From an uncultured Gilliamella sp. (GTDB lineage: Bacteria; Pseudomonadota; Gammaproteobacteria; Enterobacterales; Orbaceae), in assembly GCA_946482005.1 (NCBI GenBank), contig CAMLPV010000004.1, forward strand, positions 1 to 64,000: a DNA stretch of 64,000 nt, in the 5' to 3' direction. This document shows positions 1-64,000 of this stretch, piece by piece. The position numbers and the translations under genes are program-made. Position 1 is the first letter of the stretch, and the number at the start of each line of letters is the position of its first letter. The notes beneath the pieces were generated by a model. It had not been told where the DNA came from, did not search any database, and was given only the letters and a program-made list of their open reading frames with translations.

Positions 1-48
1 GATGGTAGTGTGGGTATTACCCATGTGAGAGTAGGGAGCCGCCAGACT
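1..48 (+). rRNA. rrf: 5S ribosomal RNA, 3' end only
   Basis: The first 48 bases match the 3' part of enterobacterial 5S rRNA, including the conserved stretch around GTAGTGTGGG and the GAGAGTAGG element, and finish with a GCCAGAC tail that would pair with the missing 5' end. The rest of the rRNA operon lies left of the window. The tRNA-Asp and tRNA-Trp genes follow directly, as at the end of the E. coli rrnC operon. Confidence 0.9.
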
Positions 49-77
49 TTTAAATTTATATACACACCAAATTCGGT

Positions 78-154
78 GGAGCGGTAGTTCAGTTGGTCAG
101 AATACCTGCCTGTCACGCAGGGGGTCGCGGGTTCGAGCCCCGTCCGTTCCGCCA
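78..154 (+). tRNA. tRNA-Asp (anticodon GTC)
   Basis: A full cloverleaf with encoded CCA is present; the anticodon GTC is at 112-114. The sequence is almost the same as the E. coli tRNA-Asp gene. It lies 29 bases after the 5S gene and is probably cut from the same rRNA transcript. Confidence 0.97.
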
Positions 155-162
155 CCTTATCT

Positions 163-238
163 AGGGGCGTAGTTCAATTGGTAGAGCACCGGTCTCCAAA
201 ACCGGGTGTTGGGAGTTCGAGACTCTCCGCCCCTGCCA
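163..238 (+). tRNA. tRNA-Trp (anticodon CCA)
   Basis: A full cloverleaf with encoded CCA; the anticodon CCA is at 196-198. It follows tRNA-Asp by 8 bases, the same 5S-Asp-Trp order as the distal end of E. coli rrnC. Confidence 0.97.
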
Positions 239-370
239 AAAATGATGATTTTGTTCTAATTTTAGCCGTTCAGCAATTTTTACTAACACAAATAAAAAAT
301 TTTTGTTTACAGATTAAGTTAGTGAATTATAATTCCCGCCCAAATACTTTTACAATCTAGAGGATATAAA

Positions 371-709
371 ATGGCTGAAAGTTTTGTAAGTCAACAACGT
401 TTTTTTGATAATAAGAATTATCCAAGGGGATTCTCTCGCCACGGAGATTTCACAATTAAAGAAGCACAAATTTTAGAAAAATATGGCTGTGCTTTTAGAG
501 ATCTTGATGCAGAAACCAGAAAGCCTGTTACAGCAGACGAAAAGTCATTTGTAGCAGTGTGTAAAGGAAAAAAAGAACCTTCTACTGATTTAGAAAAAGC
601 ATGGTTAAAATACTTATCCCGTATAAATAAGCCGAAACGTTTTCATACATTATCAGGCGGTAAGCCTCAAGTTGATGTTAATGATGATTTCGTAGATAGT
701 GATGACTAA
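371..709 (+). CDS. maoP: Macrodomain Ori organisation protein MaoP (YifE, DUF413)
   Basis: The 112-residue product has exactly the length of E. coli MaoP (YifE) and matches it along its whole length: an MAESF start, the [18 protein letters not shown] core, the [13 protein letters not shown] block and a DSDD end. In E. coli MaoP acts with the maoS site to shape the Ori macrodomain of the chromosome; that role is known from the family, not from this sequence. An AGAGGA ribosome site lies just upstream of the ATG. The gene follows the rRNA-tRNA cluster and faces yifB, with 5 bases between the two stop codons. In E. coli hdfR sits between trpT and maoP; here only about 130 A/T-rich bases separate them, so hdfR is absent. 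Confidence 0.95.
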
Positions 710-714
710 TTCTT

Positions 715-2238
715 TTAACCAATATTTTTGTGTAATTGAATTAATAATCGATCCATAGAACGATAACTTAATGCTTCTGAAAGATGTTTTCGTTCTATGT
801 TTTCTGATAGCTCTAAATCTGCAATAGTGCGGGATACTTTCAATATTCTATGCCATGCTCTAGCTGAAAGCCCTAATTTTATCAAAGCTTGTTCTAAATA
901 CTCATTATCTTCATCAGATAATTGACAATAAAGTTGAATATCATTAGAGGTTAGTTGACTATTTAATTTTTTATTTCTTTCCATTTGAATGTACCTGGCT
1001 CGTAAAACTCTTTCTTTTACTATTTCAGTAGATTCACTCTTTATTGCTCTCTGACGCAATGCTCCTTTAGGTAAAAGTGGAACTTCAATAGAGATATCAA
1101 ATCTATCTAAAAAAGGTCCTGACAGACGATTTAGATAACGAATGATTTGTTGAGGAGTCGTTCTGTTATGCGTTCCTTGATAGTGTCCTGTAGGACTTGG
1201 ATTCATTGCTGCTATAAGTTGAAACCTAGCTGGAAATTTTATTTTAGCATTTGCTCTTGAAATAATGATTTCACCTGATTCAATAGGTTCTCTTAACGCA
1301 TCAAGGACTTTACGATTAAATTCAGGAAGTTCATCTAAAAACAACACTCCATTATGAGCTAGTGATATTTCACCAGGTTTAGGTATTGATCCCCCTCCAA
1401 CCAATGCTGCAATTGAAGCACTATGATGAGGCGATCTGAAAGGGCGTTTACGCCAATTTTGAATTGATCCATTTGAACTAACCAAACTAGTAATTGCTGC
1501 ACTTTCTAGTGCTTCTGCATCAGATAATGGAGGCAGTAATGATGTTAACCGAGTTGCTAACATTGTTTTACCTGTCCCAGGGGGGCCTATTAATAATAAA
1601 TTATGACCTCCAGCGGCTGCTATTTCCAATGCTCTTTTAGCATGCTCTTGCCCAATAATATCCTGCAAATTAGCTAACGTATCATTACCATTATGGTATT
1701 CTCTATAAGCTACTAACGGTAAGCTTATTTCTTGTGTCAAATGTTGACATACCTCGACTAAATTATTTGTGATTAATGTATTTCCTTGGTGTATTAAAGA
1801 TATTTCTGATTGATTCTCTGCTGATATTATTAGCGAACGCTGCTTTTTTTGGGATGAAAGTGCAGCGGGTATAGCACCTTTAACTGCTCTAATTTCTCCA
1901 GATAAAGCAAGCTCTCCTAAAAATTCATATTTAGATAAATTATCAGAGGGAATTTGTTGTGTTGCAGCAAGAATTGCAATAGCAATAGGTAAATCAAAAC
2001 GACTGCCTTCTTTTGGGAGATCAGCTGGTGACAAATTGACAGTTATTTTTTTTGCAGGAAAAGTAAATCCACTATTAATGATTGCACTTCTAACACGATC
2101 TTTTGCTTCTTTGACAGTTGCTTCAGGAAGACCAACTAGGACAAAACCAGGTAAACCATTACTAATATGAACTTCTACATTTATTTGTGGAGCTTGTATT
2201 CCAATGGATGCGCGAGTGAAAATAGTTGCAAGTGACAT
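715..2238 (-). CDS. comM: YifB/ComM AAA+ ATPase, Mg-chelatase-like
   Basis: This is the YifB/ComM family: an N-terminal ChlI/lon-like domain (residues 1-170), then an AAA+ ATPase module with Walker A GPPGTGKT near residue 215 and Walker B LFLDELPEF near 295, and a C-terminal Mg-chelatase-type domain. ComM is a hexameric helicase that promotes branch migration of incoming DNA during natural transformation in Vibrio and Haemophilus. I start it at the ATG at 2238 (protein MSLATIF, 507 residues), because this aligns with the family start; an in-frame ATG at 2256 would add six residues. Upstream there is only a weak AAAG ribosome site. The gene is convergent with maoP, as in E. coli. Confidence 0.93.
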   Translation of the reverse strand: MSLATIFTRASIGIQAPQINVEVHISNGLPGFVLVGLPEATVKEAKDRVRSAIINSGFTFPAKKITVNLSPADLPKEGSRFDLPIAIAILAATQQIPSDNLSKYEFLGELALSGEIRAVKGAIPAALSSQKKQRSLIISAENQSEISLIHQGNTLITNNLVEVCQHLTQEISLPLVAYREYHNGNDTLANLQDIIGQEHAKRALEIAAAGGHNLLLIGPPGTGKTMLATRLTSLLPPLSDAEALESAAITSLVSSNGSIQNWRKRPFRSPHHSASIAALVGGGSIPKPGEISLAHNGVLFLDELPEFNRKVLDALREPIESGEIIISRANAKIKFPARFQLIAAMNPSPTGHYQGTHNRTTPQQIIRYLNRLSGPFLDRFDISIEVPLLPKGALRQRAIKSESTEIVKERVLRARYIQMERNKKLNSQLTSNDIQLYCQLSDEDNEYLEQALIKLGLSARAWHRILKVSRTIADLELSENIERKHLSEALSYRSMDRLLIQLHKNIG

Positions 2239-2357
2239 AATTTTAATCTTTAACATTTAAATTTATTATCACTTTATTTATAAATAAGTCATGCATAAAT
2301 CTCATTATTAAATTTATGCGTTTTTGTTCGCAATAAATATGATATTTTTTCTGTTAT

Positions 2358-3158
2358 TTACTCTTTTTCACTAATCAAGTATCTCGAAATAAATAATGAT
2401 ATAAAAAATAGACACGTGTTACTTAATACAACGGATGGACCTGTCGGGGTATCGTAAATGAATGAAAATAATAATCCTCCAATAATAGATAACATACCGA
2501 TAATTATTGCTATTAATGCCATAGATTCAGGTGTTTTTGAATAATATTTGGCTGTTGCAGCAGGAATAATAAGTAGCGATGTGATAATCAGTGCGCCTAC
2601 AAATTTCATTGCTATTCCTATTGTAAACGCTAATAATAGAGTTAAAAGCAATTTTGTGAATTGTATATTAATACCGTTACTAAATGCTAATTCTTCACTA
2701 ACAGTAATGAATAAAAAATTATTCCATTGCCAAAGTAGTAAAGTGCCAATAAGCATTACACAAATAATAATTTGAAAAAGATCAGAATATGTTACAGATA
2801 GAAGATCGCCAAATAAGTATCCCATCAAGTCAATACGTATATTCTTCATTAAGCTAATAACTACTAGGCCTAGTGATAATGCACTGTGAGCCAAAATACC
2901 AAGTAAGGTATCAATTGGCAATTGCTTTTGAGATTCCAGCCAAAGTAATCCTATAGCAAGTAAAAGTGTTATAAAAATAACAGCATAAAACAAATTTATG
3001 TTGAGTAGAAAACCAAATGCAATACCGAGTAAAGCTGCATGTGATAAAGTATCACCAAAATATGACATCCTTCTCCATACAACAAATGTACCTAACGGAC
3101 CTGTTACTGTAGTTAAAAATAAACCCGCTAATAAAGATGGTAATAGTAACTCAATCAT
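2358..3158 (-). CDS. znuB: Zinc ABC transporter permease ZnuB
   Basis: A 266-residue polytopic inner-membrane protein with the ABC-3 permease fold (about eight hydrophobic segments). It keeps the ZnuB signatures [17 protein letters not shown] at the N-terminus, the [19 protein letters not shown] block and the [19 protein letters not shown] stretch. It forms the membrane channel of the high-affinity ZnuABC zinc importer. I chose the ATG at 3158 (MIELLLP), which matches the family start, over a TTG at 3173. It lies 31 bases downstream of znuC on the same strand and is certainly co-transcribed with it from the Zur-controlled promoter at 3969-3983. Confidence 0.95.
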
Positions 3159-3189
3159 TATCTTTTTTTCCAATTTTAGGTAAGATTAT

Positions 3190-3936
3190 TTAATTATTTT
3201 TCTGTTCATTAGTGTGTTTACATAAATCATGTTGATGATTGTGATGATGTTTATAAACAGCGATTTGAGATGCACCTTGTTGACCAAAAAGAGAAATAAA
3301 TTCTGGATCATTTGAGACACTAGCTGGCGTTCCTGAACAACAAATATGATGATTTAAGCAGATGACTTCATCTGTTTTAGCCATTACCAAATGTAGATCA
3401 TGTGAAACCATTAAAACACCACAATTAAACTGTGTTTTCGCATTACTAATTAAATCATATAATAAAACCTGTCCATTAACATCTACTCCCTGCGTCGGTT
3501 CATCAAGGATTAATAATTGGGGGCGTTTAGCTAACGCCTGAGCAAGTAGCACTCTTTGCAGTTCACCGCCAGACAGTTGGTGCATTGATTTATCAATTAA
3601 ATATTCTGCTTTTACCAAAGATAGGATGTTTAGAACATTTTTACTGTTTAATTGTTTATTCAAACACATAAAACGCTTTACAGTAATGGGTAAGGTCGGA
3701 TTAAGTTTGATGGATTGTGGAACATAACCAATTGTTAAGTTAGTTAAACGGGTGATTTTTCCTGATGTATAAGGCATTAATCCCAAAATGACTTTAACTA
3801 ATGTTGATTTACCTGCACCATTTGGGCCAAGTAACGTTACAATTTGATTTGTGCTAATTGATAACGAAACATTATGTATTATTTTTTGATGTTTTATTTC
3901 AACCGAAACATTATCTAGCGAAATTAGCTGAGTCAT
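3190..3936 (-). CDS. znuC: Zinc ABC transporter ATPase ZnuC
   Basis: A 248-residue ABC ATPase with Walker A GPNGAGKS near residue 37, ABC signature LSGGELQR near 120, Walker [13 protein letters not shown] near 140 and the switch histidine in VSHD. The C-terminal tail is histidine-rich ([10 protein letters not shown]), as in enterobacterial ZnuC, where it is thought to bind zinc. It powers ZnuB. It is the first gene of the znuC-znuB operon and is divergent from znuA, with the Zur box in the 93-base gap between them. Confidence 0.95.
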
Positions 3937-3968
3937 ATTAACGTAAGTCCTTGCTCACCTATATGTTA

Positions 3969-3983
3969 TGTTATACTATAACA
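3969..3983. promoter_or_regulatory. Zur box between znuC and znuA
   Basis: The 15-base sequence TGTTATACTATAACA is a perfect palindrome around its central base and equals the core of the E. coli Zur operator (TGTTATAnTATAACA). It sits between the divergent znuCB and znuA genes, where a single site could repress both promoters when zinc is plentiful. The site is seen directly; binding by Zur is inferred from the consensus. Confidence 0.88.
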
Positions 3984-4029
3984 ATAATGTGATCTATTCT
4001 ACCATAATTTATAACTATAGGATAATAAT

Positions 4030-4989
4030 GTGAAAAAAAATGCACAAATTAAATCTAATCGATTATTGCGATTCTTAAAAATGCTAAGTCCATTGCTCAT
4101 TATTAACAGTTTTATTTTAGATGCTAATGCAAACATTATTTCCTCTGTAAAACCCATTGCTTTTATAACTCAAGCGGTTTCTGATGGCGTAACAAATACT
4201 GATATTTTATTGCCTGATGGAGCTTCTCCGCACACATATTCTTTAAAACCATCGGATTTAGCTAAAATAAAAACAGCAGAATTAATTATTTGGGTTGGTG
4301 AAGACTTAGAAACATTCATGCCTACAGTTTTAAAAAGTATTGATAAAAACAAACAGATTGAATTAATGGATATACCCACCATTAAAAGTTTACTACGAAC
4401 CAGTACAAATAATCATGATCAACAAGAAACCCATTCTCATAACAACGATTCTGATCATGATCATCATGGTGAATACGATGAGCATATTTGGCTTTCCCCA
4501 AAAATTGCCAAAGAGATTGCTCAAGCCGTACATGATAAACTTATTACTATATATCCCGACAAAAAAGATATTATTGATGAAAATTTAAACGAATTCACCG
4601 TTAAACTAGCTGAAACAGAACAAAACATTGCAAAAAAACTCATTAACGTACAAAATAACGGATATTTTGTTTTTCATGATGCCTATGGGTATTTTGAATC
4701 ACAGTTCGGATTAAAAAATCTAGGTAGTTTTACCATAAATCCAGCAGTACAGCCCGGTGTTCAAACCGTTTATGCTATCAAACGAGAATTAAAAGAACAT
4801 CAAGCAGTATGTATATTTAGAGAGCCACAGTTTAGCCCTGCAGTTATTGAAAAAATAGTGAATGGAACAGATGTTCGTATTGGCGAATTGAACCCCTTGG
4901 GTACAGATATTACTTTATCCAAAAATGCCTATTCACAATTTTTATTAAGATTAACACAGCAACTGTTGGATTGTTTAGATAAAAAGTAA
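4030..4989 (+). CDS. znuA: Periplasmic zinc-binding protein ZnuA
   Basis: A 319-residue cluster A-I (ZinT/TroA type) solute-binding protein. The GTG at 4030 is used as start, with AGGA about eight bases upstream; the basic N-terminus and hydrophobic segment form a signal peptide ending near ALDANA. Zinc-ligand motifs seen: the histidine in ASPHTYSL, the histidine in DEHIWLSP and the histidine in VFHDAYGY. A histidine/aspartate-rich loop covers residues 127-153, the typical charged flexible loop of ZnuA. It delivers periplasmic zinc to ZnuBC. It is expressed divergently from znuCB across the Zur box and is followed 28 bases later by mepM, as in E. coli. Confidence 0.95.
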   Translation: MKKNAQIKSNRLLRFLKMLSPLLIINSFILDANANIISSVKPIAFITQAVSDGVTNTDILLPDGASPHTYSLKPSDLAKIKTAELIIWVGEDLETFMPTVLKSIDKNKQIELMDIPTIKSLLRTSTNNHDQQETHSHNNDSDHDHHGEYDEHIWLSPKIAKEIAQAVHDKLITIYPDKKDIIDENLNEFTVKLAETEQNIAKKLINVQNNGYFVFHDAYGYFESQFGLKNLGSFTINPAVQPGVQTVYAIKRELKEHQAVCIFREPQFSPAVIEKIVNGTDVRIGELNPLGTDITLSKNAYSQFLLRLTQQLLDCLDKK

Positions 4990-5017
4990 TTTAGATAATA
5001 AATAGTTAAGGTTAATT

Positions 5018-6379
5018 TTGGCAAGTAAGATTAAATCCACTGATATTGAAAAGAATAAATCTAATTTTCCCTATTTTTCACTATTAGGTGTTCTTCTTGT
5101 GGTTATCTTATTTACCGTATTATGGCGGCCTCTTAATTTGGATCGCACGGTATATGTTCCTTTGACTCCTCAAGTTGAAACGACAGTAACAGATAATATT
5201 AATTCTCCAGTTGTTGTTGGAGATGGTCGAATTGAAGTTGTTGGCGGTAAGTCAAAAACAGATCAAGTTACTGAATCATCAGATGTTCCTGAGGATGAAA
5301 TAGTTAAAGATGAGCTAGATGACATTATTGAAGATAAGGGTAATACTGTGCAATATACTGTTGCACGGGGCGATACTTTACATGATATTTTACTGAGATA
5401 TAACATAAATAGAAGGGATGTTTACCAATTAACTACTAACTTTAAACAGCTAGCCAATTTAAGAATCGGTCAACAAGTTAGTTGGACTACTGATGATTCC
5501 CATAATTTACAAAGTTTTAGTTGGATAATATCCAGTAACAATATCAGAATTTACGAAAAATCAGGCAATAAATTTATCGAAAGTTCTGAAACTATAGAAG
5601 TAGTACCTCAGGATGTAGTTATAAAAGGGGATATAAAAACCAGTTTTGTTGCTGATGCGCGTAAAAGTGGATTAACAAGTAGTGAAATTGGAGTTATCAC
5701 TCGAGCTTTACAATGGCGCTTAGATTTTCGTCGTTTAAAAGTTGGTGATAAATTCTCGGTAATTTTATCGCGTGAAATGCATGGTAAACGTTTGTCTAAT
5801 AGTCAATTAATCGGTGTTCGCATTAAAAATGGTAGCAAAGATTATTATGCTATTTTAGCTGATGATGGTCAATATTATGATATTAACGGCGGCAGCTTAT
5901 CACAAAGTTTTTTCCGATATCCTCTTGAAAAACAAGCTCGTGTATCATCAGGATTTAACCCACGTCGATTAAATCCTGTTACTGGTATTGTTACACCTCA
6001 CAATGGCGTTGACTTTGCCGTATCACGAGGAACACCTGTTTTATCAGTAGGTAATGGTGAAGTGGTTATTGCCAAGTATAGTGGTTCTGCGGGTAACTAT
6101 ATTGCTATTCGTCATGGTCGTCAGTATATGACAACATATATGCATCTGGATAAAATATTGGTAAAACCTGGTCAGCAAGTTAAGCAAGGTGATAAGATTG
6201 GCCTATCAGGCAATACAGGGCGATCGACAGGTCCTCATCTACACTTTGAGTTACATATTAATAATAAACCTGTTAATCCGTTAACAGCAAGTTTACCTAT
6301 TTCAGAAGGGTTAACGGGTAAATCAAAAAAAGCATTTTTGTCAAAAGTTAAAGATATTCGTCCTCAGCTAAATTTTTAA
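5018..6379 (+). CDS. mepM: Murein DD-endopeptidase MepM (M23 family)
   Basis: A 453-residue cell-wall hydrolase. It has one N-terminal membrane segment (about residues 20-36), an OapA/LysM-like domain around 110-155 (TVARGDTLHDIL), and a C-terminal peptidase M23 (LytM) domain with the zinc motifs HNGVDF near 328 and HLHFELH near 408. MepM cuts D-Ala-mDAP cross-links to let new peptidoglycan strands in. Translation starts at a TTG at 5018, with AAGG six bases upstream; no ATG is available. The position next to znuA is conserved in enterobacteria and fits a zinc-dependent enzyme. Confidence 0.94.
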   Translation: MASKIKSTDIEKNKSNFPYFSLLGVLLVVILFTVLWRPLNLDRTVYVPLTPQVETTVTDNINSPVVVGDGRIEVVGGKSKTDQVTESSDVPEDEIVKDELDDIIEDKGNTVQYTVARGDTLHDILLRYNINRRDVYQLTTNFKQLANLRIGQQVSWTTDDSHNLQSFSWIISSNNIRIYEKSGNKFIESSETIEVVPQDVVIKGDIKTSFVADARKSGLTSSEIGVITRALQWRLDFRRLKVGDKFSVILSREMHGKRLSNSQLIGVRIKNGSKDYYAILADDGQYYDINGGSLSQSFFRYPLEKQARVSSGFNPRRLNPVTGIVTPHNGVDFAVSRGTPVLSVGNGEVVIAKYSGSAGNYIAIRHGRQYMTTYMHLDKILVKPGQQVKQGDKIGLSGNTGRSTGPHLHFELHINNKPVNPLTASLPISEGLTGKSKKAFLSKVKDIRPQLNF

Positions 6380-6514
6380 AAAATTAAAGGTTAATTTTAT
6401 ACTGAAACATACCCATTTCCTGAAACTTTTTAACGAAAAGAAGGTCAAGGTATCCTTAAGAAATTATGTTATTATAAGGTTAATTTTGATTGAATAATAA
6501 ATGTTAGGTGTAGC

Positions 6515-8848
6515 TTGAATAAATCAACAAAAACAACCAAAACAAACAAAAAACGATCCGCTAAAAAGGTTAAGAAAAAGACTTTATGGCGACGGCTTTG
6601 GTCGTTCCTGTTTAAAGTCTTTCTAGTTTTTGCTGCTGTAGCTATAATTTATGGTATCTATCTTGACCAGCAAATCAAAGAACGTATTGATGGTAATGTT
6701 TGGGAACTACCAGCTGCAGTTTATGGTCAAATTATTGATCTTGAACCAGATAGTGAATACAGTTTAAGTGATGTAGTCACTATGCTAGTTGGGGCTCAAT
6801 ATCGACAGCAAGACACCAAAGCAACGCGCCCAGGCGAATTTATTGTTACTAACGATACAGTACAAATTTATCGTCGACCTTTTACTTTCCCTGATGGTGA
6901 AGAAAAAGCGTTTCGTGTCAAAATTTCATTTTATGAAAATCATATTGATCGTATCACTAATTTAGATACAGGTCGTGATTTTGGATTACTACGCATTGAT
7001 CCTAAATTAATTACTATGCTGCATTCTCCTAATGGTGAGCAGCGATTATTTGTGCCGTTAAAAGAATTTCCTGATTCACTCATACAAACATTAATAGCCA
7101 CTGAAGATAAACGTTTTTATAATCATTATGGAGTGAGTTTATACTCTATTGGGCGTGCGATTTTTGTTAACTTAACGACTGGTCGTACGGAAGGTGGTAG
7201 TACCTTAACGCAACAAACAGTAAAAAATCTTTTTTTGACTAATGAACGTAGTTTAAGTAGAAAGATCCGCGAAGCTTATATGGCATTGATTTTAGATGCC
7301 CGATATAGCAAAGAAAGAATCTTAGAATTATATCTAAATGAAGTCTATTTTGGACAAGCAGGTAGTGAAGAAATTCATGGTTTTCCACTCGCTAGCCTGT
7401 ATTATTTTGGACGTCCTGTCAATGAGCTTACATTAGATCAGCAAGCAGTTTTAGTTGGAATGGTAAAAGGCGCATCACTTTATAATCCTTGGACACAACC
7501 AAAACAAGTTCTTGAGCGTCGTAATGTTGTTTTAAAACTTACTCAACAACAAGGTATTATTGATGAAGAGTTATATAACTTATTAAGTCAGCGCCCACTC
7601 TCTGTATTACCTAAAGGAGGCGTCATTTCTCCTCAACCTGCATTTATGCAAGTTGTACGCAGTGAACTGAGAAAGCAGTTAGGAGATAAAGCTGATCATC
7701 TGTCAGGAATGAAGATCTTCACTACTTTTGATCCAGTTGCTCAGGCAGCTGCCGAACAAGCAGTAACCAATCAAATAGAATCATTACGTAAATCTACGAA
7801 CAAAGATTTACAAACTGCAATGGTCATTGTTAGTCGGGAAACAGGTGAAATACGGTCAATTATAGGTAGTGCTGAACCACGTTATCCTGGTTACAATCGA
7901 GCATGGTTAACAAGACGGTCAATTGGGTCTTTAGCTAAACCTTCAACCTATTTGACTGCGTTAGGGCAACCAGATAATTATCAACTAAATAGTTGGCTTA
8001 ATGATAATCCACTGTCAATTAAAGTCGATAATGGCAGCTATTGGCAACCGAAAAATTTTGACCGGAAATATCGTGATCGTGTTATGTTGGTGGATGCTTT
8101 AGCGCTCTCACTTAATGTACCGACAGTAAATCTAGGAATGGAATTAGGACTTGATGCAAGTAAAAATACTTTAGAAGCATTAGGTGTACCAGCAGATCGC
8201 ATACCTAATTTACCATCAAGATTACTTGGAGCTTTAGAATTAACGCCATTAGAAACAGCACAGATGTTTCAAACTATTACTAATAATGGCCAACGTTCGC
8301 CATTAACTATTCTCCGATATGTATTAACGGATAAAGGAAAGTTGGTTTATCAAAGTTATCCACAGCAACTACAAGCTGTGTCAGCACAGTCCGCTTATTT
8401 AACAACTTATGCAATGCAGCAGGTTGTTGAATCAGGTACATCGCGTTCGTTAAAAGCCAAATATGGACCATTTAAACTCGCTGCTAAAACTGGGACAAGT
8501 AACGATTCAAGAGATAGTTGGTTTACAGGAATTGATGGTAAAAATGTTGCTGTCATCTGGATTGGGCTTGATGACCATTCTCCTATGAAATTAACAGGAG
8601 CAACGGGAGCGCTAAAAATTTATAGTGAATATTTACAAAATAATCCACCTAAGAAATTTGTTTTGCCTATGCCACAAAATATTTTTATGATGCCAATTGA
8701 TAGCAATGGTCAGTGGCAATGTGGTGGAAGTGGTGTACGTACTTTGCCTGTATGGACCGCTAATCCCCAAGGTTTGTGTTCTGGCAGTAACCAATCGGTG
8801 TCAGATAAATCGGCACCATCTTGGGTATCTGAAATGTTAAATAACTAA
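6515..8848 (+). CDS. mrcB: Penicillin-binding protein 1B (bifunctional)
   Basis: A 777-residue class A PBP. It has a lysine-rich cytoplasmic tail (1-25), one membrane segment (about 28-50), a UB2H domain (the docking site of the LpoB activator in E. coli), a GT51 glycosyltransferase domain with catalytic glutamate in ATEDKRFYNHYG (E197) and EGGSTLTQQ, and a transpeptidase domain with the SLAK motif (S472, K475), SLN and KTGT (K658). It polymerises and cross-links peptidoglycan. The start is a TTG at 6515, with AGGTG upstream; the nearby ATG at 6501 runs into a stop after five codons. mutM follows by 10 bases. Confidence 0.95.
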   Translation: MNKSTKTTKTNKKRSAKKVKKKTLWRRLWSFLFKVFLVFAAVAIIYGIYLDQQIKERIDGNVWELPAAVYGQIIDLEPDSEYSLSDVVTMLVGAQYRQQDTKATRPGEFIVTNDTVQIYRRPFTFPDGEEKAFRVKISFYENHIDRITNLDTGRDFGLLRIDPKLITMLHSPNGEQRLFVPLKEFPDSLIQTLIATEDKRFYNHYGVSLYSIGRAIFVNLTTGRTEGGSTLTQQTVKNLFLTNERSLSRKIREAYMALILDARYSKERILELYLNEVYFGQAGSEEIHGFPLASLYYFGRPVNELTLDQQAVLVGMVKGASLYNPWTQPKQVLERRNVVLKLTQQQGIIDEELYNLLSQRPLSVLPKGGVISPQPAFMQVVRSELRKQLGDKADHLSGMKIFTTFDPVAQAAAEQAVTNQIESLRKSTNKDLQTAMVIVSRETGEIRSIIGSAEPRYPGYNRAWLTRRSIGSLAKPSTYLTALGQPDNYQLNSWLNDNPLSIKVDNGSYWQPKNFDRKYRDRVMLVDALALSLNVPTVNLGMELGLDASKNTLEALGVPADRIPNLPSRLLGALELTPLETAQMFQTITNNGQRSPLTILRYVLTDKGKLVYQSYPQQLQAVSAQSAYLTTYAMQQVVESGTSRSLKAKYGPFKLAAKTGTSNDSRDSWFTGIDGKNVAVIWIGLDDHSPMKLTGATGALKIYSEYLQNNPPKKFVLPMPQNIFMMPIDSNGQWQCGGSGVRTLPVWTANPQGLCSGSNQSVSDKSAPSWVSEMLNN

Positions 8849-8858
8849 GTAGGACTCT

Positions 8859-9668
8859 ATGCCTGAATTACCAGAAGTCGAAACAAGTCGTCGTGGTATT
8901 TTACCTTATTTGAAAGGTCAGACTATTAAACAAATAATTGTTCGACAGCCTAAATTGCGTTGGCCAGTTGATGATGCAATTAAGAATGCTCAAGGACAAG
9001 TTATTTTAGATATTCAAAGACGTGCGAAATATCTGTTGTTACAATTGTCTTATAACTGGATAGTAATTCATTTAGGAATGTCAGGTAGTTTACGCATTTT
9101 AAAAAATCATCAAGAAGCTGAAAAACATGACCATATTGATTTGGTTTTAGAAAATGGTGTGATTTTACGTTACACAGACCCAAGACGTTTTGGGTCTTGG
9201 CTTTGGGCTAATTCACTCGATGATGTATTCCAATTGCAACATTTGGGACCAGAACCTTTGAGTGATGAGTTTTCAGCAAACTATTTATTTGAAAAAGCAA
9301 AAAACCGACAAATACCCATTAAAAGTTGGATTATGGATAATCATATTGTGGTTGGCGTTGGCAATATTTATGCTTCAGAATCATTGTTCATGGCAAAAAT
9401 TAATCCCAATCGAAAAGTGAATTCTATACAATTAGTGGAATTTGAGAGATTAGTTAATGCTATTAAGCAAGTACTTACTAAATCAATTACACAAGGTGGT
9501 ACCACGCTTAAAGATTTTCTGCAATCAGATGGAAAACCAGGCTATTTCGCTCAAGAACTTCAAGTTTACGGTAGAGTCGGTGAAAAATGCTATATTTGTA
9601 ATGCAGAAATAAAATCACAAAAAATTGGGCAACGTAACACGTTCTATTGTGAACAATGCCAAAACTAA
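8859..9668 (+). CDS. mutM: Formamidopyrimidine-DNA glycosylase (Fpg/MutM)
   Basis: A 269-residue DNA repair enzyme that removes 8-oxoguanine and formamidopyrimidines and nicks the abasic site. The protein starts MPELPEVE, giving the catalytic proline (P2 after Met removal) and E3; the helix-two-turn-helix motif [10 protein letters not shown] is in the middle and a four-cysteine zinc finger (CYIC ... CEQC) closes the protein. An AGGA sequence lies eight bases before the ATG. It lies 10 bases after mrcB and is likely co-transcribed. Length is normal for the family. Confidence 0.96.
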
Positions 9669-10101
9669 TTGTCTATTTTTTATGTGACTAATTACTTAAA
9701 ATAGTCGATGTAAGTTAACAATAATATCAATAACCTAATTGAGCTAAAAAACTAAAATTTATACAAATAACATCTATTTTGTTTCTTTAAACCATCATCA
9801 ACGCAGATAAGTATACATACCAATTTTTCAATTAATTAGTGTTTACTAACTGAAATGCTAATTATTGGAATGCAGCAAAGAAGTAAATATTCGAAATGTT
9901 TTTGCTTTGAAGTGGCTAGACTTGTTACGCGATATCGGATATCTTTTAAGAGTATAAAAGTATTTGTCTTTTATAAAGTTTATTATGTAGCGCTAATTAA
10001 TTAGTGATAAAATATTAAACTTCAAAGATGTTTCAATCGCGTTATTTCTAATTTGCATTGATTTTAATGTAATTTATTTCGCTTTTATTAAGGAATTTAA
10101 G
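9669..10101. other. 433-base gap before tolB; no gene seen
   Basis: A very A/T-rich stretch without a credible reading frame. It must contain the tolB promoter; an AAGGAAT ribosome site is at about 10090. In most gammaproteobacteria tolQ, tolR and tolA would lie immediately upstream of tolB; nothing resembling them, even as remnants, is visible here. Confidence 0.6.
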
Positions 10102-11400
10102 ATGATCAAATTTGCTTGTCGCTTTTTGATAACTTTATTTGTTTTATTTTATACGATGATTGCTAATGCAGATGTTCGCATTATTATCACCGATGGCGTT
10201 AGTTCAGCTAAACCGATAGCAGTTGTACCTTTTAAGTGGACGGGATCGGGTGTGCCTCCACAAAATATTGAAGATATTATTGCTTCAGATTTACGCAATA
10301 GTGGTAAATTTAATCCTATTGATGTTAATAATATGCCACAAAAGCCAGCCACTGCTTCAGAAGTTACCCCTGCTGTTTGGGATCAACTTGGTGTTTCAGC
10401 AGTGGTTGTTGGTTCTATTCAACCTGATGCTTCCGGAAAATATTTAATTAATTATCAATTAATTGATACCGTTACTCGTCCAGGTGCAGTTTTAGCACAA
10501 AATCAATATTCTATTGATAAGCGTTGGATTCGTTATGCAGCTCATACGGCAAGTGATGAAATTTTTGAGTCACTAACAGGTATAAAAGGCGCTTTTAGAA
10601 CACGTATTGCTTATGTGGTTAAAACTACCAGAGGACCTTTTTCTCACGAATTAAGAGTCTCTGATTACGATGGATATGATCAAATGACTGTTCACCGTTC
10701 TAAAGAACCATTAATGTCTCCTACATGGTCACCAGATGGTAAAAAACTTGCTTATGTAACCTTTGAAGGTGGTCGTTCATCATTAGTTGTTAAATCATTA
10801 GAAACCGGCGCTGTTCAAACAATTGCAGCTTTTCCTAAACATAATGGCGCACCTGCTTTTTCTCCTGATGGCAGTAAATTAGCTTTTGCATTATCCAAAG
10901 ATGGAAGCCTAAATTTATATACTATGGATTTGAGTTCAAAAAAATTAACTCAAATTACATCAGGTCGTAGCAATGATACTGAGCCATCATGGATGCCAGA
11001 TAGTCAAACAATTGTTTATACTTCTGACCAAGCAGGACGTCCTCAACTCTATACCATTAATATCAATGGTGGAACTCCGCAGCGTTTAACATGGGATAAT
11101 ACACAAAATCAAAATGCCCGCGTTGCTCCTGATGGTTCTTTTATTGCAATGATCTCGACAAATAACGGCGAACAACATATTACTCGATATGATATAGAAA
11201 CAAATACTTATCAACGATTGACGGATTCATTTTTGGATGAAACTCCAAGCATAGCACCTAATGGAACTATGATTATTTATAGTTCAACACAAGGATTAGG
11301 CACAATTTTGAATCTTGTTTCAACCGATGGTAATTTTAAAGCTAAGTTACCTGCGACTGATGGACAAGTAAAATTTCCTGCTTGGTCGCCATATTTATAA
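10102..11400 (+). CDS. tolB: Tol-Pal system beta-propeller protein TolB
   Basis: A 432-residue periplasmic protein. A signal peptide is cut after residue 23 (IANA-DV). An N-terminal alpha/beta domain (24-165) precedes a six-bladed beta-propeller with repeated SPDG / PDGSKLAF blade motifs (about 190-430). TolB binds Pal and TolA and couples the outer membrane to the inner-membrane TolQRA motor during cell division. pal and cpoB follow on the same strand, the normal order, but tolQRA is not upstream. Confidence 0.95.
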
Positions 11401-11567
11401 ATAAAGGATTGAAATTTATTCTATATTCTGAATATTAAAATTGTACAAAATGTAATAGCGTTATAATATATAGCGCTATTATTTCTAATTGATAAATTGT
11501 GTTATTTTTATAATTAGTAAGAGATATAATTAAGTAATATTTTTTAAAACACAAAGGAGTTAATACA

Positions 11568-12053
11568 ATGCAATTTTCTAACTTTCTTAAAGTAGCTGCG
11601 GTTGCTTTACCATTAATGGCAGTTACTGCATGTTCTTCAAACAAAACCACTACTGACGAAGGTGGAACTACAACTGTTAATGCATCTCAAAAAATTTTAG
11701 AGCAAGTTCGTAAATTACAACAAATAAATATCGTATATTTTGATTTTGATAAATATAATGTTAAACAAGAATATGCAACATTATTAGATGCTCATGCAGT
11801 TTTCATGCGTGCAAATTCGGGTATTAAAGTTGTAATTGAAGGCCATGCTGATGAACGCGGTACGCCAGAATACAATATTGCATTAGGCGAACGTCGTGCG
11901 AATGCAGTTAAATCATATCTACAAGGTAATGGTGTTCCTGGTGGACAAATGGATGTCGTATCTTATGGTAAAGAAAAACCAGCTGTATTAGGACATGACG
12001 AAGAAGCTTATTCTAAAAACCGTCGTGCAGTAATAACATACTCTGGTTTCTAA
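11568..12053 (+). CDS. pal: Peptidoglycan-associated lipoprotein Pal
   Basis: A 161-residue outer-membrane lipoprotein. A lipoprotein signal peptide ends in AVTAC, placing the lipidated cysteine at residue 22, followed by SSN. The C-terminal OmpA-like domain carries the peptidoglycan-binding motif around [15 protein letters not shown] and ALGERRA. Pal anchors the outer membrane to peptidoglycan and is released by TolB. AAGGAG lies upstream of the ATG. The 167 bases before it are A/T-rich and may hold its own promoter. A hairpin follows the stop. Confidence 0.96.
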
Positions 12054-12064
12054 TTAGTTTATTT

Positions 12065-12086
12065 AACGGCTGCTTATGCGGCCGTT
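12065..12086 (+). terminator. Hairpin between pal and cpoB
   Basis: AACGGC(T)GC pairs with GC(G)GCCGTT to give a 9-pair stem (one G-U pair) with a TTAT loop, followed by only a short T-rich run. It probably acts as a partial terminator or RNA end that lowers cpoB relative to pal. Confidence 0.55.
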
Positions 12087-12117
12087 TATTTGTCAAGTTC
12101 ACGCCGAGTATAATAAT

Positions 12118-12849
12118 ATGCATAAAAAAGCACTGATATCATTCTTATTTCTTCTATTAAATAGTTATAATTGTGCCGCAAGAAGTTCAGATTTAGAAAG
12201 AACGATTCAAGCACAAGGTCAATTACTAGTTGAAAGTCAACAGAAGATTAGTGAATTACAAGCAGATGTCGATACGCTTCGTGGTCAATTAGAAGAAACC
12301 CAATACCAGCTTAATCAGACTATAGAACGTCAAAAAATAATTCTTCAGCAACTGATGAATGGTACAGGACTCTCTTCTAATACTAATCCATCCAAGGAGG
12401 GTATATCTTTACCTACTTCTCATGCTGAAGACCAACCACCATCAGATTTATCAAGCTGGACAAATTCTGGTAATGATAAAACTGATTATGACTTCATTGT
12501 ACAATTTATTAATGATGATAAACAAAATGCTGATACAATAGCTGCCTTTCAGAAGTTTATAAAGAATTACCCTAAATCAACTTATTTAGCCAATGCTAAT
12601 TATTGGTTAGGTCAACTTTATTATAAGGAAGGAAAGAACGATGAAGCTTCATTTTATTATGCTACTGTTGTAAAAAATTATCCATCTTCTTCCAAAGCAG
12701 CTGATAGTCTTTATAAAGTGGGCGTTATCTTATTGGATAAAGGTGATAAAAAGAATGCTAAAAACGTTTTTCAACAAGTTATAAGTAAATATGCTAAAGA
12801 TAAAAAGGTTGTTGATCTTGCGAAGCAAAAATTAGCATCGCTTAAATAA
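12118..12849 (+). CDS. cpoB: Cell division coordinator CpoB (YbgF)
   Basis: A 243-residue periplasmic protein with a signal peptide (1-20), a coiled-coil trimerisation region (about 25-75), a poorly conserved linker and a C-terminal TPR domain (about 115-243; repeats such as YWLGQLYYKEGKNDEA and SKAADSLYKVGVILLDKGD). CpoB links PBP1B activity to Tol-Pal driven outer-membrane constriction; mrcB and tolB-pal are both nearby. I take the ATG at 12118, because the in-frame upstream ATG at 12076 lies inside the pal hairpin and adds a non-signal-like extension. tRNA-Lys follows, as in E. coli. Confidence 0.92.
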   Translation: MHKKALISFLFLLLNSYNCAARSSDLERTIQAQGQLLVESQQKISELQADVDTLRGQLEETQYQLNQTIERQKIILQQLMNGTGLSSNTNPSKEGISLPTSHAEDQPPSDLSSWTNSGNDKTDYDFIVQFINDDKQNADTIAAFQKFIKNYPKSTYLANANYWLGQLYYKEGKNDEASFYYATVVKNYPSSSKAADSLYKVGVILLDKGDKKNAKNVFQQVISKYAKDKKVVDLAKQKLASLK

Positions 12850-12980
12850 AATGTATAAATAACCAACTATTGAATTAAAATACTAATAAAAGGGTTGCGC
12901 TACTTAACAATTATAAGTATTATAGCAACCCGAAATCGCTTGTAGCGTTAGTTATTAAGCATAAAGATTTCATTCAATAT

Positions 12981-13056
12981 GGGTTGTTAGCTCAGTCGGT
13001 AGAGCAGCGGACTTTTAATCCGTTTGTCGAGCGTTCGAATCGCTCACGACCCACCA
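12981..13056 (+). tRNA. tRNA-Lys (anticodon TTT)
   Basis: A full cloverleaf with encoded CCA and anticodon TTT at 13014-13016. The position after pal-cpoB matches the start of the lys/val tRNA cluster of E. coli, but here there is only this one gene. Confidence 0.97.
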
Positions 13057-13410
13057 CTTTCTCTCTTCATCTTGAAATCATAAAAGCAGTCTTAAACTAA
13101 TACACTTAACCTAATAAGAAACATTAATGTTAGTCAAAATTTATCTTTAACAAATTTAAATAACACGTATTCTTAATTCCAAATAGGTTAGGTACAAAAA
13201 GTGTCGAATAATCAAAATTAATTCCTATCATCTTCATTCACCCTTTCTTAATTTGACAAAATCACTTTGAATAGAAATATTTAACCGTTGTAAAAATATT
13301 GTTTAATAAAATCGCATTACTTATATTTAATAATATTAATATATTTCAACAATATATAATTAAAAACCTATTTTACAGAGCTAAAAAACATAAAATAAGT
13401 TGTACGTGCG

Positions 13411-13436
13411 AATAATAATCATTATCATTATTATTG
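13411..13436. promoter_or_regulatory. Fur box upstream of the TonB receptor
   Basis: The run AATAATAATCATTATCATTA is made of overlapping (A/G)ATAAT / ATTATC hexamers and closely follows the 19-base Fur consensus GATAATGATAATCATTATC. It lies about 50 bases before the receptor's start codon, in the promoter region. The remainder of 13057-13410 is A/T-rich with no gene. Iron repression by Fur is inferred. Confidence 0.82.
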
Positions 13437-13482
13437 TTGTTTTAGCATTTATCAAATAACACAACAAATAATAGGAAAAATA

Positions 13483-15600
13483 ATGAAATTAGTTAATCAA
13501 GTCTTCTTACCGTGCTTATTGAGTTCTACCGCTTTTATCGCTTACGCTCAAGAAAAAGTCAATGATGATAATGATATTGAAACTATGAAAGTTGTCGCAA
13601 CAATTAAGGATAATAATGATCAGCGAATAAAAAAATCATCAACAGCAACTAAAACATCCTTTGATATAAAGGATATTCCTCAAACTATTAATTCGGTTGA
13701 TCTTCAACAAGAGAAAATTTATGGGCAAAATGATCTGAATGTCATTGTAAATAAATTACCTGGGGTAGATGCAACTTATGATATGCGAGATGAAGGTATC
13801 AAAATCCGAGGTTTTTCCGCCAGCTCCGGCGATATTTATCGTGATGGTATACGCGCGAGTGGACAAGTTAGACAAAGCACCGCTAACATTGAACGAATTG
13901 AAGTGTTAAAAGGACCCGCCTCAGTACTTTATGGCAGAGGCTCAGGTGGCGGAATGATAAATATGATTAGTAAACAAGCAAACTTTGATTCACCCACTAC
14001 GTTAAGTTTGAGAGGGGGATCTTGGGATAAATACGGCGGAATGGTAGATATAAATCATGTTTTACATGATAATATTGCTATACGCATGACAATTGATCAT
14101 CAATCAGAAAAGAGTTTTCGTAAAGGAATAAAACAACGCGATACAATGGTTTCACCAAGTATATTGTATGATAATTTGGCTGGATTTAATTGGTTAGTAC
14201 AATATACTCATGATAAATTATGGCGTAAGCCAGATAGGGCGCCAGCCTATTATAACCTACCTAAAGGTGTCTCAATTAAAACAGCTTATGCTCACCCTGA
14301 TGACTATGTAAAAGATAATTTTAATTCATTACGTTCAGTTATGGGATATGAATTTAATCATGATTGGTCTATCAAGCTAACTAATCTATATCGTAAAGCT
14401 GATCAGAATTTCGATCACCTTTATGCAGGTAATTATTGTGATTTAAGTGGTAAACTTAGTAATCGCGCACCTTGCGACTACAAAGGTAAATTAAAATTCC
14501 GTCGAGCTTGGCAAGAAACATCGAATAAAACTTATAGTAATACCCTTGATTTAGTGGGTAAGTTTAATACGGTGAGTATTTCTCATGATATGTTAATAGG
14601 GTTCGAATATAATATTGAAAAACGAGAACCTAGATTAGCTTTAACTAGCCAATATCCGGAAGCAGTTGATCCATATCATCCTCATTGGAACTCAAAAAAA
14701 CCTCGATATAACAAATTAAGTACTAAGACTAATCATAAAGCTACATCCAAAGGGGTATATTGGCAAGACCTAATCAGTTTTACAGAGCAGTGGAAATTAC
14801 TTGCAGGATTACGTTATGATAATTATGAGTTTGCATCGGATAATAAATTGAATCATCAAAATCGGTCATATGATGGACACTCTCTAAGTCCTCGGTTCGG
14901 ATTAATTTGGCAGCCGATAGAATCCCAAAGTTTTTATGCTTCGTATAGTAAAAATTTTGCGCCATATGGGGGACGTGGTTTAATCACACTTGCGACAGAC
15001 TCTAAGACTGTTTACGATGACAAACCTCAATATTCTCGTCAATATGAAGTTGGTGTCAAAAGCGATTGGCTTAATGACAAGCTTTCCTCTCAAATCGCGC
15101 TTTACGACCTTGAGCTATATAATATTCGTTATCAACCCGATGCAGTTAACGATCCTTATAATTGGCAAGTTAGAGGCAGTGATAGAAGCCAAGGTATAGA
15201 ATTAAGCGTAATAGGAAAATTGAGCAATAATTGGTACATCAATAGCGGTATTGGCTATCAGCAAGCAAAAGTTCATAAAGATAAAAAAACACCTGCTAAC
15301 AAAGGCAAATATTTATCCAATACAGCCAAACATAGTGGTTATTTAAACGTACGTTATTTGCCTTATGAAAATTGGTTTACTGAACTGGAAGTTAACTATA
15401 AGGGCTCAATGTATAACGATGATAACAATCAGATTAAACGTCCTGGTTATGCATCATGGAATGCGGCAATTGGTTATCAAACTCAATCCGTTGATTTGAC
15501 TTTAGCGATAACTAATTTATTCGGTAAAGAGTATTGGCGTTCAAGTAGTATGCCTGGTACACCTCGAGCCTTTTTATTAACTGCAAGTTATAAATTATGA
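13483..15600 (+). CDS. TonB-dependent siderophore receptor
   Basis: A 705-residue outer-membrane receptor with a signal peptide (1-22), a plug domain (about 50-165; GFSASSGDIYRDG, IEVLKGPASVLYGRGSGGG) and a 22-strand barrel ending in TPRAFLLTASYKL. Strand motifs such as NYEVGVK-like (QYEVGVKSDW) and GLRYDNYEF fit the FhuE/FoxA-type ferric-siderophore receptors. The exact ligand cannot be told. A Fur box precedes it and a strong terminator follows. No exbBD, tonB or siderophore genes are adjacent, so it probably scavenges siderophores made by others. Confidence 0.9.
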   Translation: MKLVNQVFLPCLLSSTAFIAYAQEKVNDDNDIETMKVVATIKDNNDQRIKKSSTATKTSFDIKDIPQTINSVDLQQEKIYGQNDLNVIVNKLPGVDATYDMRDEGIKIRGFSASSGDIYRDGIRASGQVRQSTANIERIEVLKGPASVLYGRGSGGGMINMISKQANFDSPTTLSLRGGSWDKYGGMVDINHVLHDNIAIRMTIDHQSEKSFRKGIKQRDTMVSPSILYDNLAGFNWLVQYTHDKLWRKPDRAPAYYNLPKGVSIKTAYAHPDDYVKDNFNSLRSVMGYEFNHDWSIKLTNLYRKADQNFDHLYAGNYCDLSGKLSNRAPCDYKGKLKFRRAWQETSNKTYSNTLDLVGKFNTVSISHDMLIGFEYNIEKREPRLALTSQYPEAVDPYHPHWNSKKPRYNKLSTKTNHKATSKGVYWQDLISFTEQWKLLAGLRYDNYEFASDNKLNHQNRSYDGHSLSPRFGLIWQPIESQSFYASYSKNFAPYGGRGLITLATDSKTVYDDKPQYSRQYEVGVKSDWLNDKLSSQIALYDLELYNIRYQPDAVNDPYNWQVRGSDRSQGIELSVIGKLSNNWYINSGIGYQQAKVHKDKKTPANKGKYLSNTAKHSGYLNVRYLPYENWFTELEVNYKGSMYNDDNNQIKRPGYASWNAAIGYQTQSVDLTLAITNLFGKEYWRSSSMPGTPRAFLLTASYKL

Positions 15601-15690
15601 TACTTAATTAATGTTTTTAGGATTTAAAGATAATCGGTTAACTACTTATGTATTCGTAAAAAGTAAGCATAAATAATAAGTTGCTACAGT

Positions 15691-15719
15691 AAAGAGGGAA
15701 TAGCATTCCCTCTTTTTTT
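15691..15719. terminator. Bidirectional terminator, TonB receptor / pepT
   Basis: A perfect 10-base-pair stem, AAAGAGGGAA with TTCCCTCTTT, closes a TAGCA loop and is followed by a T run on the plus strand; the A run at its 5' side serves as a T run for the minus strand. It sits between the convergent receptor and pepT genes. Confidence 0.88.
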
Positions 15720-15726
15720 ATGATGT

Positions 15727-16956
15727 TTAAACTTTAGCTGCTAATTCAATAATTTTCATTGTTACTTCAAATGATTTTACAAATGATGATAATGGTAAAA
15801 ATTCGAAACATGAATGAAAGTTATGTGCACCAGTAAAGTAGTTTGGTGTAGTCAGGCCTCTTGCTGATAGTGCAGAACCATCTGTTCCGCCACGCATAGC
15901 AATTGTATTTGCCTTAATATTCAATTGCTCAAATGATTGATAAATTAAATCAATTGAACGCTTATCTTCACCTAAATAATTAGCAATATTGCTATAAGTA
16001 TCGGTTATTTGACATTCGATTTTAGCTCTTGGATATTTACGGCTTATAAAACTTATCACTTCTTGGATATAAGTTTTACGTGCTTCATATTTAGCTAAAT
16101 CAAAATCTCGGATACTCATTTTTAACGTTGTCGTACTTTGATTACCAATAATATCGTTAAACCAGAAATAACCTTCTTTACCTTCAGTATGTTCAGGCGT
16201 TTCGAAACTATCAAAACAGTTAATAATATCGTTAGCAATACCAATAGGGTTGATTAAAACATTTTTAGCTGACATTGGGTGTGCAGTTACACCTTCAATT
16301 TCAATAATTGCTGAACCTGCATTAAACGTTTCATAAACGACTTCACCTAATTCGCAACAGTCAATTGTGTAAGCAAAATCGGGTTTAAAACGATTCAAGT
16401 CAAGTTTCTTCGCGCCGTTTAAACCGACCTCTTCATCAGGTACGAAAGCAACATAAATATCACCATAGGTACAATTTTGCTTTTGTAATTGATCTAACAT
16501 TGTCATAACAACAGCTATTGCAGCTTTATTATCGGCACCCAGCACACTTGTACCATCAGTAACAATTAATTCTTCATTGATGTATTTATTTAATTCGGGA
16601 TGCTCAGCAACTTTAAACCAGATATTTTTATCTTTATTTAATAAAATATCTTCACCCGTAAAAGTGACTCGCTTTGGGTTAATTTTATCCGATAAGGCGA
16701 CATCAACCGTATCAAGATGAGCGACGTAACCAATTTTAGGTGCATTTGGATTATTTCCAGATAACTTAGCAGTGACAATACTGTGCTCATCAAGATGAAC
16801 TTCTTGTAGATTAAGATCAATTAACTCTTGTTTGAGTAAATTGGCTAATTGTGTTTGTCCTGACGTAGAGGGAACATGCGCACAACCCATCGCACTCTGA
16901 CTTGGTATACTAACGTAACGTAAAAAACGTTCAACTAATTGTTCGGTAATATTCAT
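15727..16956 (-). CDS. pepT: Peptidase T (aminotripeptidase)
   Basis: A 409-residue M20B metallopeptidase that removes the N-terminal residue from tripeptides in the cytoplasm. Zinc and catalytic motifs visible: AHLDTVD (near residue 79), TDGTSVLGADNKAA (near 140), PDEEVGLNGAKK with the general-base glutamate (near 175) and the C-terminal RGGTDGS and GAHNFHS. Length matches E. coli PepT (408). GGAG lies upstream of its ATG. It lies 24 bases downstream of an AbgT-family transporter gene, on the same strand, suggesting one unit for uptake and hydrolysis of a small peptide-like substrate. Confidence 0.95.
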   Translation of the reverse strand: MNITEQLVERFLRYVSIPSQSAMGCAHVPSTSGQTQLANLLKQELIDLNLQEVHLDEHSIVTAKLSGNNPNAPKIGYVAHLDTVDVALSDKINPKRVTFTGEDILLNKDKNIWFKVAEHPELNKYINEELIVTDGTSVLGADNKAAIAVVMTMLDQLQKQNCTYGDIYVAFVPDEEVGLNGAKKLDLNRFKPDFAYTIDCCELGEVVYETFNAGSAIIEIEGVTAHPMSAKNVLINPIGIANDIINCFDSFETPEHTEGKEGYFWFNDIIGNQSTTTLKMSIRDFDLAKYEARKTYIQEVISFISRKYPRAKIECQITDTYSNIANYLGEDKRSIDLIYQSFEQLNIKANTIAMRGGTDGSALSARGLTTPNYFTGAHNFHSCFEFLPLSSFVKSFEVTMKIIELAAKV

Positions 16957-16980
16957 ATTGTCTTGACTCCTTATTGATGA

Positions 16981-18540
16981 CTAATGATTTACGGGTGGAT
17001 AAACATAACCACTATCAAAGCCAATAGGCAGTCCTAGGAACCAAAATAGCAGTAAATTAATTGTTAAAGCAATAAGTAAGCCCGCAGTATATGGGATCAT
17101 CATAGAGCTTAAAGTACCCACTCCAGTATTTTTACAATACTGCTGACAATAGGCAATGATTAAAGGATAGAAAGCAAACATTGGTGTACTAACATTGACT
17201 GCTGAGCTAATACGATAGGCCGCTTGTGTTAGTTCTGGTGAGATACCAACAGACATGAGCATAGGAACAAAGATCGGCGCTAAAATAGCCCATTTTGACG
17301 AAGCAGAAGTAATTAATACATTTAACATGCTAGTTAAAATGATCACACCAAAAATAGTGACAACCGATGGTAAATGTAAGGCTTTTAAAAATTCAGCACC
17401 ACCAATAGCAATCAATGTTCCTATTTGGGAGTGTGAAAAGACATATAAAAACTGTGCACAAAAGAATGCAAAAACAATAAAAGGAATAAGAGATTGAGTA
17501 ATCTTTTCCATTGATTTGACAATATCACGTGATGATTTAAATGCGCCAGTGATTACGCCATGGATTAAACCAGGAATAGCAAAAAAAACAAATAATAAAG
17601 GTACAATGATTTGCATAATTGGTGCTTGATTGCTGGTTAAACTACCATCAGGTGCACGCAGTAAAGAATTTTCAGGTAACAGTAACAATACTAATCCAAT
17701 AGCAATAATCAAAAATACACAAGAAGCGATTTTAAAAGCGCGATTTTCTAAAGGTGTAATAGCTGGTGAATTAGCCAAATTATTAAGTTCAAGATCGTTA
17801 TTTAGTGGCATCGTTGCTTTTAAGCGAGGTTCAACAATTTTATCTGTTATAAACCAACAAGCAATTAACACAAAGAATGTACCGCCAAAACTTAAAAAAT
17901 AGTTACATAAAACATTAACTTGATAAGATGGATCGATAATTTGTGCCGCACTTTGAGTAAAACCTTGCATGATCGGATCGATGATTGATGGCGTATAACT
18001 TGAACTAAAACCACCTGCTAATCCTGCAAATGAGGCCGCTATCCCAGCCAGTGGATGACGACCTGTTGCATAAAACATCATTGCCGAAACGGGCATTAAA
18101 ATAACATAAGCAGAGTCAGCCGCAATATGACAAACCATACTGACAAAGATAACTGACGGAGTAACTAATTTTTTTGGGGTGATAGCCAATAACTTTTTAA
18201 GTAACACATGAATATAGCCACTGCTTTCGGCAATTCCTATACCTAATGTGGCAACAATAGTAATACCCAGTGGTGGAAAACTAACAAAATTGGGGACCAT
18301 TTTAGTAAAAAATGTTACTAAATGATCAGGCGCTAGCATATTAACGACCGCCAGTTTTTCTTTAGTTACTGGATTTATAAAATCGAAGCTTACAAAGGAA
18401 AGTAATAATGAAGCAACAAAACAGATAATTAAAGCGAAGAAAAAAAGTGTAGTGACATCGGGGATTTTGTTTCCAATTCGTTCTATAGTATTTAAAAAGC
18501 CGCCGGTTCTGATCGGTGACGAATTTGTAGTTTGATTCAT
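16981..18540 (-). CDS. AbgT family transporter
   Basis: A 519-residue inner-membrane protein with about ten to twelve hydrophobic segments and the AbgT family pattern: an N-terminal ERIGNKIPDVTTLFF segment, the re-entrant loop region SYTPSIIDPIMQGFTQSAAQIID, and the C-terminal SSAVNVSTPMFAFYPLIIA and GVGTLSSMMIPYT blocks. Known members import p-aminobenzoyl-glutamate (AbgT) or export sulfonamides (MtrF, YdaH). Being upstream of pepT, it is more likely to carry a peptide or aminoacyl conjugate; this is inference. Substrate unknown. Confidence 0.88.
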   Translation of the reverse strand: MNQTTNSSPIRTGGFLNTIERIGNKIPDVTTLFFFALIICFVASLLLSFVSFDFINPVTKEKLAVVNMLAPDHLVTFFTKMVPNFVSFPPLGITIVATLGIGIAESSGYIHVLLKKLLAITPKKLVTPSVIFVSMVCHIAADSAYVILMPVSAMMFYATGRHPLAGIAASFAGLAGGFSSSYTPSIIDPIMQGFTQSAAQIIDPSYQVNVLCNYFLSFGGTFFVLIACWFITDKIVEPRLKATMPLNNDLELNNLANSPAITPLENRAFKIASCVFLIIAIGLVLLLLPENSLLRAPDGSLTSNQAPIMQIIVPLLFVFFAIPGLIHGVITGAFKSSRDIVKSMEKITQSLIPFIVFAFFCAQFLYVFSHSQIGTLIAIGGAEFLKALHLPSVVTIFGVIILTSMLNVLITSASSKWAILAPIFVPMLMSVGISPELTQAAYRISSAVNVSTPMFAFYPLIIAYCQQYCKNTGVGTLSSMMIPYTAGLLIALTINLLLFWFLGLPIGFDSGYVYPPVNH

Positions 18541-18824
18541 AAAAAAATAAGTATATATGTTGTTCGGACCGACAATTTAGCACATATCAATGCGGTAGGT
18601 AAACCAAGTGTTAGTTAAGTTTTATTCTGTTTCATTAAGTTAATTTGAACGCTCTCATCATTACTATAATTTATATAACTTGTTATTTTTAAAATATCTT
18701 TGATATGCATCTTAATTCATATTTCGTTAGTATAGCCTATATCACCGCTCATCTTTCATGCAAATTATGCTCAATTATTATTAACAACAATGTAATTGCA
18801 TAAAAAATTTTTAGTGATATATTA
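18541..18824. other. Divergent intergenic region, AbgT transporter / aconitase
   Basis: About 285 bases of A/T-rich sequence between two divergent transcription units. Near the transporter start there is a small palindrome, TCGGACCGA, at about 18565. A good sigma-70-like promoter for the aconitase operon lies at the right end: TTGCAT at 18796-18801 and TATATT at 18818-18823, 16 bases apart. Confidence 0.5.
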
Positions 18825-18863
18825 ATTGAATATTTAGTCATAAAAATAGCATAAATATTCAAT
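18825..18863 (+). promoter_or_regulatory. Double ARG box (ArgR operator) before aconitase operon
   Basis: Two 18-base boxes, 18825-18842 and 18846-18863, are separated by exactly 3 bases, the arrangement of E. coli ArgR operators. Box 1 (ATTGAATATTTAGTCATA) matches the ARG consensus WNTGAATWWWWATTCANW at 17 of 18 positions and box 2 (ATAGCATAAATATTCAAT) at 16 of 18. A promoter (TTGCAT-16-TATATT) would place the transcription start inside box 1. Arginine-dependent repression of the operon is inferred. Confidence 0.72.
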
Positions 18864-18917
18864 CAGGTTAAACGTAACACTTTAGGAAATATTATAATAC
18901 ACGCAGTGGGGGTTATC

Positions 18918-21194
18918 ATGGTTTTCGATATTGATTTAATTAAATATATCTATCAGCACTATCCACAAAAAATTGACCTCATTCGGCAAAGAATCGGAAA
19001 ACCATTAACCTTAACAGAAAAAATTCTTTATGCACATCTAGCACCAGGAGAAGAGCTTAAAAATTATAAACGTGGTGAAGATTATGTTAATTTTGCGCCA
19101 GACCGAGTGGCTATGCAAGATGCAACGGCCCAAATGGCGTTATTACAATTGATGAATTCTGGGAGAAATAGAGTTGCTGTACCATCAACAGTTCATTGCG
19201 ATCACTTAATTCAAGCGTATAAAAATGCTCATGATGACTTAATTATTGCTGAAAGTAATAATCAAGAGGTCTATCAATTTCTACGAGATGTATCAAACAA
19301 GTATGGTATTGGGTTTTGGAAGCCTGATGCCGGCATCATTCACCAAGTTGTTCTTGAAAATTATGCTTTTCCAGGTGGGATGATGATAGGTACGGATTCA
19401 CATACTCCAAATGCAGGAGGCCTTTCAATGATAGCTATTGGCGTCGGTGGAGCTGATGCTGTTGATGTCATGGCTGGTATGCCATGGGAATTAAAAATGC
19501 CTAAAATTATTGGGGTAAAATTGATTGGTAAATTATCTGGTTGGGTCTCACCTAAAGATGTTATTTTAAAACTTGCTGGTATTTTAACGGTTAAAGGTGC
19601 AACAAATTCAATTATTGAGTATTTTGGTGAGGGTGCTCAATCTTTATCAGCAACAGGAAAAGCAACAATATGTAATATGGGGGCAGAGGTTGGTGCTACA
19701 ACATCCATATTTGCATATAGTAAAAAATCTGCCGATTACTTGGCGATAACAGGTCGCCAAGAGGTGGTTGATTTAGCGAATAAATTAGTTGACTGTTTTA
19801 ATCCAGATTCTGCTGTTTTAGATCAACCAGAAAAATACTATGATCAAGTAATTGAAATTAACCTTTCCGAACTTGAGCCTTATGTAAATGGACCTTTTAC
19901 GCCAGATTTGGCTTATCCAATCTCACAACTTGCAACAGCGGTTAAAGAACATAATTACCCAGATAATATGGAAGTTGGATTGATTGGTTCATGTACTAAC
20001 TCTTCCTATGAAGATATGATGCGTGCCGCATCGGTGATTAATAATGCTAACCAATTAGGGCTCACCGTAAAAGCCAAATTAATTATTAATCCAGGATCCG
20101 AGCAAGTAAAATATACTTCCAAGCGAGATGGTATATTAAATCATTTTGAACAAGCTGGCGCTGCCATCATGGCAAATGCTTGCGGACCTTGTATAGGACA
20201 ATGGCGCCGTGATGAAGTAGCCGATGAACATAAAAATTCGATAGTAACATCGTTCAATCGTAACTTTGCTAAACGTAATGACGGCAGCCCAAACACTTAT
20301 GCTTTTGTGTGCTCTCCTGAGATTGTAGTGGCATTATCTATTGCTGGAAAATTAAGCTTTAACCCATTAACCGATAACCTAATTAACGACAAAGGACAAA
20401 AAGTCAAACTTCAAGAGCCAAGTGGTGATGAATTACCGAAACGTGGATTTGAGGTAGATGACGCAGGCTATGTTGCTCCAATTGCTGATGGCAGTTTAGT
20501 GGAAATCCATATTGCTACAAATTCTGAACGGCTACAGCAACTTGCACCTTTTTCACCTTGGGATGGAAAAGACATTATATCACAACCGTTGTTAATTAAA
20601 GCGACAGGAAAATGTACCACAGATCATATTTCAATGGCCGGTAAATGGCTAAAATTTCGCGGTCATTTAGATAATATTTCAAATAATATGTTGATCGGCG
20701 CTATTAATGCTTTTAATCAAAAAAGCAACTCAGTGTTAGATACCCAAACAGGAGATTACATCGAGGTTCCAGCATTAGCTCGCAAATTGAAAGCACAAGG
20801 CATTGGTTCAATAGTAATTGCCGAAGAAAATTATGGTGAAGGTTCATCACGAGAACATGCTGCGATGGAGCCACGTTTCTTGAATGTTAAAGCGATAGTT
20901 GTTAAATCATTTGCTCGAATTCATGAAACCAACCTTAAAAAACAAGGAATGTTAGCACTGACATTTGTTGATAAGTCTGATTATGACAAAATTCGTGAAG
21001 ATGATCAGATTAGCATTACCGGTTTAACTGATTTTGTACCTGAAAAACATCTAACATTAACGCTCCATCATCATGATGGTACAACTGACTCTTTTACTGT
21101 TGCTCATACTTATAATCAATCTCAAATAGATTGGTTTAAAGCGGGTAGTGCTTTAAATAAAATGAAAGATCAACTTAATGAAAACCGAAAATAA
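18918..21194 (+). CDS. acn: Aconitate hydratase, mitochondrial type
   Basis: A 758-residue aconitase converting citrate to isocitrate. The iron-sulfur cluster cysteines are in [11 protein letters not shown] and [11 protein letters not shown]; the C-terminal swivel domain holds [10 protein letters not shown]. These motifs, and the total length, follow mitochondrial aconitase and the Bacteroides enzyme rather than E. coli AcnA (about 890 residues) or AcnB. I choose the ATG at 18918, with a GGGGG ribosome site six bases upstream, over a GTG at 18906. It is the first gene of a three-gene operon with icd (12 bases later) and citrate synthase, preceded by a double ARG box. Confidence 0.93.
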
Positions 21195-21206
21195 GAGGAA
21201 TATAAA

Positions 21207-22469
21207 ATGAATCAGCAAGTTTTGATTGAAAATGGACAACTTATTGTACCTGATAACCCGATAATTCCTTTTATTGAAGGTGATGGTATTGGTAAAGAAA
21301 TTTGGGCGGCAGCGAATAAGATCTTTGATAAAGCGATAGAAAAAGCCTATCAAGGTAAGCGTAAAGTTGAATGGCGCGAAGTACTTGCAGGTGAAAAGTC
21401 ATTTAATTTGAATGGTAATTGGCTGCCCGATGAAACTATGAATGCTTTTAAAAAATATTTGATTGGTATAAAAGGGCCATTAACAACACCCGTTGGTGGG
21501 GGCATTCGTTCTCTTAATGTTGCACTTCGCCAAGAGTTAGATCTCTATGTATGCTTACGACCCGTTCGCTGGTTTAAAGGTGTTGAATCACCTGTAAAAT
21601 ACCCAGAAAAAGTCAACATGACTATTTTTCGAGAAAATACTGAAGATATTTATGCAGGCATTGAATGGATGCAAGGAACACCAGAAGCTGAAAAATTTTA
21701 TCAGTTTTTATCTGAGCAAATGGGGGTAAAAAAAGTGCGTTTCCCTAAAAGTTCATCTTTTGGTGTCAAACCTGTTTCAATTGAGGGCTCTGAACGATTA
21801 ATAAGATCCGCAATAAACTACGCATTACAACATAATCTGCCTTCAATTACCTTAGTTCATAAAGGCAATATTATGAAGTTTACCGAAGGAGGATTTAAAC
21901 AATGGGGATATGAACTTGCTGAAAAAGAATTTACTGATGCGGTTTTTACAATGAATCAATATGCGAAGATACAAAAAACAGATGGAAAGGCCTCAGCAGA
22001 TAAGGCTTTAAATGATGCTATATCAGCCTCTAAATTGATTGTAAAAGATGTGATTTGTGACGCATTTTTACAAAATACCCTGTTAAATCCGCAAGACTAT
22101 TCCGTCGTCGCTACATTAAATCTAAACGGTGATTATGTATCAGATCAACTGGCAGCTATGGTTGGTGGTATTGGTATAGCGCCTGGTGCAAACATTAATT
22201 ATTTAACTGGACATGCTATTTTTGAAGCAACACATGGCACAGCTCCTAATATAGCGGGTCAGAACCAAGCAAATCCCTCATCGCTATTACTTTCTGGTGT
22301 TATGATGTTTGACTATCTTGGCTGGTATGAAGTTGGTCAACTGATTACTAAAGCTATGGAAACTTTATTTAAACAAGGAAAAGCTACAAATGATTTAGCT
22401 CGTTTTATGCAAAATGGACAATCCTTAACAACCACTCAATTTACTCAAGCAGTAATAGATAACTTATAA
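21207..22469 (+). CDS. icd: Isocitrate dehydrogenase, probably NAD-preferring
   Basis: A 420-residue homodimeric isocitrate dehydrogenase that makes 2-oxoglutarate. Substrate residues are present ([10 protein letters not shown] with S102, equal to E. coli S113; [13 protein letters not shown]). At the cofactor site the E. coli NADP-specific pair K344-Y345 is N348-I349 here, V351 is A355 and Y391 is N395, while R395 is kept (R399). I345 and A351 are hallmarks of NAD-dependent enzymes. So the cofactor may be NAD or mixed. It is the second gene of the acn-icd-citrate synthase operon, with AGAGGA before the ATG and 19 bases to the next gene. Confidence 0.93.
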
Positions 22470-22488
22470 AATTAAGGAGCAATTACAA

Positions 22489-23844
22489 ATGAAAGAAAAA
22501 TTTTTAGTTTATAAGCTATCTGAAACTGTCAAAAACACCAGTAAGATTCAATCACAATTATTTGAAAAATTTAATGTAAAACGTGGATTACGCAATGCCG
22601 ATCACACTGGCGTCCTAGTCGGTTTAACTAAAATTGGTGATGTATTGGGTTATCAACATTTGGATGATGGCACATTAAAACCAATACCAGGAAAATTATT
22701 ATATCGAGGCATAGATATTGAAGATCTGGTTCACAATGCTCAAGAAGAACAACGCACAGGTTTTGAAGAAACCATCTATCTACTTTTATCAGGACGGTTA
22801 CCGGATGCAGAAGAACTCTGTGACTTTTCTAGATTACTTGGTGAATCAATGGCATTGGAAAAACAGACAAAGATAGCCATTATGGAACTCGAAGGCCACG
22901 ATATAATGAATATTTTGGCCAGAACGGTTCTAGAAATGTACACTTATGATTCACAAGCGGATGATACTTCGCGTGATAATCTTATGCATCAATCTATCGA
23001 CCTTATTGCTAAATTCCCTGCAATTATTGCTTATGCTTACAATATGTTGAGCCATAGTGCTAAAGGTAAATCATTGCACATTCGCCATCCTCATGAACAT
23101 TTTTCAATAGCAGAAAACTTTTTATATATGATGAAAGGCTCGGATGGATATACTGATCTAGATGTGCGTGTTCTTGATTTAGCTATGATTATTCATGCTG
23201 AACATGGTGGTGGTAATAATTCAACATTTACCGTTCGTGTCACGAGTTCAACAGGTACTGATACCTATTCATCAATTGCAGCAGGTATTGGCTCATTAAA
23301 AGGACCGTTACATGGCGGCGCTAATTTGCAAGTTGGTAAAATGTTAAAACATCTCGCAGAACAAATAAAAAACTGGGCGGATGTAAACGAAATTGACAAC
23401 TATCTACAGCGGATATTGAATAAAGAAGTATTCGATAAAAAAGGGTTGATTTATGGTATCGGCCACGCAGTTTATACTGTATCGGATCCTCGTGCCGTAT
23501 TACTTAAAGAGATGGCACATGAACTAGCAAAAGAAAAAGGACGAGAAAAAGAATATAACTTCTTAAATCTGCTTGAAGAAAGGGCAATTAATGCTGTTGT
23601 TAATCGAAAAAATGCCAGAACAAAAAAACTAGTATGTGCCAATGTTGATTTTTATTCAGGCTTTGTTTATGACATGATTGGTTTACCTAGAGAAGTTTAT
23701 ACACCACTATTTGCTATGTCTCGAATCGTTGGATGGTGTGCACATCGAATTGAAGAACTTAATTTTGATGATCGACGCATAATTCGACCGGCCTATAAAA
23801 ATATTGGTGAGCTTATGCCATTTATTCCATTAAAAGATCGTTAA
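22489..23844 (+). CDS. gltA: Citrate synthase
   Basis: A 451-residue citrate synthase making citrate from oxaloacetate and acetyl-CoA. The active-site histidines are in LKGPLHGGAN and GIGHAVYTVSDPRA, with the catalytic aspartate in ANVDFYSGF. The N-terminal part lacks the zinc-like beta domain of E. coli GltA and instead resembles the long citrate synthases of Firmicutes and Bacteroidetes. AAGGAG precedes the ATG. It ends the operon whose three enzymes lead from oxaloacetate to 2-oxoglutarate, the precursor of glutamate and arginine. The gene symbol is by function only. Confidence 0.92.
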   Translation: MKEKFLVYKLSETVKNTSKIQSQLFEKFNVKRGLRNADHTGVLVGLTKIGDVLGYQHLDDGTLKPIPGKLLYRGIDIEDLVHNAQEEQRTGFEETIYLLLSGRLPDAEELCDFSRLLGESMALEKQTKIAIMELEGHDIMNILARTVLEMYTYDSQADDTSRDNLMHQSIDLIAKFPAIIAYAYNMLSHSAKGKSLHIRHPHEHFSIAENFLYMMKGSDGYTDLDVRVLDLAMIIHAEHGGGNNSTFTVRVTSSTGTDTYSSIAAGIGSLKGPLHGGANLQVGKMLKHLAEQIKNWADVNEIDNYLQRILNKEVFDKKGLIYGIGHAVYTVSDPRAVLLKEMAHELAKEKGREKEYNFLNLLEERAINAVVNRKNARTKKLVCANVDFYSGFVYDMIGLPREVYTPLFAMSRIVGWCAHRIEELNFDDRRIIRPAYKNIGELMPFIPLKDR

Positions 23845-23973
23845 AATTATCATCCGTCAGTTTGATTCTGACGGTTTGCACAAAAGCTTATTTTATTAAA
23901 AAAAGCATGGTGATTTAAAGCAATAGTTTGTAGACTATCCCACATTGTCGGTTTTTGACTCTGTATTATATAA

Positions 23974-25512
23974 ATGAATCTTTTAAAATCTTTAGCTACA
24001 GTAAGTTCCATGACCATGGTATCTCGTGTATTAGGTTTTGTGCGTGATGCTATCATTGCTCGCTTTTTTGGTGCCGGTATGGCTACCGATGCCTTTTTTG
24101 TTGCCTTTAAACTCCCTAATTTATTGCGGCGTATTTTTGCTGAGGGCGCATTTTCACAAGCCTTTGTACCAATTTTAGCTGAATATAAGAATCAACAAGG
24201 AATAGAAGCAACGCGGACTTTTGTCGCTTATGTTGCTGGTTTATTAACTTTAGTATTAGCCATTGTTACCTTAATTGGCGTAGTGTGTGCTCCTTTTATT
24301 ATTATGGTAACCGCGCCTGGATTTATGCAAGAATCTAGTGATAAATTTGATCTTGCCACAACGATGTTGCGTATTACCTTTCCTTATATCTTTTTTATTT
24401 CACTTGCATCATTGGTTGGAGCAATATTAAATACTTGGAATCGTTTTTCTGTCCCAGCTTTTGTTCCAACCTTGTTAAATATTAGCATGATTATGTTTAC
24501 GCTATTTTTGACACCTTACTTTAATCCACCAGTATTAGCACTCGCGGCATCAGTTGGGGTAGGAGGCATTTTACAATTACTTTACCAGCTTCCTTATTTA
24601 AAAAAAATTGGAATGTTGGTTTTACCAAGAATTAACTTTAAAGATAGTGGCGTTTGGCGAGTATTAAAACAGATGGCACCTGCTATTTTAGGGGTATCAG
24701 TTGGACAAATTTCTTTAATTATTAATACGATTTTTGCTTCATTTCTTATTTCTGGTTCTGTATCGTGGATGTATTATGCCGACCGACTTATGGAATTTCC
24801 TGCTGGCGTACTAGGGGTTGCACTTGGCACAATTCTATTACCTTCCCTATCCAAAAGCTTTTCTAAAGGTGATTATAAACAATATTCAGAGTTGCTAGAT
24901 TGGGGATTGCGACTCTGTTTTCTTTTAGCATTACCAAGTACTGTCGCTTTAGGTGTTATATCTCGTCCACTTATATCAACCTTATTTGAATATGGGCAAT
25001 TTACCTTAAATGATGCCTTAATGACTCAGCGAGCATTGGTGGCTTATTCTGTTGGTTTACTTGGCATGATTTTGATTAAAGTATTAGCCCCTGCTTTTTA
25101 TTCACGACAAGATATTAAAACTCCCGTCAAAATTGCAATTGTTACCTTAATTTTAACGCAACTGATGAACCTTGTTTTTATTGGACCATTACAGCATGCA
25201 GGACTTTCACTCTCAATTGGTCTTGCAGCTTGTTTTAATGCAGCGTTATTATTCTGGCAATTACGAAGAAAACAACTATATCAACCACAGCCGGGATGGT
25301 ATAACTTTTTAGCTAAAGTAATTATTGCTGTTATTTTAATGTCTGTTGTTTTATGGTTTGGCGCGCAACTATTACCTGATTGGTCAACTGGATCGATGTT
25401 AATGCGTATTGGGCGACTACTGGTGTTAGTCATAGCTGGTATTATTATCTATTTTGCATCATTAATAGCAATGGGCTTTAAGATAAAACATTTTATTAAA
25501 CGTATTGATTGA
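23974..25512 (+). CDS. murJ: Lipid II flippase MurJ
   Basis: A 512-residue membrane protein with about 14 transmembrane segments, of the MOP exporter superfamily. Essential arginines of the central cavity are seen in [17 protein letters not shown] and [17 protein letters not shown]. MurJ flips the peptidoglycan precursor lipid II to the periplasm. Length equals E. coli MurJ (511). The A/T-rich 129-base gap before it separates it from the citrate synthase operon. A perfect hairpin lies further downstream at 25691. Confidence 0.95.
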
Positions 25513-25690
25513 TAACAACTATTGCCGTTAACAAAATTTTGTCAAAAAGTTTCAGGTTAACATAACGTTTCAGTAAAAAATGTAATCAAATTAGAGATTA
25601 GGTCTGGTATTTCAACATTATTGAATAATTAGACATTTATGATTTTAGAATTAATTTTTATTTTCTTATAAATATCTAATTTAATTATCA

Positions 25691-25714
25691 TGGACCGATA
25701 CAATTATCGGTCCA
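25691..25714. terminator. Perfect hairpin between murJ and ulaG
   Basis: TGGACCGATA pairs perfectly with TATCGGTCCA around a CAAT loop (10 base pairs). There is no T run on either side, so it may be an mRNA end-protecting structure rather than a classical terminator. It lies between the convergent murJ and ulaG genes; the rest of 25513-25807 is A/T-rich and without a gene. Confidence 0.5.
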
Positions 25715-25807
25715 GCTACTTATGAAAACAATCTATTAAAATTATTTTTAAATTGATATATTATATTGTTCAATCAAATAGATAGGTTTAAATAATTCCT
25801 ATTCTTT

Positions 25808-26875
25808 TTACAAGAATGAACGATATGGCAATTCTGGTTCATCAGTAAAGATATCTCTAAATCCTCGATAATGCTGATAATGCATTTTATGTTGATCAGT
25901 AGGATATGTATATTTACCCCCAACTTGCCAGAAAAATGGTCTAAATTGATATTCAAGACGATCTTTTTTCATTTCCCAAAGAACTTCAATTTCACGAGGA
26001 TCACTTTGGAAATTTGACCATATATCATGATGGAATGGAATCACCACTTTGGTATTAAGCGATTCAGCCGCACGTAAAATGTCTGACGAAGTCATTTTAT
26101 CGGTAACACCACGAGGATTTTCGCCATAAGAAAGTAAAGCCACATCAATTTTATAATCATTACCATGTTTTGCATAGTAGTTAGAGTAATGTGAATCTCC
26201 AGAATGGTAAAGTGATCCTCCAGAAGTTTCAAATAAATAGTTAACCGCACGATCATTCATACCATCTAGAATCGATTTATCGGTAGAAGATACACCTTTT
26301 GGTAGAGTAACCAGTGATGTTCTATCAAAAGAATCTAAAACGCGAATTGTAATATCACCTACTTCAATTGTTTCGCCAACTTTAGCAACGATACAACGAT
26401 CTTCTGGAACCCCCCAACTTTTCCACAATTCAACACAAGCTTTTGGACCAATAAATTTAACTTTTGGAGAGCAATTTTGAATTACAGCAGCAGCGACATT
26501 GACATCAATATGATCGGCATGATCATGGGTTGCCATTACTGCATCAATTTCCTTAATCGCAAATGGATCTAATACAAATGGACTGGTTCTTAAATTAGGT
26601 TGCAATTCACGAACGCCACCCATGCGCATCATTTGATGCTGTTTGTTCATTAATGGGTTAGCATGTGTTTTTTTTCCTGTACCGCACCAAAAATCGACAG
26701 AGATATTAGTATTACCTGCTGATTTTAACCAAATTCCGGTACAAGCTAGCCACCACATGGTGAAAGTATTTGGTTTCACAACGGTGTTTTCAATCTCTTC
26801 ATTTAACCAAGTTCCCCATTCAGGAAAAGTGTTCAAAATCCAAGAATCTCGGGTAATTTCATTTACTTTACTCAT
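25808..26875 (-). CDS. ulaG: L-ascorbate-6-phosphate lactonase UlaG
   Basis: A 355-residue metallo-beta-lactamase-fold enzyme that opens the lactone ring of ascorbate 6-phosphate to give 3-keto-L-gulonate 6-phosphate. The metal motif HDHADHID lies near residue 115, followed by SGDSHYSN and FHHDIWSN blocks typical of UlaG; length equals E. coli UlaG (354). It lies 26 bases downstream of ulaR on the same strand, and the two are divergent from the ulaAB-C-F-D-E genes. Together these encode ascorbate use. Confidence 0.95.
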
Positions 26876-26901
26876 ACTATGTTCCTTTTTTTATTTAATA
26901 G

Positions 26902-27663
26902 TTAGACTAATATCACTTCAACTCCCTGCTTTTTAATGCATTCAATTACTTCCTTATTTGCTTGCGCCCCAGTAATCAAAATATCAATTTTATTTACTGG
27001 GCAAAAAAGCATGCCAGAGTTTGCTTTGGTATCGATCTTTGAGCTATCAACCACTACGACTAATTTTTCTGCTTTTTCTAATATCTGTTGTTCAGCAACA
27101 GCACTTAAAATTTCACTTTTATAAAGACCTGTTGATGTTAATGTTTTTCCACTAGTAAACATCCATTTTGCGGCATAAGAATCGGTGATACTTGCAATAG
27201 GATTGAGTATGATATTTTGTGTTTTATTATATAACCCACCCATAATGATCACATTTTCATGGTCATGTTCAATCAAATAACACGCTAAAGGAAAATAATT
27301 AGTGATGATTGATACATTTTTTCCACAAAGTTCTCGCCCTAATAAAAATGCCGTTGAACCACAATTAATCACTATATTTTCATCACTACCGCATAACTTC
27401 GCTGCTCGAATCGCAATCCGTGCCTTTTCGTGATAATGATCAGTATTGTTATTACCTATTGGGGCCCAAATTGGTTTCTGTTCTTCAAGACGCATAATGC
27501 CATTGCGTACTTTTTTGACACGACCATCTTGATCTAATTTTGTGATATCTCTTCGAGCGGTCGCGGGTGATATTGAAAAATGACTGATTAATTCGGTCAC
27601 TTTTAATTCACCTTTTTCGTTAACCAAAGCGACGATCTCGTTATGTCGCGTTAATTCATTCAT
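26902..27663 (-). CDS. ulaR: DeoR-family regulator of the ula genes
   Basis: A 253-residue DeoR-family repressor: an N-terminal winged helix-turn-helix (about 5-58, with FSISPATARRDITKLDQDG) and a C-terminal phosphosugar-sensing DeoRC domain (NCGSTAFLLG, VVDSSKID). UlaR represses ula genes in E. coli and is released by ascorbate 6-phosphate. It is the first gene of the ulaR-ulaG unit, divergent from ulaAB, with candidate operators in the 445-base gap. E. coli has ulaR apart from ulaG's divergent operon only slightly differently; here the regulator heads the lactonase transcript. Confidence 0.9.
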   Translation of the reverse strand: MNELTRHNEIVALVNEKGELKVTELISHFSISPATARRDITKLDQDGRVKKVRNGIMRLEEQKPIWAPIGNNNTDHYHEKARIAIRAAKLCGSDENIVINCGSTAFLLGRELCGKNVSIITNYFPLACYLIEHDHENVIIMGGLYNKTQNIILNPIASITDSYAAKWMFTSGKTLTSTGLYKSEILSAVAEQQILEKAEKLVVVVDSSKIDTKANSGMLFCPVNKIDILITGAQANKEVIECIKKQGVEVILV

Positions 27664-27690
27664 TAAAATTCCTCATTTCAATTTGAGCAC

Positions 27691-27920
27691 TTTTGATTAT
27701 TTTGATAATAATTTTCATTATTAAAATTGTCAATTATCTTATTGTTTTTATTTGTTAATATTTATTTAATTTATTGATAATTATAAATATAGGTTTAAAT
27801 TGATATAGTTTTTTTTCATTATTATGTGAAGTTGATCACAGATATGGTTTCTGATTTTATAGAAAAGTGATCTTCATCAAAATAATCATAAATAATCATT
27901 GTATGATTTATTTTGATTAT
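27691..27920. promoter_or_regulatory. Candidate UlaR operators (repeated TGATTATTTTGAT)
   Basis: The 13-base sequence TGATTATTTTGAT at 27694-27706 recurs as its exact reverse complement at 27876-27888, about 180 bases away, next to the ulaR start and upstream of ulaAB respectively. The 10-base part TTTTGATTAT occurs at 27691-27700 and again at 27911-27920. Repeats on both sides of a divergent region suit repression by DNA looping. That UlaR binds them is inferred. Confidence 0.6.
27825..27840. promoter_or_regulatory. CRP-binding site in the ula control region
   Basis: TGTGAAGTTGATCACA matches the CRP consensus TGTGA-N6-TCACA without a mismatch. It lies midway between ulaR and ulaAB and near the operator repeats, so both divergent units are likely activated by cAMP-CRP, as known for E. 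coli ula. The remaining 27664-28108 sequence holds the two promoters and no gene. Confidence 0.88.
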
Positions 27921-28108
27921 AGAATATAACAAGCGTTAATCAAGCCATCTTAATTTGATTAACAAAGTATAGGGTTAATTTAGCTCAAAGATTCACTCGA
28001 CAGTGAACAACTATATAAAAAGGGCATTAGGATAAGTTTTATTATCGCTTTGTAAGCACGATATAAACTTCAAATTTTAAAAAAGCCCATAACCAATGAG
28101 AGGGGCAT

Positions 28109-29875
28109 ATGGAAGTAATCTATAACGTATTTTATATTTTTTATAGTCAAGTCATGACTAAAGCACCATTGTTACTCGGTTTAGTAACAATGTTAGGTTA
28201 TTGTCTTTTACGCAAAGATATCACCACTATTTTGAAAGGAACAATCAAAACGATTGTTGGTTTTATGTTGTTACAAGTTGGCTCAGGTGTACTGGTTTCA
28301 ACATTTAAACCAGTGATTGCCAAATTGGCTGAGTATCACGGCATTAATGGATCGATTATTGATGTTTATGCTTCTATGATGACTGTAGAACATAATATGG
28401 GTGATAAATATTCTTGGGTAGGCTATGCCGTATTACTCGCATTGGCTATCAATATCCTTTTGGTCATTTTTCGCCGTATCACAGGTATTCGCACCATTAT
28501 GCTAACAGGCCATATTATGTTCCAACAAGTGGGATTAATTGCCCTGTTTTATTTTCTGTTTGGTTACAGTATGTGGGAAACAATAATCTACTCTGCCATT
28601 ATTACCGCATTATATTGGGGAATATTTTCTAATATGATGTTTAAATCTACAGAAGCTGTTACTGGAGGAGCGGGTTTTTCAATTGGTCATCAACAACAAT
28701 TGGGGTCTTGGATCGCTGTTAAATTAGCACCTAAATTGGGCGATAAAAATGACACAGTTGATAATCTAAAATTACCTAAATGGTTACATATTTTTCACGA
28801 TAGTATCGCTGCAACAGCGATTGTGATGACATTCTTTTTTGGCATCATCCTTCTTTCATTTGGTTTGGATAATTTGCAAACCATGGCAGGGTCAACCCAT
28901 TGGACAATTTACATTTTAGAAACAGGTCTTAAATTCGCCGTCGCAATACAAGTCATCGTCGGTGGGGTCAGAATGTTTGTGGCTGAATTGTCTGAAGCGT
29001 TTAAAGGTATTTCTGAAAAATTAATTCCTAATGCCGTATTAGCCATTGATTGTGCTGCAATTTATGCTTTTTCACCAAATGCAATGGTATTTGGTTTTAT
29101 TTGGGGGGCATTAGGACAATTTTTAGCAATTGCCTTGTTACTTATATTTAAATCACCAATTATGATCATTCCTGGTTTTATACCAATGTTTTTCTCTAAC
29201 GCAACAATTGGGGTATTTGCTAATCACTTTGGTGGTTGGAAAGCCGTTATGAAAATCTGTTTTGTTATGGGAATGATTGAGGTATTTGGTTCAGCTTGGG
29301 TCATTCATATCTTTGCAAAAAATGGCACTCCAATTGACTCTTGGATGGGGATGGCTGACTGGGCGATATTATTCCCACCTATTATACAAGGTTTGTCTTA
29401 CTCCCACTTATTTATCTATCTGATTATTGCATTGGCTTTAGTGTATATGTTCTTTGCCGCTAAACAATTACGCCAAGAGGAAGCAAACGCAAAAATTGAA
29501 CCAGAACAAAATAATATTCATCAAGATGTTAATGAAAACGTTGTTGAAAAAATGGATGAAGTGGCAATAAGCGAAGGGCGAGCAGTACGAATCTTAGCTG
29601 TGTGTGGTAGCGGACAAGGCTCTTCTATGATGATGAAAATGAAAATAGCTAATTATTTAGATAAGAAAGGCATTGCTAATGTCATGGATTCTTGCGCAGT
29701 GACAGATTACAAATCACGGTTACCTAATATTGACATTATTGTGGCGTCTAAACATTTAATTAACGAGATTGAAGTTAATGAAGGACAACATGCTTTAGGT
29801 GTCCAAAACATGTTAAATCCAAATACATTTGGTGAAGAACTTATTGAACTTATTAAAAAAGTGCTTGCTCAATAA
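28109..29875 (+). CDS. ulaA: Ascorbate PTS permease, fused EIIC-EIIB (UlaA-UlaB)
   Basis: A 588-residue fusion. Residues 1-465 are the EIIC transporter (about eleven membrane segments; [30 protein letters not shown]), equal to E. coli UlaA. A charged linker (465-485) leads to an EIIB domain (488-588) with the phospho-cysteine loop [10 protein letters not shown] (Cys near 498), equal to UlaB. It imports L-ascorbate and phosphorylates it at C6. In E. coli the two are separate genes; fusion also occurs in some other gammaproteobacteria. GAGGGG lies before the ATG. First gene of the ulaAB-C-F-D-E unit. Confidence 0.93.
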
Positions 29876-29902
29876 CGAATTGATTAAAAAAGGAGTACAA
29901 CA

Positions 29903-30376
29903 ATGGCATTGAAAGAATCATTAATTGAGAATAACTCTATTTTACTAAAAGCGGATGCATCAACTTGGCAAGAGGCGATCAAATTGGGTACAGATATGCT
30001 TGTTGCTTCCAAAGCGATTAACCCTTCTTATTATGATGCGATTATTAACTGTGTAAAAACAATGGGGCCTTACATTATTATTGCACCAAATTTTGCGATG
30101 CCTCATGCCAGACCGGAAGATGGTGTAAATCGCACTGCTTTTGCTTTAGTGACATTAAATTCTCCAGTCTATTTTGAAGGTGAAGAGCAACCTGTTGATG
30201 TGTTAGTTACCTTAGCAGGCAGTACCTCAGATGAGCATATGCAAGGCTTAATGGAAGTCACGCAAATATTAGATGACGAAGACAGCCCAACAGGTATCGA
30301 TCTTGATAAGTTGAGAGCATGTAATAGCAAAGAAGATGTTTATGCTGTTATTGATAAGGCTTTATTAGGAGACTAA
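29903..30376 (+). CDS. ulaC: Ascorbate PTS EIIA component UlaC
   Basis: A 157-residue EIIA domain of the mannitol/fructose type. The phosphorylated histidine is H68 in [12 protein letters not shown]. It passes phosphate from HPr to the EIIB domain of the fused permease encoded 27 bases upstream. AAGGAG lies before the ATG. ulaF follows by 4 bases, a tight operon. Confidence 0.93.
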
Positions 30377-30380
30377 TGTT

Positions 30381-31073
30381 ATGTATCAAGCATTAAAAGA
30401 AAGAGTATTACAGGCTAACTTAACCTTACCTAAATACCATTTGGTCACTTTTACTTGGGGTAATGTTTCTGAAATCGACCGCGCTAAAGGTGTTATTGCT
30501 ATCAAACCTTCAGGCGTTGAATACAACAACATGAAAATTGACGATATTGTGGTCGTGTCATTAACGGGTGAAATTGTTGAGGGTAAATTAAATCCGTCTA
30601 GTGATACTGCAACCCATATAGAACTTTATAAAGCCTTTGAAAATATTGGTGGTATTGTTCATACACATTCTCGCTACGCAACAGTTTGGGCGCAAGCTGA
30701 ATTAGATGTTCCAGCTTTGGGTACGACTCATGCCGACTATTTTTATGGTGATGTGCCTTGTACTCGTCGTTTAACTGATAGCGAAATCAATACTGATTAC
30801 GAAAAAAACACTGGTTTGGTCATCATTGAAGAGTTTAAACGAAGAGGCATTGATCCTACAGCGATGCCGGCAGCCGTTATTTCTGGACACGCTCCATTTT
30901 GTTGGGGAAAAAACGCTTCGGATGCTGTACATAATGCTGTGGTTCTTGAAGAAGTAGCCATGATGGCAATATCAACCCGACAACTTAATAAAACAATTAA
31001 AATTCAACAAACTTTATCTGATAAACACTATTTTCGTAAGCATGGAGCAAATGCTTATTACGGACAAAAATAG
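30381..31073 (+). CDS. ulaF: L-ribulose-5-phosphate 4-epimerase UlaF
   Basis: A 230-residue class II aldolase-fold epimerase that turns L-ribulose 5-phosphate into D-xylulose 5-phosphate, the entry to the pentose phosphate pathway. Phosphate-binding TWGNVSE and KPSG, the metal histidines HTHS (near 95-97) and a third histidine in [10 protein letters not shown] (near 170) are all present. Length matches AraD/UlaF (228-231). The ula context decides for ulaF rather than araD. It is placed before ulaD here, whereas E. coli has the order D-E-F. Confidence 0.92.
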
Positions 31074-31094
31074 TATTTATAAGGGAGAAATAAA

Positions 31095-31739
31095 ATGACA
31101 AAACCAAAATTACAAATTGCATTAGATCAAACAGAATTAGAGCCAGCTTTAGCGGTAGCCAAGAACGTAGCTGGATTTGTAGATATTATTGAAGTTGGAA
31201 CCATTCTTGCCTTTGGCGCAGGTATCAATGGCGTAAAAACTTTAAGAGAAAAGTATCCAAACCATATTTTGGTTTGTGATTTAAAAACCACTGATGGGGG
31301 TGCTATTTTAGCAAAAATGGCTTTTTCGGCGGGGGCTGATTGGTTAACTGTTTCAGCTGCCGCTCACATTGCAACAATTGAAGCTTGTAAAAAAGTGGCT
31401 GATGAATTTGGGCGTGAAATTCAAATCGAACTTTATGGACATTGGACTTTTGATGATGCAAAAGCATGGCGAAAACTGGGTATCAAACAGGCAATTTATC
31501 ATCGATCTCGTGATGCTGAATTAGCTGGTGTTGGTTGGGGTGAAGAAGATTTAACTAAAATGCGACAACTTTCTGATTTAGGTTTGGAACTATCAATAAC
31601 AGGCGGCATTGTCCCTGAAGATATTCATCTGTTTGCGGGTATTAAAACGAAAGCTTTTATTGCTGGACGAGCTTTAGCCAATGAAAATGGTCAAAAAACT
31701 GCTCAAGACTTAAGAGAGCAGATTGCTAAATATTGGTAG
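31095..31739 (+). CDS. ulaD: 3-keto-L-gulonate-6-phosphate decarboxylase UlaD
   Basis: A 214-residue member of the orotidine-5'-phosphate decarboxylase superfamily. It decarboxylates 3-keto-L-gulonate 6-phosphate to L-xylulose 5-phosphate with a magnesium ion. The barrel motifs ALDQTELEPAL, EVGTIL, VCDLKTTDGG (Asp-x-Lys-xx-Asp active-site signature), IELYGHWTF and TGGI are present. AAGGGAG lies before the ATG. A terminator-like hairpin follows immediately, before ulaE. Confidence 0.94.
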   Translation: MTKPKLQIALDQTELEPALAVAKNVAGFVDIIEVGTILAFGAGINGVKTLREKYPNHILVCDLKTTDGGAILAKMAFSAGADWLTVSAAAHIATIEACKKVADEFGREIQIELYGHWTFDDAKAWRKLGIKQAIYHRSRDAELAGVGWGEEDLTKMRQLSDLGLELSITGGIVPEDIHLFAGIKTKAFIAGRALANENGQKTAQDLREQIAKYW

Positions 31740-31747
31740 GGGTGCGC

Positions 31748-31781
31748 ACTAACAGTCGGGAAATCGGCTGTTAGTTTTTTT
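31748..31781 (+). terminator. Terminator between ulaD and ulaE
   Basis: ACTAACAG and CTGTTAGT form an 8-pair stem that extends inward by three more pairs (one G-U), followed by a run of eight T. It looks like a full intrinsic terminator although ulaE follows on the same strand 26 bases later. It probably allows partial read-through and lowers ulaE. Confidence 0.82.
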
Positions 31782-31806
31782 ACCTTGATATTATCGGATC
31801 TAAATT

Positions 31807-32700
31807 ATGACAAATAATACAATCAATTTAACCAGACAAACTCCATGTATGGGTATTTATGAAAAGGCACTACCTAATACACTTTCTTGGCAGCAAAAAA
31901 TGCTAGAGGCAAAATCTTTAGGATTTGATTTTATCGAACTTTCTATTGATGAGTCTGATGAACGTCAAGCTAGGCTTGATTGGTCTGATGAAGAAATCTA
32001 TTCATTGCGTCATCTATGTGAAGAAAATGGCGTTTTTTTTCACTCAATATGTCTTAGTGCACATCGCAAATATCCGTTTGGTTCTGCTGATGCAACGATC
32101 AGAGAACACGCTAAAAGTATTATGTGTAAGGCTATTACCCTTGCTTATAAACTTGGTGTTAGAGTGATTCAACTTGCTGGATATGATGTTTATTATGAGC
32201 CAGCTAACTTACAAACCCATCAACGCTTTATTGCCGGTATGCAATGGTGTGCAAAACAGGCAGAAAAAGCAGGTGTTATGCTAGCTGTTGAAATTATGGA
32301 TACTAACTATCTAAATTCACTGAGTAAGTTTGAAATTTTAAAAGCCAAGATAAATTCACCTTATTTTATGGCCTATCCTGATGTGGGAAACATATCCGGT
32401 TGGAATTATGATGTTAGTACTGAGCTATTATTAAGTCGTAACCATATTGTTCAAATTCATTTGAAAGATACCTATAAAGTAAAACCCAATTATGCTGGAC
32501 AGTTTAGAGATTTGGTGATTGGTGAGGGGGAGGTTGATTTTTCCGCAGTATTTAGAACACTTAAATCTATTGATTATTGTGCACCATTAGTGATTGAAAT
32601 GTGGGCAAAAGATAATCAGTGGAGAGAAAATATTATTACTGCCCAACAACGTTTAAAATCCATTGCTGGTCAAGCCGATTTTCCACTCTTTAACGCTTAG
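31807..32700 (+). CDS. ulaE: L-xylulose-5-phosphate 3-epimerase UlaE
   Basis: A 297-residue TIM-barrel isomerase (AP-endonuclease-2 superfamily) that epimerises L-xylulose 5-phosphate to L-ribulose 5-phosphate. Metal ligands expected for UlaE are visible: glutamate in AVEIMDT, aspartate in AYPDVGN, histidine in VQIHLKDT and glutamate in LVIEMWAK. Length is close to E. coli UlaE (284). It lies behind a terminator-like hairpin, with GGAT eight bases before its ATG. It completes the pathway from ascorbate to xylulose 5-phosphate. Confidence 0.93.
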   Translation: MTNNTINLTRQTPCMGIYEKALPNTLSWQQKMLEAKSLGFDFIELSIDESDERQARLDWSDEEIYSLRHLCEENGVFFHSICLSAHRKYPFGSADATIREHAKSIMCKAITLAYKLGVRVIQLAGYDVYYEPANLQTHQRFIAGMQWCAKQAEKAGVMLAVEIMDTNYLNSLSKFEILKAKINSPYFMAYPDVGNISGWNYDVSTELLLSRNHIVQIHLKDTYKVKPNYAGQFRDLVIGEGEVDFSAVFRTLKSIDYCAPLVIEMWAKDNQWRENIITAQQRLKSIAGQADFPLFNA

Positions 32701-32735
32701 ATTGAGGCATACAAATAAATTCTTATCTTATAATT

Positions 32736-32764
32736 TGCTTCATCATACTTTAAATGATGAAGCA
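32736..32764. terminator. Hairpin after ulaE
   Basis: TGCTTCATCAT pairs with ATGATGAAGCA (11 pairs) around a seven-base loop, 35 bases after the ulaE stop. A clear T run is missing, so it may end or protect the ula mRNA. The rest of 32701-33033 is A/T-rich with no gene. Confidence 0.5.
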
Positions 32765-33033
32765 TTAATCCTGTTTTACATAATAATTCACCGAAAAATA
32801 GCGCTGCTTATTAAGGTAATCATCTAAAAAATATAATGTTTTATAGTAATTATCAATAATATAAGTTCTGATGATCATTGTTGATTAAAAAAGTCTTTGG
32901 TATTATTGTGAACATATTTTAGCTCAATATAACCTTTTAATGACTCAATAGAACATTGTCGTTGAGTTTAATTTTTGTTGTTATCAAATTGTTTTTTTAA
33001 AAAAGAGAGAATTAACTGATTTTGAGTATCAAA

Positions 33034-34008
33034 ATGGAAAAATTAGCTTTTTTTAAGCTACCTTTTATTTTTATTGTACTATTTTTTTTCTGTAGTGCTT
33101 TTATTTCTATTATTAAACTTGGTATTACCTTTATATCAACCTTTCATGATTATAAATTCTTATGGGGTATATTATATAAACTTGCTCCATATCAATTACT
33201 ACGTTCAATCCCAGAATGTTTACTGTTATTCGGTATCTCAGCGATCAGTTTATATCGAGTTAATGTTCATCGAGTGACATTTAAAAATATTACATTGTTA
33301 ATTTTTAATGTCATTATTATTTGTACAATTAGCTATTTTATCAATGCGATAGCTGAAGCTATTTTTGATAATGTATTAATCAACATGATTAATGTGGCTT
33401 CATGGTTATTTATTTTAGTCTTATGTATTATCCCCAGTTGTCTATTTTACTTATTTTCAGGATTATTTACCTATTTCTATATCAAAGTATTAAATAATTA
33501 TTTTGACAAAAATAAACAGACTTTTGAACTGACTATAATCAACAGCACTAAAATTCATTTTATTTTGTTTTTAGTATTTTTCTTTTTTATTTTAATTGCT
33601 TATCCTTCTTTTATTTTAGATGTCTTAGTACACAACAGTTACTATTTTATTTCATTTTGGAAGCATATTTTCTTACCAATTTGTTGTTATTTATTTAGTT
33701 TATTAGTTGTTATTTTGGTTAGTAAAAATATGTTTACCCAAATGTTTGTTGTATTACAAACGGATAGAATAATTAAGTGTGCCGTCTCCTTAAATATCAT
33801 TATTTTTATTTTAAATTTTATTTTATGGAGAGTGGCCAATTGGTTAATTAATCATGCGTTATTACAAAATACAGCCCTAACATCCATAGTGATCATATTG
33901 TTAGGCTCTACATCATTTATTCTATCATGCTTAATGATTCGAAAATTAACTAAGTATTATTTTCATCCATCAGTTAAATATCAGATTAATTTATACTATT
34001 TGTTTTAA
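33034..34008 (+). CDS. Polytopic membrane protein of unknown function
   Basis: I do not recognise this gene. The product (324 residues from the ATG at 33034; a TTG at 33022 would add four) is extremely hydrophobic, with about eight predicted membrane segments, rich in Ile, Phe and Leu, and few charged residues. A short charged loop (DKNKQTFELT) lies near residue 170. GAG lies seven bases before the ATG. The gene stands alone between ula and dusC and overlaps the dusC 3' end by 18 bases in convergent orientation. Base composition is more A/T-rich than its neighbours, partly because of the amino acid bias. Confidence 0.65.
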   Translation: MEKLAFFKLPFIFIVLFFFCSAFISIIKLGITFISTFHDYKFLWGILYKLAPYQLLRSIPECLLLFGISAISLYRVNVHRVTFKNITLLIFNVIIICTISYFINAIAEAIFDNVLINMINVASWLFILVLCIIPSCLFYLFSGLFTYFYIKVLNNYFDKNKQTFELTIINSTKIHFILFLVFFFFILIAYPSFILDVLVHNSYYFISFWKHIFLPICCYLFSLLVVILVSKNMFTQMFVVLQTDRIIKCAVSLNIIIFILNFILWRVANWLINHALLQNTALTSIVIILLGSTSFILSCLMIRKLTKYYFHPSVKYQINLYYLF

Positions 34009-34956
34009 CTTTTGTTGTTGTTTTAAGAATGTATATATCTCTTGTTGTGATTTTAGTGTTCTAATATTTTGTAACATCTCAGATGCTTCTACATAATAGT
34101 GCCTTAAATAAGTAAGCCATTGTTTAATGCGAGCAGAATGATAAAGCGGTTTTACATCATCAATAGAAGAATTTGCATAGCGGATTAAAATTTCCAATAC
34201 TTGCGACCAACTTAAGGCTGGTTGTTTGTTGCGGATCATATTGGCTAGATTGGGGATAGTTAAAATCCCACGTCCTAACATAATGTCTTGCGTTTGACTT
34301 TGAGCAATGCATGTTTGTGCATCTTCAATAGAGAAAATTTCACCATTGGCAATTACAGGAATTGTTAGGTTTTGTTTGATTTTTGCTATTGTTTGCCAAT
34401 CAATTTTATCCGCTTTATAGCCATCCTCTTTGGTTCTGCCATGAATTGCAATTTCATTAGCTCCAGCACATTCAATTGCATTGGCGATTTCATAGCAATG
34501 AGATTTATCTGACCAACCTAAGCGAATCTTAACGGATAATATTTCCGAGCGACCAATAGCTTGTCGAACTTGACTAACGATATTAAAAATTTGTTCCGGA
34601 TATTGTAATAAATAAGCTCCTCCTTGACTGCCAACTACGGTTTTAGCGGGGCAACCAAAATTAATATCAATACCAAATGAACCAAGTTCAATCGCTTTTA
34701 CTGCATTTTCTGCCATCCATTGTGGTGATTGACCAAGAATTTGCACTCGAATAGGGGTACCTGAAGCAGTCTTGCCTCCATTATGGAGTTCAGGACAAAG
34801 GCGATAAAAGGTGCGATTGGATAATTGATGATGCGTGACTCGCACAAATTCTGTTACACAATAATCAAATTGATTAATCTCAGTTAAAATTTGTCTCACT
34901 TGATAATCAAGTACCCCCTCCATTGGAGCTAAAATAATTCGGTTATTTTGTTTCAT
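33991..34956 (-). CDS. dusC: tRNA-dihydrouridine(16) synthase DusC
   Basis: A 321-residue FMN enzyme that reduces uridine-16 in the D-loop of tRNA. It begins with the FMN-binding LAPMEGVLD motif; the catalytic cysteine lies in FGCPAKTV (near residue 103), followed by KIRLGW, IHGRTKEDGY, PVIANGEI and MLGRG. It resembles E. coli DusC (315 residues) more than DusA or DusB in TEFVRV and in the C-terminal HSARIKQWLTYLRHYY block. It follows moeB by 5 bases, on the same strand. Its last 18 bases overlap the end of the facing membrane-protein gene. Confidence 0.93.
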   Translation of the reverse strand: MKQNNRIILAPMEGVLDYQVRQILTEINQFDYCVTEFVRVTHHQLSNRTFYRLCPELHNGGKTASGTPIRVQILGQSPQWMAENAVKAIELGSFGIDINFGCPAKTVVGSQGGAYLLQYPEQIFNIVSQVRQAIGRSEILSVKIRLGWSDKSHCYEIANAIECAGANEIAIHGRTKEDGYKADKIDWQTIAKIKQNLTIPVIANGEIFSIEDAQTCIAQSQTQDIMLGRGILTIPNLANMIRNKQPALSWSQVLEILIRYANSSIDDVKPLYHSARIKQWLTYLRHYYVEASEMLQNIRTLKSQQEIYTFLKQQQKLKQIV

Positions 34957-34961
34957 ACTGT

Positions 34962-35726
34962 TTATTGGTCAGTTTGGTGATTACCACAGACAGGGCAATT
35001 TGCCTGCTTAGATATAGTAAATTGATTAAATTGCATGTTCATTGTATCAATCATCAATAATCGACCAGATAACGGGCGACCATAATGAGTAAGGATTTTT
35101 ATTGCTTCTATGGCTTGCATTGAGCCAAACATACCAACTAAAGGCGCCATAACACCGGTTTCAACACAAGTAAGCTGATCATTCCCAAATAGACGACTTA
35201 AACAGTGATAACATGGTTCGTTAGATTGGTAAGTAAATACACTTAGCAAACCTTCCATTCGTATTGCAGCGCCTGAAACTAAAGGTTTCTTTTCTTGAAA
35301 ACAACAGCGATTAATCTGTTCACGGGTAACTAAGTTATCTGTACAGTCAATAACAATATTATGTTGCTTAATAAGTGAAATAAGATCGCTGTCCTTTAGT
35401 TGCTGATTAACCGTTTCAATCACTATATTGGGATTTATATTGGTTAAAGCGTGTTTAGCCACATCAACTTTATTTTGATTAATTGATTTATGGGTATATA
35501 AAATCTGACGATTTAAATTTGAAGCCGATATGGTATCAAAATCATTTAAAGTTAACTTACCAATGCCTGATGCAGCTAAATAGAGAGAAACTGAACAACC
35601 TAATCCCCCTAATCCAATAATTAATACTGCACTATTTTTTAAAATTTGCTGCTTTTCAATGTCGAAACCCTGCAAAGTTATTTGCCTGTCATAACGAAAC
35701 AATTCTTGATCGGTAAGCGTTAACAT
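34962..35726 (-). CDS. moeB: Molybdopterin-synthase adenylyltransferase MoeB
   Basis: A 254-residue E1-like enzyme (ThiF/MoeB/HesA family). The ATP loop GLGGLGCSVSLYLAASG is near residue 34, followed by LNRQILY, the catalytic aspartate region DCTDNLVTR (near 130), and two zinc-binding CxxC pairs (CYHC and CPVC). MoeB adenylates the C-terminus of MoaD in molybdenum cofactor synthesis. No moaD, moeA or thiS gene is nearby, so ThiF-like use cannot be excluded. It is translated with dusC, 5 bases downstream. Confidence 0.87.
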   Translation of the reverse strand: MLTLTDQELFRYDRQITLQGFDIEKQQILKNSAVLIIGLGGLGCSVSLYLAASGIGKLTLNDFDTISASNLNRQILYTHKSINQNKVDVAKHALTNINPNIVIETVNQQLKDSDLISLIKQHNIVIDCTDNLVTREQINRCCFQEKKPLVSGAAIRMEGLLSVFTYQSNEPCYHCLSRLFGNDQLTCVETGVMAPLVGMFGSMQAIEAIKILTHYGRPLSGRLLMIDTMNMQFNQFTISKQANCPVCGNHQTDQ

Positions 35727-35770
35727 ATGAAGTGATTATTGTTGTTGATAATGAAGTGGGTAGTATAACA

Positions 35771-35800
35771 AAAACTTGGCACAAGGTTGTGCCAAGTTTT
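35771..35800 (-). terminator. Terminator of the amidohydrolase cluster
   Basis: A perfect 14-pair stem, AAAACTTGGCACAA with TTGTGCCAAGTTTT, around a GG loop, just beyond the stop codon of the amidohydrolase gene; read on the minus strand it ends in a T run. It separates this cluster from moeB-dusC. Confidence 0.88.
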
Positions 35801-35805
35801 AAACT

Positions 35806-37125
35806 TTATTTGTCAAAACCAGATAGGAATTTTAAATATTCCTCTTTTGTCATAAGAGGTTTGTAATTTGTCATGAGTGTTTGAGCGGTTTGAGCGTCAT
35901 CATATAGCAGGTCAATAATTGTACAAGCCATCATTTGTGCAGGGCGTATATAAGCCATCTCTTCATCAAATACGGTGTAATCTTTACCATGTAAAATCCC
36001 TCTAACCGAACCAATCCAAGGATGACTTACTGGCATAATATGTGATAAATCACCCGTATCTGTACTTCCTGTCATATGCGGTGCGATTGAAACGTTTTCT
36101 TCACCAATTAAATTTTCAGCGTTTTGTTTTAAAAGATCATTAAGGGTTGAATTATTATGTAACGGTAAATAACCTGGTAAATCTTTAATTTCACAAGTTG
36201 CACCAACAGCCATTGCGCCAGCTTTTAATGCTTGATTAATTCTTTCATTGGCATCAATCATGGCTAGAACATTGCCCGCTCGTACATAGCTTTCCATTCT
36301 TACATCGCTTGGTACAACATTCACCAAATCACCGCCTTGGGTAATAATTGGATGGAATCGAATGTAATCTTTTTCTTGAAATGTTTCACGAATAGCATGA
36401 ACGCCCATCATTCCCATCATTGCTGCATTTAAAGCATTTACTCCTGCGTGAGGAGCTGCTGCAGCATGGGCTGCTTCACCTTTATATTTAATTAATTTAC
36501 CGATAAAGCCATTACTTGTTGTTGAAATTTCTATAAAACCGTCTTGGCGTTCATTTGGTACACTCGTTAAATGTATCTGTAACGCCATATCAACATCATC
36601 AAAATCACCACGTGAAATTAATTCTGGTTTACCGCCAATGTATTTGATTTTCCCTTCTTCAATTAATCGATTGCGATAGGTTATTTCAACATATTCTTCT
36701 GCTGGGACAGCAAATGGTACCACATCACCGGCTAAAAATTGCATTGCACCTGAGTCAATTAATCCCATAGTAACCGCCATCATATTAGCGATTTGTGCAT
36801 TATGACCACAACAGTGAGCAGCTCCAGATGTCTCATCCGCAGCAGGGTGGTCGGCACAAATAATTGCATCAAGTTCTCCAATAACTGCGACGCTGTATTT
36901 GCTTCCTTTACCACCTTTAAGACGACCTTTAACCCCTGTGAGTGCTAATTTATTTTTAAAAGAAACACCCAATTTTTCAAAAGCATCTTCTACTTTTTTA
37001 GCCGTTTTGTGTTCTTTATAGCCAAGCTCTGGTTCGGACCAAATCGCTTCAGCAATCGATTTGATGTCTGCTTTTCGGTTTGCAATCGCGTCACAAACTT
37101 TTTTCTTTAGTTCTTCTTTAGTCAT
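35806..37125 (-). CDS. M20-family amidohydrolase (AbgB-like)
   Basis: A 439-residue metal-dependent amidohydrolase of the M20D (AbgA/AbgB, carboxypeptidase) group. Metal-site motifs are seen: GELDAI, HCCGHNAQ with the bridging cysteine-histidine, PAEEY with the catalytic glutamate, AALQIH-type (MALQIHLT) and AHAAAAPHAG in the dimerisation lid, and STDTGDLSH near the C-terminus. Such enzymes cleave N-acyl or aminoacyl amides, for example p-aminobenzoyl-glutamate. It follows two genes for a likely membrane transporter by 20 bases, so it probably hydrolyses what that system imports. Substrate unknown. Confidence 0.85.
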   Translation of the reverse strand: MTKEELKKKVCDAIANRKADIKSIAEAIWSEPELGYKEHKTAKKVEDAFEKLGVSFKNKLALTGVKGRLKGGKGSKYSVAVIGELDAIICADHPAADETSGAAHCCGHNAQIANMMAVTMGLIDSGAMQFLAGDVVPFAVPAEEYVEITYRNRLIEEGKIKYIGGKPELISRGDFDDVDMALQIHLTSVPNERQDGFIEISTTSNGFIGKLIKYKGEAAHAAAAPHAGVNALNAAMMGMMGVHAIRETFQEKDYIRFHPIITQGGDLVNVVPSDVRMESYVRAGNVLAMIDANERINQALKAGAMAVGATCEIKDLPGYLPLHNNSTLNDLLKQNAENLIGEENVSIAPHMTGSTDTGDLSHIMPVSHPWIGSVRGILHGKDYTVFDEEMAYIRPAQMMACTIIDLLYDDAQTAQTLMTNYKPLMTKEEYLKFLSGFDK

Positions 37126-37145
37126 AAATTAAATCCTTATCTAAA

Positions 37146-37595
37146 TTAGATAACGCCTTCCCAATGCAAAGTGACTTGAGCAATTAAGGCTGCAAAAATA
37201 AACGTACCCGAAAACACAGCCAAAGATACGGGAATAATGCGCCAAGAGATATTTTTAAATAGTGCAAGATCTTTACCTATGGCGAGTCCTGCATAAGCAA
37301 GTACTGGTGTACAGACTGCAAGTAGCGAAACTTGATCTGTAATTGCAACCAATTCTGTATGGTATGGAAATATTGGTGAGGAAACTACGGCTGCAACAAC
37401 CGATACCCATAAAATTACTGGAAATTTTTCAAGTCCGGGTAACTTACTTAGTAAAAATCCTATAATAGAGATAACAGCTAGCACAGCTAATGCTTCAAGT
37501 GATGAAATAATATCAATTTTATAACCCACACTGTTTCCAGCAGCCATAATAATGGCGACCAAAATAAGTACAAAAATTGTTTCTAAAATCTTCAT
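37146..37595 (-). CDS. Small membrane protein, transporter partner
   Basis: A 149-residue hydrophobic protein with about five membrane segments and no soluble domain. It lies 10 bases downstream of the DUF3100 gene and 20 bases upstream of the amidohydrolase gene. It is likely the second half of a two-part membrane transporter; the GYKIDIISSLEALAVLAVISIIGF and GLAIGKDLALFKN segments are seen but I cannot link them to a family with a known substrate. The role is inferred from the neighbours. Confidence 0.75.
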   Translation of the reverse strand: MKILETIFVLILVAIIMAAGNSVGYKIDIISSLEALAVLAVISIIGFLLSKLPGLEKFPVILWVSVVAAVVSSPIFPYHTELVAITDQVSLLAVCTPVLAYAGLAIGKDLALFKNISWRIIPVSLAVFSGTFIFAALIAQVTLHWEGVI

Positions 37596-37605
37596 TGCTG
37601 GATCC

Positions 37606-38382
37606 TTATTTATTGCGTCGAAGACGGGCTAACGTGTTATACATAAAAGAAGCAAAAGGTAAAGAAAAGAGCGTATAAATATATATACCAACCATACTAG
37701 ACATTAAATTTGCTGTTGATGCATAAGCTTTAATATTTTCTGATAAATCTGGATATAAATCACTTATCGGGGCAAGTGATGCCGCCATCATACTTCCACT
37801 TCCTACGCCGGCCCCCATGGCTAAAGCATAAGGATGAAGAATATTCAAATGAGCCATTATACTAGCAAGAATACTCATCCAAATTGCACCATAGAGAGTG
37901 CCACATATATACATAGCCATTACACCCCGACCTTCTGGTGAATCTAAACCATATTTATCCGCTACAATGGCTATATTGGGTTCGCGAGCAACGGAATAAG
38001 TTGCCCCAACAGCCTCTCGTTTCATACCTAATAGCATTGCTAGTGGCAACCCGAGTAAAATTGTTCCAGCAAAATGACCTAATTCTTGAAAAATTAGAGC
38101 TAATTTAGCATCTTCTAAAATCATATCAATTTGGGGACCTACCGCTACACCAAGTTTTGCAACAAGTAACATTAATGTAACCATCATAACGATACTTGCA
38201 TTTTGCATATTTTTATTGGTGAGTATTTTAAGCTTTGGCAAGCTAATGATTCCGCCAAAAACCATTGCATATAACATTGGGTAAACGGCAATAATCCATA
38301 TCGATTGCTTGCCGATAAGTTCACAACTAACTACTACTAAAAGTGCAATTATATGCAATTTAAAGTCTCGTAAAACTTCCAT
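37606..38382 (-). CDS. DUF3100-type membrane protein
   Basis: A 258-residue membrane protein with about seven membrane segments and glycine-rich loops (AMGAGVGSGSMMAASLAPISDLYP and GMKREAVGATYS). I assign it to the DUF3100 group from memory of these motifs. It forms a tight unit with the small membrane protein (10 bases) and the M20 amidohydrolase downstream, a context that suggests uptake of an amide or peptide substrate. No function is proven. GGAG lies before its ATG. An isochorismatase-family gene lies 29 bases upstream on the same strand. Confidence 0.72.
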   Translation of the reverse strand: MEVLRDFKLHIIALLVVVSCELIGKQSIWIIAVYPMLYAMVFGGIISLPKLKILTNKNMQNASIVMMVTLMLLVAKLGVAVGPQIDMILEDAKLALIFQELGHFAGTILLGLPLAMLLGMKREAVGATYSVAREPNIAIVADKYGLDSPEGRGVMAMYICGTLYGAIWMSILASIMAHLNILHPYALAMGAGVGSGSMMAASLAPISDLYPDLSENIKAYASTANLMSSMVGIYIYTLFSLPFASFMYNTLARLRRNK

Positions 38383-38411
38383 TCCTGCTCCTTTTTTTAA
38401 TTGTTATCTTT

Positions 38412-38957
38412 TTATATTAACGTTGCCCCTAAGGTATTTTGAAAGTGTTTTAAAGCCCATTGATGGCCAATAGGATCAAAACTTGCAACTGCATTTTGAT
38501 GAATAACTATTTTATAACCTAAGTTATAGGCATCTACGGCTGTATGTAAAATGCAAATATCCGTACAAACACCAATTAAATGGATTTCGGTAATATGTCT
38601 TTCGCGTAAACGTAGATCGAGATCTGTACCACAAAATGCTGAGTAGTGGCGTTTGTTGATCCAGTATATATTGGTTGAATTTTGATATCTTTGATAAAGT
38701 TGATGTAATTCACCGAATAATTGTTGTCCAACAGTTCCAACAATATTATGAGGTGGAAAAAGTGAATTTTCAGGGTGATATTCATCCGACGGATCGTGGG
38801 CATCAATTGCAAAAACGATAAATTGATTATTTTTAATAAATGAGTTAGTTATGTTTAACATTTCTGATTCAATTTGTTGACCGGCTGAGCCTGTAGTTAA
38901 AGCGCCATCATCCGCAATAAAATCATTCGTGTAGTCAATTGAAATTAAAGCTTTCAT
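38412..38957 (-). CDS. Isochorismatase-family cysteine hydrolase
   Basis: A 181-residue hydrolase of the isochorismatase/nicotinamidase superfamily. The catalytic triad is visible: aspartate in DYTNDF (D9-D12 region), lysine in INKRHYSAF (near 107) and cysteine in GVCTDICILHTA (near 138), with metal-site residues in FAIDAHDP. Closest by pattern to nicotinamidase-like proteins of Gram-positive bacteria; it may deamidate nicotinamide or cleave another amide. It is the first gene of the four-gene minus-strand cluster that ends with the M20 amidohydrolase, though its membership in that unit is only suggested by the 29-base gap. Confidence 0.82.
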   Translation of the reverse strand: MKALISIDYTNDFIADDGALTTGSAGQQIESEMLNITNSFIKNNQFIVFAIDAHDPSDEYHPENSLFPPHNIVGTVGQQLFGELHQLYQRYQNSTNIYWINKRHYSAFCGTDLDLRLRERHITEIHLIGVCTDICILHTAVDAYNLGYKIVIHQNAVASFDPIGHQWALKHFQNTLGATLI

Positions 38958-39242
38958 ATCAAGTTAATAATATTTAAATAATACTTAAGCTTATTAATAA
39001 ATATTTGATATTACAAGTTAATAAAACAAACATTTTTCAAGTACAACTAAATAATCCGAGTTTATGTTAATTATCTTATTGAATTTCAATAAAATTATAA
39101 AAAGACATATAAAGTAAAATTATTATCATTAACTTAGTATAAATAAAATAAATAGCGATTATTTTAAAACATAGTCTTTATACCCTGATAAATTGCTCTA
39201 TAATAATTATTATTTTCGACAATTGTACACAGGATATATTTA

Positions 39243-41000
39243 ATGAGAACAATTTATTGCGGACAATTAAACGCAAGTTATATTAATCAAGAAGTCACAC
39301 TATGTGGATGGGTCAATAAACGCCGAGATTTAGGTAAAATGATTTTTATTGATATGCGTGATCGTGAAGGAATTGTGCAAGTTTTTTTTGATCCTGATTA
39401 TCCGCAAGCATATCAGTTAGCTGGCGAGTTACGCAATGAATTTTGTATTCAAATTAAAGGAAAGGTAAGAGCCAGACCTGAAGGTCAAATTAATAAAGAT
39501 ATGGCAACCGGTGAGGTTGAAATTTTAGCGACCGAACTTACTATTTTCAATCGTAGTGATGTATTACCTCTCGATTTTAATCAAAATAATAGTGAAGAAC
39601 AGCGGTTAAAATATCGATATATAGATTTACGCCGCCCAGAAATGACCTCAATCTTTAAAACTCGTGCACAAATTACCGCATTTGTTCGTTCATTTATGAA
39701 TGAAAATGGTTTTTTAGATATTGAAACTCCTATGTTGACCAAGGCCACGCCAGAAGGTGCTCGTGATTATTTGGTACCGAGTCGAATCCATAAAGGTGAA
39801 TTTTATGCATTGCCACAATCACCACAATTATTTAAGCAATTGCTTATGATGTCTGGGTTTGACCGTTATTACCAAATTGTTAAATGTTTTCGTGATGAAG
39901 ATTTACGAGCCGATCGTCAGCCAGAATTTACACAGATAGATGTTGAAACTTCATTTATGACAGCCGAACAAGTTCGTGAAATCATGGAAAAAATGATACG
40001 CGAACTTTGGCTGCATGTTAAAAATGTTGATTTAGGTAAATTCCCAATTATGACTTTTAGCGAGGCAATGCGTCGTTATGGTAGTGATAAGCCAGATCTA
40101 CGTAATCCGCTTGAAATTATCGATGTGGCTGATTTGGTCAAAGATGTCGATTTTAAAGTATTTTCAACTCCAGCAAATGATCCAAAAGGTCGAGTAGCAT
40201 TGCTTTGCGTGCCAAATGGTGCTCTATTAACACGTAAACAGTTAGATGAATATACTCAGTTTATTTCTGTTTATGGTGCAAAAGGTATGGCTTGGATCAA
40301 AGTCAATGAACGCAGTAAAGGTTTAGAAGGTGTACAAAGTCCAATCTCTAAATTCTTTAATGAATCACAAATGGAAGCGTTGTTAAACCGTGCTAATGCG
40401 AAAGATGGTGATATTTTATTATTTGGTGCTGATAGCTATAAAGTTGTTAGTGATGCATTAGGTGCATTACGCTTGAAAGTTGGCAAGGATTTAGGCCTCA
40501 CAGATGAAAACAAATGGGCGGTACTTTGGGTCGTTGATTTCCCTATGTTTGAAGAAACAGATGAAGGTTTAAGTGCTATGCATCATCCGTTCACATCACC
40601 AAAAGATTACACACCGGAAGAGTTAATTAACAATCCTCAAAATGCTATGGCAAATGCTTATGATATGGTAATCAATGGCTATGAAGTCGGTGGAGGATCG
40701 GTACGTATTCATCGCAGTGAAATGCAACAAGCGGTATTTTCAATATTAGGAATTGGTGAACAAGATCAACGTGAAAAATTTGGTTTCTTACTCGATGCAT
40801 TAAAATATGGTACACCACCTCATGCTGGTTTAGCTTTTGGGTTAGATAGATTAAGTATGTTGCTCACAGGAACAGATAACATCCGCGATGTAATTGCATT
40901 TCCTAAAACAACAGCGGCGACGTGTTTGCTTACTGATGCGCCAAGTCCAGCAAATTCTGCTGCATTAGTAGAACTTGGTATTGAAGTGGCTAGAAAATAA
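39243..41000 (+). CDS. aspS: Aspartate--tRNA ligase
   Basis: A 585-residue class II aminoacyl-tRNA synthetase of the bacterial type: an N-terminal OB-fold anticodon-binding domain (1-105), the catalytic core with motif 2 ([18 protein letters not shown], near 220) and motif 3 ([13 protein letters not shown], near 530), and an inserted GAD domain (about 285-420). Length matches E. coli AspRS (590). The 285 bases before it are A/T-rich and hold the promoter. nudB follows at once, an order shared with E. coli. Confidence 0.97.
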
Positions 41001-41010
41001 CGATATTTTG

Positions 41011-41463
41011 ATGCGAGAATATAAAAAACCTGAGTCGGTTCTGGTGGTGATTTACTGCCAGACAACCAATCGTTACCTTATGTTACAACGCAAAGATGAT
41101 CCATTATTTTGGCAATCAGTAACGGGTAGCATGGAAACAGATGAATTGCCACGTCAAACAGCAATTCGTGAAGTTTTGGAAGAAACAGGCATTGATATTA
41201 TAAAGGAAAATCTTGAACTAATTGATGCTAACCATACGGTTGAATTTGAGATTTTCCCACAGTTTCGACATAGATATTCGCCAGAAGTTAAGATAAATAA
41301 AGAACATTGGTTTTATTTACCTCTTGCTAAAGAAGTAATTCCAGTTCTAACCGAGCACTTAGCTTATCAATGGCTGACTATGGGTGATGCAGTTAACCTA
41401 ACTGCGTCGCCTAATAATAGTCAGGCTATTTGTAAAATTAACAACTTTCTTAAATTGAGTTAA
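41011..41463 (+). CDS. nudB: Dihydroneopterin triphosphate diphosphatase NudB
   Basis: A 150-residue Nudix hydrolase, the same length as E. coli NudB. The Nudix box is G(SM)ETDELPRQTAIREVLEET (about residues 38-60), with REVLEET catalytic glutamates. It removes pyrophosphate from dihydroneopterin triphosphate in folate synthesis. I choose the ATG at 41011 (MREYKKPES), which aligns with the family start, over a longer frame that would overlap aspS. The position after aspS is conserved; yebC and ruvC do not follow here. Confidence 0.93.
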   Translation: MREYKKPESVLVVIYCQTTNRYLMLQRKDDPLFWQSVTGSMETDELPRQTAIREVLEETGIDIIKENLELIDANHTVEFEIFPQFRHRYSPEVKINKEHWFYLPLAKEVIPVLTEHLAYQWLTMGDAVNLTASPNNSQAICKINNFLKLS

Positions 41464-41473
41464 GAGGTAAAAA

Positions 41474-41890
41474 ATGAAATTAAGCCAGTATATGATTGTA
41501 TTTTTTTGTTTATTTTTTTCAATAACGTGTAGTTATGCCGAAGTTAAAATTGAAAAATGTAAGACAAATGATAGTGATTATATTATTTTTGATGAATATG
41601 ATTCTCAAATTGCTGAAAAAATAATTGATTATAAACTACATAACCAACCAGAAAAGCGAGAAAGTAGTATTATTAAAATATTTGCGAATGAAAATAGTGA
41701 TGATCGTAATTATTGGTTAGCTTCTTTCCAATTTGATGATCAAACTCAACAATATCTTTTTTACCAAGTTGAACCCGACACATTTATCGAAATTGATAAA
41801 AACCAATTTGAAGCTTTACTACCTAAAATTGTAGAGTGTAATCAAAATCAACAAACACCCATTTACAGTGAAAATTTTGATGAAGACTAA
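41474..41890 (+). CDS. Exported protein of unknown function
   Basis: A 138-residue protein with a signal peptide (1-22; cleavage after SYA). The mature part is small and acidic with two cysteines (near residues 29 and 122) that may form a disulfide bond, and a repeated DD/QF pattern typical of small beta-sheet periplasmic proteins. I do not recognise it. AGAGGT precedes the ATG, ten bases after nudB, so it may be co-transcribed with aspS-nudB. Confidence 0.75.
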   Translation: MKLSQYMIVFFCLFFSITCSYAEVKIEKCKTNDSDYIIFDEYDSQIAEKIIDYKLHNQPEKRESSIIKIFANENSDDRNYWLASFQFDDQTQQYLFYQVEPDTFIEIDKNQFEALLPKIVECNQNQQTPIYSENFDED

Positions 41891-41980
41891 TTGCGATTAA
41901 AAAGATAACCACTTTAAGGATTAAAAGGTACCTTTGGATATGATCTACAAAAGATCAATAAGTAATAGAGAGTGATAATA

Positions 41981-43447
41981 ATGAACTTTCCTGATTTTCG
42001 TGAATTTTTAGATTATCTTGAACAACAAGGCGAATTAAAAAGAATTACTTATCCTGTTAATCCTTATCTTGAAATGACAGAAATTGCCGATCGGGTATTA
42101 CGTAATGAAGGGCCAGCCTTATTGTTTGAAAATCCGATTGGTTATGATATGCCAGTCTTGTGTAATTTATTCGGTACGGCTAAACGTGTGGCTATGGGGA
42201 TGGGACGCGAAGACACTTCGGCTTTGCGTGAAATTGGGGAATTGTTAGCGTTCTTACGTGAGCCCGAACCACCTAAAGGCATTCGCCAATTTTTTAATGT
42301 ATTACCTAAATATAAACAAGTCTTAAATATGCCAGTTAAACAACGATCGTCAGCACCCTGTCAAGAGGTGGTCTTTGAAAATGATGAAGTTGATTTAACG
42401 CGTTTACCCATTATGCACTGTTGGCCCGAAGATGTTGCACCTTTATTATCTTGGGGATTGACTATTACCAAAGGTCCTTATAAAGATCGACAAAATGTCG
42501 GTATTTATCGCTTACAGCTCTTGGGTAATAATAAATTAATTATGCGCTGGTTATCACATCGTGGCGGTGCGCTGGATTTTTCTGAGTGGCAACAAGCACA
42601 TCCTAATGAAAAATTTCCAGTTAGCGTAGCCATTGGTGCTGATCCTGCGACCATTTTAGCTGCGGTCACACCCGTACCCGATACTTTACCTGAATATGCT
42701 TTTGCAGGATTGTTACGGGGTAAACGAACAGAAGTAGTTAAATCATTATCCAACGATTTGGATGTACCAGCAACGGCTGAAATTATTCTTGAAGGTTATA
42801 TTGACCCCAATGAGTTAGCACAGGAAGGCCCTTATGGTGATCATACTGGTTATTATAATGAAATTGAACAATTTCCCGTCTTTACTGTAACTCATATAAC
42901 ACATCGTAAAGATGCGATTTATCATTCAACTTATACTGGGCGACCACCTGATGAACCTGCAGTCATGGGACTTGCATTAAATGAAGTGTTTATTCCAATT
43001 TTGCAAAAACAATTTCCTGAAATTGTGGATTTCTATTTACCACCGGAAGGATGCTCATATCGTATTGCTATTGTCACTATAAGAAAGCAATATCCTGGGC
43101 ATGCCAAGCGTGTCATGATGGGCGTATGGTCTTATTTACGTCAATTTATGTACACTAAATTTGTGATTGTTTGTGATGATGATATTAATGCTCGAGATTG
43201 GAAAGATGTCATGTGGGCGATTTCAACACGTATGGATCCACATCGTGATACGACTTTTATCGACAATACTCCGATTGATTATTTAGATTTTGCTTCACCT
43301 ATTTCTGGGTTGGGTTCTAAAATGGGGTTAGATGCAACCAATAAATGGGTAGGTGAAAGCAGTCGAGAGTGGGGGAAAATAATAAAAAAAGATCCCAAAA
43401 TTGTTGCCCATATTGATGAAATTTGGGACAAACTTGGAATATCATGA
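41981..43447 (+). CDS. ubiD: 4-hydroxy-3-polyprenylbenzoate decarboxylase UbiD
   Basis: A 488-residue prenylated-FMN-dependent decarboxylase that acts in ubiquinone synthesis. Family motifs are clear: [22 protein letters not shown], the prFMN site around [12 protein letters not shown] with its conserved glutamate (near 290), and the C-terminal [19 protein letters not shown]. Length matches E. coli UbiD (497). I use the ATG at 41981 (MNFPDF), with AGAGAGTG upstream; an in-frame ATG at 41972 would add three residues. It needs prFMN made by UbiX, which is not in the window. Confidence 0.95.
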
Positions 43448-43580
43448 ATTAAATATTGCAAGTGAAAAATAATTATAGTTAAAATTAGATACTGTAGATA
43501 AATGAATCAATAAAATAAAAACTATTTTTTTTTAGATGGTTATGTATAATTATCGACCATGGCATGGTAATAAAAAAATT

Positions 43581-44639
43581 ATGAAAAAATTTCAAATCTT
43601 ATTAGTACTAGTTTTATCCATTTCTTATGGTGCTTTGGCAAATGAAACTAAAGTGCAATCAGATACGGATCTACAAGTTGCCGAACCTGGGGCATTGATT
43701 CCATCTTTGCGTGTATCTGCAGAAAATGGGAATGCTGAGGCCCAATATTCTCTGGGTACTATTTATAAACAAGGATTAGGTGTTGAAATTAGCGATATCA
43801 GAGCATTATTTTGGTATAAAAAAGCCGCAGAGCAAGGTTTAGCGAAAGCACAAAATAATTTGGCCTATATGTATCAAAACGGTTTGGGAACCGTTGCTGA
43901 TCTATATGAAGCGTTCAAATATTACAAACTCGCTGCAGATCAAGATTATGCATTGGCCAAATATAATTTAGGCTTAATGTATAAAAATGGTGAAGGCACC
44001 GACAAAAATCCATCAAGTGCGGTTAACTACTTTGTTGAAGCAGGTAATCAAGGTGTTTTAGATGCTTATCTAAATCTAGGCATTATGTATTTTTTTGGTG
44101 ATGGTGTCCAACAAGATCGTATGCTGGCTGCCGATTGGTTCAGTAAAGCTGCGACAGAAAGTAATCCAGAAGCCCAATACTATTTGGGATTGATGTCAGA
44201 ACATGGTGATGGGTTGACTAAAGATTATGTCGCGGCTATCTATTTTTATACTCAAGCAGCTACACATGGTCATGTGCTTGCCATGTATAATTTAGGTATC
44301 ATGTACGCAACGGGCACGGGTACTAAACCTGATAATGTACAGGCTGCAAATTGGTTTACTAAAGCTGCGGAAGCCGGTAATGCTGATGCTCAATATAATA
44401 TTGGGGTTATGTATGATGTAGGTGGAGGCGTTTCAAAAGATATTGCAAAAGCCATTGAATGGTATATCAAAGCGGCTGAACAGGGTAGTGTTGATGCTCA
44501 ATATAATCTTGCTATTAAATATTTAGATGGTGAAGGAACAGAAAAAAATATTAATAAAGCGATATATTGGTTTACTAAAGCGAGTGAGCAAGGTGACCAA
44601 GATGCTAAAGTTTATTTAGATGAATTATTAGAAAAATAA
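43581..44639 (+). CDS. Exported Sel1-repeat protein
   Basis: A 352-residue protein with a signal peptide (MKKFQ...GALA, cut near 20) and about eight tandem Sel1-like (TPR-related) repeats of 36 residues from about 45 to the end, each with the A-x-x-G-x-x-x-A-Q-Y-x-L-G pattern. Such solenoids bind other proteins. The periplasmic target is unknown. An upstream ATG at 43536 is in frame but would put a non-signal stretch before the signal peptide, so I start at 43581. It stands alone, with a terminator shared with ppc at its end. Confidence 0.88.
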   Translation: MKKFQILLVLVLSISYGALANETKVQSDTDLQVAEPGALIPSLRVSAENGNAEAQYSLGTIYKQGLGVEISDIRALFWYKKAAEQGLAKAQNNLAYMYQNGLGTVADLYEAFKYYKLAADQDYALAKYNLGLMYKNGEGTDKNPSSAVNYFVEAGNQGVLDAYLNLGIMYFFGDGVQQDRMLAADWFSKAATESNPEAQYYLGLMSEHGDGLTKDYVAAIYFYTQAATHGHVLAMYNLGIMYATGTGTKPDNVQAANWFTKAAEAGNADAQYNIGVMYDVGGGVSKDIAKAIEWYIKAAEQGSVDAQYNLAIKYLDGEGTEKNINKAIYWFTKASEQGDQDAKVYLDELLEK

Positions 44640-44659
44640 AAAGAGCAATTGCTCTTTTT
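44638..44659. terminator. Bidirectional terminator, Sel1 gene / ppc
   Basis: A perfect palindrome: AAAAAGAGCAA with TTGCTCTTTTT, followed by a T run on the plus strand and an equivalent run on the minus strand. It lies between the convergent Sel1-repeat and ppc genes. Confidence 0.85.
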
Positions 44660-44677
44660 ATTTTTTCCTGCTTTTAA

Positions 44678-47323
44678 CTATCCTGAGTTACGCATACCTG
44701 CAGCAATACCAGAAATAGTGATCATTAATCCTTGTTCAACGCTACTATTTTCAGCCTCATTTCGATTACGCGAACGACTTAATAATTCAGCCTGTAATAG
44801 ATTTAGTGGCTCAATGTAGGTATTACGCAATGCAACAGATTCTGCAATCCAGGGTAGATCAGCCATCAAGCTGATATCATCGGTGATAGTAAGTACCGTG
44901 TTGATATCTTGAGTTAATAGGTTTCTTAACTCTTCTCCCAACGGCCACAAGGCTGGATCGACAAGCCTTTGCTCATAATATTCATGGATATTTGGTGCTG
45001 CTTTAGCATATACCATTTCGAGCATACCTAAACGTGCATTAAAGAAAGGCCAATTATGATACATGTCTTTAAGTAGATTTTTGTTACCTGCTTCAATAAT
45101 TTGTTTAAGTGCTGTTCCTGCACCAAGCCAAGAGGGAACCATCAAACGATTTTGTGTCCAAGCAAAAATCCATGGAATAGCTCTTAAACTTTCAATACCG
45201 CCACCTGTTCGTCTTTTTTGTGGACGAGAACCGAGTGGTAATCTACCTAATTCAGTTTCTGGCGTTACCGCTCTAAAATAATCAACAAATTCAGAACGTT
45301 CACGAATGTAACTGCGGTAACAATGACAAGAGATATCCGACATTTCGTCCATAATATCTCGCCAGTCCTGTTTAGGTTCAGGAGGTGGTAATAAATTCGC
45401 TTGCAAAATGGCTGATGCGTATAACATCAAGCTACTGAGAGCCACTTCAGGCAAACCGAGTTTAAAACGAATCATTTCACCTTGTTCGGTGACTCGAAGT
45501 CCTCCTTTTAATGATCCTGGTGGTTGTGACAATAATGCAGCATGTGCAGGCGCACCCCCACGACCAATTGAACCACCACGACCATGAAATAAAACTAAAT
45601 TAATATTATATTTTTCGAATAATTTAACTAACTCTTCTTGTGAACGATACTGAGCCCATGATGCAGCAAGCGTTCCAGCGTCTTTAGCTGAATCAGAATA
45701 GCCGATCATAACCATCTGCTTACCATGAATCTTTTCGCGATACCATGGAATATCAAGCAGTTTTTGCATAACAGTCTTAGCATTATTTAAATCGTCTAAG
45801 GTTTCAAATAATGGTGCTACAGGAATCACTTTTTGACAGTCAACTATTTTTAATAGTAAGTAAACAGCCAAGATATCTGAAGGTGCTTTGGCCATTGAGA
45901 TCACATATGAAGCAATGGATTCTTCACCTGCTTTTTTAATAACTCGACAGGTATCCAAAACTTCTTGAACCATTTCATTTGGTTGCCAATGGTAAGGTAA
46001 CAGTGGACGATTTGATTGCAGTTCAGTTAACAAAAAATCTTGTTTTTCTTCTTCTGACCACTCAGCATAACTGCCTAAGTTAAGTTCTTTGGTTAATGCA
46101 TCTAGCGCTTCAGTGTGCACGGAACTATCTTGACGAATGTCTAATCTAACCAGTTGTAGACCAAAACTTTTTATACGTCGTAAAGTATCAAGCAATGGTC
46201 CGTGTGCAATCGTTGACATGCCATTTTCGATTAATGATTCATAACACGTATAGAGTGGCATCCATAATTGTTCGTTTTTAATTAAAATATCCGCTGGAGG
46301 TAATACTTGTTCATTATTTAATAATGACACTATAAAACTGTGGGTTTTTACTAAACGTGCGCGCAATTGTTTCATTACCGCGCGATAAGGTTCAGTTGCT
46401 GTTTTATTATTTTCATCTAATAGATCAATGACAGATTGACTGCACTCAGTCATGGATAATTCACGAACCAGAATTTGAATATCCGCTAAAAAAAGCTCAA
46501 TTGCTTTTAATCTGGCTTGCAACATGACTTTTTCAGTCACTTTTGCTGTTACATTAGGGTTGCCATCGCGATCACCGCCCATCCACGAAGTAAATTTAAT
46601 TGGAACGTGCTCAACAGATAATTGTTCATTAAATGCATCGACTAACTGATCATTAAATTCACGCAAGAAAAGTGGTACACCTTCCCAAAGACTATCTTCA
46701 ATAACCGAAAAGCCCCATTTAGCTTCATCAAGTGGTGTTGGTCTTTTTTTACGAATCTCATCAGTGTACCATGCTTGACAAACTAACTGTTTTAAACGGC
46801 GCATAATTCGCTCTATTTCATAATCAGCTAAATCGTCATGATCAAGTTGCGATAAACAGTTATTAATCGCAGTGTACGTATTTATCATAGTTCGACGATT
46901 GATTTCTGTAGGGTGTGCAGTTAACACAAGTTCAATCGAAAGGTCATTAATGGCTTGAGTAATCGTCTGATTTGAGAAGTTAAGATTTTTTAACGTACTA
47001 AATAGTTCTGTCATTTTTTTGGGGCTGCTTGATGCTTCACCATGAGGGGATATTCCATAATATTCTGCCGCGGTGTTAACTAAATTCAAGAACTGATTAA
47101 ATGCACGCGCCACATGTAATAAATCTTCATCGTTAAGATTTTCAATGAGTTTAAGTAATTTATTATGAGCTTGCTGATTACCTTGTTGAGCTGATTTTGA
47201 TAATTGTCTGATTTGTTCAACTAAATCAAAAGTATCATTGCCTGCTGCCCGTTTAATTGCATCACCTAGTAAAGTACCTAGCATATTGACGTTGCTTCGC
47301 ATAGAGGAATATTCACTGTTCAT
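44678..47323 (-). CDS. ppc: Phosphoenolpyruvate carboxylase
   Basis: An 881-residue PEP carboxylase (E. coli 883). Catalytic histidine in VLTAHPTE (near 138), the [10 protein letters not shown] block (near 243), the [13 protein letters not shown] loop (near 580) and the invariant C-terminus ending AGMRNSG are all present. It makes oxaloacetate from PEP and bicarbonate, feeding the citrate synthase-aconitase-ICDH operon of this window. Intact at full length. Divergent from nuoJ across a 350-base A/T-rich gap. Confidence 0.97.
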
Positions 47324-47674
47324 TATCTTCTCGTTTTTATCTTTATTAAGTCAAAACAAACTTTAAGCTGCCTAATGAGCATGACAATTTAAAGGTGTTG
47401 GGATAGATGTTAGTTAATGTGCTTAACTTATACACTTTATAACAATACTATATTGAATTTAAATCATAAAATTTTATAATTTTTATTTTTTTTAAGGTTT
47501 TAATTATATTTGTCATATTTTATTGATTGATAAAAACAAAATTTTCTATCATTTTTTAACCAAATTGCATTTTTTTATGTTTGTTTTCTGTTAACACAAT
47601 GTCAGCAAACTGTATCTTGATATGATTTGGGTATATACTAACAAAACTATAAATGCATATTGGATTATTATTTG
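47324..47674. other. Gap between ppc and nuoJ; no nuoA-I remnants
   Basis: About 350 A/T-rich bases hold the divergent promoters of ppc and nuoJ. I looked on both strands for fragments of NuoA-NuoI and found none; the gap has no open frame of note. Confidence 0.6.
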
Positions 47675-48166
47675 ATGCTTATTGTTTTCTATATTGCGTC
47701 GATTATTGCGGTGTTTGCCGGTATAAAAGCAATTAGTTGCTTACGTGTTGATAAGGCTCTTTTGTACTTTATGGTTTCACTTTTTTCTTCGGCCTTAATA
47801 TTTATTTTGCTTGATGCCTATTTTTCTGTTGTTTTATACATTCTATTATTTATTGCTGGCACAGTGACTTTGTTTCTATCTGTTGCCATTGTATTGCGAA
47901 TTCGTATAGATAATGTTGAAAATAGGAAACGAGGTATCAGCCCTAAAATTTGGTTAGGGCCTTTAGTCTTAGCATTTATTTTACTTGTTGTTCTTATTTA
48001 TGGTGTAGTTAGTACTGACTATTCACAGCTCAACGAGTCGCATGAATTGATGCACGAAATGTCAGTATATGCTTACATTTTGATATCTGAACTCGCTGGT
48101 TTTTTATTATTAGGTGCAATTGTGATCTCTTATCATTTTATGCATCGACTCTTGTCGGAGAAGTAA
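47675..48166 (+). CDS. nuoJ: NADH-quinone oxidoreductase subunit J homologue
   Basis: A 163-residue membrane protein with about five segments, aligned to NuoJ from its first residues (FYIASIIAVFAGIKAIS against the E. coli start). The signature segment of NuoJ transmembrane helix 3 (VYAGAIMVLFVFVVMML in E. coli) is changed to LFIAGTVTLFLSVAIVL, so the hallmark is lost. Translation probably starts at the ATG at 47675; TTG codons at 47660 and 47672 are alternatives and none has a good ribosome site. It heads the nuoJKLMN unit; nuoA-I are absent. nuoK starts 1 base after its stop. Confidence 0.82.
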   Translation: MLIVFYIASIIAVFAGIKAISCLRVDKALLYFMVSLFSSALIFILLDAYFSVVLYILLFIAGTVTLFLSVAIVLRIRIDNVENRKRGISPKIWLGPLVLAFILLVVLIYGVVSTDYSQLNESHELMHEMSVYAYILISELAGFLLLGAIVISYHFMHRLLSEK

Positions 48167-48167
48167 T

Positions 48168-48470
48168 ATGATTCCTCTTATGTATAGCCTTATTCTTGCC
48201 TCAATTTTATTTGTGATAGGTTTATTAGGGGTAATGATTCGACGTAATCTCTATTTTTTGTTACTAAGCCTTATGATTATGAATAATGGTGCTATTGTTG
48301 CATTAGTTTCTGCAGGTAGCTATTGGCAACAATCGGAAGGAGAACTCCTTGCTATTTTAGCGGTGATTACTGTATTAGCTCAAGCCTGTGTAGGACTTGC
48401 GTTGCTTACGAAATTAATTTATCGCCGAAAAATCTTTAACATTGATTCACTGAGTGAAATGAAAGGATGA
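48168..48470 (+). CDS. nuoK: NADH-quinone oxidoreductase subunit K homologue
   Basis: A 100-residue protein with three membrane segments, the same length as E. coli NuoK and clearly homologous from end to end (MIPL start, RRNL, AGSYW, IDSLSEMKG end). However, the two buried glutamates that NuoK needs for proton pumping, E36 and E72 in E. coli, are methionine (codon 48273-48275) and glutamine (codon 48381-48383) here. GGAG lies before the ATG and the stop overlaps the nuoL start (ATGA). A pumping-competent complex I would not be expected. Confidence 0.9.
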   Translation: MIPLMYSLILASILFVIGLLGVMIRRNLYFLLLSLMIMNNGAIVALVSAGSYWQQSEGELLAILAVITVLAQACVGLALLTKLIYRRKIFNIDSLSEMKG

Positions 48471-50314
48471 ATTTACTTTACTTAACTATTATTATTCCCT
48501 TGCTGTCTTTTTTATTGCTAGTTTGCTTGGGTAGACATCTTCGACCGATTAATGTCATGATTATCGGTTTTAGTACAATGCTAATAACAAATCTTATTAC
48601 TATGTTTACCTGTATTGATTTTGTAAAAAACACAGTACCGGATATGTTGTTAGTGTACAGCAGACCATTATGGACTTGGTTTTCAGTTGGGGATTTTGTC
48701 GTACCTTTATCATTAACATTAGACGGTTTATCGTTAACTTTCTTAGTGATAATTGCCTTTTTGGGATTACTAATTTATTTCTTTGCGGCAAGTTATTTAA
48801 CATCAAAAAAAGATGTTTATACTTTTTATGCCTATAGCAATTTATTAATCGCGAGTATGTTAACCATTATATTGGTTGATAATCTATTGGTTATGTTAAT
48901 TGGTTGGGAGGGTGTGAGTATAAGTACTTACTTACTTATTGGCATCTATTATAAACAATTGCGCAATGGTTATGCTGCCGTTAAAGCTTTTGTGCTTATG
49001 CATTTAACGGATATCTTTTTAATCATTGGTGTATTTTTACTTTATCAAACTTTAGGTACTTTAAATATACGTGATATTTTAACCCAAGCTCATGATAATT
49101 TAGCGATTGATTCCGATATTATCTTTTGGATCACATTGATGCTATTTTTTGGTGCCATTAGTAAGTCTGCTCTTTTTCCAATGCAATCTTGGTTTGTCGA
49201 AACAACATTAGCGCCAATGCCTGCAGTAGCTTTAATGCAATCATCTACTGTCATATTATCTGGTGTATACTTGATTTTAAGATTAAGTAACTTGTTTATC
49301 ATGTCTAGTGATACGTTAGACATCATGACTATTTTCGCTTCGTTGACAATCTTATTTGCAAGCTCAATTGCCTTAGTACAAAGTGATGTTAAACGAATTA
49401 TAACTTATATTAATTTAGCTCAAATTAGTTATTTGTTTTATGCTTTTGCAACTCAAAGTTGGTGGTTATCGCTTAATTGTTTAATTAATTATGTTATAAC
49501 CAGTACTTTATTAATTTTAGCATCGGCAATATTACTCAAAAAATGTCAAGGTGAGCGAAATATTAATAAACTCGGCGGACTTGCAAAATCATTTCCAGTT
49601 CTCTATGCCATATTTTTGATTATTATGTTATCGTTAAGTGCGATTCCTTGGATTTCAGCTTCATTTTATATTAAAGGTGATATTATTTGGGGATTAATGA
49701 TAAAAGAACATTTAATGGCAGGAACGATAGGTTTATTAGGTATTTTGCTATCGAGTTTAAGTATTTGGCGCCTAATTTTTATGGTCTTTTATCATAAACC
49801 AAAAATTGCTGAATTTGCGAAAACTAAATGGATTAGTTATTGTCCAATTTTTATCTTACTGATATTTACAACGGCCATTTTTATCTATTTCCCAATACCA
49901 GCTCAAAATATTATTCCAATTGCCAAACTGGATACTAGTAGTCTGTTATCGTTTCAATTATTGTTAGCAGCAGTAACCATATTAAGCTTTGTTATTGCTT
50001 ATATTTTTTATGCACACCCAAATAGTGAAGTGCAAGAGGTATTAAATACGCCAATCGTTAAATTTATCGTAAGATTATGTAATTGCGATTGGCGATTTGA
50101 TTATTTACTGAATATCATTTTTGTAAAACCTTATGTGTATTTAGCGAACATGCTTAAAAAAGATCCACTGGCGATATGGGACAATTGGATTATGTTGGGC
50201 ATAAAAAAAATAAACTCATATATTGTCAGCTTAGAAAATGGGCATATTCGATGGTATATGGTATCTATTGTTATAGGTAGCATTATTATATTAATGTTAC
50301 TGGTTTTTATTTAA
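48467..50314 (+). CDS. nuoL: NADH-quinone oxidoreductase subunit L homologue
   Basis: A 615-residue antiporter-like subunit (E. coli 613) with about 16 membrane segments and the lateral helix at the C-terminus. The TM5 glutamate (GWEGVS), TM7 lysine (SKSALFPM) and TM12 lysine (ASFYIKGDI) are kept. The TM8 histidine is glutamine, and in the TM10-11 segment the conserved His and Lys (HLMTHAFFK in E. coli) are Cys, Tyr and Ser. Translation overlaps nuoK by four bases. The frame is intact. Confidence 0.9.
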   Translation: MNLLYLTIIIPLLSFLLLVCLGRHLRPINVMIIGFSTMLITNLITMFTCIDFVKNTVPDMLLVYSRPLWTWFSVGDFVVPLSLTLDGLSLTFLVIIAFLGLLIYFFAASYLTSKKDVYTFYAYSNLLIASMLTIILVDNLLVMLIGWEGVSISTYLLIGIYYKQLRNGYAAVKAFVLMHLTDIFLIIGVFLLYQTLGTLNIRDILTQAHDNLAIDSDIIFWITLMLFFGAISKSALFPMQSWFVETTLAPMPAVALMQSSTVILSGVYLILRLSNLFIMSSDTLDIMTIFASLTILFASSIALVQSDVKRIITYINLAQISYLFYAFATQSWWLSLNCLINYVITSTLLILASAILLKKCQGERNINKLGGLAKSFPVLYAIFLIIMLSLSAIPWISASFYIKGDIIWGLMIKEHLMAGTIGLLGILLSSLSIWRLIFMVFYHKPKIAEFAKTKWISYCPIFILLIFTTAIFIYFPIPAQNIIPIAKLDTSSLLSFQLLLAAVTILSFVIAYIFYAHPNSEVQEVLNTPIVKFIVRLCNCDWRFDYLLNIIFVKPYVYLANMLKKDPLAIWDNWIMLGIKKINSYIVSLENGHIRWYMVSIVIGSIIILMLLVFI

Positions 50315-50331
50315 TAAAGGTGTAATCACTC

Positions 50332-51876
50332 ATGTTGTTATGGCTTGTTTTTTTACCTGTTATAGGTGGATTTATTAGTTGGTTATGCCATGTATTTTTA
50401 TTGCGGATTGTAAGATCCTCTCGAATGGTATCGCGTTGGTATCAATTACCGATGATTATTGCTTTCATGACCATTTTTATAACTTTATTGTTATCACTTA
50501 GCTTATGGCAAGAAGGGATAACTGTTTTACAGCAAGGCAATAATTGGAAAGAAGAAGTTAATATTGAGTGGATTCCTTTGCTTAATATTCACTTTCATTT
50601 AGTCTTAGATGGCTTATCCTTAGTTCTAATTACCTCAACTTTATTTATTGTGTTACTAACGATTGGTTATTCAAGTAAAGAAAGCCCTAACAATTTTGGT
50701 TTATTTTATTTATGCATTTTATTTATGACATCTGCCATTATGATGTTATTTGTCATAACCGATCTATTTTTAATGTTCTTTTTTTGGGAAGCAGTGGCAA
50801 TACCGATCTATTTCCTAATTTCTTTATGGGGAAGGCGAGACTCAAATTCTCAATTACGTTTTAATGGAGCAAGTAAATTTTTAATTTATACTCAAATTAG
50901 TAGTTTACTGATGTTAATTTCAATTGTTTCATTGGCTTTAATTAACTGGACTTTATCTGGCCATTGGACATTTGATTACCAAGAACTAACCAAAACACCT
51001 ATTTCAAGTTACACAGAATTTATGTTAATGTTAGGTTTTTTAGCCGCCTTTATTATACGTATTCCGTTTGTACCTTTTCATAGCTGGTTTATTGATGCGC
51101 ACATTGAATCATCAACTACAGGTTCAATGATGATAAGCGGATTATTACTCACAACCTCGACATTTGGTTTGTTACGTATTGTTATTCCGCTCTTTCCTAA
51201 TGCTTCAGTTATGATTATGCCGTTAATTATGATCATGGCACTTCTTACGGTTATCTATTCGGCATTACTGACATTTATTCAAACTGACATTAAAAAATTA
51301 ATTGCTTATGTACATATTGCTTTAATGGGATTTGTAACTGCAATTATCTATAGTGGTTCTGTTATTGCTTATCAAGGCATTGTAATACAAATGATTGCTA
51401 TTAATTTAGTTATCGTTGGCATGTTTATGATTAGTGGCTTGTTAGTAGAATGTTATTCAACACGCAACATTAATCAATTTACAGGTCTTAAACAACAAGT
51501 ACGCTATATCTCTTCTTTTACCTTATTTTTTATGTTAGCAATTTTAGGTATTCCGGGCACAGCTAATTTTGTTGGAAATTATATGATGTTGCTTGGCAGT
51601 TATTCATCGTTTTCATCTTATACAATTTTGCTTGTTGTTGGTCTATTACTATTGTCTATTTCTTTTATTATTCGGATGCAACCTATATTTTATGGCATTG
51701 TTGAAAAAAACTGTGTAACAAAGCATCAACTTGATAAAAGAGATATTTTGTTACTTGCTAGTGTATTTATTGTACTTGTCTTTATTGGCTTATATCCGCA
51801 AATAGTTTTAGATATGTCTTATTCTGTGGTGAATCAAACACAGCAAAATATAACTGCAGAACGAGTAGGAGAGTAA
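50332..51876 (+). CDS. nuoM: NADH-quinone oxidoreductase subunit M homologue
   Basis: A 514-residue antiporter-like subunit (E. coli 509), about 14 membrane segments. The TM5 glutamate is kept (FFFWEAV), but by alignment the other channel residues are changed: K234 is Arg (AFIIRIPF), K265 is Thr (GLLLTTSTFG), H322 is Leu (HIALMGF), H348 is Ile (QMIAINL) and E407 is Asn (FVGNYMM). The remaining sequence is well conserved (ALTSMQTDIKK-like TFIQTDIKKLIAY). An intact frame with so many losses at functional sites suggests a changed role. Confidence 0.9.
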   Translation: MLLWLVFLPVIGGFISWLCHVFLLRIVRSSRMVSRWYQLPMIIAFMTIFITLLLSLSLWQEGITVLQQGNNWKEEVNIEWIPLLNIHFHLVLDGLSLVLITSTLFIVLLTIGYSSKESPNNFGLFYLCILFMTSAIMMLFVITDLFLMFFFWEAVAIPIYFLISLWGRRDSNSQLRFNGASKFLIYTQISSLLMLISIVSLALINWTLSGHWTFDYQELTKTPISSYTEFMLMLGFLAAFIIRIPFVPFHSWFIDAHIESSTTGSMMISGLLLTTSTFGLLRIVIPLFPNASVMIMPLIMIMALLTVIYSALLTFIQTDIKKLIAYVHIALMGFVTAIIYSGSVIAYQGIVIQMIAINLVIVGMFMISGLLVECYSTRNINQFTGLKQQVRYISSFTLFFMLAILGIPGTANFVGNYMMLLGSYSSFSSYTILLVVGLLLLSISFIIRMQPIFYGIVEKNCVTKHQLDKRDILLLASVFIVLVFIGLYPQIVLDMSYSVVNQTQQNITAERVGE

Positions 51877-51882
51877 TAACTT

Positions 51883-53820
51883 ATGATAGCATTATCGCCT
51901 ATATTTATAATAAGCTTGACTATCATTGTTTTGCTTATCTTATTAGTTTTCTTAAAAATAAATACAAAAACATGCGCCTTGATAACCATATGTGGTTTAG
52001 GATGTGCGTTAGCCTGTGCTATTACCATTGGCTACAATATTTCATCTAGCACCCAAATGATTACTAATATTAGTAATGATAATATGCAAATGTCAGACAA
52101 TTCTGATTCTGATGCATCAACTCAAGACGCTGCGCTTTCAAATGAAAAAACTATTGCAGTAGATGCTGTTCCAACTGAAACTGGTGCCTCGTCTAATGAA
52201 AATAGTGTTAATTCGCAAGTTGATACCAAGACCGAAAATAATAATACCGAAATTAATACTAATTCAGGAGCCAATACTAATACTGAAGCAAATACTAACA
52301 TTAATAGCGAAACAAATACTCATTCAGAAACCAGCACTAATAATGAACCTAGTACTAACATTAATACCGAAACGGGTACTAATACTGTAACGAACGCTAA
52401 TACCGAAGCGAGTACTCCTGCTGAAAGTAATGCTAATACTGATGCGACGACTATGACGGTTGATAGCAATAAAAATGATATCAATCCACAAACAGATTCT
52501 TCTGAAGAATACTGGAAAGCTCGTCAAATCACTGCACTTTTTACCTGTGATGGTTATGGATTATTATATACTAGCTTAATTTTAATTATAGCCATTACCG
52601 TATCTAGTTTGGCTTATCGTTGGTTTGTAGAAGAGCATTTACCTCATGGTCTTTTTTATGTCATTTTATTGTTTATGACCTTGGGTGGTATAACGCTAGT
52701 GTATGCTAGCCATTTAATTGCATTGTTTATTGGTATTGAATTGCTTTCAATACCTTTTGTCGGATTAATAGGATATCAATATATTCAAACGCACTCATTA
52801 GAAGCCGCCGTTAAATATATGATTTTATCGGCTGTGGCGAGTGCATTTTTATTAATGGGAATTGCTTTTTATTATGCGTCAACAGGCGAGCTTACTTTTA
52901 GTGGTTTAAGTTATCAACTCTCAACGATGTCTTATCCAAGTAATTTATTACTAATGGGAGTTTGTTTAATACTCGTTGGTATAGGCTTTAAACTATCATT
53001 GGTTCCATTTCAGCTTTGGTTACCTGATGTTTATCAAGGTGCGCCTACTGTTGTGGCCTTACTATTATCAACTGTTGGTAAAGTTGCATTATTCTGTGCT
53101 ATTGCAAGATTGTTTTTATTGGCACCGATTGTTAATAATGAAACCATTCGTATGATTTTGGTCATGATGGCCTTTTTGTCTATTTTATGGGGTAATTTAG
53201 TCGCGTTAATGCAAACCAGTTTGAAACGGTTGCTTGCTTACTCCTCAATTGCACATTTCGGGTATTTATTGATCGCTTTAATCTCTGTTCAATATCAAGT
53301 ACTTGCTTTAGAAACCATTGGTGTCTATTTAATCGGTTATATTTTGGCAAATATCTGTATTTTGGGTGTTATTAGTCTAGAGTCTCATTCAAACGAGCTG
53401 CAAGATCATGAAAACGAAGTTGACCTCTCAGGCCTATTTTGGCGTAGACCGATATTAGCATTAACCATGGGAATAGGCTTATTATCATTAGCGGGGGTTC
53501 CGCTTACAGCAGGCTTTGTAGGTCGATTTTTACTGGTATTATTAGGTGTCACTGCGGAATTGTGGTGGTTGATAGCCGCTGTAGTAATAGGTAGTGCATT
53601 AGGACTCTATTTCTATGCACGTTTGATAATCAATCTTTATATCAGACCAACTTATCGCGATGATCAATTGCTAAACAATCCAGTAATTAAATTGAAATGG
53701 CAAGATATAAAAACAAGTGAACTTATTATTGGTTTATCTGCACTATTAATTTTGATTTGCGGCATTTATCCAAAATGGTTATTCAACTTGGTAAGCATGG
53801 CGCAATACTTAACAACCTAA
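51883..53820 (+). CDS. nuoN: NADH-quinone oxidoreductase subunit N homologue, with large insertion
   Basis: A 645-residue protein, about 160 residues longer than E. coli NuoN (485). The two first membrane helices (about 8-52) are followed by an Asn/Thr/Ser/Glu-rich low-complexity segment (53-210) in the periplasmic loop, then the usual 12 helices. Channel residues are mostly kept: TM5 Glu (LFIGIELLS), Lys in LEAAVKYMI, Lys in GIGFKLSLVPF and Lys in TVGKVALF; the His next to the third Lys is Gln and the last Lys is Arg. AGGAG lies 10 bases before the ATG. Last gene of the unit. Confidence 0.9.
   Translation: MIALSPIFIISLTIIVLLILLVFLKINTKTCALITICGLGCALACAITIGYNISSSTQMITNISNDNMQMSDNSDSDASTQDAALSNEKTIAVDAVPTETGASSNENSVNSQVDTKTENNNTEINTNSGANTNTEANTNINSETNTHSETSTNNEPSTNINTETGTNTVTNANTEASTPAESNANTDATTMTVDSNKNDINPQTDSSEEYWKARQITALFTCDGYGLLYTSLILIIAITVSSLAYRWFVEEHLPHGLFYVILLFMTLGGITLVYASHLIALFIGIELLSIPFVGLIGYQYIQTHSLEAAVKYMILSAVASAFLLMGIAFYYASTGELTFSGLSYQLSTMSYPSNLLLMGVCLILVGIGFKLSLVPFQLWLPDVYQGAPTVVALLLSTVGKVALFCAIARLFLLAPIVNNETIRMILVMMAFLSILWGNLVALMQTSLKRLLAYSSIAHFGYLLIALISVQYQVLALETIGVYLIGYILANICILGVISLESHSNELQDHENEVDLSGLFWRRPILALTMGIGLLSLAGVPLTAGFVGRFLLVLLGVTAELWWLIAAVVIGSALGLYFYARLIINLYIRPTYRDDQLLNNPVIKLKWQDIKTSELIIGLSALLILICGIYPKWLFNLVSMAQYLTT
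52237..52443 (+). repeat. Asn-Thr repeat tract inside nuoN
   Basis: A tract built from variations of the six-base unit ACTAAT / AATACT encodes NTN, NTE, TNT and INTE motifs (about residues 119-187). It is the core of the 158-residue insertion in the loop between helices 2 and 3 and is probably unstable in length. The tract is in frame and without stop codons. Confidence 0.85.
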
Positions 53821-53829
53821 TAAATACGT

Positions 53830-53857
53830 TTCCGCCTTCATTATTATGTTGGCGGAA
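53830..53857 (+). terminator. Hairpin after nuoN
   Basis: TTCCGCC pairs with GGCGGAA (7 pairs) around a 14-base loop, 10 bases after the nuoN stop. Only a short T stretch follows, so it is a weak terminator candidate. Confidence 0.45.
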
Positions 53858-54009
53858 TTACCATGGTATTATCTAATATAGAATGCTATTTTTTATACTT
53901 AAACGTATAGTGAATCTGAAACTTCTTGACAAGAAATAGTTAATAACAGATTTGTTTCTTGTGTTATAATTCTGACCTTTAATATTTTATTTGAATCAAG
54001 AGGACCTGT

Positions 54010-54342
54010 ATGGACTTTTTAATCTCTAATGCTTATGCTGCTGATGGCGCTACAGTTGAAAATAATCCTTATTTCTTACCTATCATGTTAGTTGTATTTG
54101 GTTTGTTTTTCTATTTTATGATTATGCGCCCACAACAAAAACGTGCTAAAGCTCATCGTGACTTAATGGCTGCTATTTCTAAAGGTGATGAAGTATTAAC
54201 TAATGGTGGACTTATTGGTCGAGTAGCAAAAGTTAACGAAAATGGTTATATTGCGTTAGAATTAAATGATTCAACCCAAGTTGTGATCAAACGTGACTTT
54301 ATCACATCTGTTTTACCAAAAGGGACAATGAAATCACTATAA
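54010..54342 (+). CDS. yajC: Sec translocase accessory subunit YajC
   Basis: A 110-residue protein with one membrane segment (about 23-40) followed by the MIMRPQQKR signature and a small cytoplasmic domain (GDEVLTNGGLIGRV). It binds SecDF. AAGAGGA lies before the ATG. It starts the yajC-secD-secF unit; queA and tgt, which come before it in E. coli, are not present. The 189-base gap upstream contains the promoter. Confidence 0.95.
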   Translation: MDFLISNAYAADGATVENNPYFLPIMLVVFGLFFYFMIMRPQQKRAKAHRDLMAAISKGDEVLTNGGLIGRVAKVNENGYIALELNDSTQVVIKRDFITSVLPKGTMKSL

Positions 54343-54402
54343 TAGTGTGTTTCCTATTATAGTTCATTGTGTTAATTATCTAATCCCACAAGAGAATACG
54401 TC

Positions 54403-56259
54403 GTGTTAAATCGCTATCCTTTGTGGAAGTACATTATGTTGGTCGTCGTGATTTGCGTCGGCCTTCTCTATGCACTTCCAAATATTTATGGTGAAGATCC
54501 TGCTATACAGATTTCTGGTTCAAATACTTCTGACATTGATATTACCACGCAAGATAAAATCAGAAAAATTTTGGCAGATAACCACATTGAAACCAAATCA
54601 TTTGTTTTTGAAAACAAATCTGTCTTAATCCGTGTTGGTGATAACGATACCCAGCTAAAAGCTAAAGAGCTGATTTCCAAAGAACTAGGTGACGCTTATA
54701 TTGTTGCTTTGAATTTGGCACCAGCAACACCAAAATGGCTTACTGTATTAGGTGCAGAGCCGATGAAACTCGGTTTAGACTTACGAGGTGGTGTTCACTT
54801 CTTAATGGAAGTTGATATGACCACTGCATTAAGTAAACTCACTGAACAATCCATCGAAAATTTAAAATTTGAGTTTAATAATAGCAAATTAAAATATAAA
54901 GCACTTAATAAAGACGGTAACCAACAAATTGTTATGCAATTTGATAATACCGAAGACCGTAACAAAGCCATTACTAAGATCAATGGCCTCCCAGATTTCA
55001 AACTTATCTCTCAAAGTGAAAACAGTATTACCTTAAGCGTTAGTGAACAACGATTACAACAAGCTAAAAATGATGCTGTTCAACAAAATACAACCATTTT
55101 ACGTAACCGTGTAAATCAATTAGGTGTAGCTGAACCGATCGTCCAACGCCAAGGTGCAGATCGAATAGTCGTTGAATTGCCTGGTATTCAAGATACAGCA
55201 TTAGCTAAACGTATTTTAGGTGCAACGGCTACCCTTGAATTTAGACAAGTAAATGAAGAAAACACCGCCAATTTACCAGCCATGCTTGCAGGTGAAATGC
55301 GTGTACCTTACGGATCTGAAATCAAATATATGGAAAATGGACGTCCTGTTTTACTTTATAAACGTATCGTTTTAACGGGAGATCATATTACCGACTCGAC
55401 GTTCAGAGTTAATGAATATGGTCAACCAGAAGTTTCCATTACCCTTGATAGTTCAGGTGGTAAGGCAATGTTAAACTTCACTCAAAAAAATATTCACAAA
55501 GCAATGGCTACATTATTTGTTGAATATAAAGATACCGGCAAACGTGATGAAAATGATAAACCGATTCTTGAAAAACAAGAACGAGTTATTAACGTTGCGA
55601 CAATTCAAGGTATTTTTAGTGAACGATTCCAAGTAACGGGCATTAGTAGCGTTGATCAAGCTAAAAACTTATCCCTATTATTAAGAGCAGGGGCACTGAT
55701 TGCACCAATTCAAATTATTGAAGAACGTACAGTTGGGCCATCAATGGGACAAGAGAACATTACACAAGGTTTAGAATCTTGCGTATGGGGCTTATTAGTT
55801 TCTGTTATCTTTATGTTAGTCATGTATCGTTTGTTTGGTGTATTTGCAAGTCTTGCATTAGTCGCTAATCTTATTTTAATTGTCGGAATCATGTCCTTAT
55901 TGCCTGGAGCCACATTAAGTATGCCAGGTATTGCTGGAATAGTATTAACGGTCGGTATGGCAGTTGATGCCAACGTTCTGATTAATGAGCGAATAAAAGA
56001 AGAGCTTAGTAATGGTCGTGGTGTTCAACATGCAATTAATGAAGGATATGCAGGAGCTTGGAGCAGTATATTTGATGCTAACCTAACGACATTAATTACT
56101 GCGATTATCCTTTATGCTGTCGGTACGGGATCAATCAAAGGTTTTGCGATAACATTGGGTATAGGTATCATTACATCAATGTTTACATCGATTGTAGGTA
56201 CTCGTGCATTAGCCAATCTTATTTATGGCGGTCGCCGTGTTAATAAGTTATCAATTTAG
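54403..56259 (+). CDS. secD: Protein translocase subunit SecD
   Basis: A 618-residue RND-type membrane protein: helix 1 (about 10-28, MLNRYPLWKY start), a large periplasmic P1 region with a base domain (GLDLRGGVHF near 125) and head, then five helices. It works with SecF to pull proteins through the Sec channel with the proton gradient. Translation starts at a GTG at 54403, with AGAGAA upstream; the start aligns with E. coli SecD. secF follows by 9 bases. Confidence 0.96.
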   Translation: MLNRYPLWKYIMLVVVICVGLLYALPNIYGEDPAIQISGSNTSDIDITTQDKIRKILADNHIETKSFVFENKSVLIRVGDNDTQLKAKELISKELGDAYIVALNLAPATPKWLTVLGAEPMKLGLDLRGGVHFLMEVDMTTALSKLTEQSIENLKFEFNNSKLKYKALNKDGNQQIVMQFDNTEDRNKAITKINGLPDFKLISQSENSITLSVSEQRLQQAKNDAVQQNTTILRNRVNQLGVAEPIVQRQGADRIVVELPGIQDTALAKRILGATATLEFRQVNEENTANLPAMLAGEMRVPYGSEIKYMENGRPVLLYKRIVLTGDHITDSTFRVNEYGQPEVSITLDSSGGKAMLNFTQKNIHKAMATLFVEYKDTGKRDENDKPILEKQERVINVATIQGIFSERFQVTGISSVDQAKNLSLLLRAGALIAPIQIIEERTVGPSMGQENITQGLESCVWGLLVSVIFMLVMYRLFGVFASLALVANLILIVGIMSLLPGATLSMPGIAGIVLTVGMAVDANVLINERIKEELSNGRGVQHAINEGYAGAWSSIFDANLTTLITAIILYAVGTGSIKGFAITLGIGIITSMFTSIVGTRALANLIYGGRRVNKLSI

Positions 56260-56268
56260 AGGTTTATT

Positions 56269-57270
56269 GTGACTGTTAATAAAAATGAAAATCATGATGT
56301 AAGAGAAATGAATCATGGCCGCAGAGTCCTCGACTTTTTAAAATTTGGCTTTGTTGCTTTTGTTATCTCAATGTTATTGGTAGTGGCGTCATTTGTTATT
56401 ATCTTTGTTAAAGGTTTTAATCTTGGACAAGATTTTACAGGCGGTACGACTGTTGAAATAACCGTGACCAAAGACGTTAATCTTGATGATCTACGTAATA
56501 GTTTGCGTAATGCGGGTTATCATGAACCGATTGTACAATACTATGGTAGCAGTAAAGATATTATCATTCGATTACCTTCCGCTAAACAAGAGGACGGTGA
56601 TACATCATCAGTAATCGATAATGCACTAGGTACAAAAATTTCTAATTTAATACATAAAGAAATTGATGAAGATGCACAAATTAAACGAATTGAATTTGTT
56701 GGACCAACGGTTGGTGCTGAACTTGCTCAAGATGGTATTTTGGCAATTTGTGCAGCATTAGTGTGTATTCTAATTTATATCGCATTTCGTTTTGAATGGC
56801 GATTTGGTACTGGTGCGGTAGTTGCATTAGCGCATGATGTTGTAATAACTGCTGGGTATTTATCACTGTTTGAACGCGAATTAGATCTAACAATTATTGC
56901 TGCAATGCTATCAATAATAGGTTATTCACTTAATGATACCATTGTGGTATTCGATCGAATTCGTGAAAACTTTAGAAAAATACGTCGAGCATCACCTTAT
57001 GATGTTATTAACATCTCTTTAACTCAGACATTGCATCGAACCTTAATGACATCAGGTACAACACTTGCCGTGGTTGTTATCCTTTATATTTTTGGTGGAT
57101 CTATGTTGAAAGGCTTCTCAGAAACATTAGGCGTTGGTATCGTACTTGGTACGATTTCATCGATTTATGTGGCTGCGTACATGTCACTTAAACTAGGTGT
57201 TAAACGTGAGCACTTTATGCCTCCAAAAGTAGAGGCTGAAGGCGCCGATCAACCTTCAATATTACCTTAA
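56269..57270 (+). CDS. secF: Protein translocase subunit SecF
   Basis: A 333-residue RND-type partner of SecD with six membrane segments; DFTGGTTVEI lies near residue 52, VGPTVGAEL near 145 and YSLNDTIVVFDRIREN near 225. Start is a GTG at 56269, with AGAGG upstream, the only plausible one near the family start. A strong terminator follows, ending the unit. Confidence 0.96.
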   Translation: MTVNKNENHDVREMNHGRRVLDFLKFGFVAFVISMLLVVASFVIIFVKGFNLGQDFTGGTTVEITVTKDVNLDDLRNSLRNAGYHEPIVQYYGSSKDIIIRLPSAKQEDGDTSSVIDNALGTKISNLIHKEIDEDAQIKRIEFVGPTVGAELAQDGILAICAALVCILIYIAFRFEWRFGTGAVVALAHDVVITAGYLSLFERELDLTIIAAMLSIIGYSLNDTIVVFDRIRENFRKIRRASPYDVINISLTQTLHRTLMTSGTTLAVVVILYIFGGSMLKGFSETLGVGIVLGTISSIYVAAYMSLKLGVKREHFMPPKVEAEGADQPSILP

Positions 57271-57277
57271 ACACATA

Positions 57278-57309
57278 TTCTGCCACATTTATTGTGGCAG
57301 AAATTTTTT
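57278..57309 (+). terminator. Terminator after secF
   Basis: A perfect 10-pair stem, TTCTGCCACA with TGTGGCAGAA, around a TTTAT loop, followed by a run of six T. It ends the yajC-secD-secF unit. Confidence 0.92.
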
Positions 57310-57395
57310 GATTAATTATCAGACAAATAAAATCAAATAGATTGACACTTATTCTTTAGTTGCATATCATTACCCGCAGTTTCTACCTTTCTATT

Positions 57396-57471
57396 GGGGC
57401 CATAGCTCAGCTGGGAGAGCGCAACGCTGGCAGCGTTGAGGTCAGGGGTTCGATCCCCCTTGGCTCCACCA
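57396..57471 (+). tRNA. tRNA-Ala (anticodon GGC)
   Basis: A full cloverleaf with encoded CCA; anticodon GGC at 57429-57431. A P4-type integrase gene starts 183 bases downstream, so the 3' end of this tRNA gene is the likely attachment site (attL) of an integrated element that runs to the right. Confidence 0.96.
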
Positions 57472-57593
57472 ATTCAATAAACAGTAACATTCTTTTAAAC
57501 TCTTTAAAACACATAAAACCCAACAAACACAAGGCTTAAAGTCTATTTTATTATTCATTAAGCACCAGTAAGGTACATTTACAACCAGAATTT

Positions 57594-57647
57594 TTAGGTA
57601 TATGCTTAGGTATACGAATACAATATACCTAAAAACCGTATACCTAA
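57594..57647. repeat. Four TTAGGTATA repeats upstream of the integrase
   Basis: TTAGGTATA occurs at 57594-57602 and 57606-57614 and as its exact reverse complement at 57624-57632 and 57639-57647, i.e. two direct copies facing two inverted ones, ending seven bases before the integrase ATG. They may be integrase arm-binding sites or an operator at which the integrase or a regulator represses its own gene; the arrangement is seen, the role is inferred. Confidence 0.75.
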
Positions 57648-57654
57648 AATCATT

Positions 57655-58905
57655 ATGGCAAGAAAGACTCTACCATTAACCGACACACAAATAAAAGCAG
57701 CCAAGCCAAGAGATAAGGATTATTCTTTGTTTGATGGTGGCGGTATGTATCTTTTAATCAAAGCAAATAACTCTAAGATTTGGCGTTTTAAGTATACGCG
57801 CCCGTATACCAAAAAAGGGGCATTAATAAGTTTTGGAAGTTATCCCGAAGTTTCACTACAGCAAGCAAGAAAGCTAAGAGATGAAGCGCGAGAACTCATT
57901 AAACAAGGCATAGATCCTCAAGAACATAAAGCCGAATTAGAACAGCGCAAGCAAGACGAAATAAGCAGTACATTTAAAAAGGTAGCTACTGACTGGTTTA
58001 AAGTTAAGAGTGGTAAGGGATTAACAGAGAGCACGCTAAAAAGAACGTGGGAATCATTAGAATTACACATATTTCCTTATATTGGTAATAAATCTATTTT
58101 TAAATTAAAAGCTAAAGATTTTATTCAAGCAATGGCTCCGTTAAGAGCGAATGGAAAACTAGAAACCATTAAAAGACTTTGTCAACGAGTAAATGAAATC
58201 ATGTTTTACGCTGTCAATATTGGCTTAATTGATGCCAACCCTGCCGCCAAGATAAAAGATGCATTTGAAAGCCCTACAAAAGGACAAATGCCAACAATCA
58301 AAGCACAAGAACTACCCGAATTTATGCAAGCCTTATCTATCGCTAGAGTCGAATTACAAACACGTTGCGTTATTGAATGGCAATTACTAACTATGACCAG
58401 ACCAAGTGAGGCAGTTAGTGCGAAATGGCAGGAAATTGACTTTAATAATTGCTTGTGGGTAATTCCTGCTGAAAAAATGAAGATGAGAAAAGAACACACA
58501 ATCACATTAAGTAAACAAGCTATTGCGATATTATCTATTATGAAACCTATTACAGGTCACAGAGAGCATATATTCCCAAGTATGAAACCCCCTTTTAATA
58601 CCCCGATGAGCGCAAGTACAGCGAATATGGCAATTAAGCGAATGGGATATAAAGATAAGTTAGTGGCGCATGGATTAAGAGCTTTAGCGAGCACAATACT
58701 AAACGAGCAAGGCTTTGACCCTAATGTTATTGAAGCCGCGCTCGCTCATGTTGATACTAATAGCGTCAGGCGAGCCTATAACCGTGCTACTTACCTAGAA
58801 CAGCGCAGAATTATGCTTGACTGGTGGGGTGACTTTGTCGAGCAAGCAAGTAAAGGGAATGTCTCATTGTCAGGTAACCGCAATTTAAAACTTGTTAATC
58901 ATTAA
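57655..58905 (+). CDS. Tyrosine-type integrase, P4 family
   Basis: A 416-residue site-specific recombinase. The N-terminal arm-binding domain (DUF4102 type: LTDTQIKAAKPRDKDYSLFDGGGMYLLI) is at 1-90, a core-binding helical domain at about 100-190, and the catalytic domain carries Arg in TRPSEAV (near 244), HGLR (near 340), the histidine in ALAHVD and the nucleophilic tyrosine in AYNRA (near 383). It inserts the element into tRNA genes. AATCATT stretches precede the ATG without a strong ribosome site. The frame is intact. Confidence 0.94.
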   Translation: MARKTLPLTDTQIKAAKPRDKDYSLFDGGGMYLLIKANNSKIWRFKYTRPYTKKGALISFGSYPEVSLQQARKLRDEARELIKQGIDPQEHKAELEQRKQDEISSTFKKVATDWFKVKSGKGLTESTLKRTWESLELHIFPYIGNKSIFKLKAKDFIQAMAPLRANGKLETIKRLCQRVNEIMFYAVNIGLIDANPAAKIKDAFESPTKGQMPTIKAQELPEFMQALSIARVELQTRCVIEWQLLTMTRPSEAVSAKWQEIDFNNCLWVIPAEKMKMRKEHTITLSKQAIAILSIMKPITGHREHIFPSMKPPFNTPMSASTANMAIKRMGYKDKLVAHGLRALASTILNEQGFDPNVIEAALAHVDTNSVRRAYNRATYLEQRRIMLDWWGDFVEQASKGNVSLSGNRNLKLVNH

Positions 58906-58964
58906 CTCTATCTAGATACCGTCACTCAAATTTGAGTTATTCACTTCAATAACTTCATATTAAG

Positions 58965-58990
58965 CCTCCTCATATCTGAGGGCGCTTTTT
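58965..58990 (+). terminator. Hairpin after the integrase gene
   Basis: CCTCA pairs with TGAGG around a TATC loop, extended by further pairs on both sides, and a TTTTT run follows. It lies about 60 bases behind the integrase stop. Short stem; moderate support. Confidence 0.5.
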
Positions 58991-59071
58991 CAAATGTCAC
59001 CCTTTATTTACCCAGTCATTAGGCTGTTTTTATGCTTACCTCCCCATAATCTTAAACTTTTAATATAAAGT

Positions 59072-59186
59072 GTTCACTACTATTCACCAACCTTATATTA
59101 ATTTATATATATTAATATATTATATACTTATTATATATATTTTTTGGTGTTCACTAGTATTCACTACTGTTCACTACTATACACAT
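59072..59186. repeat. 10-base phased iterons around an A/T-only tract
   Basis: The sequence (G/A)TTCACTA recurs at exact 10-base steps: 59072 and 59082 in one group, 59149, 59159, 59169 and a worn copy at 59179 in a second. Between the groups is about 55 bases of almost pure A/T. On the other strand the unit reads GTGAACAGTA, close to the P4 alpha-protein iteron core GGTGAACAG. Iterons beside an A/T-rich tract suit a replication origin of a P4-like satellite; no primase gene is seen nearby. Origin function is inferred. Confidence 0.55.
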
Positions 59187-59887
59187 TATTAAAATAATCT
59201 TGATCCTGTAATTAACTAATTGAAATATAAATATATTTAGATAGCGTTATTTTCTTATTAAAATAAAATAATTATTAATCAATATTTTAAGTTAGGATGA
59301 TTTTAAGGTTGATCCAGAGATATTATTAGAGGAAAAGAATAAATGCTCTATGGTGATTTCCACCATGCAGGTATTACATTTGCAATCTGCTAAAAAGTCA
59401 GCAGGTTTATTACATTTATTCGAGTTACTCAACCATAGCTATTTGGTTACCCATTTAGTAATAGCAGTCAAAAAAATTATTTCAATTCGCGGTTATACGT
59501 ATAAATGGGGACGGGTGATTTTTAGGATGCTTCGTTATGAACTTTTGACCCACCCTCCCAGCTATAAGGATTGTCACTGTGTGAAAAGAAACCAATATTT
59601 ATAAGCTGTAAAGATTTTATTGATATCACTATGGGTACAAAAAGCACCAAAAAGCCCTGTTGTAAAGATATTTTTAAAATTCTTCTCTTGGCTAGGTTAT
59701 AGTTCCTTGAGTCCATAAAAACAGAGCGCAATTTTGCGCCCTTTGATTTTATTGATAAAAAGGCAATAGATAACTTAGCAGTAATTGCTTACATTCATTT
59801 ACACAAAAAACCAGATTAATACAGCTATATTGTATAAACTATATACATGTTCACAATGGATATAATGCCACAATGTGAGGATGTAGT
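59187..59887. other. 700 bases without a confident gene
   Basis: The region between the iterons and the PAAR gene has only weak reading frames: 59350-59604 (84 residues, plus), 59522-59731 (69 residues, minus) and a 23-residue frame at 59631-59702 that begins MGTKSTKKPCC. None looks like a known protein. A palindrome with a GCGCAA stem sits at 59726-59739. The sequence just before 59888 contains the PAAR gene's promoter and ribosome site (GAGGATG). Confidence 0.4.
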
Positions 59888-61138
59888 ATGAGTAAGCAAG
59901 TAGCTATTTTGGGTGATGCAACTAATTATGGTGGTAGGATTATCACGGCGTCAGGTCAGGGGTATAGTGATGGTGCTCAAATTGCTCTATTAGGTGATTT
60001 AGTTTCCTGTCCTAAATGCAATAGCACAGGCAGAATTATAGAGGGAGCAGACAACTTTATTATCGATGGTAAACCCGTTGCCTATGATGGCTGTATTGTT
60101 GCGTGTAAATGCTCGCCTGTTGGTGGTCATAGGATTTTAGCGTTAAAAAGCACTATGTATGTTGGGGTCGGTAGTGGTGGTGGCTCTGTTCAATCGAATT
60201 CGTTTGCAGGTAATCAAAAACAATTGAGTTCCGCGAATGATGACCAAAACAATTTAATTAGAATTGACGCGCGCCGTTTATTACAATGCGCTGATGAATT
60301 ATGTGAAAAGCACTTATATCATGATGATATTAAGCAGGCGTTCAAGCAAGAAGTCGAAGCGTTTGCTAATGATATTGTTGAAAAGGTAGACAGCGGTACA
60401 ATGACGTATGAGCAAGGCGCTGAAAAAATCAAGAAAGAAGAAAAAAGCCTGAAAGAACAAGCGTTTAAGTGGCTAAAATATGGGCTGTCTATTTTTGGTG
60501 GAGCGGGATTAACTGAGGCAGGAGTCGCCCTTTGTTATACGGGATTGGGATGCATTATCGGCGCACCAATGATAGCTCATGGATTAAACGGCATTTATGA
60601 GGGTAGTGCAGGCGTTGTTAATAGTGTAATGAATGAAATTGATGGTGGGGATCGTAGTGAAGAAGTAGATGGTCCACTAAGAGAATTATATAAATCTGGC
60701 GCTGAGGCACTGGGATTTGATGCATCAGTAGGTAGCATAGCCTATGATATAGCTGATCTGAGTGGATCATTGTATAGTAAATTAAAATTAGTGCCAAAAA
60801 TAACAGAAATTGGAACGCCAATAAAAAAATTATGGTACTACGGACGTCAGGATTTAGTTAGATATTATACAACAATGAAAAAAGCAGCTTTGGGCGCTGA
60901 GATAGTCTCTGATACAATTTCATTGGGGACAATTATTACTAATGTTGTAAATACTTTCATTTATGATAAAGAGAATGATCAGCCAGCTTTAGTGGTTCCT
61001 GAACCAGAGAAAATCACAAATGTAGGTGAATTAGCGGATAGCTGTCAAATAGTTATAGTTATCACATTTGCTGATGAAGAACCGCCACACTATTATTTGT
61101 GTACGCGCCCTAATGGGGAACAATATAAAATTGAATAA
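59888..61138 (+). CDS. PAAR-domain type VI effector with DUF4225-like C-terminus
   Basis: A 416-residue protein. Residues 1-90 form a PAAR domain (start SKQVAILGDATNYGG, with a metal-type CPKC and CKCSPVGGHRIL), which caps the type VI secretion spike. A low-complexity linker (about 95-115) is followed by a helical region with a hydrophobic, glycine-rich stretch (GAGLTEAGVALCYTGLG, near 200) and an end that resembles DUF4225 proteins (GPLRELYKSGAEALG, LVRYYTTMKKAALGAEI). The C-terminus is therefore probably a membrane-acting toxin, but its activity is not known. A small membrane-protein gene follows by 15 bases. No type VI structural genes are in the window. Confidence 0.83.
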   Translation: MSKQVAILGDATNYGGRIITASGQGYSDGAQIALLGDLVSCPKCNSTGRIIEGADNFIIDGKPVAYDGCIVACKCSPVGGHRILALKSTMYVGVGSGGGSVQSNSFAGNQKQLSSANDDQNNLIRIDARRLLQCADELCEKHLYHDDIKQAFKQEVEAFANDIVEKVDSGTMTYEQGAEKIKKEEKSLKEQAFKWLKYGLSIFGGAGLTEAGVALCYTGLGCIIGAPMIAHGLNGIYEGSAGVVNSVMNEIDGGDRSEEVDGPLRELYKSGAEALGFDASVGSIAYDIADLSGSLYSKLKLVPKITEIGTPIKKLWYYGRQDLVRYYTTMKKAALGAEIVSDTISLGTIITNVVNTFIYDKENDQPALVVPEPEKITNVGELADSCQIVIVITFADEEPPHYYLCTRPNGEQYKIE

Positions 61139-61153
61139 TATAAAGGATTATCG

Positions 61154-61462
61154 ATGCTAATTATTTTTTATTATTTTTTATCTATAGCAACTTTATTAGC
61201 GTGTTATTATTTTCGTCGCGCTCGTTTTACAGAACAGGATTATAAATATAACAAACCGTTAAGATGGAAGCGACGAATTCTGATAATTTGGACATACTTG
61301 TTTGCAGCAATTCACGGTAGCATTTGTTTTAGGGAAAATCTTTTCACTAATATAGATAATGATTATATTAGGGCATCAGCAGGATTTTTTATGGTTGTAT
61401 ATATATTTGCAGTGCTGTGGGCAGAAGAAATTACCCACCCTTTCGATAAAAAGAAAAAATAG
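61154..61462 (+). CDS. Small membrane protein, candidate immunity protein
   Basis: A 102-residue protein with three predicted membrane segments (about 1-18, 43-60 and 75-92) and a basic C-terminus (DKKKK). It starts 15 bases after the PAAR effector and is followed by a terminator, so the two form an operon. By position and membrane nature it is the likely immunity protein against a membrane-targeting effector. I do not recognise the family. Confidence 0.7.
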   Translation: MLIIFYYFLSIATLLACYYFRRARFTEQDYKYNKPLRWKRRILIIWTYLFAAIHGSICFRENLFTNIDNDYIRASAGFFMVVYIFAVLWAEEITHPFDKKKK

Positions 61463-61482
61463 CAATCGAATTAACAAACAAT

Positions 61483-61506
61483 AACCGCCTAAATGGCGGT
61501 TTTTTG
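61483..61506 (+). terminator. Terminator after the immunity gene
   Basis: AACCGCC pairs with GGCGGTT around TAAAT, followed by TTTTT. The same CCGCCTAAATGGCGG core recurs after the Doc gene at 62340. Confidence 0.9.
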
Positions 61507-61583
61507 TCATTTGTATTTTTGTGCTTTACTTTCACAAATTTACACAAATTGTTGTATTGCTACTTCAAGTTGACTATAATCGT

Positions 61584-61636
61584 TACATGTTACGGGTATA
61601 CATGTTACAAATTCACAACTAGACCTGTAACATGTA
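61584..61636. promoter_or_regulatory. Candidate operator of the toxin-antitoxin unit
   Basis: TACATGTTAC occurs at 61584-61593 and 61599-61608 and as its reverse complement GTAACATGTA at 61627-61636, just upstream of the antitoxin ATG. Such repeated palindromic half-sites are typical of operators bound by the antitoxin or toxin-antitoxin complex. Binding is inferred. Confidence 0.7.
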
Positions 61637-61651
61637 TATGGAGGATGTAAT

Positions 61652-61825
61652 ATGAATGTAGCGCTAAAAAGACAAAATTGCTTAAGCAATATACCACAAA
61701 GGGATGGTAAAGTAGCTCATCCCAAACCGTCTGTTGGTGTGCCACATATTGAACGAGTGACACAGGCTGCCACAATCGCTTGTATTCGTTATAAAAAAAC
61801 AATAGAAGAGTTAGCTAAAGTATAA
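61652..61825 (+). CDS. Short antitoxin-like protein upstream of Doc
   Basis: A 57-residue protein, too short for the usual gene lists, with an excellent ribosome site (GGAGG, seven bases before the ATG). It begins MNVALKRQN and ends with a helical stretch (RYKKTIEELAKV). It lies two bases before the Doc toxin gene, so it is almost certainly translated with it. It has no clear Phd-type DNA-binding fold, so it may belong to another antitoxin family. The role is inferred from position and from the operator-like repeats upstream. Confidence 0.75.
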   Translation: MNVALKRQNCLSNIPQRDGKVAHPKPSVGVPHIERVTQAATIACIRYKKTIEELAKV

Positions 61826-61827
61826 AA

Positions 61828-62325
61828 ATGAGCTTAGAGGATTATGGAGAAGTTGTTGATGGAGTTAACTACTTAACCGTAGGTGATCTGAAGTTCATTA
61901 ATTATTTTGTTATTCAAAGGTATACGCCTGAAGAACCCATTTCAATTCTAAAACCAAATGAGTTGGCGTCTTTACAAGCCAGACCCGCAATGCATCGATA
62001 TTATAATCAAACCGATGATATATTTGAATTAGCTTCTGTTTTAATTGAAAGTATTGTTTTGAACCATTGTTTTGCTAATGGAAATAAAAGAACTGCATTT
62101 GTTGCAGGGTATATATTTCTATTACTCAATGGTTACGAACTTACCGCGCCATCAGAAGATGTCATAGAGATGATGGTTGGTGTTGCGGAAAAAACTTTTG
62201 ATGCGGCGGATTTGGAGCGATGGCTTGCATATTGGTCAAGAGATTTTGATGCTAGAATTTTGTGCACTCCAGTAGAGGAATTTCCACTAGATTTTATTAA
62301 GGATTTAAATGCCAACAGGGCATAA
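61828..62325 (+). CDS. doc: Doc-type (Fic family) toxin
   Basis: A 165-residue Fic-fold protein of the death-on-curing group. The active-site motif is HCFANGNKRTAF (H80-R88): the lysine-arginine version (NKR) of Doc, a kinase that phosphorylates EF-Tu, rather than the GNGR of AMP-transferring Fic enzymes. The start is the ATG at 61828, two bases after the short upstream gene. A terminator follows. Such modules stabilise mobile elements. Confidence 0.9.
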   Translation: MSLEDYGEVVDGVNYLTVGDLKFINYFVIQRYTPEEPISILKPNELASLQARPAMHRYYNQTDDIFELASVLIESIVLNHCFANGNKRTAFVAGYIFLLLNGYELTAPSEDVIEMMVGVAEKTFDAADLERWLAYWSRDFDARILCTPVEEFPLDFIKDLNANRA

Positions 62326-62339
62326 ACTTTTACTAAACC

Positions 62340-62362
62340 ACCGCCTAAATGGCGGTTTTTTT
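62340..62362 (+). terminator. Terminator after the Doc gene
   Basis: ACCGCC pairs with GGCGGT around TAAAT and is followed by seven T. The stem-loop is the same as that at 61483, which suggests duplication or a common modular terminator. Confidence 0.9.
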
Positions 62363-62403
62363 GTGCCTAAAATTCATAAACATTCAATTTTAGAAAATCT
62401 CAA

Positions 62404-62486
62404 TTAGAAATGAGTTTTAGAGGGTATCAGGTGGTTATCATGGTTTCACCTCGGTTCATCCCTGTGTGACTAGAACTCATTTCTAA
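62404..62486 (+). ncRNA. Candidate structured RNA or leader (17-base inverted repeat)
   Basis: TTAGAAATGAGTTTTAG (62404-62420) pairs with CTAGAACTCATTTCTAA (62470-62486), 17 pairs with one G-U. The 49-base interior can form further stems: AGGG with CCCT and AGGTG with CACCT around a 13-base loop. The outer stem ends just before the AAGGGA ribosome site of a tiny frame at 62498. It may be a leader control element or a small antisense RNA, perhaps of the phage C4 kind. The fold is predicted by eye. Confidence 0.5.
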
Positions 62487-62497
62487 GGGAGAAAACA

Positions 62498-62533
62498 ATG
62501 GAATTAGTTTTAGAAATTATTGAACAGGACTAA
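62498..62533 (+). CDS. 11-codon leader-like frame
   Basis: ATG at 62498 with AAGGGAGA upstream, encoding MELVLEIIEQD and a stop at 62531-62533, four bases before the methylase-fragment start. It could be a leader peptide or simply the head of a decayed gene. Weak support. Confidence 0.3.
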   Translation: MELVLEIIEQD

Positions 62534-62537
62534 TACA

Positions 62538-62693
62538 TTGAAAAAGTACAATAAAGCACCTCTGCCATTTCAAGGGCAGAAACGCAACTATTTAAAAATA
62601 TTTAATCGGGAACTGCAAAAATTATGTAGTTTCGTTAAATTAAAACAGTTATCATTCATAATGAAGACAACTCACAAATCCCTTTCATGGGGT
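62538..62693 (+). pseudogene. DNA adenine methylase fragment
   Basis: From TTG at 62538 the frame reads APLPFQGQKRNYLKIF, the N-terminal motif seen in phage-type DNA methyltransferases, continues through NRELQKL and then turns into unrelated sequence that ends in a stop at 62691-62693. The catalytic and target domains are absent. It is a remnant, probably cut by deletion. The family is named from the PLPF(x)GQKR motif only. Confidence 0.55.
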
Positions 62694-62737
62694 TGAATTT
62701 AAAAATATCACTTCAATAATTTGAAGTAAGTTAGAAA

Positions 62738-62941
62738 ATGAATAAAGCAGAAAAGAAAAAGATAAATCGCTATTTTCATGGTGTTCCCAAAATAAGACTA
62801 ATCGTATCGATTGAATAATCAATAGTTGATGAAATAGACGACCTTATTAAACATGATAGATGTCATCCAGCCAGTAAAAACCGTTCGGAGTTTGTAAGAT
62901 TGTCGATAATGGATAAGCTGGATAGGAGTAAGAGAAAATGA
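62738..62941 (+). pseudogene. Ribbon-helix-helix regulator gene broken by a stop
   Basis: The frame from ATG at 62738 reads a basic start, KIRLIVSIE, then an in-frame TAA at 62816-62818, then continues open as SIVDEIDDLIKH and SKNRSEFVRLSIMDKL, to a TGA that overlaps the next gene's ATG (62938). Beta-strand plus two helices with NRSEFVR is the ribbon-helix-helix pattern. One change of CAA (Gln) to TAA would explain the stop. A small DNA-binding regulator is therefore lost. Confidence 0.65.
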
Positions 62942-63651
62942 ACACAAAAAAGAAAGATAATATTATTGTAAGTATCATTATAACCGTTTTATTGTTTTCA
63001 GCTATTTTAGGTTTGATTTGGTTATATAGTCCTGATGCGTTTAAGCATGTAAAAGAAATGAGATTCAATGATTGGGGCGATTTTTTAGGTGGTACTTTTG
63101 GTACTGTAGCTTTGTTTTGGCTCATATTGGGCTATATGCTTCAAAAGCAAGAATTACAGCAAAACACTGAAGCTTTAAAGCTTCAAGCTGAAGAATTAAA
63201 AAATACTGTTGAAGAATATAGGCATATGGTTGAAGTAAATAATCAGCAGTTTTTATTGTATAAAAAAGAGCTAGATATTTTAAATTCACCTAATCTAATA
63301 ATTGATTTGACTTACTCTTATCATTATGACCAAGAACATATGTTAAGTTTAGTTGAGTTACATATTAATATCAAAAATGTTGGAGGAGAGGCTCAGAATA
63401 TTAAAATCAAGATAAAGAATGTAGACGGAGAATGTGAAATCGGTAATTTAAAATGAGGAGAGAATATATTAAGATCCACTTGTATTGAATTTGAAAAATT
63501 ACATTTAAGCAATGAGTTATTTATTTCACGAGCTTTAATTGAATATAGTTATTTGATGGATAATCGAATTGAAAATATAAAAATAATGGAAGATATAAAA
63601 CTAGATAATTCAGTTTTAGAATACTTAGAAATTGTTAATAGTATAGTATAG
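62938..63651 (+). pseudogene. Two-helix membrane/coiled-coil protein, broken by TGA
   Basis: The open frame runs to TGA at 63454-63456 (172 residues): two membrane helices (about 9-29 and 49-66; the WGDFLGGTFGTVALFW motif), a coiled coil (70-105) and a beta-rich part. After the TGA the same frame stays open for 65 more codons (GENILRSTCIEF...) to TAG at 63649-63651, so the TGA looks like a point change within a longer gene of about 237 codons. The N-terminal pattern resembles putative phage abortive-infection proteins. It starts inside the end of the ribbon-helix-helix gene (ATGA overlap). Confidence 0.55.
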
Positions 63652-63695
63652 AGCTAATTTCATGTATGAAAATTTACAATATATAGTAATACATA

Positions 63696-63730
63696 ATTAA
63701 AATTTACTACTATATGTAGTAAATTTTAAT
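63696..63730. repeat. 15-base-pair A/T-rich hairpin
   Basis: ATTAAAATTTACTAC is followed by TATAT and its exact reverse complement GTAGTAAATTTTAAT. It lies 45 bases after the last frame and may be a transcription end or a protein-binding palindrome; the G/C content is too low for a normal terminator. The rest of 63731-64000 is A/T-rich with no gene seen. Confidence 0.6.
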
Positions 63731-64000
63731 ATCAACCGATTAAAAAACAAGCAAACAAACCAAGAGGAGAAAAATATTTTTTAAGAGCACTTTTTCACTG
63801 GTTGATTCATTACAAAATTAAGGCGATTATACAAATCTGATCATAAACTGAATTACTTGAAATTTAATTTATTTAAAAATCATAGAGTTAAAAATAATGT
63901 TTATTAAAATCAGATCGTAAATCAAATGACAGCATTTTTACGGCGTTACTAAAGTTAAATAATACATAGCAACCAAAATTGTATTTAAAGGGCTTAGAGC

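Follow-up and report, generated by a model that had tools for sequence, protein, structure and literature searches.

Orphan nuoJKLMN of Orbaceae: a complex I membrane arm kept by selection, possibly as an ion transporter

In a contig of an uncultured Gilliamella species, the genes for the complex I membrane subunits J, K, L, M, and N form an intact five-gene operon (47675-53820, + strand, five open frames in order) without the genes for the rest of the enzyme. It was found that this orphan state is the rule in Orbaceae. The operon descends from the membrane arm of complex I, and it is well supported that its Orbaceae version is not complex I. Judging from sequence comparisons, the chance is close to even that selection maintains JKLMN as a stand-alone membrane complex, which would probably transport ions with NuoN at its centre. 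That Gilliamella and other Orbaceae carry an orphan nuoJKLMN has already been published, with the operon suspected to be a remnant (PMC11325843).

Results

The window analysed here is the whole 64,000-nt stretch (CAMLPV010000004.1, positions 1 to 64,000), and its features are listed in Table 1. ORFs, family models, and tblastn confirmed the original prediction that only the five membrane-arm genes J-N lie here, beside a divergent ppc. Pfam and NCBIfam models assign each protein to its own Nuo family. At the curated NCBIfam cut-off, K, M, and N pass, while the predicted products of nuoJ and nuoL, which are divergent, fall short. The mechanical ORF of nuoJ opens at TTG 47660; ATG 47675 was preferred and fits the relatives. 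J and K are 1 base apart, K and L overlap by 4 bases, L and M are separated by 17 bases, and M and N by 6 bases. Thus, all five frames are open as predicted, but the predicted translational coupling is literal only for the K/L overlap and not for the other junctions. Promoter-like matches in 47300-54020 were not in excess (38 vs 39.3 in shuffles), and terminator-like matches in the same region numbered 7 vs 3.5 in shuffles.

Table 1. Features of the nuoJKLMN locus (window positions)
Feature	Position	Strand	Remark
ppc	44678..47323	-	upstream neighbour in 34/42 Orbaceae
gap separating nuoJ from the divergent ppc	47324..47674		351 bases; without nuoA-I remnant (tblastn)
nuoJ-like	47675..48166	+	163 aa, strongly diverged; PF00499 5e-11
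nuoK-like	48168..48470	+	100 aa
nuoL-like	48467..50314	+	615 aa, full length
nuoM-like	50332..51876	+	514 aa
nuoN-like	51883..53820	+	645 aa
NuoN insertion, low-complexity, Asn/Thr/Glu/Ser-rich	52054..52518	+	between 2nd and 3rd helices, about aa 58-212
yajC, then secD, secF	54010..54342 (yajC)	+	downstream neighbour in 38/42 Orbaceae

The E. coli sequences of NuoA, B, CD, E, F, G, H, and I were used as tblastn queries. Nothing below E 0.09 was found in the gap upstream of nuoJ, which agrees with the claim that it holds no remnants, and nothing below E 0.6 in the 64-kb window, in which the same search finds all of NuoJ-N. In the window's genome (81% complete, 34 contigs), the NuoD and NuoH models, NuoF, and a composite NuoA+B+E+I query (without positive control) had no match. 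Thus, nuoA-I are missing from the window and, for the parts searched, from the genome; intact nuoA-nuoI elsewhere, named beforehand as the result that would refute an arm standing alone, were not found. The genome-wide queries covered NuoA, B, D, E, F, H, and I.

Is this common in Orbaceae? NuoF was found in 0/44 Orbaceae genomes (the control query matched in 9/14 genomes), as were NuoA and NuoE (composite query, without positive control for these parts). Matches to NuoD, NuoH, NuoB, and NuoI were confined to the same five of the 44 genomes, within clusters of the hydrogenase-4 type; family models were applied to six ORFs of the cluster in one genome (G040) and to a single ORF in another (G012), and the remaining three were classed from the same match pattern. 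All 39 near-complete genomes have J and M and lack NuoF. The NADH module and complex-I-type NuoH and NuoA are absent from Orbaceae, as far as searched.

The hydrogenase-4-type cluster is not present in the window's genome, and the hydrogenase large subunit (PF00346) is absent from that genome and 38 other Orbaceae genomes. The hydrogenase 4 of G040 brings its own NuoL/M/N-like subunits. JKLMN as the arm of a hydrogenase was rejected on these grounds.

The five genes are intact and in order in 42/44 Orbaceae genomes, and in 39/39 of those at least 90% complete. The 42 genomes represent one species each and five genera; order, strand, and frames are intact in all of them, all 210 genes are open, and no extra gene lies inside the operon. 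The suggested comparison of gene order across Orbaceae thus found JKLMN conserved even where the neighbours changed, that is, in 8 genomes with an upstream neighbour other than ppc and in 3 with a downstream neighbour other than yajC. The median pairwise dN/dS (Nei-Gojobori, only pairs with dS of 0.05-1.0, which are not independent) was 0.156 for J (197 pairs), 0.082 for K (138), 0.099 for L (64), 0.077 for M (73), and 0.075 for N (72). These medians of 0.08-0.16 are below 1 and about twice those of ppc and secF (0.038 each); secD and yajC have 0.064 and 0.106. That selection keeps JKLMN is therefore well supported by the 210 open genes and the low dN/dS. Since, in addition, the order is kept where the neighbours changed, plain decay of JKLMN was rejected.

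In the phylogenetic analysis, JKLMN of the Orbaceae group in a single clade, whose sister is the E. coli-like nuo clade. A first tree placed them beside L094, a long branch whose source genome measures about 350 kb; in the tree without L094, their sister clade comprises nine sequences including E. coli. The best matches among solved structures were E. coli NuoM (1e-116) and E. coli NuoN (1e-116). Two non-Orbaceae loci found by Orbaceae NuoM motifs (L134 and L136) were considered as further orphans and rejected, as their clusters include NuoG, H, and I. In a phylum comparison, two lists were compared side by side with their totals checked (299 and 301), G000 being the only Orbaceae included; three of 298 entries (G471, G543, and G603) matched both J and H weakly and are possibly not complex I.

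Residues were compared between 20 complete nuo operons and the 42 Orbaceae. Invariant in 20/20 of the former and lost in 42/42 of the latter are NuoK E36, NuoM K265, H322, and E407, NuoL K342 and H338, and NuoJ Y59, which is Phe in all 42 Orbaceae. NuoK E36 is the E-channel glutamate; the second NuoK glutamate, E72, is also present in all 20 complete operons and kept in 25/42 Orbaceae. In the window, Glu36 of NuoK is replaced by Met (codon 48273-48275) and Glu72 by Gln. NuoM of the window keeps E144 and has Arg for K234, Thr for K265 (codon 51151-51153), Leu for H322, and Asn for E407 (codon 51577-51579). NuoL of the window keeps E144, D178, K229, and K399 and lacks H254, H334, H338, K342, and D400. 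Several replacements, such as Asn407 and Leu322 of NuoM, are fixed across the five genera. Some replacements are conservative (NuoM K234R and NuoN K395R).

Of the columns invariant in complex I, those kept in at least 41/42 Orbaceae number 41/49 in N, 48/93 in M, 31/110 in L, 6/12 in K, and 2/14 in J. In NuoM, 4/5 pathway residues are lost vs 13/88 other invariant columns (Fisher p 0.004), the residue list having been adopted from PMC9271201 after the losses had been seen; outside NuoM, no significant enrichment was found (p of 0.45 for K, 0.72 for L, and 0.16 for N). Loss of NuoM E407 alone is not decisive, because the E407K variant of E. coli NuoM is still assembled and continues to pump, though with a lower ratio (PMC9271201). 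In Orbaceae, the Lys/Glu chain that runs through N, M, and L is interrupted: the residues of N are kept (with K395R in 41/42), and K265, H322, and E407 of M and K342 and H338 of L are lost in 42/42. Since the paths of NuoM and NuoL look broken, at most one complete channel would be left. NuoL is still losing sites, with E144 changed to Q or V in 3/42, K229 to R in 2, and K399 to E in 1. Given these losses and the weak conservation of NuoJ, parts of JKLMN may be decaying.

NuoN keeps E133, K158, K217, and K247 in 42/42 Orbaceae, while K395 is Arg in 41/42, including the window's copy. Its length is 553-693 aa in all 42 vs 479-507 aa in 19/20 complete operons; the twentieth (L105) measures 667 aa because its ORF was called from too early a start, and it lacks the Orbaceae loop. 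In the window's NuoN, similarity to E. coli NuoN resumes after the insertion, at aa 213 (E. coli 60). The loop lengths are always in frame across the 42 Orbaceae. AlphaFold2 models the insertion without structure (pLDDT about 27) within a model that is poor throughout, the mean pLDDT being 46.9 for NuoN (16 Orbaceae sequences) and, likewise poor, 51.8 for NuoM (15 sequences).

Discussion

It had been suggested that JKLMN could be a repurposed module rather than complex I. The latter part stands, with no NADH module in 44 genomes and coupling residues lost in 42/42, and the repurposing I infer. The changed linking residues suggest that the arm of these insect-gut bacteria may now be in a different role. 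The NADH and quinone modules were probably lost in the Orbaceae ancestor. The coupling chain would have been dismantled at NuoK E36, the receiver of the charge signal, at the NuoM exit path (K265/H322/E407), and at the central NuoL H338 and K342, and purifying selection would then have preserved the remaining arm for a new role independent of redox chemistry. NuoN retains its full set (E133, K158, K217, and K247), with Arg for K395, and the gate ion-pair residues are retained in NuoM (E144 with R234) and NuoL (D178 with K229). Because the NuoN set and these gate pairs are kept, secondary ion transport appears the most likely role; the path of a proton or monovalent cation may lie in NuoN, to which M, L, J, and K would be partners, in a manner similar in principle to the Mrp antiporters. 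The five proteins presumably form one complex and transport ions. That five insect-gut Orbaceae genera hold a complex I run backwards, a redox-free ion transporter with the NuoN channel kept and the other two silenced, is a tentative picture with a somewhat less than even chance. In E. coli, complex I suffered less from mutation of E133 in NuoN than from mutation of E144 in L or M, and the authors leave room for an incomplete function of NuoN in proton translocation (PMC3046159). This weighs against a channel centred on NuoN and slightly lowers the chance of the ion-transporter reading, from even to just below.

The same doubt about the role of NuoN in pumping (PMC3046159) favours a complex retained for membrane structure or regulation, or as a controlled proton leak, without coupled ion movement. 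Such a role would fit the loss of the M exit path and of the residues at the centre of M and L, and the long new NuoN loop could bind something; against it, the four NuoN residues kept in 42/42 are not obviously needed by a pure scaffold, and it is rather unlikely.

Complex-I-like arms are known to pair with different redox modules, for example hydrogenase or F420H2 modules. MBH is one such case (PMC7419157). JKLMN might accordingly be docked to an unrecognised partner, encoded elsewhere, that supplies electrons or energy, and five Orbaceae do carry a hydrogenase-4-type cluster. However, the hydrogenase 4 examined has its own antiporter-like subunits and the cluster is absent from 39/44 genomes, all 42 Orbaceae have lost NuoK E36, which receives the signal, as well as the NuoM chain, and the operon holds no extra gene. 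Such docking is unlikely.

That JKLMN is a functionless leftover of complex I after genome reduction is the view of PMC11325843, citing earlier work. The catalytic half is indeed gone, divergence is strong in NuoJ and NuoL, and the same paper reports frdCD as a comparable case of an orphaned membrane part. This reading is contradicted by the selection data, namely the 210 open genes in one genome per species and the low dN/dS, as well as by the replacements fixed across five genera and the NuoN loops always in frame. The data thus argue against a remnant, which is improbable. A normal complex I with nuoA-I elsewhere or in an assembly gap, for which the incomplete, fragmented genome of the window might be cited, has a negligible chance given the NuoD, NuoH, NuoF, and NuoA+B+E+I searches, the lack of NuoF even in 39 near-complete genomes, the confinement of NuoD and NuoH to hydrogenase-4-type clusters, and the changed coupling residues.

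Complex I is usually described as an antiporter that acquired a redox engine. If the proposed ion transporter is true, Orbaceae would provide the natural reverse case, a derivative with the membrane arm only, whose engine is gone and whose arm is kept and rewired. It would separate the arm residues serving coupling from those serving ion movement alone: NuoK E36 and the NuoM chain would be dispensable, while the NuoN set is kept. The pattern would thus bear on the long-debated role of each antiporter-like subunit without electron transfer.

Comparison with known systems

Like complex I (NDH-1), the operon encodes the same five membrane subunits in the same order. Unlike complex I, Orbaceae lack NuoA, E, F, and a complex-I-type NuoH, as far as searched, have lost the residues of NuoK, NuoM, NuoL, and NuoJ named above, and have a long NuoN loop.

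The arm of hydrogenase 4 and formate hydrogenlyase (HyfBDF) likewise has NuoL/M/N-like subunits, but JKLMN belongs to a different subfamily and hydrogenase 4 has its own hydrogenase module.

The redox-free Mrp (CPA3) cation/proton antiporters share homologous core subunits, MrpA-N, MrpD, MrpC, and MrpA-C corresponding to L, M/N, K, and J (PMC7419157). In B. subtilis, isolated NuoL replaces MrpA, and NuoN replaces MrpD under some circumstances (PMC4938563). Unlike Mrp, the operon of the 42 Orbaceae lacks MrpB, E, F, and G, and the cation site is not restored, the NuoJ Phe standing at the position of MrpA Glu706 (Y59). The window's NuoK has no His, unlike MrpC (His37/His40), and its NuoM matches Mrp (6z16_A) at 7e-24 vs 1e-116 for E. 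coli NuoM. Membership in Mrp was rejected on the cation-site residues and the weaker match. NhaA, NhaB, and RsxD had no match at E <= 1e-10 in any of the 44 genomes (query parts without positive control).

PMC11325843 describes this very operon for this family and calls it a possible remnant; its existence was already known, and what is added here are the tests of its selection, residue fate, and phylogeny.

Gene content and the search for the rest of complex I

The intergenic spacings from nuoJ to nuoN are 1, -4, 17 and 6 bases. Each of the five proteins matches its own Pfam family; NuoK, NuoM and NuoN are over the curated NCBIfam cut-off, NuoJ and NuoL are under it, the latter two being recognisable but divergent. 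The original prediction held that no remnant of nuoA-I exists in the 351-base gap, and this was borne out there and in the whole window, where E. coli NuoA, B, CD, E, F, G, H and I gave nothing credible. The same queries had no match at E 1e-3 in 41 other operon loci with their flanks.

Features located in this study
Sequence	Feature	Positions	Remarks
Window	nuoJ, K, L, M, N	47675-53820	five open frames in this order, between divergent ppc and yajC-secDF
Window	NuoN low-complexity loop	52054-52518	
Window	tRNA-Ala	57396-57471	
Window	tyrosine-type integrase	57655-58905	after tRNA-Ala, identified by eye
Window	protein with N-terminal part resembling PAAR repeat domain	59888-61138	
L133 (Ca. Schmidhempelia bombi Bimp)	nuoJKLMN	7209-13450	intact

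The operon was also said to stand without nuoA-I, and in the 2.5-Mb genome of the window (34 contigs, 81% complete) nothing was found elsewhere for NuoD, NuoH or NuoF, nor for a composite query of NuoA, NuoB, NuoE and NuoI. Among 44 Orbaceae genomes, NuoF was found in none, and NuoA and NuoE, which were searched as parts of a composite query without a positive control, were also found in none. Matches to NuoD, NuoH, NuoB and NuoI are confined to the same five genomes (G012, G013, G031, G039 and G040). The G040 cluster with these matches is hydrogenase 4, its HyfB, D and F models exceeding the cut-offs; the clusters of the other four, scanned in part, are probably of the same type given the same match pattern. 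Five of the 44 genomes have a hydrogenase-4-type cluster (including loci L086 and L087) in addition to the orphan operon.

NADH dehydrogenase II (ndh) was found in 43 of the 44 genomes, the exception being the incomplete assembly of the window. E. coli NhaA, NhaB and RsxD had no match at E <= 1e-10 in the 44 genomes as parts of a composite query, without a positive control of their own, whose Ndh part matched 43/44. If this negative is real, these usual Na+/H+ antiporters are absent from Orbaceae.

Distribution and origin

NuoM and NuoJ were each found in 42 of the 44 genomes and in all 39 of at least 90% completeness; the two genomes lacking them are 59% and 74% complete. All 42 share this gene order, with every frame open and all five genes on one strand. 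The upstream neighbour is ppc in 34 and the downstream neighbour yajC in 38, one of the four exceptions being a contig end. Thus, the operon has been kept despite altered surroundings in some Orbaceae. A scan of named genomes gave 30 loci, 28 of them in Orbaceae (Gilliamella, Orbus hercynius, Frischella japonica, Zophobihabitans entericus, Ca. Schmidhempelia bombi and two 'Orbaceae bacterium' records); the other two lie inside ordinary nuo clusters and were rejected as further orphans. One passage in the available text of PMC11325843 describes Ca. S. bombi Bimp as lacking nuo genes, contrary to the L133 locus.

Of 295 genomes surveyed in the order, 106 have a NuoJ over the cut-off, 22 being Orbaceae and 84 from elsewhere. 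A complex-I-type NuoH accompanies it in 84/84 of the others and in 0/22 Orbaceae, among which G039 and G040 show a weaker hydrogenase-type match. In 348 genomes of the phylum, whose NuoJ and NuoH match lists were compared side by side by reading, NuoH is matched in each of the 298 other genomes positive for NuoJ (weakly in three), and only the genome of the window has no such match. The orphan state, NuoJ without NuoH, was not seen outside Orbaceae in these two surveys.

In a tree of concatenated NuoJ-N, the 42 Orbaceae form one clade (support 1.0) with a long stem branch; when one long-branched reduced genome is omitted, their sister is a clade of nine sequences that includes E. coli. The placement is consistent with vertical inheritance from an ordinary nuo operon.

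Beyond the operon, 57396-61138 is probably an integrated element carrying a secretion-system tip or effector gene.

Selection

It has been suggested in print (PMC11325843) that the Orbaceae nuoJKLMN genes are remnants. This is at odds with their median pairwise dN/dS values (Nei-Gojobori, pairs with dS 0.05-1.0), which are 0.156 for nuoJ, 0.082 for nuoK, 0.099 for nuoL, 0.077 for nuoM and 0.075 for nuoN; the highest single pair, 0.42, is in the short nuoK. All are below 1. The neighbours gave 0.038 (ppc), 0.064 (secD), 0.038 (secF) and 0.106 (yajC). The constraint on the five genes is weaker than that on the best-kept neighbours, yet far from neutral. No selection test or residue analysis of the orphan operon was found among the titles and abstract openings listed in searches of open-licence literature. 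According to the part of PMC11325843 available, Orbaceae have also kept another orphan membrane component, frdCD (the fumarate reductase membrane anchors), a parallel to nuoJKLMN.

Residue changes

The alignment comprised the 42 Orbaceae sets, E. coli and 20 complete nuo operons of non-Orbaceae families in the order, and was read at selected positions. Excerpts of PMC9271201 and PMC13324432 name E407, K265, H322, K399, K395 and D400 and the NuoK pair E36/E72, and one of PMC7419157 names NuoJ Y59.

Residues in complete operons and Orbaceae (E. coli numbering)
Position	Complete operons (20)	Orbaceae (42)
NuoJ Y59	Tyr 20	Phe 42
NuoK E36	Glu 20	Met 22, Ile 15, Val 5
NuoK E72	Glu 20	Glu 25, Gln 17
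NuoL H338	His 20	Tyr 42
NuoL K342	Lys 20	Ser 40, Thr 1, Ile 1
NuoL D400	Asp 14, Glu 5, Trp 1	Gly 41, Ser 1 (window sequence: acidic residue directly after)
NuoL D178, K399, K229, E144		retained in 42, 41, 40, 39
NuoM K234	Lys 20	Arg 42
NuoM K265	Lys 20	Asn 31, Thr 6, Ser 4, Gly 1
NuoM H322	His 20	Leu 42
NuoM E407	Glu 20	Asn 42
NuoM E144		retained in 42
NuoN E133, K158, K217, K247		retained in 42
NuoN K395		Arg 41, Gln 1

The NuoM proton route proposed in the available text of PMC9271201 (K265 - H322 - E407) has lost all three residues in Orbaceae. Losses common to all 42 most simply date to the Orbaceae ancestor; further changes at NuoL H254, NuoK E72 and NuoL E144 are lineage-restricted. Among columns invariant in complex I (the same in at least 20 of 21 sequences), those where 41 or more of the 42 Orbaceae still have the complex I residue number 41/49 in NuoN, 48/93 in NuoM, 31/110 in NuoL, 6/12 in NuoK and 2/14 in NuoJ. 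Named pathway residues of NuoM were lost in 4/5 cases vs 13/88 other invariant columns (p 0.004); the same test was not significant for NuoK, NuoL and NuoN.

NuoN has a low-complexity loop between the second and third helices in Orbaceae; the whole protein has 553-693 residues in all 42 vs 485 in E. coli. The loop presumably faces the periplasm, going by complex I topology; a structural model of poor quality shows it as unstructured. Its length differs greatly among close relatives through repeat-like Asn/Thr/Glu units, always in frame (whole NuoN: 645 residues in the window, 663 in G015, 693 in G003 and 621 in G032, three compared genomes).

Proposed function

With NuoH, NuoA and the quinone module missing, nothing supplies a redox drive, and the loss of NuoK E36 removes the point where the charge signal is known to enter. 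The one subunit left with its buried charges as a set is NuoN; NuoM and NuoL next to it have kept their gate pairs, but their interiors are broken. The favoured reading is that the orphan JKLMN is a secondary ion transporter, in which transport, subunit assembly and direction are all inferred. In the available text of PMC3046159, E. coli NuoN E133 is less important than its NuoL and NuoM counterparts, which counts against NuoN-based ion movement. On the other side, excerpts of PMC4938563 report that NuoL on its own, and in certain situations NuoN, substitute for MrpA and MrpD in B. subtilis, so redox-free ion movement is possible for such subunits. Identity with an Mrp antiporter was rejected by sequence: the Orbaceae JKLMN differs from the Mrp antiporter, as portrayed in the available text of PMC7419157, in missing the residues corresponding to its cation site.
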